From positions 59,138,987-59,202,986 of the forward strand of contig CM048557.1 in NCBI GenBank assembly GCA_026413225.1: DNA of 64,000 bases, in the 5' to 3' direction. Numbering within the stretch: the first letter of the stretch is position 1; each line of letters opens with the position of its first letter. The notes below the pieces were generated by a model that was not told the DNA's origin, did not search any database, and saw only the letters and a program-made list of their open reading frames with translations. Made by a program: the position numbers and the translations under genes. Of the stretch, positions 1-64,000 are shown one piece after another. Source of the DNA: Otis tarda (lineage: Eukaryota; Chordata; Aves; Otidiformes; Otididae).

Positions 1-89
1 TATGTATTTAACAGGAGATCAGCCAGTGCCGAAGGTCCAAGCAGAAACTGACACAGGTTTTGTTCCCAGCATCAACAGAAGTCAGTAAC

Positions 90-730
90 ACGACTCATTC
101 TTAACACTTTTATTCTTACAGTTCTAGGTTTGAACTGTACATGCAGAGTTGCATAAGTCACAATAGAGATTTACAGTGGATTCTATTCTATGGTAGAGTG
201 CAATCCAGAATCCTTAAACAGTATAAAAACAACTTTAAACGTCAAGACCTTGTTAGGAGCAAAAGGGTTAAAGCTTCCCCAGGTATTTCAGCTCTCATAG
301 ATACCTAGTTACTAGGTACTGTATGTTAGACACATGTAGAGTTGAAGAGCTGTAGAACACTAAACAAACTTGAACATCCTGATGTCATACCGTCTTTGTT
401 ACTTCTTTCCCACATTTCTGGCAATTAAGAATAAGTCAAAAACCCTGCCACCTGCAACCAGCTAATACAGACAAAAATAACTACTCCTTACTTGCCTGTT
501 TAGGGTTGTACAGTGTTAAAGAAAATATTCCCTCAATGGCATTTGTATCTCACATCAGCTGAAAAAGCAATGTAACAAAAATAAAGGTATAACATCTTTG
601 AAAATAAATATAAAGAGGGAATGCAGACAAAGTGTCAAGATTTTTTTTTTGGCAGGTAACATTCATAATATACAAAATATAACTTATTCGTATTAGCCAA
701 GGAAACATTCATGAGTTCCTGTAAACTGTT
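90..730 (-). other. HSP90AA1: HSP90AA1 3' UTR
   Basis: This AT-rich sequence follows the TAA at 733-731. It contains no further coding potential. It ends near the AATAAA signal read on the minus strand at 113-108, so cleavage should lie about 10-25 bases further down, near 85-98. The exact end is inferred. Confidence 0.7.
108..113 (-). terminator. HSP90AA1: HSP90AA1 polyadenylation signal AATAAA
   Basis: The plus strand reads TTTATT here, which is canonical AATAAA in the sense of HSP90AA1, about 620 bases after the stop codon. It is the only canonical hexamer in the right orientation that I found between the stop and the window edge. Confidence 0.7.
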
Positions 731-6807
<6,077 letters not shown>

Positions 6808-7597
6808 TTAACCACGTGGTTTTAAATATAACACCACGGAACAGAAAAAAATATGCAAATCTTATTTCCTACCAGTAGAAATTCAAGAATTGTGATGAAT
6901 GCAAAAATCACAAACAAGATGTTAACTACAGATTTTCTTTACATTCATTTTGGTTTGCACTACTTAGGTTAACAGAGAACTTCTCCCCTCACCTCCGTTA
7001 ATTTATAAATTAACGTATGACCCTTCCGCTTGTGACAGACCAAGAAAAATGCAACTGAGAACTTGGCCCAGCATTTGAGAGGTTAGTTGCATTATTCTGC
7101 AGTCGATCCTCACAGTAAAGTCTCTATTTGTAGTACTTTCCTCTTCTCCCATCCACCTCGTATTCTGCTCATACGAGTACTACCTTTAGATACAAACACT
7201 ATCTACAACTGTAACTTATGTACCGATACGGTCCAACTGACCTCATTACTCGGCCCCTACACTGATCTATTATCCGAATTTGACCGACCGCCTGCTGCGT
7301 ACGATATCTTCTGCAGGAGTCAAGGCTCAGGAACAACAGATGCAACTCAAAGGAAAACATCTCCAACCGCGGACCCCACTTCAACGGTTAGAGAACGAAT
7401 GCAGATCAAACACCGTAACACTGTAACCCTGAACCACAACGCTAAAGTAAGAAATCACAGAGCCAGCCCACAGCTACCGGAGGGGGCTCCCCACGCCCCA
7501 GCCCGGCCGCCGCCCGTTAAAGCCATGCACGAGCCGCGGGCGGGAGCAGCCGCGCCGCGCAGCGCCCCCTGCAGGTTGTCCTCGGAAGCTGGAAAGA

Positions 7598-7620
7598 TTC
7601 TAGAAACTGCCAGAGCCTTC
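7598..7620. promoter_or_regulatory. HSP90AA1: Heat shock element-like array in HSP90AA1 intron 1
   Basis: Phased units at 5-base steps read TTC 7598, GAA 7603, TGC 7608, GAG 7613, TTC 7618. Three are perfect and two have one mismatch each; a further weak unit (AAA) lies at 7593. The site is about 0.8 kb downstream of the start site. An intronic HSE is known for the HSP90AB1 paralogue; use here is inferred. Confidence 0.5.
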
Positions 7621-8334
7621 CCCGACCGCCCCCCCTCCTCCCTCCGCCCCCTCCCGTCAGCACCACCACCCCCCCGCGAGCAGGGTGCGCTGCCGAACAG
7701 CACCCCCTCCCCCGCTACTTCCACACGCTCGCCTTAGCCGCTTTCGCCAGCGGAACCGCCCGCTGCGGCCCCTCCATCTTGCGGTCTCATGGCCGAGCGC
7801 CCATTCATTGGGAGCAAGGCTCCCTCGCTGCCCATCCCCCGCCCCGCCAGTGCCTCTCCGTAGCGAAGCGTGGTTGGGTTACCCCCCTCCCACCCCAGCC
7901 CACCATCTACACTCCCCTCAAGAAAAGAAACCACCTTTCTCTACCCGCCAGCTCTGCTAGCGGAAAACCTTCCACCCCGCGTTACCCTCCGGTTTTCCCC
8001 ACTCCTCCCTACTTTACTTCAGAAACAATGAAAATAATTACGTTAAACATGCGGGCTTTGGAGATACCGCCACCTCACCCCCTTCCAGCCATACCCAGAC
8101 TTCAGGACTCAGTGCCCCCCCCAACCCACTTCACCTTTAACGGGGACTAAATGAAGAAAAAGAAAAAGCATGGCCCGCACCGCGCGGCTCCCTGCCTCCC
8201 ACTCCCCCTTCCCCCCACCCCGCACCCCCGCGGAGGAATGCAGCGACCGCTGCAGTTTAAGAGGAAAAAGCTCCCCCGCAACAGCCATCCCTTGTGTACA
8301 ACCGGCTACCGCTACAGCCGCCTCCACCGCTCAC

Positions 8335-8416
8335 CTTTGCAAGGGGGGATGGGCTGCTGCTCTCCTCACTGAAGCCGCAAACACACTCTACCCGCACACT
8401 TGTGCCTCCAGTAGTG
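8335..8416 (-). other. HSP90AA1: HSP90AA1 non-coding first exon (5' UTR)
   Basis: The 3' edge is a clear donor: on the minus strand CAAAG is followed by GTGAGC at 8334-8329. The 5' edge is inferred as about 30 bases downstream of the TATA box at 8447-8441, so the start site near 8416 is approximate. Exon 1 is spliced over a 1.6 kb intron (8334-6712) to the exon that begins with the ATG. The intron is GC-rich at its 5' half and contains a phased heat shock element array near 7598-7620. Confidence 0.75.
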
Positions 8417-8440
8417 CGCGCTCCCCGCCGCCCGCTCGGC

Positions 8441-8447
8441 TTATATA
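8441..8447 (-). promoter_or_regulatory. HSP90AA1: HSP90AA1 TATA box
   Basis: The minus strand reads TATATAA inside an otherwise GC-rich stretch. It lies 18 bases downstream of the heat shock element and about 110 bases upstream of the exon 1 donor. A TATA box fits the known inducible HSP90 alpha promoter type. Confidence 0.85.
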
Positions 8448-8464
8448 CGGCCGGCGCCGCCTCC

Positions 8465-8487
8465 TTCCAGAACCATCGGGAACCTTC
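8465..8487. promoter_or_regulatory. HSP90AA1: Proximal heat shock element, five phased units
   Basis: Units start every 5 bases on the plus strand: TTC 8465, GAA 8470, ATC 8475 (one mismatch), GAA 8480, TTC 8485. Alternating inverted nGAAn units at 5-base phase are the binding site of trimeric HSF1. Position directly upstream of the TATA box fits heat induction of HSP90AA1. Confidence 0.88.
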
Positions 8488-8571
8488 ACTGACAGGCACG
8501 GGGGAGGGGGCGGCGCGGCGCTGGGGGGGGCACGGAGGAGCGGAGGCAGAGACGGCCGGCCACGCCGCTGA

Positions 8572-8600
8572 GGGGCGGGGTCGAGCCGCTGGCAGCCAAT
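8572..8600. promoter_or_regulatory. HSP90AA1: GC box and CCAAT box upstream of HSP90AA1
   Basis: GGGGCGGGG at 8572-8580 is an Sp1-type GC box and CCAAT at 8596-8600 is an NF-Y-type box. They lie 20 bases apart and about 160-185 bases upstream of the inferred start, a typical constitutive-support arrangement. Confidence 0.5.
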
Positions 8601-8761
8601 AGGAGCCGTCTGCGAAAGCCGTCCGTCAGAGCTCGGGTCTCGCGCAGGCGTCTTCCCTTGCCTGAACTGTCGGGGGAGGGGGGACGTGGGTCCCGCGCAT
8701 GAGCCGGCGGCTGGAAAAGCGCGCGCGCGCGCTCCCCGTTTGTCCAACCGCCGGCTCGAGT

Positions 8762-8784
8762 GGGGAGGGGGAGGGGCGAGGGGG
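8762..8784 (+). other. Putative G-quadruplex upstream of HSP90AA1
   Basis: Four G tracts of 4-5 bases are separated by loops A, A and CGA on the plus strand. Short loops and tracts of at least four predict a stable quadruplex. A (GC)7 alternating tract that could adopt Z-DNA lies at 8719-8732. Confidence 0.55.
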
Positions 8785-8883
8785 CAGGCGGGCGCATGCG
8801 TGGTGGCCGCCTGGGGATGGCGATTGGGCGCGCGCGGGGTGCTGAGGGGGAGGGGTTCGGGGGGAGATTGCACAAGTGGCGAG

Positions 8884-8891
8884 TGACGTCA
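8884..8891. promoter_or_regulatory. Palindromic CRE, TGACGTCA
   Basis: This is a perfect 8-base cAMP response element (CREB/ATF consensus) in the upstream CpG island, about 470 bases from the HSP90AA1 start site. The sequence match is exact; occupancy is inferred. Confidence 0.5.
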
Positions 8892-8912
8892 TTCGCTGCC
8901 TGGCGCCTCTCA

Positions 8913-8925
8913 GAACGTCCTAGAA
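8913..8925. promoter_or_regulatory. HSP90AA1: Distal heat shock element-like site
   Basis: Three units in 5-base phase: GAA 8913, TCC 8918 (one mismatch), GAA 8923. It is about 500 bases upstream of the inferred HSP90AA1 start. A triple with one mismatch is a moderate HSF1 site; function is inferred. Confidence 0.4.
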
Positions 8926-9299
8926 GCGGGCGGGGCCCGGCCCCCTGCCCCCGCACCCCGCCCCCTCCGTACCCCAGCCCCGCAGCCCCGCAGCCCCCAC
9001 CCCCCGCCGTGGAGAACGGGCTGGAAAAATACGGGGAGCGGGGCCCGGCAGCGGGGTGCGGGGCAGGAGCCGCCCTCTCTCCTCTCAGCTCCCCTTCGCC
9101 TCCGCTCGGCAGCCGCAGCGGCCGTGCTGTGCCCGCCCGGCCGCGGGCGGGTTACGCGCGCCGGGCGGCTCCCCGCAGGCCGGTTATGCAGGTGGCTGCG
9201 GCTCTGCTTGCCCCCTCAGGCCGGGACGGGATGGAGAGGCTGCGGGAGGGACGGGCACCGCGTTCCTGGCCTGGGTGGGTCGCGGCATAGGGGTGCTGT

Positions 9300-12200
9300 G
9301 GTAAAGCATTTCGCCTAATCAGGGAAAACAGGATCACATCTCGCACAGCAGCTGCGCCTGCAAGTTGAACGCAACCGTGCCTCTTAGTCTGTGTATTTGT
9401 TCAGGGTAGAAGGAGTCAAGGGATCAAATCCAAGCGGCTCAGAAGACCAACATAGCTCTGTAGTTACTGAAGGATTTAAGTGCTAATAGTAGACATGAGA
9501 TGGATGCCAATGCAGTTCAGTTTGTTAAGAGCCCAAAGCCTGAAACCTGCTGAGATTGTCAGCCTGGACGTGGCCTTTGCCATCTAATCTGCAGGAAATC
9601 TCAGCTGATGATCAAAGGGCACAGCTACAGGCATCTTTATACCTTAGACATCTTGCATAAAGGCTTTGATAAGTACACATCTCATTATACCCAGTAGCTC
9701 TGTGATTACAGCATTCAGCAGGGGCGTTATTTTTATATCCTGAACGACCTGATTGGCAGCAGGCAGTTAAATGCAGGTCTTCCTTGTCTCAAGAGAATGA
9801 TCTGCATCACATGTGCTCCAGAGCAGGCTTCTAAAAGTTTCTTCTTGGAGCTGATCCACTTTTGGAGATAAAAATACCACGTGAAGCTGCATGTTACAAC
9901 TGCAGATTAGTGTAAGCATGAATGTAGACAAAGTCCTTGGTCTAAAGAATAGCTATTTATTTATTTGAAGAATAAGAAGGATGTTATTTCTCTTGCAAAA
10001 ATCCATTCCAGGTGCAACTTCTTGGCATTTTCTGTTGGCTCTTAGATGTAGCCCAGACAGCTATGTAGTTCAGCATCTGACTGACTTTCAGGAATTGAAT
10101 TTTTATATGCCTAACCTGCCCTTCTGCCAGTTACGCATCCTAAATTACACTGGGTAGTGTGCCCGATGAACTAGATACTACAATACTTAGGTCTATTAAT
10201 GTATTTAACCAAACGTCCTTATGCTGAATTTAATATTCTTAGCATCAATTGTCCCACAGTTTGGCCAGTTTACTGGTCACCATACTTACCATACTTATAC
10301 CATACTTATATTAAGTGTGCATGTAAGACATTGCGTAGGACCCGTCAAGGAACTAAAATGACAGCTCGTTTCATTGCAGTTTCTGCAGTATCTGGATCAG
10401 TGTCTGCATTGGTGCAATGACTTACAGGACTCTGCCCTTCTAAGCAGTGGTGTTATAGCTCTGACCCAAGCAGTCGGCCAAAATACAGGGTCCTGCAGGT
10501 TATTTTAATTGGAAGGAAAAATTAATTGTGGTGCCAACAATAACATAGGAGGGTGTGTAGATAAGCTGCTGCTCATCTATACAGCACACGGAAGAAATCA
10601 AGGTTATTTGCTCACAGTTCTAAGGCACCAAAAAAGCTGGATCTCAGCCAACGCTCGGCCTAGAAAGTTCTGCGGTTCTGTCTGAGTCACCTTTTTGGTG
10701 CTCGCCCTGGCTCATGGTTTTCTGTACCTTCTTTGAGTCTGATTTTGTGGTGCTTCTCAATGTATTTCTTTCCCTTTCTCTCAAAGACACACCCTTCTAT
10801 AAAATAATAAGCACCAAAATCCTTTCTTGAGTATGACGTGTTCTTTTCTTTGCGTAGTGACTATGATTTCAGTGGTATGACAGCTGCTTTGGTTGTCTGC
10901 TTCTGTAAAGCAGCTTAATGGCTTTTTACCACTGTCTTAATTAAGTGTAGCAGTTATACCGAAGCATAACAATGCAACTTTCATGTTTTTCTTCCATTAA
11001 AAATAGTCCTAGTATAAAATCTATAGGACATGCCTTTTAGGCTGAAACCCTCTTACATTAAGATTGCATTAACTGAAACGTTTTCTAACATTTATTTTGG
11101 TCAAAATAACTTCTGTAGTTTAGAGAACTGCTAATCTATTACAATTTATGAAAATCTGTCCAAGCATTTTTTTCCAATAATATCCTACTAAAATTATTTG
11201 TGTGCTCTCCTTTTGAGATGTCAAAAATTTTCAGAGTGCGACTTTTATCAGAATATTCAATATGTTTTTCTGAATAAAATATTTTCCTTTTTAATCTCTA
11301 GATTAATGTGGATTCAGTCATTCAGACTTAGCGATATAGGTGATTTTAAGCATGTGAAGAGCTATGTAAGGGTTTGCATATGTCTGCAGGATCATGTGCC
11401 TTTATACTGTCTAATGTAGCAGCCATATCATTCTGGTTTTCTTTTGTGATTGTGTTGTTCAGCTTTTAAACGCAATCTTCAAAGGCAGATTGATTTCTTT
11501 TGTCAAAATTGTTTGACAAGTGCACTAGCAGAAAGTAATCTCATACCAAACCATCTAAGTTTTCCCTGCTCTGCTTAACCTAATTTCCTGTGTAAAGCAA
11601 ATGTTTTCTTCGTGACCTGTGAATAATCTATATTCTTTTTGTTCTGTTATGCAGTGAGGGCTAGTGAAGATAAGCACTTTGTCCCTGTGGTTACTCTATT
11701 TTAACTGATCCCAGTTTTGTATTGCTTCAGTTTTACGATAAAAAGACTGGTTCCAGACTTGTTTTCTGTCAGAGTTAAATTTGGGGGAAAATCTGAGCAA
11801 AATAGTTCCATTTTTTCAACCAACAGATTAGCATACTTTCATATTTCAATAAATAGTTCTATTAATGGGGGAAAGGCTGAAGCCTGGAATTTTCAAGTCC
11901 TACATTCGCACTCACTTGTTCCATCCCGTATCCCCTAGACACTCCCGACCCCTCTTCTCATCATCCCGAACCTGTCAATCCTTCATCTGCCTTCCTTTAA
12001 TGTTGCACCTGAATGAGAAGCAGTACGTACCACGTCTGGAGCACACAGATGTGCTCGGTGAAGAGCTAGCCATTGCCTCTTAGCTGTTAGGCCAGCCAAA
12101 CAGGGAGGATAAAGCTGAATTCTCACTGCCCCTTCCTTCAAAAGAGGCAACAAGAGCACATGTCTGTGCTGCCCACCTATTGATTTTTGCAGGCCTTAAT

Positions 12201-14620
12201 ATCCCTGTGATCTCTGTTCATTTGTTAACTTTGATTGAATTGGTTAAATAGGTCAAAAGTATTAGGGAGGGACTGATGGACAGCAACAACATCATTGCAA
12301 GTGCTTAATTTCCTTAGGAAACTAGACTAAAAACATTCTTCCATTTTTTAAACTACTATTGTAGCCAGTGTCTGAGGGATGGTTACATGTGATTTCATTT
12401 TTTCTGATTATATAGTATTAAAATAAATAATATGGGCAACTGCCATTTATTCAGTAAGATTTACTACTTCAAACATACCATAAATGGGAAGGCAAAACAC
12501 CCCAACAACCACTGTATTCAATTCTAATTCAAAATTTGAAGCCCAGGCAGGTGGTTGATTTGCCATTTTCTTGTCAGAATCTAAGCAACTTTTGATTTCA
12601 GAAGATTCACATTTGAATCAAATGTTGAAGAACCAGGTCTTCTTTAACCAGAAGCTGTCCCATCGTGACAAGACGTGCTAGGAAGTTGGATACATTGCTG
12701 CACTGACTGCATGGGCCTCACTCTTGCCTTTGCTGATTTCCTCAGGATTAGTCCCATACTTGTTCCCCATATACATTTGCATCGTAATCAAGTCTTTAAT
12801 TACACAATTTCATAGAACTCCTTGCTATATGAAAGTTACAAAACTAAAAAAGAACAAAGTAAAAGATGGCTGAAAGAAAGTTACTTAATGTTCAAAGCAT
12901 TGAAATAACACCCAGGAAAACTGGGTTTTATTCTTGATTCCATCAAAGGCTTCTTCTGTGTTGCTGAGTAAGACTTTTTTATTTTTATAAGCCACAAAGA
13001 AATTAAATGACATTTGCATAGAGAATTTTAACTTCAGCATTTAACTAAGTTTTGAGTGCTTGGTGTTGTAGCTTTCATGCTTTTATAACATTGCTTTAAA
13101 ATTAATTCTATTTGAGTTCTGAGACAGATTTGTCATGTTATCTTAGTGCTTCAGGGTTTACTTAACGAAAACAAAACAGCAGCAACTGAAATTACCTAAA
13201 CAGTAGATTTCAGAAGACAGACATAAGTAGAAAGATGTGGTAATATGTGTCTAGTTTTCTTTAACACATGGAATTATGGATGTAAAATCTGTGTTGTCAT
13301 AATGAAATGTAAAGCTGGCTAGGATCTCTGACTGAGCAAAGCTTCATGCTTTCTTAAAACTGTTCCTCAGGCTGTCTTGTCTCCTGCTTGTCTTACTGGA
13401 AGATGAAGTGATCGTAAGATCTTTAGGTCACAAAAAAAAAAGTGATTCATGCTAGAAATAGGATCGATAGTCACTTAGAAGGAATATTTTTGTGGTGAAA
13501 AGGTACTTAAGAGGCGCAGAACAAAATGGATCTCATCAAGTGTAGTTGTACTTCTGAACTGTTGGTGGCAGCAATAATTGTATGGACCAAGGGCAATATG
13601 TACACATCTTTTTCTTCTAAGAGTTTATGGTTCTCGAAGTATTTGTTAGGGAGTGCGATAACTGTCAGAGTCATCGCTCTCAGAAGGAATTCTGAAGGGA
13701 CTGAAACTGTTGAACAAGAATAAATTTGTTATAGCAAATGTCAACAATTCCACTACTAACAAATGTCAAGTATAATTTACGATAAAAGCTCAGCTGCATA
13801 GAAAGACTGAGAGAATGAGCATGGAAAAGGCCTGGATTCATGGAATGTTAACATGGCCCCAGAATAATTGTTTAATCTTGTCATAAATTACTTTATATGC
13901 TGTTTGTCACAAAATTAAAAGATTTGGTTAGCTTTATAACCACTACAATTTCATACTTTAAATTTGTCCCCATCTTAATATTCCCTTGTGACTGGAACAA
14001 GGGATACTGTCTTTATAGTTTTATACCTTATATAATGATTTACACTTTCTGAGAATAAATCCATAATGATGCACTTCTTAGCCGAAATTATATGTACAGA
14101 TCATATCATAGAATAATACAGATCATATAATACATAATACCTATACAAACTTAGGAACATAGGACACTTCATCTTCCAAAGAGTTACAAGTGTTTCTTTC
14201 CAGTATCTGGTTCCGCTTTTTGCTTTAAGGAGCAATGTGAGAAAGAGCCGTAAGAAGCCTTGGCCGGGGGTTTCCCATCGTAGCTTGGGGGCTGCGTTTA
14301 ACCTAGGCCCTTGGCTTTGATCCTCGCCTGAGCCATGCTGCAGCTGTGCCTGGGTTCAGCCTTCTACTTTGCTGATCCCAGCCTTGCCTTGCTGACCTCA
14401 GCTGCTTGGCTTGTCCTTGGGCCTACTTCATTGTTACAGATTAGTGTGGTGATCGCTGAGCTATTGGCTGAAACATCACTGCACCAAATCTTCTTTTCTT
14501 GTTCAGGTACCATGGGATTATGACCCTGGGCAGCAAGCTCACTGCCCCTGCCTGCCTTGTTTTCATCCTTGGCTCCCCGCTCACCCTCCCCTCTGGAGCA
14601 GCCTGCTCTTTTACACCCAG
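9300..14620. other. Intergenic stretch without recognised gene
   Basis: AT-rich, single-copy-looking sequence upstream of HSP90AA1. Open frames are all short (at most about 75 codons to 14330) and show no recognisable motif or splice-flanked homology. I see only a small tandem repeat near 10280-10308 and short mononucleotide runs. At 14200-14620 the sequence turns GC-richer just before a CR1 tail and may be an older unclassified insertion. Confidence 0.6.
10280..10308. repeat. Short tandem repeat, three copies of CCATACTTA
   Basis: Copies lie at 10280-10288, 10289-10297 and 10300-10308, the last offset by two extra bases. A minisatellite-like expansion with no evident function. Confidence 0.7.
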
Positions 14621-14624
14621 TCCA

Positions 14625-14780
14625 GTTTCCCCTTGAAAGAGGTGTCCAGGTAGAACAAGGCCAGGCTGGATGGGGCTCTGAGCAATCTGATCTAGTTGAA
14701 GATGTCCCTGCTCCTTGGAGGGGGGGTTGGACTAGATGACCTTTAAAGGTCCCTTCCAACCCAAACTATTCTATGATTCT
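14625..14780 (+). mobile_element. CR1 LINE 3' fragment
   Basis: The segment reads CAAGGCCAGGCTGGATGGGG, then the TTGGACTAGATGACC block and ATTCTATGATTCT, the CR1 3' untranslated end in plus sense. It is strongly 5'-truncated. Confidence 0.9.
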
Positions 14781-15367
14781 CCAACACCTCATATTCTGGA
14801 AAATTGCTTACAAACCTTGTTATAAGTCTTTTTTTCCTTCTGATAGTCAAGGAAAACTTTGAAGAATTTTATTATTACACTTTCTCTTGTCACCTTTGTA
14901 ATTCTGCTCTGCAGCCAGATCTGCGAAGAAATATTTGAAGTCAGCTATTCAGAATTCAATACACACTGGAGTATACTATGAGTCTGCTGCATGCCTAGAA
15001 GTTTCAAATTCTATCATGAAGTTATCTTTCAACAAAGGTTTTAGAAGTCATAGGAATTTAAAAAATCTGCAAGTTCAAGTTCCACATTTTTCAAGAAGGG
15101 AGATTATTAGCATTTAAAATAGATGTCCATGAAGTTGATTCTTTCTAGTATTTCAAACAATGGATACAGTCTTTACTTGAGCACTCTATACTTGTAAGAG
15201 AAGGCAAGGAATTAGTTTAAATCTGTCCATATGTTCTCTGGGTAGACTTCTTAGTACATGGTTGATAGATTTTTTTTTTTTCTGTCTTTCAGATAATACT
15301 TTCATTTTATTAGACAGATAAGGAAATGTTAAGGGAAAATACAAGGTACTAAAATTACAGAGTCCTT

Positions 15368-15529
15368 TCAGATAATCACACATTAAGGCTTCACAGCTAT
15401 CCATGATGAACACTCTGCTCAGCCTCAGTTTAACGTTATTTTCCTGCTGTGTCAGACAGATCATAAAATTCATTTATTGTGAAAAACCAGGAGAGCTCTG
15501 AATCCCAGCTTTCTCTCCACAAAAGAATG
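15368..15529 (-). pseudogene. Exon 6-like piece of the HSP90AA relic
   Basis: A pyrimidine tract and CAG acceptor precede HSFVERKLGFRALL, matching [14 protein letters not shown] of HSP90AA1. After an indel that shifts frame, VKLRLSRVFIMDSCEALM follows, matching [18 protein letters not shown]. The donor is destroyed (AA for GT). Confidence 0.88.
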
Positions 15530-16757
15530 CTGAAAAAAAAGAAGAGTAGCAGTAAGATAATTCTGATTAAAGCTGAGTACGAGCAGGTACTTTGAGAAAT
15601 TTTGTCAAGAGCTGTGTAAGTACTTGATTAATCATGCACAAATCTATCTGCAGGCTACAGTAACCAGGCACAGTGAATTAGAGGGAAAGTCAGTTTTCAT
15701 CTCTTTCAAAGAGATGCTTCCTGCCATACTGAGGCAAATCTCCTGAAGTAACTTGGCTGTTTATATGGAAATCCTGCTTTGCACTCAGCTGAGCTGAGGA
15801 TATTCTTAGCCAGTTAATATGCATGTCAGTGTAATGCAGCTGTTCTACAGCGCTTTACATTGTGAAAGTAGGACAGACTAGAGTTACTAGAAGTCACCAG
15901 GTTATTTCTTAGTCAGAGTGGTGCTGGCTAATACTTGCCAGGAGATATTTCTGCCTTTTTTTCTCTCACCATTGACAAAACAAAATGAGAGGAAAACCCC
16001 CCAGAATGGCTCTTTCAGCTGGGTGGGAGTCACATTGACTCCTGTGATTGACAAAACTCTTTCAGATACTGACAGCCTAGGATATCTGCATCTCTACTCC
16101 ATTTGAATTGGATATGTCTGGAACAGTGAAAGTGCCTTTATTTTGTCAAATTCAAATCACTTTTAAAATGTCTAGTGTTAAAATAAAAGCAGTAAGGTCA
16201 CTCTAACCAGAAAAGTTCTTTATTTAAAATAAAACTATAAAAAACTGATGACAGAATGCCTTTTCTGTGCCTTGTTCTTGCTGTGCTTCACAGTAGATCT
16301 ACAAAGCTAAGTTGCACGAAGGGGCAGTAAAGGATTAGGATACTAAAAGAAGGGATTTTTCAGCTTTTCTTCTTAGTACAGCTACTCTTTCTAATGACTT
16401 ATCTAACGTTGTATTTCCTCAGACCATTTGTTCAAAATGAAATATCTCTCTTACTTGTAGTTCTGTAGAACTGTTTCAAGTTTGATTCATCTGAGAGAAA
16501 TACAGTTCTGAATTTATACCAAATATAACCATGATGACTTGGCTTCCTTCTCCTTAGTTGCCTGAGACAGAAAATTAGTAAGCCATTCTTTTCTCTAGAA
16601 ACCTCTGCATTCACATTCCTATTATATTCTTTAATTTGCATGTTATTTCCATCTTGATTGACTTCCCTGTATATGACTGCTTTTTTAAGAATAAAGGTCA
16701 TTGTAGGTCATACAAGAAGTATTTCCAACTCTGCCTTGTAGTTTTGTAGAATTCATT

Positions 16758-16822
16758 CACAGAATCATAAAATCATTTAGGTTGGAAAAGACTTTTAAGG
16801 TCATTGAGTCCAACCATTAAAA
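16758..16822 (-). mobile_element. CR1 LINE 3' end fragment inside the HSP90AA relic
   Basis: The plus strand reads AGAATCATAAAATCATTTAG, then GTTGGAAAAGACTTTTAAGG and GAGTCCAACC, the reverse complement of a CR1 3' end. It sits between the exon 6-like and exon 4-like pieces, where exon 5 would be expected. Confidence 0.88.
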
Positions 16823-17467
16823 ATTAATGAAATACCGGTGATACACCTGGCATTCGAAGTACCTTTCTAAATTGCTTTCCACTCGTCTATTCTCAGTTTT
16901 GGAACTAGAGCCATAATACCTAGCGCTTAAAAGCCAGAATTACTAATCAGTCAGTGCCAACCAGACCTCTTTCAGAAGCATATTTAAATATGTCAGGAGA
17001 TTTCTTTGGCCCCAAATGTACAACTTTAGGATATATCAGTACAAAATACATATTCAGAGCTTACTGCTTCACCTGCTTAATTAGTATCTTCATCTATAAA
17101 TACGTATTTTCATTGTCAGGTAGTCCAGATTTTAACAAAAGCATGAACCGTATCTTACTATATTCGCTAACATACACATTAGCTTAAAACATCCTCTGGG
17201 CTGGTGTATGAGAAGCTCGGCATCTAGATTTGACATGGAATAACTCTATCCTGCATAGATAGCACTCTTAAAGAGATCATTAGGAAAATAAACTGAGAAA
17301 TTATCATATATCGTAATGTCGAGTCCTTCTTGTAAAGGTTAATGCTAACAGTACAAAGAGAGCTTAGTTAATGTTGTGCAGTAGCATCTGGGAATGATGC
17401 AAGGACATTAGGTATGCAACTAGTGTTTCAAAGCATGTACTATTAGCATCTCAAACAAGGCACTTGC

Positions 17468-17601
17468 AAAGAGTGTAATTGGATAGCTGATGAATTGAGA
17501 ATGCTTCTTCACAATTGCTTTGATTTGCCTTTCTTCCAAATATTCTCTTTGATCTTTCTTCAGATTTAGGATAGTCTTTGTTCTACAGCCATGGGGTTCC
17601 C
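17468..17601 (-). pseudogene. Exon 4-like piece of the HSP90AA relic
   Basis: The best preserved piece. It starts GEPHGCRTK and ends [12 protein letters not shown], aligned end to end with HSP90AA1 exon 4 without a gap. The acceptor AG is kept; the donor position reads GCAAGT where HSP90AA1 has GTAAGT. It codes part of the N-terminal ATPase domain. Confidence 0.9.
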
Positions 17602-18539
17602 CTTGAATGAAACTGAGAGTTTTAGTGGCAGCACAAATGGCCAAATGGCAAGCTTTTTCTAAAATGAAGGGGTAACATCAATGTAAAAAGAAATTCTTAA
17701 TCATCATAGGCTACCTGATAATGATAAACTGGTGCTTTATAGCTATTTTGTGCTCCAACAAATGCAACAACTACAGCAATTATACCATTTCAATGTATAT
17801 TTCCCCCAACTTTCAAAACCCTGATGAAGCACAGCGATACTTAGCAACATACAAACTGCAAGAGGGAGTTTATAATGCAGAAGTTCATGAAGTTTGAACT
17901 TTTTCTTTAATTATTATACATACTAAAAATGAAATGCAGCAGTGGTGCTGTATTGTGTAACAGCGAACTCCATTCATGAACATTTCTCATTATAAACGAC
18001 AGCAAGAGAGCCTTGAATTGAAGGTGACATATCTACTGCCTGTCTTTTTGCTTTGTGAGCACTGTCACATTTGCAATCAGGTAGGCAGAGAAGAAGCTGA
18101 CCCCAATCTGACCAATTCTAGAGGCTCCATCATGAGCAATATTTCTATTAAGGCTCTGCTGCTGGACCTCACAGTAGTAATGGGGTCAGCTTTGGTCATC
18201 CTGTGCCTTAATCCATGGTGGTCAGAGTGCATTTGTGCTTGTCGGGTCATTCATTTCCAGGATCCAGCTTGTTTGGATCAGTCACAGACTCAAGTCTGAT
18301 TTTCTCCGAGACCACAACAGGAGGCTTGAGCACACTTAAGAATTTAGGCAGTGTTTTACTGGCTGAGTCACAGCTAGATTACTTGCAACCAAAGAATTGC
18401 AAACTGGCTCCCTCAGAAAGGTTTTATTGCTGGAATAGAAAGTGTTGATGAGCAACTATTTCAGCCTCAAAGGCAAGAGTCTCCTCCTCTTCATCCATGG
18501 GCTGATCTTTAGTTTGCACAGATTCACTATTAATAAGGC

Positions 18540-19060
18540 TAAATAGCGCTGAAACCTTACTGCATGTATACTTATACACACATGCACTAGACTGTGGCAT
18601 ATGGCTTTTGAAACTGAGTGAAAAAATACAAATAATTTTGGATATATGTCTTGAGAGCGAAGGACAAAGAAATATAATTATTGTTTCAGATGTATCATTA
18701 ATACTCCAATGTATATTTTGGATTGTCACTTCTCTCTGATTTCTAATTTCTTGCTTAAGTCGAAGATACTGTAGGATGAATAATTGTTCAATCAAGAGGA
18801 ATTTAGTAGGCTTTTTAATGTAGTCATGTTAGATTGTATTACAAAGCAAGAAAAGTCATCACAAGATTTGAAATATTACCATGAATTAATTACCCATTTA
18901 GATTCTGGTACATCCCAGAGTTGAAATTTTACAGTTATGACAAAATAACAAAGACTGGAGATTCTCACTCTCCTTTAACTGAAACACTACCTGTATAGGA
19001 ACACTCTGAGGTAATTATTCAATTTTAAGATCAAGCTTGAAATTACTCAGGGAGAATGAG
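18540..19060. other. Intergenic, no recognised feature
   Basis: AT-rich sequence 5' of the HSP90AA relic. No first exon, TATA box or heat shock element comparable to HSP90AA1 was found here, so the duplicated promoter is not recognisable. Confidence 0.5.
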
Positions 19061-19062
19061 GG

Positions 19063-19332
19063 ATATTGGCTCAGTTGGTATAATGATGAGACTGCAAGGA
19101 AACACATTTTTCTGAAGGGACATGTTCTAGTGTAAAGTTCCTCCTGTTGAGGAGTTGTTGTTGTAACCAAGTCTGAAGCCACCTAAAGATGTAGACTTCC
19201 TATTTAAGATATGCTACTATCTAATGTTCCTATTTAAGTTATGCATAAACAGCCCCCCTTATTCACCTGTTTTGAATAAAGACCATGAGAGCCTTGTGTC
19301 TCGCTACTAGCTGGTTCTCTCCTGTCACAGCT
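19063..19332 (+). repeat. Unclassified repeat-like stretch with LTR-like tail
   Basis: It opens with TGGCTCAGTTGG, a perfect polymerase III A-box-like match, with a weak B-box-like TGTTCTAGTG at about 19126. Further on, AATAAA at about 19275 is followed by a short T/C-rich region ending CTGTCACA, similar in layout to the end of a solo LTR. I found no clear target duplication, primer binding site or coding remnant, so class and borders are uncertain. Confidence 0.3.
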
Positions 19333-19554
19333 ATAGGAAGGAAAGAAGACAAGAAACAGAATAAATTATAATTTAGACTGACTAGAATGATTTAGAAGAT
19401 TATGACAAGATTATGTTTGAATTTTCCAAAGGGAAGTGATGGAGAGAAACATACTGTAGCCACATTTCAGCTTACCTTAGCAGAGCAACTAATCTTCATC
19501 AGCTAAGTCTGGCAGTAAAAGAATCACTGTCATCACTCATCTTTCTGCAGAATT

Positions 19555-19682
19555 TACTCTATGTAGGTAACCTTCAAACGACACTTTAAAAAAAAAAATC
19601 AGCCCATCACTTGGTTTTGACATGCAGCAGGAGAAGGAGAGTAGAGAGAAACTGAACAAGACTCCTTAGGCATGGAGCAAGG
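19555..19682 (+). repeat. Imperfect direct repeat, copy A
   Basis: This copy aligns along about 125 bases with 21590-21716, including GAGAGAAACTGAACAAG and an AGGTAAYCTTCAAACSACAC segment (Y and S mark the differing bases). It is not CR1 and I do not recognise the family. Confidence 0.75.
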
Positions 19683-19865
19683 CAAGAGAGGTGCTGAGAG
19701 TGTATTATTCTGACATACCACATATTGAAGGCTGAGTTTGCTAACCGACGTACTCGAGGCAAGCAGTCACCTCACTTCTTGTTTAGAAACTATGATCCTG
19801 ATCCTGCACTTCCAAAGAGCTTTTATAATCATTTCCTCCTACAGAAGGTAAGTAAAATGCTGAGT

Positions 19866-19894
19866 AGTCAACACTACTCAAAATAGTGTTGACT
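19866..19894. repeat. Perfect inverted repeat, 11-base arms, 7-base loop
   Basis: Arms AGTCAACACTA (19866-19876) and TAGTGTTGACT (19884-19894) flank CTCAAAA. It lies between repeat copy A and the CR1 at 19941. Confidence 0.8.
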
Positions 19895-19940
19895 TACATG
19901 GATACTGCACAAATATAAATGATAATGTTAAGAGTAAACT

Positions 19941-20090
19941 TAGAGAATCACAGAGTGTTTGAGGTTGGAAAGAACCTCTGGAGGTCATCTCATCCAACCC
20001 CGCTGCTCAAGCAGGGCCACCTAGAGCAGGTTGCCCATGACTATGTCCACTAACAGCTGCTCTGAAACAAACTCATTGATGGGTGACATC
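19941..20090 (-). mobile_element. CR1 LINE 3' fragment
   Basis: It starts AGAATCACAGAGTGTTTGAG, then GTTGGAAAGAACCTCTGG and CATCCAACCCCGCTGCTCAA with AGCAGGTTGCCC, the reverse complement of a CR1 3' region. Confidence 0.9.
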
Positions 20091-21589
20091 GCTTTGCAAT
20101 TACACAAAGTGGACCGCAGCCCTCCCTCAGAAAGAATCTTAAATCTAAACTTTCTACCGGAGCAGCTGATTCCACCCCGTCACACATGGCCGCAGCTCAA
20201 ATAGCACTGAAGAACAGAAATAGAAGGTGTCTCTATTTGTGAGTGGGAGGTGGCTAAAGTGCATTAACGGACTGTTCATGTTTCTGAGTGCAAATGGAGA
20301 TAGCAGCAGCCTAACTTCTCAGATTAATCCATTAAAGCAAAAGACAGGCTTAGAAACGATGTTAATAATATACTAATGAGGATTCCTCCTTGGTGCTTGC
20401 GCTATTGCTACAGCGGGCAAAGGGAGGAATATGGGTCTCTCTGTGTGCCCTCCTGCCCATCTAAGAGTTGCCACATAAGAGTTCAGCATGAAGTCTGTCC
20501 AGTTTGCAGTGCTGTTAGAATTCACCAGATGGGGCTAATACAGCAAATATAAATATTCTCTATAGACGTCATGCTGAACAAATATATAGAGATAGGGAGA
20601 GAGAGCAATATATATTTGTATGTGTGGCACACCTTCTAAAAGGTGGTTTGTTTCTTTTCTTTTAAGCTAATCCCCTCAATGAGTCCATTATTTATAATAG
20701 ATACTTTGTTTCAGTAATGTTGTATGAATTATATTTTTAACTATTTATCCATTCACCACCACCCCACAAACCAATATCTGTCTCTGGAAATTTGTAGGTT
20801 AGATCAGGCTTGCTTGTTTTAGTGGTTTTTTTTTTAATCTCTAAACAACTATTAAACCACATATATAAAAATTGAAGGGTATATGTTGTCTTCAGTTCCT
20901 AGATGTTATGCTTTTTTTCTATGTGTAAATAAAAATTAAAAAAAAGTTGTAAAAATTAATTTAAGCTTATAAATGTGTATGGCTTTCCCTTTTCATCTGG
21001 TACACTGATACATTGACTGATCCTGTCTCCTAAGTCCATCTCCCAGATTTGGTTTCATGTAGAGCCTCTGAACATATTTAGACATCACTGTAAAGTTTTA
21101 GTTAGCATCTACCTAACATCCTCATTTGTGTCAAATCACTGAATTGGGAAGTCAGTATTTGAAAATTGAAAGTAATTGCTTGTGAAAGATGTCAGACTGA
21201 CGCTCTCTATGTTCTAACATTTCTTTAATAAGCAATTCTGTCATTTTTACTATAAAAGGGGATGAAAATACAGTAAGATTTAGTATGTATCTATCCTATA
21301 TTTATTTTAGCACATTATACCTACTTATGAAAATAAAGATGACAGTGAACAGTCATCAGATGGCATTTAACTCAACTGAGTGAACAGCTATTGGGAAATG
21401 ACATAAATCATGTTATACCTAGCACCTGGTCATAGAAAGAGGGAGGCAAAAGACAGGGAATCTCACACGAATGTGCATATTTGATTAAATGATTACTGAA
21501 AAGTATACATTACATAAGAACATAACATTGTATGAGATGGATAAGGATGATAGTTTCAGGTAAACCAGAGAAGCAGGGACCCAAGAGCC

Positions 21590-21716
21590 TACTCTACAAA
21601 GGTAATCTTCAAACCACACTTTTCTTTAGTAATCCCATGACCTGCTTTTTATATAGAGTAAGAGAAAGAGAGCAGAGAGAAACTGAACAAGTCTAATTAG
21701 GCTTGGAGGAAGTCAG
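21590..21716 (+). repeat. Imperfect direct repeat, copy B
   Basis: Partner of 19555-19682, 2.0 kb away in the same orientation. Similarity begins at TACTCTA and ends near TTGGAGGAAG. Flanks do not match, which favours two insertions of one element or a short old duplication. Confidence 0.75.
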
Positions 21717-21719
21717 ACT

Positions 21720-24700
21720 TCCAGTTTGACAGGCACTTAGACTGCTGAAAGCCTGAGTGATAATAATTTTTTATGATGAATTAATTTTTTTGTGTGTGAT
21801 TAAATTGTAAGGTACCTATGATAATGACATAAAAATACATGCATTATAACAATAAATCTCCTTTCTCCTCAGCCAACCTCTCTTTGTTCTGTAGATGACA
21901 AAATCCCTATCAAAAAAAGAGAAACCCACTTTGATGGAAAAATTGTATTGGGAAGTTTTGTCTAAACAGTTACACAACTTAGATAATGCCCTTTATACAT
22001 GCCCTTGTTGATTTGCAAACCAAAGTAATGAGCATGACCATAATAACGACCATAGTGAAGCCAGCACATAATTCAGATAAATAAGCGCTCCTTTCTTTAA
22101 ATGTCCAATGATTCAGCTAGTGCTGAATGAACAGCCAGTGCTATGCAGTATCCAAAGCTCATGTGCTTTAGTGAGCTCATATAAATACTCATAAAAGGTC
22201 CCATTAGAAGATCACATGTCTAAAACTTTAATGCTTCATCTAAAACAATTTGTAGGCAGCCATGCAGGCCATGGAACTGAAATGACACTTATGACACTGA
22301 TGAAGAACCTCCTCCTATGACTGAACAGAAACCAAATAGCCATTTCTCTTCTGAAGCTCTCTGCAACGTGTTTTGAGATATTGCCTCATATGAGAAAGGT
22401 GATAAGGGAATGTAGAATGTGCTAACAAGTTTTCAGTCCCTCTTTGAGAAATACACCAAAGCAACAAAGATCTCACCATCAGTTAGGTAGATGACCTGGG
22501 GGAAACTGAGGAACCTAGGACAAATTTAAGACATCCATGCACATACGTCTCTTCCGTGCAAAATGTTCAGAGGCTCTTGATCCCGGTCACCTTTTAGAAC
22601 TTAGTCACTTCTTTATTTTAGGCTGGTAATGCTTCCATTTCCTTGGCTTTTAAAGTCCATTCTTTCCAAAGACACCTTTCTCAGCTTTCCTTATGTCCTG
22701 TTCTGCTTGGGGAGTCTTAAATCACACAATGGCAGCCACATTTCTTGCATGGATGACTGCTAACTAACTGTTGCTCACACCAACTACAGATTGCTTGGCT
22801 GACCTGCAACACTTGTCAATAACTATGTATTGTCATAACACGATAACATGAGCTTCCCAATGAAAACCAGCTGAACAAAATAGCAGATTCTGATGGAAGA
22901 GAAAATAAATTGGAAGCATTTTTTGTACCGAACCTTTTGTTGCTTGAGTTACAAACACACAAGAGTCTATTCAAGATTGCAGTTTAGGAGTGTTCTTGGC
23001 ATTCTCAGTGGCACTACATTCTCACACTGCAGCACTGATAAGCATCACTGTCTAGAAATTCCAGTTTTGTAAGACACTCAGTTGTTGCTGCTGGCCAACA
23101 GTCAGACCTTACTTATTCAGAGGTTTGTCATTCCTCAGCTAGATTGCAGCAATACCATATGTATGGATAAGATGTCTTCCGTAGTTAGAGAGTTTTGAGA
23201 AGTACATAATGCTGTAGCACGTTAGAAACATAAGCTATTTGTGGGCCCATCAAACCAATTTCTGTGTCTTTCCATAAATTTAAATTAAATTCATTATCTC
23301 AGTCTTATATTCAGAGAACATAATTTCCAGGACAGCTACAGCTTGAAGACAAGAACTGTTGTTGACAAGAACAGCACTCTTCACTCTGGAGGTAAGGTAG
23401 TCTTCAGGAGACAACTTACAGAGAGCTGATTGCAAACAGCAAAATGAAATCTTCCAAAGACACAACAGAGTTCACTGTCATCCACTCCCAACTGCAAAGC
23501 AGATTTCTTTTAGTTTGCCTTCTTTAATCAAATGTTTAAAAAATATCCATTTATTTTTAAGTAATAAAACCCCCAAACTACGAAAACAAAATGTTTCACA
23601 TGCTCTTGCTCTTGAGCAGGGATGAGACTACAAACAACATGCAATGTATTCTAGCGTAGCAGAAACTTACTTGATAACAGCCTTTCACTTTGTAATACAT
23701 ATCATAATGCATCACCTCATGTATTTAGTGTTAAATGTATGTGCTGGTTAAGAAGAAAATCTTAATGCAAATAAGGAGCTATTAAACTATGCCATAAACA
23801 ATATTTTCTCATGATGAAAGCAAATTAGACATACCTTAATGTACATGTAAGTCATTGGAAATATATTTCCAACACTGTAATTCTTTTTTTCCTCCCGTAT
23901 CAAATGGAACTTACATGCCATTCTCCTCACCAGCATCAATCTTTTGGCTTGCTCAGATGTGTTGCTTATCTATCTCTGTATGCCTCTGTCTGTTAGCAAT
24001 TCCCATACATTCATAATTTTTTACAGTTTGACACCTTGCAGAGCTTTTGACTCCTTTGACTCTTAAGCCAGTCACACACTAAATGCCTGTATTGATTTTG
24101 GCATCAGAAGTCCAAGCAAAACTTGACAGACCTACTATATTTGCCAGACACTGCAGGAATGGTTTCCCAGTTCCTGCCTCACAATCTGCAGGCAGCGTAG
24201 GCTAGAATAGATACTGTTTGCATGATGGAATATGGGAGTGGTCACCATCCTTTTTTTTTTTTTTTTGGCTCAGAAGAGCTGGTAAAAGTATAACTAATAT
24301 CTGTTGTTGCACTTTTCGGGAAGTAGCAGATGGCATTCAGATTCAAGCATAGAAAAGTTTTGTTGATAACTGTACTTGTATTGCATAAGTTTTAAGGCTG
24401 CAGTTTCCTCATGGCTAGCAAAAGCACTATTAATACTACATCCTGAAAAGCTGCAGGACCAATTTGGGCCCTGAATAAATCAATCTCAAAGGACCATGCT
24501 ATTTTATTAATGTTAGTGAATTTTGCTCGTCTGTTTTCCAATTTGCCAAAACATGTGCAAGAAGTAAAGGCACAATGGCACAACCACAGCAGTGGTTCTG
24601 ACCAACTTCTATTTCTTGTGCAGTGCACACAAAACAACACATCTAGGGGTGTCCTCATGGGATCATTTCAGAACTATTAGCTTTGGTTAGCTTAAAACAG

Positions 24701-26750
24701 AAGAATTTACAAGTGGTACAGAGAATTTTTTCATAAGGCTTAAGTCTGTAATCTTTTTTTTTTTTCCCATTCTATAACCAAGTATTTGGTGAGTATTGTT
24801 GATGGGGCTGTACAATAGTGTTCTTATGACTTGCAGCTGTGTTTTTGAAATGAATATTTGTCTTGGATTCTCTCTGGAATCTCTCAGCAGCTTTTATTGA
24901 TGTTTCTTGGTAAATGTTAAACACTACATCAATTCTTTGACTTTCTGCACCATCATGTACTGCTGATAACCAGGTACTTGTTAACTTTGTTTATCCTTTG
25001 GATCATACTCATACCATCACTGACAGATGGCCTGCTGTGATTTCTGTATGATTTGCATTCCACACAGTCCCTCTACCAAAGTTTCCTGCTTTGTTACTCA
25101 AAGTGATCCATCCAATGTCGTCAGTGTGTAATGAATAAGACATACTGAGTATGCCTGCTTGGAGCAACACTTTTTTTTTTTTTTTGTTAAATCCTTGTCT
25201 GTTTTGAATATTATTATTATTTAGAGATCCTCGCCTTTCCTACTCATCTTTTGGTGACTGAAAACACCCTAACCTTCTCTCTGAAAGTCCATTCATGAAA
25301 TTTCAGCATGAAAGAGCCACTCTGAAGACAACAGTTCTTAAAATAATTGCAGGTCTGCTCAACTACTTTTTGTGCTTTTAGGAGGTCATCAATACCATCT
25401 GGCAGGGCTGGTTGATAAGCTGACAAGATCTATTGGTCATTATTGATTGGCTTTATCTTAAGAATTTCAGCCTAGCTTTTTGTTTGTTATAAGCAAAATT
25501 AGTATAAAACCAAGTTTGATTTTCTGTACTTGTTCAGATATTCACTCAGATACATACTCTATTCTGCATGATTTAACCTGGAGAGCTTTAGCTGTTTCAT
25601 GTCTGTCAGCTACATTGTGCTAATATTTTGATGGTCAGCAGCAAGATAGTATTCAGCTGCAAACCACATCTCTTTGAACTAAACTGATTTGAAACTAAAT
25701 CCCTTTAACCCCCTGGAGTCTGAGTGGACTTCCGTGGTTGAACTGATCTAGTGGAAAGAAAGGCATGTCCTGCTTCCCTCTGGCTCTGCTGTGCGCTCCT
25801 GTCCCTTACCTTACATAGTCAGTGTTTTTCATTTAACCTTATTCATTTCACATTTGCAGGGAGTTTAATTCTCTACCCATTTATCTTTCAGAAATGGCTC
25901 TTATGAGATCAGATGAGCACTGCTGCTGGCAAAGAAAGCAGCAGCTAGTTGCAGTCAAGAAAGAAGAGAGGACAACCCCTTTGGTAGCAGCCACATTAGA
26001 ACAACACAGCTACACCATGAAACTACACCTTTTTATTGTTAATACAAGATGATCTAACTCTGTGCTGCTTATCTTCCTCTAGTTGCACATTCCCAACTCC
26101 TTCCTTACTTTGCTCTAGCAATTCTTTGACGAGTTGGATCAGCCTAGTTGCTGATCAAGATTGCTTACCTAAGAACCTGTCATTTCTTTGTGAGTGTTAG
26201 TTTTCAAGTAGATTGGACTCACCCTTTGGTTGCATAATTGCTAGAATTGATGTAAGGGAGGTAATGGAAATACATATCCAAACACAGAGGAGATATCAAG
26301 GCCCTTTTTTTACAGTTGGGAGATCAGTCTTAGATTAGTTTGAGTCAGTCATAAGGTTGTAATTAGACAAAATCTTTAAGCTGAAACTGCTGCCAAAAGA
26401 AACAGTCCTGCCTCCCTGCCCAGTGAAAACAATCCCTTCTAACCCTATGCTGCTTCTATCTGACATTGATCTGGTTCACCATGCAACACAGCTGTTTTTA
26501 TAGCTGCATGATGATCAGGACAATGAAGTGAGTTATCTGACAACCAGTTTTTCAGGTTAACACTTCAGGTCAACTCCCCAGCCTGGCTCTGTGTGTACCT
26601 GGCAGTTTAGAGGCTGGTGCGGAGCTGGAGGGATGGCGGTACAGTCTCCTTCAGGGGGAGCGAGGTGGGTTTGACACGGCGTGTGAGAAGTACAGCTGCA
26701 CACTTGCATTTGCTGTCTCTTAGCTGACTTACCCATGGATTCTCCCAGCA
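21720..26750. other. Intergenic stretch without recognised gene
   Basis: AT-rich sequence between the repeat pair and the WDR20 CpG island. It holds poly-T runs (about 24252-24267 and 25171-25185) and only short open frames, the longest about 88 codons. I see no transposon protein, RNA gene or conserved exon. Confidence 0.55.
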
Positions 26751-27283
26751 GGGCTTACCCACCCCATCTGACCAGGCTCTCAGGAACCGGCAGGTGCGCC
26801 AGCAGCAACCTGTGCACAAAGTTGGCCACGGCCAAACCGAACGAGCCTGTCAGCTCTCACCTGGGAGCCATCACCCCTACAAACCGGCGCTGCCCCAGCG
26901 CCCAGGCACCGAGGCGACGGATTCTCTGTGGGCCCGAAAAGCCCGTCCTCACACCCACCAGCCGGAGCCCGACTCCACTCACTCCCCATCCCTCACAGCA
27001 CTCATACCCCAGCGCCGACCCTTACACCCCACCGCCATCTTGAGCGACCCCCCCGGCGGGCGGCCTGCAGCCCCTCGCTCCGCCCACCAGCCCCCAGGCC
27101 CCGCCCCTTCCCGCGAGGGCGCACCCAAGGGCAGCCAGCCCGGCGCCTGCGCAGACGCGCAGTAAACAGGCTCCGCCGCTCCTCCCCCTTACGTCCTTTG
27201 CGTGGCCGCCTCCGCGCAGGGCCGCGGGAGCGCCGGTGGCGGCGGCGGTTGCGCAGTGGCATACATCCGGGCACTGGGGCAGG

Positions 27284-27343
27284 ATGAATGCTCCTTTCCA
27301 AGATGGCGGCGGAGGGAGGAGGGAAGGAGATGAACGAGATTAA
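27284..27343 (+). CDS. Upstream ORF overlapping the WDR20 start (19 codons)
   Basis: ATG at 27284 with A at -3 opens a frame offset from WDR20 and closes at TAA 27341-27343, 38 bases past the WDR20 ATG. If included in the mRNA it would divert some initiating ribosomes and reduce WDR20 translation. The peptide itself has no recognisable motif. Whether the start site lies upstream of it is inferred from the CpG island. Confidence 0.45.
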   Translation: MNAPFQDGGGGRREGDERD

Positions 27344-27551
27344 GACCCAGTTCACCACCCGGGAGGGGCTGTACAAGCTGCTGAGCCACTCAGAGTACAG
27401 CCGGCCTAACCGGGTGCCCTTCAACTCGCAGGGCTCCAACCCGGTCCGCGTTTCCTTCGTCAACGTCAACGACCAGAGCGGCAACGGGGACCGGCTCTGC
27501 TTCAATGTGGGCCGGGAGCTCTACTTCTACATCTACAAGGGGGTCCGCAAG
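27303..27551 (+). CDS. WDR20: WDR20, WD repeat-containing protein 20, coding exon 1
   Basis: Codes residues 1-83, MAAEGGGKEMNEIK to YFYIYKGVRK, closely matching the vertebrate WDR20 N-terminus. WDR20 is a WD40 cofactor that binds and stimulates the deubiquitinases USP12 and USP46, together with WDR48. The ATG at 27303 has A at -3 and G at +4. An in-frame ATG at 27288 would add MLLSK but has a poor context, so I chose 27303. The donor is AAG/GTACTG at 27552. The frame stays open about 80 codons into the intron, which is probably chance in GC-rich sequence. A short upstream ORF overlaps this start (27284-27343). Confidence 0.95.
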
Positions 27552-30500
27552 GTACTGGGGCTCGGCCGCTGCGCTGGGGGGGGGAGCGGCGGGGGCTTCG
27601 CGCCGCCCGCCCGCCGAGGGTCCGCCGGCTGGCAGTGGGGCGTGGGAGCCCCGCTACGGGAGGCTGCGCTGCGGGCGGGGGGCAGAGGCCGGACCGCCTC
27701 TCCTTCAGGCCCCCCCGCGGCGGCCTTGGGGCTGGCAGCTTCTCGGTTGTGGCCCGACTGTGGCTGGGACTTGAGCTGTTCTCCTGATTGACTTGGCCTG
27801 TGGGTAGCGGTGAGGGGAGGGGGAGCGTAGGCCTGGGCTGGAGGGCTGTGTTAGGAGACAGTACTAGTGGGCTGTGCCAAGTACGGTGTCATGGATGATA
27901 GGTGTGCGTAGGGAGCCCTTTGGGGGGATGTGATTGCTTAGGCCTTCCTTGGTGTGCAGGAATGAGGGCTGGCTTTCCATTGGTAAGGGCCCCCCTGCTG
28001 CTTCAGGTCTGAGTTTGCTGGACACTAATGCCTGTCGTGATTATGGTGGTGTCAGATCCCTGCTTCTAGGATCTTTCTAGCTTTGACTGAATGGCTACAG
28101 TAGTCATTGTAATTTTAGGCCTTTAGCATGACTTTGAAGCGTGGGCTAATTTTAGGATTGTTTCTAAAAGAGAGCATTGCAATGAGCTGAGTTTTAAATG
28201 CAGATAATTAACACAGAGAAAGTTGCTTTTACAGGAAAGAACCATTGATGCACTTGAGAGAGACTCATTACCTGTCATTATTTGATGCAGGACTAACAAT
28301 GCATGCATTTGATCTCTCAGGTCACCATATTTATGAACAAACCCTTTCTATTTGTTTCTTATGGTCCTTGGTTTAATGGGATTTAGAGAAGGATTCAGAA
28401 TTTGTCATGCTGAGTGAACACATCACTCCTAATATGTAAACACAGATATAGTGACTGTCAGTGTGAAAAATATTTTATTTTTCAAAAAGTGGGTGTTCAT
28501 TATTTTACATACTTGGAACTTGTTCTGTGAGTACCTTGAAGTCTTCCTGCTCTTAGCCCACCATTTAACATGGGAGAAGTAGTGACGTAGGCAGGGCTGT
28601 GCAGGAAGTCTGTAAATGAGTGAGGAATTATACCTGAATCTGTTATGTCCTAAGCTAGTGCTCATATCACTCCTCCTCTCTATAAAATGCAAGTACCAAC
28701 TGAGGAATGAAGCCTGCGTGGTTATTTGTTGACTGTGACTTAACAGATCTGATATGTCCTCTATAATTATATGGAAAAGTGTGTGTATAGATTTTAGTTT
28801 CACCCTTGAATAAATTCTAATAATGTAGTTATGTTTTATATAATACTTGAACAATAGCTTCTTTAAGCATGCGATGAGTATTTTGTATGAAACAGTATTT
28901 GCTATTTATAAGCAGTTGCTATCTTTACTATTTACAGGGTATTGTGGGTGGCAATGTCTCTGAAAATCTGTATCCTAAATTATTGCCATGTTTGGATTTT
29001 GATATCTTGTGTTCGTTTTTTCCATACAAAGTAAGTGCAAAGTTCTCTCCCTTAGATTGCAGAGCAGGCCTTTATGTGGTTTAGTAACCGTACATGTGAT
29101 TCTTGCAAGTTGTCATAGTCATCTCTTGCCACACTTCTGAAAAACAAAAAGCTAAAGCCTGGAACTTCATTGAGAATAGGGAACTGAATAACTTTTCCCG
29201 ATTATAAAAATGTCTTTGAGTCAAGTATTTTAATTTTTTTTTCAGATGCTAAAAGCTGCTGGTGTGATACACAGTAACTGAGAAAATTTTAGTTTGTCAG
29301 ACCGTTGAATTGTGAGCTTTGAAGTGTACCTGTTACGGTGTTAAATACTTTTTTCTTTGTGTAGTGTAAAACATACACATTGTTAGAACAGAATTCATTT
29401 CAATGACCTTTTACAGTGGTAACAATTAAAAATATATTGTGTATTCTATATGTATAATACATTAACTTCAATGAAGTGAACCTAGAGAAACAGATTAAAT
29501 AGATTGACACTTAAGGAAAATGCTTTAAATGAGAATGGGGAAGATGACCTGTCTTAAACTTGTAATACTTGCTTCTTTGGAATTTATTTTGAAACTATTT
29601 AATTGTTTTGTCTATATACAAAGTTTATCCAAGAACAGACCGACAGTCTTTCAACTGATTATTTTAACTGATTATTCAGAATCAAAAGTTATATCTTGTG
29701 GCTATCATAAAAGGGAGAGAGAGCTATTGTTACCTAAACTGACGGTATGTAATTCTGTCTTAGACTGGACCAACTATGAAACTCTGCATGCCTACCTGTT
29801 CTTGGGGGCAGAATGGGGAGAGCGACTTTATCTGTTGGAGACCAACCTATTTGTGAACCTCTGCATAATACAGATGCTAATAACTTCAATTTTAACTGTT
29901 AGTTTGTAATTATCTAAGTATCCCTTTTAAAAAATTACCTAATTACTTTGACTATCATTTTCACTTTGACTAAGTCATATTAGAGCATGAGTTGAATTTG
30001 TTGAAGCTGTGTTGTGTGTATCTGTCAGGTAGCTATGATTTTTTTTTTTTAAAGTCTACTTCTTTTCTTGCTAAGACAATGCTCAGACAATGCTTTTACT
30101 GAGTGAAAGAACCAGAAGGACTTTATTTTAAAGTAACTCTGTCTGTTAGATGCTGAGAGAATTCTTGCATCGATAATCCATTGCAGCTCAGTACACATCA
30201 AGTAAGAGTCACGCTTAGGCCATGAAGGACACTTCAGAATAAATAATGTAATATTGGGTCAAAGATACCACTTGAAAGGATATTTCTTGAAATCAATGAT
30301 GCTAAGCTTTCTTTTTTTAGTTTTCCTTAAATCCTAAATACATTGCATCTGCTACATCTAATTTGGAACTCATGTTTTCAAGTAGACTGCTAATGTATGT
30401 GTTCTGTTTAGGATATTTAACCTATATCAAGAAAAAAAAAACATTTCCAGGCATGTTTCTTTAACCTTGATCCTCCTTCCGTGAAACTTGGTTGAAAAGT

Positions 30501-32792
30501 TGCATCTAGTGTCCAGGACAGTGGTGTGGAGGTTGGAGTACTGATAGACAATGATAACAGCTTGCTAGAGAGACAAGGGAAAGTTTTGGATAGTATTTCA
30601 AGCTGTCTTTAGAGCCTTTTTTGAAGCAAAAAGGTATTTTCTCCCAACTTTGCTCTTTGCCTCTTTAAAAAAGCTCAATTTTTACAGTTTCATGTTTCCA
30701 CGTTACCACTGAACTTTGCCATTACCATGAAACATGTTACCATGTTTCCGTGTTTTCCATGCCAGAAAGCAGATAAATTATGAGCCAGTGCATTGTTGTT
30801 TTTATAAAGAAACTTATGCAGCTCTCTTTCTGTTAATAAGGCGATGTAGACTTCCAGAAAACTGCTGCTTTCTCATTTGGATCCACTGAAAAAAAAGAAA
30901 TGAACCTATAGTTTAGTAAGGAAAAATTAAACTGATGGAATGAGATGTGGTTGCTTTATTTATGTAAGTATATAATTATTCTCAACTGTACTGAATGTCA
31001 ATGGACTTTCCCTTCCAATCCTCTTTAACTTTAGCTTTAAGGTTAGATATGTATGAAGATCTCTTGTTAAATGGTAAATTTTCATGAACTCGACTGATCC
31101 AGTGACAGCTGAAAATGATGGTCTAGCAGTGTAGTATCCTCTTGGCAGTGTGTTCCTCTCTGCTTGCTGTCTTTGGCAGTGCTCAGCCTCTGGTTGAGCT
31201 AGTTCAGCTTGCTAAACCAGCAGCAAAATACTTGCTGTTTTTCTGGGCAGATTTTCTCTTGATTTAGTGAGTTGAACTGTCTCATCTTGGGGTCAGATAT
31301 TAGCAGGCACAGTGAGAGCAAAGAAAGTTGTGGGGGGAAAGGGACAAAACTACCTCTTTCAATGGGCTGATCCGTCAGATCGGATACGCTGCCTTATGAG
31401 GTCTCACCTGAATAAAGCTTCAGCCTTAGGTCAGATTCAGAATGATCTGTTCTTGGGGGATTGTTGACTTAGTTTTGATGAAGCGAGTTACAGGTGTTAC
31501 AGGAAGTCTTTTTTTTCTATTATTTTTGCTTCTTCATGGAGCAGGGTTATGAGGTAATAATTAAAAAATTATTGCTCAAACTATGATGCAGTAATGCTTT
31601 GGAAGGATTGCCTTTTCCTCCAGCCCCAAATCAAGAGTGAGGGCTATTCCTTGGTTCTTGCTTATGATACGGTCTTGGAGTACTTTAGTATGGTTTGTGG
31701 CTAGCTGTGCAAAATGATTTATTAGTTGATTTGTTAGTCTTGAAAAGGAGAGCACTATCTCATCTTCCTTGCCTTAGGAATGACTGACAAAACAAGGCTT
31801 TCTAAATTGTTGCTGACATAAACTATCAAATTTGTTTCCCTTTCTACTAGGAAGCTAGTACATTTTCCTTTTAAAAATTGTGTGTATGATAATTAATGTG
31901 TTATCTGTATTTTGTAAATGTTTCTGGACAGGTTAGTCTGCAACTGTCACTGCAATACAGTCACGTACAGGTACATATTAGCAGTAGTGTCACAAGGTAC
32001 ACAGTCTTGGCTTTTACGTAAAATATTGGGGAGTTACAAAATTTGAGTGTGTAGATTAGCTTATTTCATTATGTTCGGCTTTTTGCATTGTATTTAAATT
32101 CTGACTACCGACTCTCTTTGTTAACATGTGGCAGACTTTCCTAACATTGTTTTTTGGTTTTTTTTTAATCTCTTTCTCATAAAAAGAGTCTTCATTTTCA
32201 GTTCTAATTTTTTCTGCAACTACCTAAAGCAGCAGTCTGTAAATAACTATAGAACACTACAGTATGTTGTAATGGTATTGAAGTAGAAATATATGTAGAT
32301 GATAAGTTCAGATTGGCGGAGGTGTGGAGGGCAGAATCTATTGAGTGCCTTTTTAACCTTCCGGGGAGAAAATGGTGTAGGAATAATCATTTTTGTACTA
32401 AGATGAAAGTAATCTCATATCTCAGCTTCTTTTGTTAAGAGTTAGCCTAATGGCAGTTCCTGGTTATCAGTAAAAATACTGATGACATGTAGGATTCCTC
32501 CCTTTGCAGTTGTCTAAATTACCTTTTTTTGTTTGGCATGGTGCGGTGACTTTCATTCTGTAGACTGTTCATCTAAGATCTTGTCTCAACAACAGAATAA
32601 TAATGGGTGGTGTTTGTCACTGTGCTTAAGAGTAGTGTGAGACGTTTCTGGATTGGAAGCTGGAATTTGTGGAGAAAAGCAGCAAATTTTCTCAAGATGT
32701 GGTGGGAAGGTGAGTTTCTATTACTGCATATTTAGAGATCACTAAGCTGATATGGGCCTTCAAAAAAGATGTATATTTTAATACCCTTACCT

Positions 32793-33115
32793 AAAGGGGG
32801 CCTACAGGAAAGACAGAGAGAAACTCTTCAGTACGGCCTATTGCAATAGGATGAGGGGTAATGGTTTTAAAATATAGGGAGGTAGATCTAGGTTAGATAT
32901 TAGGAAAAGAATTTTTACAATGAGGGTAGTAGAATGCTGAAACAGTTTTCCCAGAGAGGTGGTGGATGCTCCATCTCTGAAAATGTTCAAGGCCAGTCTG
33001 GATGAGGCTCTGAGCAACCTGATCTAGTTGGGGATGTCCCTGCTCCTTGCAGGGGGCTTGGACTAGATGGCCTTTAAAGATCCCTTCCAACCCAAACTAA
33101 TCTATGATTCTGTAA
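32793..33115 (+). mobile_element. CR1 LINE 3' fragment (ORF2 tail and 3' UTR)
   Basis: Contains the GGGGGCCTACAGGAAAGA and AGAGAGGTGGTGGATGCTCC segments of the ORF2 end, then the TTGGACTAGATGGCC block and CTATGATTCT. Plus sense, same direction as WDR20, 5'-truncated and decayed. Confidence 0.93.
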
Positions 33116-35209
33116 TAGCATGTGTGAGCTAAAAAATGTGGAGAGTTGTAAAGATCTTTGAAGATACACTTTTTCTGAAGTGGTGTGCAGTATACCTACA
33201 TCTTTGTAACCAGTTCTTAAACTTGCAGCAACAAGAATTCCACAGCCTCCCTGAAGAACTTGTTTTGGTGCTCAGTTTTCTCTGACCCCCAACATCTAAC
33301 TAAACTTCTTGTTGAAGTAAAAAAACCAACCAACCAAACAAAAAAAACCACCCCCCCCAAAAAAAAAACCAAAACAAAAAAACACCCCACAAAAACAGGC
33401 TGAATGCTGTTGTTTACTGTGGATATGGAGAACATTTGAGTATTGCCTTTGACTTCTACATGTTTGAAAACTTGTTAGTTTGTCCTTTCATTTTTCCTAA
33501 GGTAAATCTAGTTCTTTTAACCTTTCTTTTCACGTCTTGAGTTTCAAAATGTTTGATTACCCTCCTCTTTATTGGCTTCTATATAGCTTGCATTTGTGGT
33601 ACGTAAACTAGATGTAGTACTTCCACCGTGACTTCAGTGTGGCATAACATAGAAATACTGCCTGCTGTGCCTGTCTTCTAATATTCTCGCTAACATATTG
33701 AATACTGTTGACATTTTTGAATCCTATTCCTAGTGTTGACCCATGTGGATTGTTTCTTAAATTGCTGCTTTCTCTCAATTTTTACGCATGCTTTGATTTT
33801 TATTGTTTCTGTTTATAAAGGCCATGTAGCATTTTCATTGAATTTTATTCTATTATGTTTATTAGAGAGAGTTTTTATTTCCAATTCTGTGCTGCATACT
33901 GCAAAAAGCTTTCCAATCTTGATGTCATTCACAAGTTTGACATGTAGTCACATCCATTAACAAAAATATCTCATAGAACCACGCGTTATATTTGCTGCTG
34001 ACCTTTTTCACTAGTTATCTTTTCAGAAGACAGATTTGTTCAGTGCTTGCTTTTGGCAAGTTTACCTTGTCAGCTTTTTCCCCCCTTTGTTTAGATGCTT
34101 GCAGTCTGTTTTGTTTCGGTGGTTTTGATACCCAAGAAAGGTTTACTGCTATGACAGTCAAATTGTATTACAAAGTGTTGTGCATTTAAATATTTATTTG
34201 TACCAGAATCAAACATCACTCTTATTGTCAAAGGGATGACAGACGAAGGTGGCTGATGGAAGTACCATAGTAAAGACAGCAGAACTTTTCTCAAAGGTAT
34301 CTGGTGCCATTCTGCTACTCAGATAGTTTTCGCGTTCTGTGCTGGAGGAATTTACATAGTCCACATTTTTGAGGTGTGGTGTCCCTCTTCAAAAAGATGT
34401 TGTAGATTTATTTTTTTCAAGAAATTAGATAATTTATTGCTGAGTTTTCTTCTTCTCTGTATTGTAGATAATAGTTGTTATGTTGGGACTAGGTTCACGA
34501 GTCCTGTGGAGGTATTGCAGCTATAGATCAGTAGTACTTTACCTGTTGATCTGTGCTTGTGAAGGTATTTGAAAGTCTCTTGGCAATTTATTTAAAGTGT
34601 TTAATGGATGGATATACTTACCAGTTTGAGTTTTGTGATGTAGATAGATGTTTTCTTTCTTAATTCTAGCAGGGCTGTACTAAGAACTGCCAAGACATGT
34701 TACAGAATATTTCTGTAGAGTTTTCTGAAGGGTGGGTTTTTTTGGTAACTCCTTTCTTCCAGTGGCACTTATGAAGGAAATAGTGAAGATCCAATGTAGA
34801 TCACAGGAGTACAGGTAGATTTAAGTGTTTAACTCCATTGTGAGGCATGTATAGAACAACTAGGACAGGCTCGAGTAAGAGGAAAAACTAAGAAGCTGCT
34901 GTAAAGACTAAAAAGCTACTTTAAAATGACACAGTTAAATGTTTCTTGCTGTGAAAGAGAATGAAGTATCTGCACTTGATGGAGTTTGCAAGATGATTAT
35001 TATCTGGGGGCTACTTCTGAGTTGTAGATAGTGGCATTAGTCCATAGAACTTTTACTTCTCCTACTCTGCTTCAAGCCTGTATCACAACTGTTACACTGC
35101 AATAGTTTACTGAAGTCGATCTTCTGAAATATTGCTCTCCAAGGTAATAGTTCACTTATCTATGGCTGTTTGGCTGGCACATTTGAGAGTGAATAACCAA
35201 ATTGATATG

Positions 35210-36052
35210 CAGTATGCCTGACCTTGACAGGCCGGAGAGGTGGGCCCGTGCCAACCTCATGAAGTTCAACCAGGCCAAGTGCAAGGTCCTGCACCTGGGT
35301 CATGGCAATCCCAGGCACAAATACAGGCTGGGCGGGGAATGGATCGAGAGCAGCCCTGAGGAGAAGGACTTGGGAGTGCTGGTGGATGAGAAGCTCAACA
35401 TGAGCCGGCAATGCACTCTTGCGGCCCAGAAGGCCAACCGCATCCTGGGCTGCATCAAGAGAAGCGTGGCCAGCAGGTCGAGGGAGGTGATTCTGCCCCT
35501 CTACTCTGCCCTGGTGAGACCCCGCCTGGAGTACTGTGTCCAGTTCTGGAGCCCCCAACATAAGAAGGACATGGACCAGTTGGAGAAGGTCCAGAGGAGG
35601 GCCATGAAGGGGGCTGGAGAGAGAGGGGGCTGGAGCACCTCTCCTATGAGGACAGGCAGAGAGAGTTGGGGCTGTTCAGCCTGGAGAAGAGGAGGCTCCG
35701 GGGGAGACCTGATAGCAGTCTTCCAGTACCTCAAGGGGGCCTACAGGAAAGATGGGGAGAGGCTGTTCAGTAGGGCCTGTTGTGATAAGACAAGGGGTAA
35801 TGGTTTTAAGATAGAGGGAGGTAGATTTAGATTGGATATTAGGAAAAATTTTTTTACAATGCGAGTTGTAGAGCACTGGCACAGGTTGCCCAGAGAGGTG
35901 GTGGATGCCCCATCCATGGGGAAACATTAAAGGCCCGGTTGGAGGGGGCTCTGAGCAACCTGATCTGGTTGGAAATGTCCCTGCTCCTTGCAGGGGGGTT
36001 GGACTAGATGACCTTTGAAGGTCCCTTCCAACCCTAACCATTCTATGATTCT
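35210..36052 (+). mobile_element. CR1 LINE, 5'-truncated, with reverse transcriptase C-terminal fragment
   Basis: An open frame to 35930 encodes the C-terminal part of CR1 ORF2: [20 protein letters not shown], then [34 protein letters not shown] and [11 protein letters not shown]. Between about 35610 and 35700 the protein leaves and later regains the CR1 frame, so two compensating indels are likely, yet no stop was created. The 3' end has the TTGGACTAGATGACC block and TTCTATGATTCT. It lacks the front of the reverse transcriptase and the endonuclease, so it is immobile. Confidence 0.95.
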
Positions 36053-39000
36053 ACAATTTTTATAGGCAGTGAATTTGTGTGTGTGTGGCTGGATGGGGTG
36101 GTTTTTTTTTTTTGCCACTGCAGGTATAATTTGTATTTCGTTTTGTATTGCAGTGTATTTGTAGTAATACTGCACTTACCCTAATTTATATTCCCCCAAC
36201 TGAATTCATGTAAAACCATTAAATGTGGCACTTATTCTTTGCAGACTGACAAAATTTTAGTCATAATGCTTCACAAATGCAAATAATGGTAATTTGTAAC
36301 AAACACTTCTGTCTCTATAGTGAGTTTAGTGGGCCAGCTTTGTCAGAGTATTTACAAAAGGGTTGTGCTATGTGCCTAATTTACAAGGAGTTTGCATTAT
36401 GCTTTGACAGATTACAGTCTGCAGAACAGTTAAATAGTTAACTGTTAATAGTTAAAATGTACATTGAAGATGCCAGTGCCTGACACTCTAAAGTTGCCTA
36501 GACCTATCTCTGAGAGGCTTGCAAGGCATAATTGTCTTATTTTACATTCTAGAATCAAATTTAATGCCCTAGTTTGAAGTATTATTGTAGTTCTCTGGCT
36601 AAAGGGAACCATCTGAAATACTTTCTTTTGAAGCACAGGTATCCAAAGGCCGCTTGCTGTCTAATTGTTATGACTATGAGTTGACATGCTTGGATAAATT
36701 ATTATTTGAAATCGGTGCCATGTAGTGCCTACTGGCCTTTTAGAAAGCTTAAGTAAACTAAAAAGTGACATTAAATGTGCCATACTGTAAGTTAAAGTAA
36801 TAATATTCTGTTGTGTCCTTCCCAGAAATCAAGTATTTTTACTTCCTTACCTCACCCCACTTGCAAGTCCAAATGTATATGCATTCCATCTTCTAGCATC
36901 TACGGGCGTCCCATTTCTTGTCCACTCTAACTTAAAATAAAGCAGCTGCTTTTGCTTGTTCTGGCTTCTGTTTAGCAGACTGTTGGTAGAAGAGATGTAG
37001 CCCTGTAGTCTTTGTGGGCAGGACCATCAGCAACTACAATTGAAATCTTTCTAGTGGTGTTGTCACAACTTGCACTGGGATTTTTCTCTTGCATTGTTCA
37101 GTAAAGCTGTTCATAATGGGATGATAAATCTCTAATAGATACTTTCTGAAAACTGATTTCAGTTTTGGTTTACCAACTGTAATCTGTCTTTAATTTCATA
37201 AGTTAATCATAAGGGTTTCATGTGGCTGTAATGGTCAAAGAAATAATACTTAGTTTTGGTTTTTTTTCCACTTTTAATTCTGTGTAGGTTTGGAAGGTGG
37301 TTGTAGTAAGCAGTTCTTGGTTAATAATGCTTAATTTTTTTATATCTAGAGAATGTTAAATGCTGTATTAGAGTAAATGCTACTCTAAGCAGGAACTTAA
37401 ACTTCAAAATGCCCTGGCATAGGGAGAAAACTTTGGATGTTATGAACAAACTTTGTTATTCCCTGTCTTCTAGGAATAAAAAAAAACAAACCCTAATTCT
37501 TATTATCTTACAGGAAGTTTTGCATACATTTTGTAAGGAAAGTGATACCATGGGAAACTTTGAGAGGACTCCAGTTTATGGCTTTAATGCTTCCTTTCAA
37601 CTAAAGGGAAGGGGAGTAGTGACAACAGGAGACTGAATGGATGCCAATATATATTCAAACTATCTGTTAAAAATCCATGAGTCTGGTGAAATAAACTATT
37701 GGAATGATGCCTTAAGGACACCTGAAGCCTGTGCGGTCACAAGGATGATTTGGTAAACTTGGTGACTAACTAAATCTCTTCTCTTCCTGACTTACAAATG
37801 TAACCATAACAAATATGCAATTCTACAAGTTATATAGTCTTGTCGTATTTTAACTGTGATAATTTATTTCTAAGGATTTTTTTTTGGTTCCAGTTCTTGT
37901 AACCAAGACTTCTGCAGAAGTTGTGCAAGTTTTCTTTAGATTTGAGGTGGATATTGGAGTGTGACCCTGATACAAGTTTGAAGCTACTATTGAAATGAAA
38001 TTTTGGCAGAAGTTGTTGTAAAGCGTTTTATTTTCTTAAATTGTCTTGATTTTTCTGGTTTTCTATTAGTTACTGTCCTCAGTATTATAGAAAAATAGTT
38101 ATGCACTTTTCAAAATAATGTTAATATGATTTAAATTTATAGTTTAGATTTGCATAATTTAGTGGTCTGAATGGCAAACACTACCTCTAAAAATGAACGT
38201 TAATACTGTATTGTGAAGCTGAAGATAGCGGCTTAGCCTGTATTTTCCTTCAAATTTCCACCTTTCTTTCTTACTAGGATCTATACAGCAAACAGTTGGA
38301 TTTATTTTTCAGACTTTCTTTTTAAGTGAAATTATTATTAGCCTTTTTAATAGGAGAGTGGGTCAGAGACCTTCGATAGCTACCTCTTTGCACTTAGGAT
38401 GTCAGGACGACCTATCTTTTAAAAAATAATTTGTGAAGGCAGGAATAGTTGCATGGTTAGGCAATACTGCTTTTGAAGTTTGATAACACGTATGCAGTAT
38501 TTTTTACCTGTCTTATAGGTATATCTCATCTGGCACGTGTCTGTATGTGTCAGTTCAAGTTATTACTAGATTGCTTGTAAATAACCGAATAATTTTTTAA
38601 AAGTGTGCATGTTCAGTAGAATTATATTGATTCCAGTGGAGTTTTTTTCCCAAATAAGACTTTCAGAAATACAAGGTGGAGCTTGTAAAAGGAAGACGCT
38701 AGGTTTGACTAAGGAATTATTGCTATTTAGTAGCATTAGCTATATACCTCAACAAGTGACTTCTAGCAAAATCTTACTGTTACTTCAGAATGTGATCTTA
38801 CACTCTATTCTCTCTAAAGGAAATTGTCCAGTTATGTTCACGTCAGTTAACACATGGGGTTAGCCTGCCTTCTCACCTTTGGCAGTGAAACTGTGATCCC
38901 CTGTACAGAATAACTTCTGTCTCTGTCATGTACAGTTAGCAAACACTTGTAAAGTTTTAAGGTGCTGTTCTAGATGAAGTTTCCAGCCTGCTAGCAGTAT

Positions 39001-42000
39001 TGGCAGCATAGGCTCTGTGCCAGTGAAGTGACTGTTCAAGTGTAGTCCTGTGTTTTAGCCAAAATGGAGCTTCTATAAATGCACTGAACTGAACTGGGAT
39101 GGTTAAGTGTGGGCACACGTTAGCACTTTTGAATCGGAGAGATGGGACGAACAACTGTTCTGAACAACCTAAATAGATGCCCAATGAACTGTCTTTAGTG
39201 CTGCTCAAGATGATTCATAGTTGTCCTCATTGTTTGAGTAACAAAGTGCTCGTTGTCAATTAAGTTACTGCAGCAGTCTAGAGGCAGCTTGCTTAGCTGC
39301 TCTAACTTTGTGCTGCACTGTAGCAGCATGCACGTCTCTGTTTCCCCTGAGCAGTAGGTAAACCCTTTTGTAGAATGTATTGGGCTGGCATTGGTCTAGT
39401 TGATCTGTGTATTGTTTTTTGTTAGTCCTAAATTGGTAGAGGCTTTGCTTGTGCATAAGAGAGCCAAAGGGGAATGCTAGTAAGACTGGTGCTCAGAGAA
39501 GTCCAGTCTTATGATGCTAGGAAATGCTTTTGCTTTGCTTTCTCTTCAGTTAGTTGGAAACACTTTCTTCATTTGTATCACTTCTCATTAGTAGATGTCT
39601 TGCAGCTGTGGCACTTGCAGTGCAAGTTGATAGAAAGGAAAATTTAGATTTGGACAATCTGCTGGTATCAGCACTGGTTAAAGGTATCGTTATTTTTGAC
39701 AGCAGAAATCCCTAGCATGCATAGTATTGGTACGCCCGTATTGGCTGTGTTCTGTCAGTAGCCTAGCTGTGTTCAGTCTGTGCCCTCCCACAGGCTTCTG
39801 TTGGGACCTTCAGCAAAATGCTTATGACATGGGCAGTTACTCAGGAGCCAGCACTGCTGTCTGCAGGAAGATCAGGAGGTGACAATAGATAGTCTGATCA
39901 TTGCCTCCTACTCTGGAGATGAAAATCAGCCTGAGAAAAGAGACAGTGTTATGTGACCACTTGATATGATAAATCCTTTCAGCCTTTTAATGGTAAATTT
40001 AAAAAAAAAGTAATAAATAGTAGGCAAAAGGGCTTTCCGCGCCCCCCCCCCCCCCCCGCATAATATCCATACCAGTGAAATTGTCAGCACTTACTTCAAG
40101 TATCTTAATACTTTAAAATAAGGCCATTGGGAAAGCTAGTGCTGAAATTGGGAACATGCTGCCTTTTGCTCTAAAACTTCTGTAGCGGGATTCTGACTTG
40201 CGGATTAGGTTATATCGTAGACCTTATAGGTCTGGGACTATGAGAAATCTGAGTTCACTACAGTGTTAGAGTATCACTACAGTATTCAGAAATTTGGCCT
40301 TGATATTTGTTTTCTAGTAGCCTGTGCTCCTATTCTTGTTCTGTAACACTTTTTGCCTAATTGGATTGGGTCTTTACGAAACGTCTTCAGCCCCAGAGGG
40401 AAGATGCATTGCAAATTAACAACTTGAGGACAAGAGTTAAGGCAACTATGTTATTTCATCTGTCTGTTACTAAATATGACCACAAAAAGCATAAACCAAT
40501 GGGCCTTTTTCTGATTTTGGAGCATAGGTTATACATTTGGTTGATAATCTATTCATGTAACTTCAGTAGAACCGTTTTGGGGCTCTTGGAATAACAGCCA
40601 GTTACATCTTATTTTTGGTACAAAAGTAATTAAGGCTTTGTTCTAGTAATATTTTGTTAACATGCTGCAACATGATGGACTTACTGTATCAAAAATGTCC
40701 AGTGTTGCTTTAGGGCTTGCAAACTTCAACAGTCGCCAGAAAAGACATGATTCTGACTTGCTGGACAGATATTACTGTGTTGTATTTGCCTCGTACTGAG
40801 CTTTGTAATGAAAAATATATAAATTGATTAACAATTAACTCGTACAGTGAAACAAGTTTCTATAGCAAGAAGGCAATGCAGGGTAGAATTATTCAGACTA
40901 CTTTTCTATAACATAATTTTTTTCAGTTGTACTAAAACATTGTTTTGTTATAGCAATGGATAATCCTGAGCTCTTTTGCTCCTGTGTTTTTCTTTTCTTT
41001 TTTTTTCTCCTAAATAAATAACTTTTCCTCTTTATGTGCTGAAACGGGGATGGGGGAAACTTTCAAACATAAATACCAAGGTGGTAGACTGGAGGAAACT
41101 CAGCCTGCTACTACTTGCTTATGTTACTTAGTGTAATGGAGCTATACTGGATATGTTATTATGTAGTATGAATTTATACTTCACTTCTACCTGTTGACAA
41201 GTCTACATGAAACTGAACTTACTCTAATTTAATGATAATGATCATACAAAAGCTTGCAAATGTCAAGTAAATCAATAAATAGAGTTTAGTCCTAATGCTG
41301 ATTTCCCTGAATTAGTCAGGCTTTTGGTTATTTATTCTTTGTATGTTTAAAATCTCTGTATGTTTTGTTTGTTTCAATACTTTTGAATACCCTTAAAGAG
41401 AGGAATGTTCTAATTTAAACTTCACTGTTAACATTGGAAAAATTAGGGTATTTTCAAGGAACTGCAGATGTTGGGTTTTTTGTGATAAAACACACTTGTA
41501 AAACCAACTTTTGAGGGTTACTGTATTTTCATCTTTCTAAAGTTAGAAGAAATTATATTTGAACAACTTCAGTGATGAAGCTACAACAGCCTTAGCCTTT
41601 CAACAGGGAACTTACTTTTGTGTGATGCATTTTGAGGATACTTTGAATGTCTGATGGCTTGAAAGAAAAAACAAAAGCAGCAGTTCTGTCTCCGGCAAGC
41701 TGTACGTACAGTCAACCTCAAGGGATGCTATTGATAGGTGTGCATGTATTGTTAAAGTGCATTTTTCTGATATAATAACAAAACTATACCAAGGTTTTAG
41801 AGAAGAAAAAATACATTTCAAAGCTAAAGTGAAAGTAATTGCTTTGAAGGCGTGACTGATTAGAACGCTAGTCCAACAGGTCGGGTAACTTCTTTGTGTG
41901 CACATGGGGAGGAGATGAACAACTCCGAGATGATGCTGTGGTTAAGTCATGCAGTGTTTCCAGTTTGTTCCATGTTTTAGGGGCCATCTAAAAGCATCCT

Positions 42001-43339
42001 GCCAGCTCTAATTTAAATGTCAACTTTAATAGGTACAATTTTCTAACCAGTTTTACTTGCAGAGCTGAGCCAATTTAAACCATTTCCCAGTGAAAGTAAC
42101 TTACGAAGTGTTTAATAAGTATCCCAACTGAGCCTGTGAACTAAATGAGAACAGTTGCTGAATTGTGCCAGAATGTGTAGCTTTACATGGAATTCATTTG
42201 ATATTTATGTACCTATTTTCCTTGTTTTATTTCTTAAATCTAGTATATGTATCTTTGTTCAGCTCATCTGAATCATGCCTCATTCAGCATTAAAAACAGG
42301 TGAGAAAGGACTGATTATAAGTGTAGGCAACAGTGTGACTAGACTCTAGGAGTAGGAGGAAATGAAAGGATCCACTGGAGGATAAGGAACAAGAGATCTT
42401 TAGAGCTCTGAATCTGTTATAACTTACTAGACTGTAACTATTGAGAAAGGAGTTACAGTTAACTAAGCGTAAATCTTAAGTGAAGCTTGTAGAACTTAAT
42501 TGTGAAGTGTAGTTAAGGAAAGAGATAATTGTTATTGTACTCTTCACTTTTGAGGAACTGAGAAAATTAAGAAACTAAAATCTGTGCTTCAGTGCACTCT
42601 AAGCTTTACAGGTGGTGATATATTCTTTACGCGATATGTGACAGTCTGTAAGGAGTATTGAAACACAAACTTTATTCAACGCCTGTGAATATTTGGTATG
42701 CTCTCTGCTATTCTGAAATAGATTGCCTTTTAATTTACCATATTCCTAACAGTGAAACCTTCTCCTAAAAACCCTTTGGCTGCCTGTGACTCCAGTGACA
42801 AGCAGGTGTTTTCTTAAGGCTTATTCTTGATTGTATTTATGTAGAGAAAAAAGTTCAAGAGCACTGCTCCCTCCCACTCACCCCAAAAAAACCAAACCAA
42901 AACAACAAAACACCCTACCACAACAACAAAAGAACCTCCAAAGAACTGTGAAGAATTCTCAACTGCTTCAAGTTACTTTCAGTTCTAGTTTTTGAAATAC
43001 CAAAAGAAGGTAGTGGACTTCTGTTAGTTTGTTTTGCTTGAAGTAAAAGGTTGTCTCCCTGTGGTGTAGGATGATAGAAAACATTAATGTATAACATGTA
43101 TTATATTACCAACTGTATCTGAAGTTCAGATGCTCGGCCTTTCTAGTGTAATACTCTGTTAGTAAGGAAGAATTATAACTTAAGTTCACATCCTTATATG
43201 AACTAGCAATTTTAGGTTGTTATAATAGATATTTTAACTGAAGGAGTTCTAGAACCTTAAACTCATTCTGTTCTGAAATGGAGAGAGGATTAAAGTGCCT
43301 AGTTCTTGGTATCTTTTTTTTTAATGTATTTTTACAACC

Positions 43340-43432
43340 TTATGTAGTTGAAGATGTCCCTGCTCCTTGCAGGGGGATTGGACTAGATAACCTTTAAAGG
43401 TCCCGTCCAAAGCAAACTATTCTTTGATTCTA
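43340..43432 (+). mobile_element. CR1 LINE extreme 3' fragment
   Basis: Starts near GTAGTTGAAGATGTCCCTGC and runs through TTGGACTAGATAACC to TTCTTTGATTCT. Only the final 90 or so bases are present, in plus sense. Confidence 0.9.
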
Positions 43433-45126
43433 TTTTACTGATTACAGGGACTGTGACAACTGTTAAGAGAGCTTCAAGTTAAGGTTTTCTAGGAGTGGTT
43501 TTGGAAACAGTTAATACTTCCATTGATAATGTTGGGAAAAAGAAGTAAGAGCATGTACATGATGGTGAAATTCTCATGAAGTTGGGAGGCATCACTGTTC
43601 ATAATCAGAGTTCTTTATAAGGAGAAACAAGCTGATATCAGAACAGTGACTGAAGTGAAACTTCATTGAAAAAAATGCATAGTTAGGGAATTTTTGCTTC
43701 AGCCATGAAATTTTGAAAAGATGATAACCAGGGTGTAATGTTGATTACAAGCTGAGCTGAGCCAGCTTGTGATACAGCTGTTGAAGGCAGGAGGAGATAA
43801 ATGCCATTCAAAGATGTATCAAAGGAAGTTTGCCAGTAGAAATAAGGAAGTGTTTTTAGTGCCATTGTACAAGGCATTGAAAAGACTGCTTTAATATTGT
43901 GTGAAATTCTAGTTGCTTCTGTTGATGAAGGTCACTTTCAGCTCCTGCTACTTAGGAGAAGATGGTGTCTAATGTAAAACTGCAGGAAGAAGAGTGTGAT
44001 TTTTAATTAGCTGAGCAAAGTAATTCCTGTTTATTAAATATATTTCTACAAGGAAAAGAAGAAAGAACGGAGAGAATAAACACAGCCTTCCCTAGATGTA
44101 TGAGAGACATTGCCAACTTTTCCACAAACCTCAGTCATGCAGAATTCATAGTCAGTTCAGAAGGATCATGCTCTTTGACTAGCCCTGCTGTAAGCTATTG
44201 CTAATAGTTGAACTGCATAGTGAAAACACTGTGATGTCATAGGCTATGGACTCTGTGGGAAGTGCAGAACAGATTTTAAGAAGAGGCAGAGCGTTTCATC
44301 CAGAAACTTTAGAGCTGAGCCAGATGAATGGAATGAAGAAAATCTATTTGTAGTGATACAAATACAGCTATCTGTGTGGTATCCAGTGAGGCTACTTTAC
44401 TGGCTTTTAGATCCAGAAGAGGAAATGAAGTGCAAGATACTGAGGAGCAGGGGACACTGAAGTCAAATGAAAGAATGGAAGTACAGCTGACTTAGCAGGC
44501 TCTTTCCATGACATCTGCAATGTTTTATAGTAACAGTGTCTCAGTAGTTTTGTAAGGAAGCTTCAGGGCGTTTTCTTTTGGTTTTTAGATTTGCTTGAAG
44601 ATGGTTCTCTGTATTGTAAGTATACATTTTTTTTACAGCAGACACTGAAGGTCAGAACGATTTCATCCTATCTTTAATCATGAGCAGCATAAAGAATGGT
44701 ATTTTCTTGAATAATAACATCAGGTAATAGAGGGTGCTTTAATTTATTATAAAAAGAGGTGATCAGACAAGCTTTACTTTTTCATCATATGAGCTAGTGA
44801 GACTGAAAAAAAAAAAACCCTAAGCAGTAAACCTGGTTTTGTTTCAAATTTTCCTAACCTGCTCTTTATTTACTTTTATATAAATTCTAGTATGCTGAGG
44901 TATTTGTTTTCTGGCAATTAGGAAAGAATCCATGTGCTTAAAACAGATGTTTCCTTATTCATGATCCTGTATTTGAGCTGAATGTTTGAAAGAATATCTT
45001 TCTTCAAAATGGAAACTAAGAAAAGCTAGCAACTGTGGCTCAACTTTGCCCTGCTAGTGTTCATCCTAGAACTTGAAGTAAGTTAGGCAGTTACTTGGCC
45101 CCTCTTGCACCAATGTTGATTACAAT

Positions 45127-45157
45127 GTTGCATCCTGGTTTCCCACCAGGATGCAAC
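45127..45157. repeat. Perfect inverted repeat, 13-base arms, 5-base loop
   Basis: Arms GTTGCATCCTGGT (45127-45139) and ACCAGGATGCAAC (45145-45157) are exact reverse complements around TTCCC. Lies in WDR20 intron 1. Confidence 0.85.
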
Positions 45158-48100
45158 TTTAATCTGTGGAAGCTATCTTTCTCACTTAAATGCACTCTTG
45201 GAACAAATTTTCCTTTCTGCTATGAATGCAAAGTCTTGATTCACAGGAGAGAAGACAGTGTCAAATAGAGACTCTTTGCTATTCTAGTCTAGCTCCTTAT
45301 ATAGTGGACATACCTTGCTCCTCACATCTGAGTGCATTCTCTTTATTTGGTAGCTCTTTATGCACGTCTTTTGGCAGTGAAGTTTCTCCATTACCCTTCC
45401 ATCTTAAAGAACAGCAAAAATCCTTTCAGATTTGTGATAGTTAATAAGGTGATTTCTCCAGTATGAGAATTGCTTGCTTCGTTCTTTGGAATACATTAAG
45501 ATGTTAATGTATCTTGATCAATATGCAGCACTAAACAGTTAAACAGAATTCCAAGTAGAGGCTCAGGCTGCTTGGTTACCATGGCAAACACAGTAGGAAA
45601 TTCATGCCAAAGTTTGGAAACTAAGATACACAAAAGAAACCTTGTAAACTGAAATAATTGCTTTGGGTAACAAGTGTAGTTGTTCATAATTTATTAGGGT
45701 CCCTTCTCCAAATAATACTGTTTTAAAATCCTAGTTTATCAAGTAATTCTTAATTGCCAGTTCAGAGTTTTGCACAAAGCGGGCAATATTCACAAGCAGG
45801 GAAGAGTGACATTCTTTGTTGGCTTGCCCTCTAACTGTAAGGGCACACTGAGTGAATAGAATAGCCTCTTGGAGACAGATAAATTACTGAAGTACTGTAA
45901 TCAAGGTTGACATATTTTCAGTGTGCCATGTCTTGTTTAACAGATGTGACTGGTATTGTGTGTGTGGGGGTGTATATATATGTAATGATTTGTCTATGTT
46001 AATAATTACATATATGTTAGAACATATATTTAATGATTTGTGTATGGTGAAGATCTTGAAGTGTTTAATTCACTTTGCCACAGTTGTTCGTTACAGTTAG
46101 CGAACCTTAAGACAAAGATCTGTATGTTGGTGTTTTGATGGGGTGGTTCTTCGTTTGATGGTTTCCCTGTTTAATCACCTGTATTTGAACTATCTATGAA
46201 CACAGTATTTCACATTGCAGTCCTGTCAGTATATTGTGGCAAAATCTGATATTACTGTATGTGACTTGCTGTACAGTTTTCCATAGGTGTGGCCACATGC
46301 AAATCATGCAGTTATTTTTCTCTTTCTGAATGTAAATTAGTACATGTATTTACATGTATCTTTTCCAAAATCTTATCCCCCAAAGAGGAAGCTATTATAT
46401 AGAAGGGCCAATCTGTGGCTTGAGAGACACACTATTTGTAAAAACTTCCTGAAGATCGAGGCTAGGATCGTAGCTGGATGTTGAGATTGTGTGCACCTAC
46501 CCTGACGTGGGACTCAACCTCATCATTTTATGCACTGCATAATCTGGATTGGAGATTGTTTGATAGTTGGAGGCTAAGGGAGAGCAGTTTTAGGTTATTA
46601 TTGAGAAACTGTGATTGATTTGCCTCTGCCTTTATAGAACATGGTGTCTTGGGAAGGAAGGCTTGATGTCATGATAACTACGAAGTGGTGTTACTGGAAT
46701 ATGAAGTGTTGGAGGTGATGGAGCAAGCACTTTAGTATTAGGCTGAAACGGTGTTCTGGGGTTCTCATGGTTTTGAGTGTAAAGAGGCTGAGCCTGCAGA
46801 CTTGTTACAAGTAGTAACGTTGAATTACAGGTTAGTCTGTGCTTTTTGCTGATCTCTTGAAAAAAGGACTTACTAATCACTTCATAATGAAAACAAAAGT
46901 AGAATTTGGAAACATCTGGAAGATTATACTGGAGTTGAAGTCAAAGCAAAGTAAGAATTCGGGGGCCACAGGAAGTGATGAACTGTGCCATTGATGAGGC
47001 ACAGTAAATAAAACTTTAAGTAGCTTCCATCCCACTAAGTTTAACATATGGTAATTTATAGTTCTGTGGTACATCTGTGCTTCAGAAGAAGAAATAAGTT
47101 AGAAAACCAGCAGAAATTGAAGGTGGACTAATTTGACTAACTGTCAAGGCAAGAGGCAATTGTAAGAAACTTGGGAGATGCAGTTATGCTAGGTGAATGA
47201 GCAGGAGGAGAGTTTGTTCCCACTAATCTTTCGGTGGCATACACTGGAGGAAAAAACTTTAGTCAGTTTGGAACCACTACATAAAAAGAGGAGGAGATTG
47301 CTGTAGATGACTGCCTTAATTGATCAATATTTAAGTCCTAATTTTTCTTTATTGTAAGAAATGGAATGGGGAAGAATAATAGAAACAAGAATGGAATAAA
47401 TCATATTGCATTGTATAAATCAGTAGATCCATGTTTAATTGTTTGTACAGGTCTAAAAAAAAAAAAAGAATTATTACAAAGATTCAGAGTACTGGTGAAA
47501 ATTGTGATAGTTGAAAACCTCTGTGGAAATACTGAAAAGGATGGGACTGCTTATTCCAGTAAGCAGTATAAGTGCTGTGTATATAAGGAATGTTAGATAT
47601 CATTGTCTCTTCCTGGGAACAAGAAGGTATTCAGTAAAATCAGAGGGAAACAAAATTGAGAATTGATACTTTTTTTCACATATTTAACTTTATCAGTCTT
47701 GCTTCAGTCATCTAAATAAATAAGTTAACAGAAAGTGGGTGTTAAAACAAAATTTGGCAATATTTGCAGTTCCATGCAGTAGTTAATGCGCAAAAAAAAA
47801 AAAATCTTGTAAAGGGTTATTAAACTTCCATATTTGCAATTTAAATGGCTTCCTGAAAGAAGTCTAGGATGGAGAATAATCCATTAATGCAGTTAACTTC
47901 TTGAACTTACTTCTGGAACATATATCTGTCCACTGTTGAAGAAGTGGTATTGGAGTAAAGTCTTGGATTGTGGTCCAATTCTGCATGTGCCAGTATGTAT
48001 GTGCCATGACTTGTTAAATCTATGTCTTAATTTTAAACCAGTGAGGGAGAAACCAGTATAAAAATGTGACCTGTCACCCGTGGTTTATTAATAGCCCAGA

Positions 48101-49626
48101 GAGATAATTGTTTTGAACTTAAAACTGCTCAGTGAGATCTTTCTTACATATTTCCTTTAAAAAGAGCTGAGTAGGGGGAGAAGAGGAGGAAGGTGTCTGC
48201 ATTGCATGCAGAACATACGTGACTCTAAATTAGGTTTCTGTTGGAGTGGTTTTTCTCCAGCAGGCTAAGCTACAGTTGAGACAAAATTCTCTAGACCAGC
48301 CACTGGGAAGAGACAATAGTACTGATATCACGTCTTCTATTCCCTTCTTCCTGTGGAAAAAAAAGTCAACTAATTGCTTAAACCAAAATAGAATATCTAG
48401 TTCAGTTCACGTCTGTTGGGAGTGTGTGATACAGTGACTATATTCAGAGTTGTTTGAGTTTAACCAGCCTGTTTACAGATTTAGTGTGACCAAGCACATA
48501 ACACTGAAATTAGAGTCTCAGTACTGAAGTGAATTGATCATGTCATTAACTGACTCCCATGGTGTGGTGAACTTTGCAAAAGGAGCTGTGAAATGCTGCT
48601 TCCGTTAGCTGTTTTTCCATGTGGTTTTCTGAGTGATTGTTTAGATGCCCAAGAACAAGTTCAAGCTTTTGGGCTCTTTCTGTATCGTAGTAAAGCAGCA
48701 TTATACAATATGTAATGTAAAAGATTGGAGCGCTTCTAGGGAGGGAAGGGACAAGTTTTCCTCTGCACATATAATAAAAATTACCTTTGTTAAATATGTA
48801 GAAACAAACACCTTTTCAAAAGTTAAGTTACAATGTCATGTTATTTCCCTGAAGTTTTAGTGATTTGATTATAGTGCAGCTGAAGATTGCTCAAGTTACT
48901 TGGAGTGCTTCCAGCCTACTTCCTGGAGTGAGCAGGCTGTTCCATTTCTTTCGGAGATGCTAAGCACTGCTCGCAGACCTTTTCAGGACAGACCAGGACT
49001 TGCTCTGGAGAGCTGTGCTGAGGGTTGTGGTCAGTTCATTAGAACACTTAAGAGTCTGACCCAGCTCTTTGAACAACACTGTCAGAAGTTGAACATTTTG
49101 GTCTCCTACTCAAAAAGATCATTGTCAGCATGGGTGTAGATTTTAACAAATGAATAACATGTTGAATTGAAAATGCTCTAAGTTTCTAAAAGAACAGTTT
49201 CAGTGACTTGAGACTTCTGTTGGGTTGTAACAGATGGCGGCAGCACCAGTGTTCTCTGCTCAGAAGGCAGAGGAGGGTGGTTTTTGGGTTGTTTTTTTTT
49301 TTGTGTGGAGGGGTTCAAAACCTTGTTTCCATTTCCCTCAACCTCCCAGGCCTACAGTAGTTCAAATGTGTTAACATTCCTGTCCGACTTTAATGCCGTT
49401 TGCCCAGTCTTATAGAGAATCAAAGGGTAAGTTGATTCTGTATGTTCTCATGAAGTGAATAGGGATTTGTGAACAAAAAACCATTTTTCTTTTTGGAGGA
49501 GTCTACTGTTCTGGGTTTTTTATAATAAAAATACATATTAATAAATAAAATATATAAATAAAAAATTATATTGAAATAAAAATGTGTGTTTTTCTGGAGT
49601 TATGGGTAGACTGGTGCTTTCACCTT

Positions 49627-49659
49627 AGATAACTTTCAACAGGATGTTGAAAGTTATCT
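49627..49659. repeat. Perfect inverted repeat, 15-base arms, 3-base loop
   Basis: Arms AGATAACTTTCAACA (49627-49641) and TGTTGAAAGTTATCT (49645-49659) are exact reverse complements around GGA. Such a tight perfect hairpin is unusual in unselected intron sequence. Confidence 0.9.
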
Positions 49660-51814
49660 GTAACCAGAAAAATATTTTGGTTTATAGCCTTACTAAAATG
49701 GTAAGTTGTAAGTCAGACAGTCCTTTATGAGTGTTCTTTATGGTGTTCACTCCACTTTCTTGATCTTGTCAATTATATAACCATTGATTCAGTTAATATT
49801 ACATAGATTTATTTCAAACCAGTCTGTGCTCTTTGCTCTGTTTGAGTGCTTAGAATAATTCTTCTGGAAACAGAATATGATTATTTTATTGGATGCTTCA
49901 GAAAACTAAACTGATCTTTACCTAAATATGGATTTATGTCTAGTTGTCTGGACTAGAGCTTTTATCTTATTGTATGTGATCATAGTTGTCTGCTGCATGA
50001 ATAAATGCTGAAATCCTGTTAAGTAATGCTTTTCTCCTTTCGAAAGTCATGTATGTCTTGTATGGCCCAAAGTAGAAGTTCAGTCTAGAAGGGAGAAGAA
50101 CATGAAGTAGCTACCCAAATTTGCAAGCAGCTTTATACAAAATTGATCTTTAAGACTGTGTTATGGATGAATTGTGTGGAACACTTGAAAAAATGAGGTT
50201 AAATAAAATTACTTGGTGTCCCTGTTTTACTAACAGAGCTGTTCTTATACAGTATCCTAGAGACTGTCACATGCCTTAAGTGTTCCTGTTCAGCATTTAT
50301 CAAGTGCTTTGTAACTTATAAAAAACCTTCTGCAAAGATGCAGGAACCCATTTATGAGGAACAGTGCTGCTCAGGAGAGTAAACATTCTGTTGAATGGAA
50401 ATAAATCTTGAAATGCTTTTGTTGGGAGTAGGTATAAATGCAGGTTATTTTAAACTTTAAGCCAGATCATTCAAAATATTTATGTATTAGAAGCAGCACG
50501 TCAGAAGATATGCCACAGAAGCCAAATTAATAATGATCACGTCTCAGAGATCAGAATCTTAAGACTTAAGAAAGTAAAACTGGCACGAAGTGGCAGCTAC
50601 ACTTTCTGGAGACTTTCTAGGGAAAGGAAGCTATAGAGAGATACCTTAATGAAAAGTCTTTGAGGCAGTATGTTAAAAGTACCAGATCCTTTTTCCTGCT
50701 TCGTAATTGTTTTTGTCCCAATTTCTTAGTTTTTAATTCTTAAAATTCATGTTGTTCAGTGCAACTTTCATACCTTTCTTATATGTTCTCTTGCCTTCAG
50801 TTACAGAGGAATAAGGGAAAGTGAATGCGTGTGCTTATTTTTTTAGTGTTAGCTCATACTTGCCCTTATGTTAATTGGCAGCAAATCCAGCATTGGTTGT
50901 GCTGTTGTGAGTGTTAAGCTATTGATGCTTCAATTCATAGTGTTGAAAGTTCAGCCAAATTTTAAAAGCAAAACTGTAAATCTCAAGAACCTTATTTAAT
51001 TTTCAGATGTGATTTTAATATAAAGCAGGTGCATTGAATGAGTGCAAAGTGGCAAAATAAAGACCTAAAATTTCTGTAGCATTAGTGGCTTTGCAAGGCT
51101 TAGGAGACACTTTAAAAACAGTCTATGTGGACACTTGTTAACACCTTGGTGTGGAAAAAGCAGCTCTTATTTAAGAAACTGTCCTTACATTTAAGAAACT
51201 TACTGTAGCTATGTATAAATAGAGCAGCTTTACAAATGGTGACTGTCTGCTGGCCTTTTATAGACTCCTAAAGAAAATTTATACTTTTTTTTTATTAGTT
51301 TATAAGTGCTCCCATAAGCTTCCAAACTAGTTTATAAGTTTTCTGGGGGCTTCTGAAATGACCCTGAATGTGTATTCACTTGTACACTACCTGAAAGGTT
51401 TTGCGCTGTTCAAGCTGAAGAGATCCTGGGACTGATGTGAGTTCTTGACAGACTTTAAACTTTCTACTGAGAAAGCTAAGGCCGTTAGTCAGCAGTCTGT
51501 CATCTTGCATGCAGTTATGTTTGTAGAAGCCAGTTTATTACTGATTGGCTATGGCACTGTCAGTTGCCATACACCGAAGAGTGTTTTATTAGGGGTTTAT
51601 AGTTGCAGGAAGTGTTGCCTGGACTTTCTGTTGTATATCTCATAAATTAAGCAGAACTTTTGCTCTACATCAGTGTTCTTTATAGGGAAGGACAAAAAAC
51701 TTGCTCCTGTAGTTTTCTTCCTGTATGAAGTTCCTTTTGAAACACAAACCAGACCTGTTAAGTAAGCTGGGAGTGGCCATGTTGCTGCTACTTTAGTTGA
51801 TCCTAAGCTTAAAA

Positions 51815-51910
51815 TCTCAGGGTCATTCAGGTTAGAAGGGACCTCTGAGAGTCTCTAGTCTAACCTCCTGCCCAAAGTTGGGTATGAGATCAGACCAGCT
51901 TGAAGCAACA
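51815..51910 (-). mobile_element. CR1-like 3' fragment
   Basis: The segment CAGGTTAGAAGGGACCTCTG with TCTAACCTCCTGCCCAAAG resembles the reverse complement of an older CR1 3' end. Diverged; borders are approximate. Confidence 0.7.
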
Positions 51911-54232
51911 GTGAAGTAACTACAAATTATTCTATTGCTAATACTAAGTGAGCTGTAGTTGTGCTCTACAAAAAAAAAATCTGGAAATTTACTCCTTTTG
52001 GCAATAAAGTAATTAGAGGGATTTCCGGTGTGAAGTACTGAAGCTAGTATTTCTGGCAGAAACACTTGTGTACAGGAACAATGAACAGAGTTTGCCAGAA
52101 AATTCTGCAAAAGTGGCTAGGATAACTCCGCTTTCTTGCTGTGTTCCTCAACTTTGTGTCCTTCAGCTAGCTCTGTAGGAAGGAGAAGAGACCAGCACAG
52201 ACATGGAGGAAGAGTAAACAAGCCGTTGGAGGTCTCCTGACTTAGTTTTCCCTGTCCTTGCTAACAGAGTGAGCAAGTCCCTGGAAGACTCCGCCCTGTT
52301 CACTAGGGGGTCCTGCAAAAGTGCTGCAGGCAGGGGTTACCTTGCGTCTTTTTTTCAGCTAGGGTTTAAAGAGCATCTGTGAAGTTCAATAAAGTTCACT
52401 TAGTAATAATTCTAAGAGTGATTTCTCATGTTACTTGGATAGCATTATAACAAGCACAAATTTCTCAAATTGTTCTATTTATAGACCAGGGACCATTAAA
52501 TCCCTGGACCGCAGGATATTTAAGATATATCAAACTCCAGGTAGTAAGTTGTGAGTTCCAAGTTCCAGAAATGCCGAGGAAATTGTTTTCAAAAGCATAA
52601 TGACTTTGTTCTTTGTCTTCTCTTTTATTTTGCGCTAGAGTTCTACATACATAGCCAATGTGCAATGTGCTGTTCAAGATCAATTAATTCTCTGAACAAA
52701 AGAGATTTTTTAAGAGGATTTTTGCAATTAAAATTTTTATTAAATGCTTATCCTCACTTCCAGGCTTAAAGACCTAATATTCTGTCTCAATATCGCTTCT
52801 AGCTATGACCCATTGAAAGCCAGTATCCTGGCAGATGTGATACTAAGTGCTATTAAGTATTTAAAGGAAGCATTTTGACTGCAGTTGAGATTATCTGTGA
52901 TAAAGTAATTCCTTTCCTTTTTGATCTCAGAGATGTTTTTTAGCTTGGAAGGAAATGTAGCATCTATGATGCATTTAATTCAACTAAAATTTGCAGAAAA
53001 CTGCAGAGGAAGAAATCACATCTGTCGAGGAGCATGATTAAATGCTGACTTGAAATAATGTGATTCACTATTTGGGAAATCTTAATATCAAAGCTGTAAG
53101 TCTTGGATCAATAGTACATAAAAAGAATGAATCTTGGACACATATTCATCTGGCTTTGACCTTAGAATTACATACAGCTACAGAACCAAGGTTATTGATG
53201 TCCATCCTAATCAGACATTTCAAACATCATAATATGAAAACGTAAATATTTGTTTCAGACTGAGGTAACTGGTGGTTTCGGGTTTTTCGTGGTGTCGCCC
53301 CCTCCCCCACCCCCCACCTATTTTCTTCCTAGTGTTTAGGTACTTAAAGCTATGGTTAAGGAGTTTCACTTGACTGCCTTCCTGCTGGAAGTCAGGATTC
53401 AGGGTGAATGGGCAACTGCTAGACTGTCGGATTGATTCTTCCCCCCCCCGCCTTCTCCCTGCTTCAGCAGAGTGGGGGTAACTTAGCTAAAACAGTGTGC
53501 TGCAAGAGTTAACTAAATGGGACTATGAAGTCCTGAAAACAGTTACATGGTTCATGTTTTATTTCTAGCATTTGAATTAATCACAAAGAACTAAATGGCA
53601 AAGTTGGTAAATTCTTCTATAAGTAAGCGTAAGGTTGTCTAGAGAGTTTTAACCTGTTCAGAGACAGGACTCGGAAGCTGTTCACGTCCAAGGTACACTG
53701 ATTTTGTTCAACTGCGTCTCTGACTTTAGGCAAATGTTGTGTGAGATTCCTCTTGTTGCCTGATAACCATTACTCCTTGTTCTTTTACCCAAGGAGTACT
53801 TGAAATTCCAGTGTATGTTGTAAGGAACAGACTTTTAACACGTATTGGTTGGCCAAGGTGTTAAGACCGGAGTCTCGATCAGTTAAGGTGTACTTCTATG
53901 GATTGCATGGATTTTTATTTAAAGGGAGGATGGTATTGATTTTCAACCTTGCATTAGATGCCTCAGCTTTCTTTCAGTCTTGATTACAAAGTGTTGCTCT
54001 CATCATGAATCATCCACAATGGAGTAAGTTTCTCAAAGTGAGCAGGCTGGAATAGTGCTGAGTGTTTTGCAGAAGAAAATCTTAAAGGAACTGGGGCAGG
54101 AAGCGTGGAGGTAACTTGCCACGAGCTCAAGTAGAGGTGAGGGTGCCTGATCCTGTGCTTTCACCTCCGTGTTTGGTGACACTTAATCTCAAGATCCTTC
54201 TGTTCTCTTTCAAAGTACATCACTGTTCTTCC

Positions 54233-54259
54233 GGGGTGGGGGAGGTGTGTGGGGTGGGG
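54233..54259 (+). other. G-rich tract, possible G-quadruplex
   Basis: Four G tracts of 4-5 bases with loops of 1, 8 and 1 bases on the WDR20 sense strand. The middle loop is slightly longer than the usual limit of 7. Confidence 0.4.
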
Positions 54260-55359
54260 TGCAGTTCCCATCACCTTGTTCAGTAAATAGCGTCATATCC
54301 TAGGATTTGACAGTTGTGGACTTGGATCTCATGTAAAAGCTCTTTTCTGAGAATCATATCTTCCACAACATAGCCATAGCAAATGGACTTAGTGGTGAGA
54401 TAATGAAATGCTGAGTCTGAGACGTGACTGAATTTCATGAGTAAGCACGTTTCTAATTCTTATCAAAATCCAATAGCAACCTTCAACTATATAGAAATAA
54501 AGAAAATATCTCCTAACTCTTATGCTCATTGATTCTACCTTGTCTTTCAATTAAGAGAGATCAAGACCAAAAGAGTACTTCTGTGCTTGTAGATTTGGTT
54601 TATCTCCAGAGACAGCTATATTATAACTGAAAACTCTGTCTGCATCTAAATAAAAGGTGGGGCATCCCTGTCAGTAGAGGCCTGGTAATTCTGGGTTAAA
54701 TTAGTTTATTTATACTCCATTTAAGTTCAGACAGATTGTCACTGCCATCTGGTTCCCGCAGAACAGCTAGAACAAGCACAGTGAAGTCTGTGCTTAGTTA
54801 GGTGTAATTTATCAAAATTTCATGTCTTGCTAGATCTGTTATCACACAGCTTCAGAAGACGGGGAACTTCAGTCGCACCAAATTTGTTGGACAACAAAAA
54901 CAAAAGCTAGTGATATAAAACCTCAGCCAGACAAAAGAACAAGATACAGTTCCAATCAGAAAATAGCCACCTCTTGATTCCTTGGTGCTTAAAAGTATAG
55001 TGAGGATGCAGGAGAACAACCTGGGAATACCTGTATTTTCTGCTGTCTGGGAGAGTCTGTGGTTCTCTGATCATTCAGCATGATTCAGCTGTGTTCTATT
55101 TACTTTAAGAGATCTTCCTTCTTAGGCACTGGCTTCTGCTGGAACAGCAGAGGATGCAACCTCAAGTCTCAGGTTAACCTTGTTAACTCAGCATTTCTTT
55201 GAGGTATGGAGGGATGCATCTAAGTGTTTCTGTAGAATGGTCTTCCAGATAGAAATGCTGCCTTGTTATTGAGAGTTGTCTCTTGATATCACTTACTTTG
55301 TAGTGATACAGGACAAGGGAATCTTGCACAATATAAGAGAGAACTACCTGGCCTCTAGG

Positions 55360-56203
55360 AGGGACTGTGACAGGCTGGAGAGGTGGGCCCAAGCGAACCT
55401 CATGAAGTTCAGCAAGGCCAAGTGCAAGGTCCTGCACGTGGGTCCATGCAATCTCAAACACAAATACAGGCTGAGTGGAGGATGGATTACTTCCTGAGGA
55501 GAAGGACTTGGGGGTCCTCAGCCCTGAGGAGAAGGACTAGAGGATGAGAAGCTCAACGTGAGCTGGCAGTCTCTACTTGCAGCCCAGAAAGCCAACCACT
55601 TCCTGGGCTGCATCAAAAGAAGCATGGTCAGCAGGTTGAGGGAGGTGATTCTGCCCCTTTACTCTGCTCTGGTGAGTAGTACCCACCTGCAGTACTGTGT
55701 CCAGTTCTGATCCTCTAATGTAAGAAGGACATGGACCTGTTGGAGCGAGTTCAGGGGAGGGCCACAAAAAGTGATCAGACGGCTGGAGCACCTCTCCTAT
55801 GAGGACAGGCTGAGAGAGTTGGGGCTGTTCAGCCTGGATAAGAGAAGTCTCTGGGGAGACCGTATTAGCAGCCTTGCAGTACCTAAAGGAGGCTTATAAG
55901 AAAGATAAGGAGAAACTTTTCAGCAGGGCCTGTTTTGATAGGATGAGGGGTAATGATTTTAAAATATGAGGAGATAGACTCAGACTGGATATAAGGAAGA
56001 AATTATTTGCAGTAAGGGTGGTGAAGCACTACAACAGGTTGCTCAGAGAGGTGGTAGATGTCCCATCCCTGGAAACATCCCAGATTAGGTTGAACGGGGC
56101 TTTTAGCAACCTGATCTGGTTGGAGATGTCCCTGCTCTTTGCAGGGGGGTTGGACTGGATGACCTTTGAAGGTCCCTTCCAACCCAAAGTATTCTATGAT
56201 TCT
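55360..56203 (+). mobile_element. CR1 LINE, 5'-truncated, degenerate ORF2
   Basis: Homologous to the copy at 35210-36052 and of nearly equal length: WAQANLMKFSKAKCKVLHVG at its front, then stops and a duplicated CCTGAGGAGAAGGACT segment near 55491-55536, ending TTGGACTGGATGACC and TTCTATGATTCT. More decayed than the first copy. Confidence 0.95.
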
Positions 56204-57856
56204 ATGCTTTGATCTTTCGGCTTCAAATTAGACATATCTGTCTGAATGCTCCGTGGTAGGCATGTGCCTTATCCTATGATCTCCCAGGAGAGCTAGTATT
56301 CTATTTAAGCTCACCTTGAAGAGATATTGCTAATATTCTTTTTCACTTATAATGGATCTCTGGGCTCTGGAGAATAACTTTTTAATCTGCTGACTTTAGA
56401 AGTTGGAATACATCATCTCACTTTAGAGTTTTCAACCAGGAGGCCATACACCTGATTAAACTGGTTCGTAATGTATGCTGCAAAATGGAAGTGCAACTTT
56501 AATACTGTTGTGTATATATGCTTATCATGCATATTCCGTAGTTAGATTTGCCTTGGAAATGGCTCACCTGACATGATTCACTGTAGCTAGTTATGATTTT
56601 TCCCTACTGACAGGTCTAGTTTCTGTCTGTGTAGCTCCATGCACACCAAGGATTTGCTGTTTTAGACCTCATCTTCAAAGGTTTAATATACTGGAGCAGT
56701 TTTCTTTTATGTGAAGCTTGACCTCTTCCTCAAAGAAATTTTATTTCTTATATTGCTGGCCCGATTTCCTCTGACTAAAAGTAGTGAAGAAGTTTGTATC
56801 AGAATTGGAATCCAAGTCCCAAATCACAGCTGCATCTCAGGTCTGTAATATTGTTGAGTATCTGCAGCTTTCTAATTACAGACTCTGAACCTAGTAAATA
56901 GGGAGTTTAAAAAAAAAACCACCAACAAAAAAAAAACAACAAAAAAAACCCAAAACAACAAAAAAAATTGAACCTCATCTATGATCTTGCATATTAAATG
57001 TGTGGGGTCTAATCTCTGAGTGATGAAAGATTAGGTTGTTTATTCAGAAGTGATATGGGGATAAACATGAGTTACACATCTGAGAGAGCATTTTAAATTA
57101 CTTTTCTGTTCCTTTTGATTCTTCTCACACTTTAGCACCAGATCTTCAGTTGTTTATAGTGAAGTTCCTCAGTTTTGTTAGCACTTATTTTGTCTGAGCT
57201 ATATTTGAATTCTGTGTTCAGTGTCAAGTACATTTACTTTGTGGCTAAATGGCTTTAAAAGTATTTTATAATCATGATATCAGCATCTTGAGTCATTGTT
57301 CCTAGAAAATGCTCTCCTAGGATCTAGTTGATGATTTTTTTTTTTTAATTGGGACCATTATTATATGTTTACCTATTTTAAAAGGATATACTTGAGTACA
57401 AGAAGCAGGTGATTGAGAGTATGCTATTTTTAATCCAAAATTGGTTGTACTCAACATTGAGAAAGCTGCTACTAGGAAAGTAGAAGATGTCTTATCTCTG
57501 TGTGATGGAATCCCTCTTCTGGGAGGAGAAGCCTTCTGGGAGTAGGTTGATCTTGAGGACTCACTGGAGCCTTTGTGTTACTGAATGGTTGTCACTGGTT
57601 TGTCAGATGATGTAGTTGCAAAGGGCAGGGTAGGTATAGTGTTTAGCAAAATTGAAAAATGCAAGTATTGCATTATATGAAAAGAGAAACCTTTTGACAA
57701 CATCTTGGATGTCTTTGATAAATACAAAGCTGCTTTTCAAAATAGGGGTTTGTGATTGCGTAAGTTGTTGCTTAGTATAAACACTATTTGCAAATAGAAC
57801 TGGTTATGTGCACACATTGTGATAAACTGTCTTAATTCTGTTTGCTCTCTTTGCAG

Positions 57857-58039
57857 GCTGCGGACTTGAGTAAACCAATAGACAAAAGGATATACAAAGG
57901 AACACAACCTACATGCCATGACTTCAATCACTTAACAGCCACAGCAGAAAGCGTGTCTCTTCTAGTGGGCTTCTCTGCAGGCCAGGTCCAACTTATAGAC
58001 CCTATTAAAAAAGAAACTAGCAAATTATTTAATGAGGAA
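57857..58039 (+). CDS. WDR20: WDR20 coding exon 2
   Basis: Exactly 61 codons, residues 84-144, AADLSKPIDKRIYKG to KKETSKLFNEE, in phase with exons 1 and 3. The acceptor is TTTGCAG and the donor GTAAGT. It encodes the first blade region of the WD40 propeller, including LLVGFSAGQVQLID. The frame remains open 49 codons into intron 2, so intron retention would give a truncated protein. Confidence 0.96.
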
Positions 58040-61000
58040 GTAAGTAGAAATCTTAACATTCTTGCATGCAACGTATTTGTGATATTGAAGATCCTAGATT
58101 CTCAAAGTTCTGTAGGTGTCTTCATTTGCCTGTTCAGCTCATTACTGAGTCACTACCTTTGTTTTTCAGCTGTCTCATTGGCTTGAAATACCTACACAAA
58201 AATGTTATTCATGGAGGAATGTTTTGGGACTTAAGATTAAAAATTGGGATTTTTCAGTTTGAGTAATACTGTAACTAGAGTTAATGACAGTTAACTGATG
58301 GAAAAAAGGTCTACAAATTTAAATGTTGCTGCACATGCTCTGCAGTGAGTTGTTTCTGAGATTTCTGTTTCCAAATGAAAAAGAAAACTTTTAAGCCCCT
58401 ATATTATGGTCAAAATATTAAATAAGGTAAAACTAACAATTTTTTATGGTCAGGATGTTACAGTAGAAACTGCCTGTATCAAGGATTCCTAAAGGCTTGC
58501 TTGGGGATATCTATGTAGCTGAATGCTACATAGACAAAGCTGAAGGCTTATATGATCTTGACTATGTGATGTTCCTGAAGGAAACTCCATCTGCTTTTTC
58601 TGCTGCTGTGCTATAAGGAAAGATAGAACGGAGTACATGGGGGGGACTAATGCCAAGTTACAAGACCACTGGCTCTGATTATCTGGTAGCACTGGTGCTC
58701 TTAGAAAGAGGAAGTGTCTGGATGCTAACAAGGAAAGAAATCTGGTGACTGCTACAGCTTGTGACAGGATTTTCTGGAGGGGATAAATGATGGGAATTTG
58801 GGTGGTTTGGTTTTTTGCTTCTTTTTGTATTTCAGTCCAGCTTCAGGTGAATTGTTGGGGAGTAATAGCAAAGAGATTTGCATGTGTGTGGGTTTTTTCT
58901 TTTCATTTTTTTTAGAAATTTCAAATCTGGATAAGAGCATTGCAGATTAAGTTAAGCCTTGCTCACCTTTCAAACTGAGCAAGCATATCTTTCTCACCTC
59001 AGAGAGTTGTGTTCCCTTGCTCTGTCTGTCCAAAGAAGATTGAAGTATTGTTTTCAGTGGGAATGTTTTATAATTAGAACTGTCATTCCTCCTCAGCTTT
59101 CTAAAAGTAGCTACATCTAGATCAGAAGAGGGGCATTTTTCTTCTTACCTAGCCTTTCCCACCTGCTCTGTCTCTCTACTGGTGTTGAGTGGGAAAGAGT
59201 GCAGGAGAATCTTACTGTTGCATGGAGTACTCTGTTTGGTAGAAACCTCTGTATAAGTAGTTGAAGTGTTGATTTTAGCATTATCCTAACATGCACCCCC
59301 CCCCCCCAACCCATCTCGACCCAAAATACCCCACACTTTGTCATTCGTGCAACCTCACCATTGAGCACCCTAGTCTGGATGTGAACAAGTTACTTATGTA
59401 AGTACAGCTCTGGCTTAATGCTGTATCGTGATAGAGTAAGTATTACAAATGGCAGTAGCAGTACCATAAACAGCAAGAGTTTTATGTTACAGAGCGTTAC
59501 CCACTCCTGTAACTGAACTATAGTTGCTTTTAGAAAAACTTCTGCTGGAATACTTACTTAAAGGTCTAATGCATGTTTACATGTCTTGATGTTGTTTTCT
59601 GTCAAGTGTCTACGGTGTAAAGCTGTGTTGCAGGCTGAATAGTTTTTGTGGTAGTCCACAAACGATGGAAGCACTGAAGCTGCTTTCTATTAGACAGTGT
59701 TGTCTTTTCTCTGTACTATAACCAGCGTTACTTCACTGTGGTGGTAATGCATCCTTTGACAGTTTGGTGGAAATTAAATTAGATTATCTATTTTCTGCAA
59801 AGCTAACATAAGGATTTGCTCAGTGCTACCAAAACTATCCACACAGTGACTAGAGTTAAATGATGAATTCTTGTTTCCTACACCGATCTTATCTGCAGTT
59901 ACAACAAATTCTAAAAGTTGTATGTATTTTTAATCTGTCAGTTACAGTATTGACATTTGCCCTGGATGTGTTTGGAAGTTCTGGCTTGTATCTAAAAGCC
60001 ATTTCGGAGAAACAGTAGTGAGCATTGATGTTTGAGCCAGTTCGTTTGCTTCAAGAGCAAAGTGCCTGTTGGTTTTTGAATATATTTAGAGTTTAGATAG
60101 TGTTTGAGAATAAACATGCCTTCATAGGCAGAAGGTGGTCTAAAAGAGTGTCTACATCCTTCCGACAGATTTAGCACTAGTGCTAGAATAATAGAGTTAA
60201 TAGAATTCACCACCTGTCCTGTTAGTAGTTTGGTGACTCAAGTAACCCAAAGCTCTGTTTTTGGCCTAATCACCTGTGATAAAGCAATCAGAGTAGCACC
60301 TAATTGTATGTGATATGTGAAATAACTTAACTTGTTATGACACAGAAAGTCATTTTGAACTTAAAATGCAATAGCCTTAATGCAGTCTAATGTGTTACTC
60401 TTCCTTTTTTTTTTTTTTTTTTTAATTCTATTGATGTAGAAGACAATAGGGACTTGAAAGGCTGAGGTGAGTGATACTATGCAGCTTGTGGCTGCCTACA
60501 TAAATCAATCTGTATCAACAGTGGTATTCCTTCTAGCTGTGTCAGAATTAAATTAGTGATATTTTCTTATTCCCAAAGCTGACCAGGTATACATCAGATT
60601 CGGTTGTTTCCAGGTGATAGTTGGTTACTCACAAGGTAGTCAATTGAATTATGTCTTTCATCTTTTTAAAATTATTTTAAAATTTAAACTAAAGCCTTAA
60701 GCTGCATATTTTTTTCCTAATAAACTTTTCCTATACCTGTGTTGCCAAAGCTCTTTGTCAGACCTCAATGCATATTCTTTGATTACCTCCGTTTATTCAC
60801 TCCTTTATGGCCTATGCCTATAATCTTGTCCCTTTAAGCTTGTTTGAAACATGTCTACCAAGATAATCTTACTTGGCTTGTCTTCCTGACTGGTGACTGA
60901 AGTTCCTTCACTTACTATTCTTTCACCAAACTGAACATAAGCTCCTTATCCCAGCTACTCTGCTGATTTGTTTGATATTGCATTATCTGTTCTTGTAATG

Positions 61001-62975
61001 CATCTGCCAGTCATGCTGACTTCAGGTCTTGTTTTGTTGTGCTGCAGAAGTGTGTGAGCCCAGTTGAAAGCTTTTAAAACTTCATAAAGTCATAACTTCA
61101 GAATTTTTATATTCTTACTTGAATTTAAAGTTCTGCTGGTTGAGAATGGGAAGAGTTGTAGTCGCTTGCTACTTCCCAGCTTAAAGTCTGCATCCTGTCT
61201 CTTTGAGCTAATCTGCTCTCATAGCAGATTGCAATCTTCTGTTTTGTTCATAGCGTCCTTGAGGTAGAGATCAGGTTTGCAGGATTTCTGTACGATATTT
61301 AAGACAGTGTAGTCCAACATGATTATGGACTTAGTGCCATTTCTAGTATAAAAGAGTAGAGGTTGTATATCAGGTTGAGCTACTTTAGTAGAGGAGAGTA
61401 GGACGTTTTGGTTTGATGCCATATTAGCGGTAGTTTCATAATGAGAGACGATTGTCTATAGCAAACCAGCTGGGCTGATGTTCCCTGTTCATATTCTCTT
61501 GGTGTGTACCAGGTAACTTTCTAATATTTCTGGTATTGTCATTACTGAGACATGAATGCTATATGTCAATGAACACCTGACAAACTATTTAAAACATCAC
61601 AGCAGAAGCTAAGAATATGTTATGTTAAAGCTACCGCATTTCAGGAAAAGTTCCCAGATTAAGTTTCATCTCTCAGCTCTCAAGTACAAAATGGCTAATT
61701 GAACCAATGAGAAATGACAGGATAGGCTTCCTGATCTTACACTGATGTTGACAGGAGCAAAAGTATATGCATAAGTATAATCTAAAATGACCAGGTGCTG
61801 CTCTCCAGTGATAGTTGCAGGCCCAGAATGGATAAGAGTCAATGTATAATCCATTAGTTTGGGTTTTTGTTTGTGATAAACAGTATGGCAAGGGGTTTTG
61901 GGGATTTTTTTTTAATGCTTTTGTAACTTCTTCTGTTATTTCCTGAGGCTCTTTGTATTTGTATTCTTGCCTTTTGTGTAGCTCAGCTCTTCTTTCAGCC
62001 TATAAACAATCTATGCCAAGTACAAATCTTGAATGTGCATGTAAAGAATTACTTGTGTCCAAGTTGCAGTTGAGTGATGCCATGGCCGACTTGGTAAGTT
62101 TTAGCAGTCCACCAGAGCTACGCTAGCAAACTCAAGGAGTCAAACTGTATCTCTCAGTTCTTACAGCATTGAAGACATTATAAGGAATGTTTGTTTAATG
62201 TGTGTGTTCATTCTTTTGCAATGATGGGCTCTATTAAAATGTTTTTCTTCAAACTTCTTAATCGGGTAGTAACTGAGAGTATTAACAGGTCCTTGGCTGA
62301 TGAATGAAAAGTAACTGGAGGGTGGGGATTCCAGGGTGGAGAATATGTGGTGCCTTCTGAATTCATTCAGCCACGTGCCTTTAACTACTAACTTCCAGCC
62401 ACATGATAACAGGGTCACTGTGTATGTAGCTTTTCCCCCCTGAATCAGTAAAACCTGGTAAAGGCTCCTAAAGCTTTTTTTTTTTAAGAGGCTGGATTTT
62501 ATTTGTCATTTCAGATAAAAAAAGAAAAACACCTAGAGTCTAAATTTACTGTTGCTGATTTGTAACCTGTTTGCTATGTAGTACAGACGAGTAACTGTGG
62601 GGTTTTTTTCCTTTAGCTCATTCTGTGTTTTCTTGATTGTTTCCTTTTCATGCTCTTCAACCTAGACAGTGAAAAATAAACCTAAGAACACTACCTTTAG
62701 ATTCATAACAACAGGTTGACTTGATTGAAATGCAATGTGACTGGATATACTAATAACAACCTTTGGTAGCACTTTGTCTAAAAATAATTTCCTCTTTACT
62801 GCCTGATAAGATGATACGTTTTTGCAAATACAGTAACATAGCTCCTTTCTAGAAAGTTGAGTTCACTTTGCTTAAGCATTGTGCCTCATCCCCCCCAGAA
62901 AGCTCAGATATACAGTTATTCATCAAAACTTTAATTTTCAGACTTTCTGATGTGTATCTTCTTTGTTTTTCACAG
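58040..62975 (+). other. WDR20: WDR20 intron 2 (4.9 kb)
   Basis: Starts GTAAGT and ends TTTTTCACAG. It contains a C10 run near 59298-59310 and a poly-T run of about 20 at 60404-60423. No transposon copy, RNA gene or extra exon was recognised. Confidence 0.9.
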
Positions 62976-64000
62976 AGACTAATAGACAAGTCCAGAGTAA
63001 CCTGTGTAAAATGGGTACCAGGTTCGGAAAGCCTTTTCCTAGTAGCTCATTCCAGTGGCAATATGTACTTGTATAACGTGGAGCACACTTGTGGTACCAC
63101 AGCCCCGCACTACCAACTACTTAAACAAGGAGAAAGTTTTGCAGTTCACACTTGCAAGAGTAAATCCACAAGAAACCCTCTGCTTAAATGGACAGTAGGT
63201 GAGGGTGCCCTGAATGAATTTGCCTTTTCTCCAGATGGGAAGTTCTTGGCATGTGTGAGCCAGGATGGCTTTCTTCGTGTGTTTAACTTTGATTCAGTGG
63301 AATTGCATGGTACAATGAAAAGCTACTTTGGAGGACTGCTGTGTGTGTGTTGGAGTCCCGATGGGAAATACATAGTGACAGGTGGAGAGGATGACTTGGT
63401 AACAGTTTGGTCTTTTGTGGACTGTCGAGTAATAGCAAGAGGCCACGGACATAAATCGTGGGTCAGTGTTGTTGCGTTTGATCCGTATACCACTAGTGTA
63501 GAAGAGAGTGACCCGATGGAATTTAGCGGAAGTGATGACGATTTCCAAGACCTTCATTTTGGCAGAGATCGAGCAAATAGTACGCAATCTAGACTATCCA
63601 AAAGGAACTCTACAGACAGTCGTCCAGTAAGCGTTACGTATAGATTTGGTTCAGTAGGCCAGGACACACAGCTCTGTTTGTGGGATCTTACAGAAGATAT
63701 CCTCTTCCCCCACCAACCTCTCTCAAGAGCAAGGACACATACAAATGTCATGAATGCCACAAGTCCACCTGCTGGAAGTGGTGGAACTAACCCAGGAAGT
63801 AATGGAAACAGTATCACGACACCTGGAAACTCTGTACCCCCTCCTCTTCCACGGTCAAACAGCCTTCCACACTCTGCAGTCTCAAACGCTGGCAGTAAAA
63901 GCAGTGTCATGGATGGCGCCATTGCTTCTGGCGTTAGTAAATTTGCAACCTTATCGCTACACGATCGGAAGGAAAGACACCATGAAAAAGATCACAAGAG
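62976..64000 (+). CDS. WDR20: WDR20 coding exon 3 (continues beyond the window)
   Basis: Open for the whole visible 1025 bases, residues 145-485 plus two bases. WD40 strands are visible as RLIDKSRVTCVKWVPGS, LNEFAFSPDGKFLACVSQDG (224-243), LLCVCWSPDGKYIVTGGEDD (265-284) with VTVWSF, the HGHKSWVSVVAFDP block, and VGQDTQLCLWDL (371-382). From about residue 395 follows a low-complexity Ser/Pro/Asn linker with PPPLPRSNSLPHS, then a His/Lys/Glu-rich end (RKERHHEKDHK). The linker is an insertion between late propeller blades; the last blade and stop lie to the right of the window. Confidence 0.97.

Follow-up and report, generated by a model that had tools for sequence, protein, structure and literature searches.

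The window analysed here is a stretch of 64,000 nucleotides of Otis tarda (C6:59138987-59202986, in a genome of 1.198 Gb). On the minus strand it carries a working HSP90AA1 gene with an open coding sequence, the first 470 residues of which have human HSP90-alpha as their best PDB match (E 1e-295), and on the plus strand the start of WDR20. Between the two, on the same strand as HSP90AA1 and thus head to tail with it, sits the relic of a second HSP90AA gene (Table 1). HSP90AA1 has heat-shock-element-like sites at 8488 (14/15) and, within intron 1, at 7621 (13/15).

Table 1. Features of the HSP90AA1-WDR20 region, in window positions
Feature	Position	Strand	Remarks
Working HSP90AA1	731..6711	-	coding exons 2-11, CDS 2187 nt, 728 aa, open
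HSP90AA1 exon 2	6711-6553	-	
HSP90AA1 exon 3	6459-6093	-	
HSP90AA1 exon 4	5589-5456	-	
HSP90AA1 exon 5	4972-4664	-	309 nt
HSP90AA1 exon 6	3986-3821	-	
HSP90AA1 exon 7	3406-3216	-	
HSP90AA1 exon 8	3079-2932	-	
HSP90AA1 exon 9	1984-1716	-	
HSP90AA1 exon 10	1366-1033	-	
HSP90AA1 exon 11	840-731	-	
Interspersed repeat	14700..14785	.	limits by eye; abuts relic exon 7, at the expected exon 8 site
Relic exon 7	14787..14976	-	match 14964-14791, blastn E 5.8e-4, tblastn 5e-6
Relic exon 6	15368..15530	-	blastn 15521-15370, E 9e-15
Stretch expected to hold exon 5	15531..17467	-	no match
Relic exon 4	17468..17601	-	blastn 17599-17468, E 2e-27, 78.8% identity, indel-free
Relic exon 3	17988..18311	-	blastn 18307-17988, E 2e-29
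Relic exon 2	18394..18530	-	blastn 18525-18394, E 4e-22
WDR20 start	27303..27536	+	query 27291-27536, residues 5-82 match WDR20

A blastn comparison of the full window with the ten coding exons of HSP90AA1, together with more sensitive comparisons, revealed homologous counterparts of exons 2, 3, 4, 6 and 7, which follow one another in the order of HSP90AA1, on one strand and with intron-sized gaps between them. In Smith-Waterman alignments set against 30 dinucleotide shuffles of positions 8,700-27,200, the scores were 71 for exon 2 (best shuffle 21.5), 105.5 for exon 3 (21), 76 for exon 4 (24.5) and 50.5 for exon 6 (22), with a marginal 25.5 against 22.5 for exon 7. This last exon is the poorest match among the five, and its blastn value (5.8e-4) is close to those of weak matches elsewhere in the window that were taken as chance (exon 11 at 55608, 0.002; exons 9 and 11 at 60727 and 35450, 0.006); global alignment puts it 6.7 standard deviations above shuffles. 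With relic exon ends extrapolated from the alignments, the gaps compare with those of the working gene as follows: about 75 bases vs 93 for intron 2, about 386 vs 503 for intron 3, about 1,937 vs 1,469 between exons 4 and 6, where the relic is without exon 5, and about 391 vs 414 for intron 6. An earlier note on this DNA had listed pieces of exons 2, 3, 4 and 6, in order and orientation and separated by intron-sized gaps. Both blastn and the shuffles confirmed that list, the gaps of about 75 to 1,937 bases bore it out, and the similarity extends well outside exon 4, being significant for exons 2, 3 and 6 and supported for exon 7, which lies beyond the interval then delimited and had been overlooked.

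The gene is dead. Exon 2 has lost its start codon and has deletions of 5 and 9 bases; the local alignments are interrupted by gaps, numbering two for exon 2, 13 for exon 3, three for exon 6 and five for exon 7; and of the 280 ungapped codons three are in-frame stops, exon 7 holding one of them and exon 3 the other two. The best preserved piece is exon 4, which keeps its full 134 nt, open and without a gap, along with the AG of its acceptor. The acceptor of exon 6, a poly-T followed by CAG, is also intact, and that of exon 3 is lost, so that the survival of acceptor sites claimed previously holds clearly for exons 4 and 6 only, whereas the claims of an open 134-nt exon 4 and of death by stops, indels and a lost ATG stand. 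No donor is left at exon 3 or exon 6, and at exons 2 and 4 the GTAAGT of the donor has become GCAAGT. Both recognisable donors (about 18386 and 17467) thus carry the same change; GC donors can splice, and these sites are therefore either lost or merely altered. The relic falls short of a working HSP90, which has an intact frame with start codon and C-terminal MEEVD, and it combines introns at the parental positions with disabling changes, as an unprocessed pseudogene does, rather than being devoid of introns like a processed one.

No trace of exons 5, 8, 9, 10 or 11 emerged: their Smith-Waterman scores never rose above the best shuffle of 8,700-27,200, sensitive tblastn gave no match in 8600-27200 at E up to 1, and blastn of the whole window added no match to the relic beyond the weak ones taken as chance. 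A search for further relic pieces in the 20 kb past the 3' end of HSP90AA1 returned one 13-residue match (E 0.53), taken as chance. The interspersed repeat beside relic exon 7 ends in 33 bases (14747-14779) that recur as a repeat end in five window copies, all on the plus strand (14747-14779, 33078-33110, 36019-36051, 43398-43430 and 56170-56202), and both the repeat and this five-copy end are presumably CR1-like. An open frame of 242 residues at 35202-35930 resembles, by eye, what we take to be a piece of a CR1-type reverse transcriptase, and positions 3478-3600, in intron 6 of HSP90AA1, likewise resemble a CR1-like repeat by eye, outside the five repeat-end matches. On the 5' side, there was no sign of a relic promoter in 18,500-21,499, where GC is only 0.32-0.43 in 1-kb windows and the flank above exon 2 is not GC-rich; the best heat-shock-element-like site in 18,532-21,500 scored 10/15, vs 14/15 at 8488, in a scan run without a random control; and the relic 5' flank resembled intron 1 and the promoter of HSP90AA1 no better than chance (164 of 200 shuffles as good in each case).

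The relic is of the alpha type. At the 17 diagnostic codons, defined as those where the local HSP90AA1 equals human alpha and human beta differs, it has nine alpha residues, one beta residue and seven that are neither. Its exon 3 runs through undivided, as in the alpha gene with its 10 coding exons, whereas exon 3 of HSP90AB1 in the same genome is split by an intron; salmon similarly has ten exons in its HSP90AA1 genes and eleven in HSP90AB1, according to the passages on gene structure in PMC10604766. The relic also adjoins WDR20, as expected of the alpha locus, and relic exon 4 matches 119 PDB sequences, of which the 60 listed are all HSP90-alpha. No sequence from a frog, the coelacanth or another sauropsid is named among the PDB matches listed. 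HSP90AB1 of this genome (C3, L004) is like the relic in being a cytosolic HSP90, with corresponding exons 2-7, and differs from it in the split exon 3 and the beta-type residues. Origin from HSP90AB1 is ruled out by the diagnostic residues and the exon structure.

The relic is the unprocessed pseudogene of a second HSP90AA gene, in our assessment probably one with a long working life. An HSP90AA gene was duplicated along with its introns, head to tail beside HSP90AA1, and the second copy most likely yielded transcripts and a functional cytosolic HSP90 protein over a substantial period. It then died: its frame was shifted and broken by stops, the start codon and splice sites were lost, and exon 5 and everything from exon 8 onward disappeared. 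The relic has no protein function today. The proposal of the earlier note that an ancestor carried two head-to-tail HSP90AA genes is supported by the exon matches, the lesions, the alpha residues and the exon structure. The working phase is less direct, being drawn from models, and the strongest competing account denies it, holding that the relic is a lineage-specific tandem duplicate of HSP90AA1, sauropsid or avian, without a working life, having been dead or almost dead at birth. We regard this as unlikely, on the following grounds.

Because third positions compared with HSP90AB1 are near saturation, codon-position counts were replaced by a 64-codon likelihood model with HSP90AB1 as the outgroup, in which the relic branch consists of a working phase, t1, and a subsequent dead phase, t2. 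For the five exons (280 codons), the fit gave t1 = 0.225 and t2 = 0.272 neutral substitutions per site, with bootstrap intervals of 0.08-0.43 and 0.23-0.33, and was better than death at birth (t1 = 0) by 2dlnL = 8.28. In a parametric bootstrap under death at birth, conducted on the full five-exon set, 0 of 60 replicates reached this difference (largest 5.58), and for assumed mutational GC between 0.34 and 0.50 it stayed at 6.75 to 9.94. Much of it depends on the poorly aligned exon 7: without that exon (226 codons), 2dlnL was only 2.50, in keeping with death at birth; with indel edges dropped as well (161 codons), it was 3.53, one branch being at its bound; and for exons 2, 4 and 6 alone (129 codons), it was 5.38. 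Under the model, death at birth is rejected by the five-exon likelihood, and weakly so once exon 7 is left out. The simpler ratio of non-degenerate to fourfold divergence over the five exons, 0.53 (0.36-0.80), is compatible with a copy that never worked, and relic-branch changes at codon positions 1 to 3 (61/264, 50/282 and 52/144) give a hint of a working phase. Also in line with a dead-born local duplicate, at the six codons where the local HSP90AA1 differs from human alpha the relic agrees with the local gene at three (5, 84 and 175) and with human at none; codon 84 is His in the relic and in local HSP90AA1 and Gln in both human paralogues.

Introns provide a second line of evidence against death at birth. 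With a repeat-like piece of HSP90AA1 intron 6 excluded from the comparison, the similarity of introns 2, 3 and 6 between relic and HSP90AA1 corresponded to z scores of -0.27, 2.26 and 1.03 (sum 3.0), whereas each of the five exons scored between 6.7 and 25.1 on the same scale. A copy dead from birth would have a divergence of twice the fitted dead branch, that is, 0.54-0.63, and we simulated intron decay under two indel settings. Similarity as low as observed arose in 0 and 0 of 100 runs at K 0.55 and in 0 and 5 at K 0.63, so that the introns are too diverged for death at birth in three of these four settings and in 95 of the 100 runs of the fourth. At K 0.45 the counts were likewise 0 and 0 of 100, and at K 0.8 they rose to 5 and 49 and the exclusion was gone; all these figures rest on assumed indel rates. 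Other intron tests, local and global, agree, with a trace of similarity in intron 3 in the global one (4 of 200 shuffles as good). From the likelihood together with the nearly unalignable introns, it follows that the copy probably had a considerable working life before it died.

The good preservation of exon 4 could mean, alternatively, that this exon was retained for a present use, for instance as part of a chimeric or non-coding transcript, as the other exons fell into decay, which we judge very improbable. Exon 4 is free of indels, and 34 of its 44 residues match HSP90AA1, compared with 126 of 236 in the other relic pieces (Fisher p = 0.004, with exon 4 chosen post hoc from among the five). 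However, it has changes at residues common to human alpha and beta, its donor begins with GC instead of GT, and the preservation could equally well be due to chance or to gene conversion of this patch at a late stage.

Genome-wide searches at E up to 0.001, a threshold at which copies decayed like the relic exons other than exon 4 could be missed, yielded three places for relic exon 4 (the relic itself, HSP90AA1 and HSP90AB1) and 28 matches for the whole HSP90AA1 protein: 10 in HSP90AA1, one in the relic (exon 4 only), 11 on C3 (HSP90AB1), five on C1 and one on C15. The C1 and C15 matches are of low identity, and we take them to be HSP90B1 and TRAP1. At this threshold there are no copies of HSP90AA1 at unrelated loci with which the relic could be grouped, and a pattern search of the genome contigs for relatives of relic exon 4 produced 122 matching stretches, none of which was confirmed. 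HSP90 retrocopies are common in mammals, but a processed, retrotransposed copy of HSP90AA1 or HSP90AB1 is scarcely credible here and is refuted by the retained introns, given the gaps at HSP90AA1 intron positions, the surviving acceptors of exons 4 and 6, the place of the relic next to its parent gene in the same direction and the composition of the 28 matches.

How old the duplication might be is a separate matter. Fourfold divergence (JC) between the relic and HSP90AA1 is 0.40-0.48, about one third of the 1.30-1.40 between HSP90AA1 and HSP90AB1, the latter being near saturation. Such a low value would argue against a very old duplicate, unless gene conversion has homogenised the exons or synonymous sites are constrained. 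The fitted branches are not clock-like, about 0.12 for HSP90AA1 vs 0.50 for the relic, and since the HSP90AA1 branch is so much shorter, an age based on synonymous sites may be understated. Judged by sequence comparison, the fourfold divergence, the simple ratio and the local-type codons would fit a duplicate that arose comparatively late, among sauropsids, as well as an older copy that underwent gene conversion. Neutral sites in birds change at about 2e-9 per site per year, and at that rate the t2 interval would, as a rough inference, place the death of the gene some 115-165 million years ago. The question of dating raised in the earlier note is only narrowed, to a copy that seems to have worked for long.

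Although ordinary in kind, as an unprocessed pseudogene, the relic is historically informative by its position. No earlier report of it was found among the literature matches listed, in a search that lay mostly outside subscription journals. In the passages of PMC10604766 used here, two HSP90AA1 copies, ascribed to tandem duplication, are described for the African clawed frog, the coelacanth and the Amazon molly, the results naming frog and molly and the discussion adding the coelacanth; the neighbours given for the locus are WDR20, MOK, PPP2R5C and DIO3, and the genomes covered include chicken, turkey, softshell turtle and anole, for which those passages name no second copy. According to excerpts from other reports, each HSP90 gene is single-copy in tetrapods (PMC8646100), the pair in teleosts goes back to the genome duplication of that group (PMC8945262), and zebrafish hsp90aa1.1 serves in skeletal muscle as a chaperone for myosin (PMC4668643). 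The relic bears on the dispute over origin between PMC8646100 and PMC8945262, as far as the excerpts convey it, without settling it.

An ancestor of Otis tarda probably had an HSP90-alpha gene pair like those persisting in frogs and fishes. A more tentative suggestion, which we hold less likely than not, is that coelacanth, frog and teleosts have in their second HSP90AA1 copy the orthologue of this amniote relic. If it were true, the pair would derive from the bony-vertebrate ancestor and would have lasted into the bird line, where its loss would have ended any special duty of the second copy. A dead and probably once-working copy at this place suggests that the pair was lost in the bird line, rather than never present there. 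With it, both how old the pair is and the disappearance of an HSP90-alpha that may have been specialised become directly testable in crocodilians, turtles, lizards and birds. Among known systems, the closest likeness is to the tandem HSP90AA1 genes that zebrafish and spotted sea bass keep at a conserved locus (hsp90aa1.1 and hsp90aa1.2, in the portions of PMC8646100 cited) and to the second copy at the HSP90AA1 locus of frog, coelacanth, Amazon molly and salmonids, which has WDR20, PPP2R5C, DIO3 or MOK as neighbours in the cited passages of PMC10604766. In the pairs described there, both members are annotated genes, whereas in Otis tarda one has died and is without half its exons.
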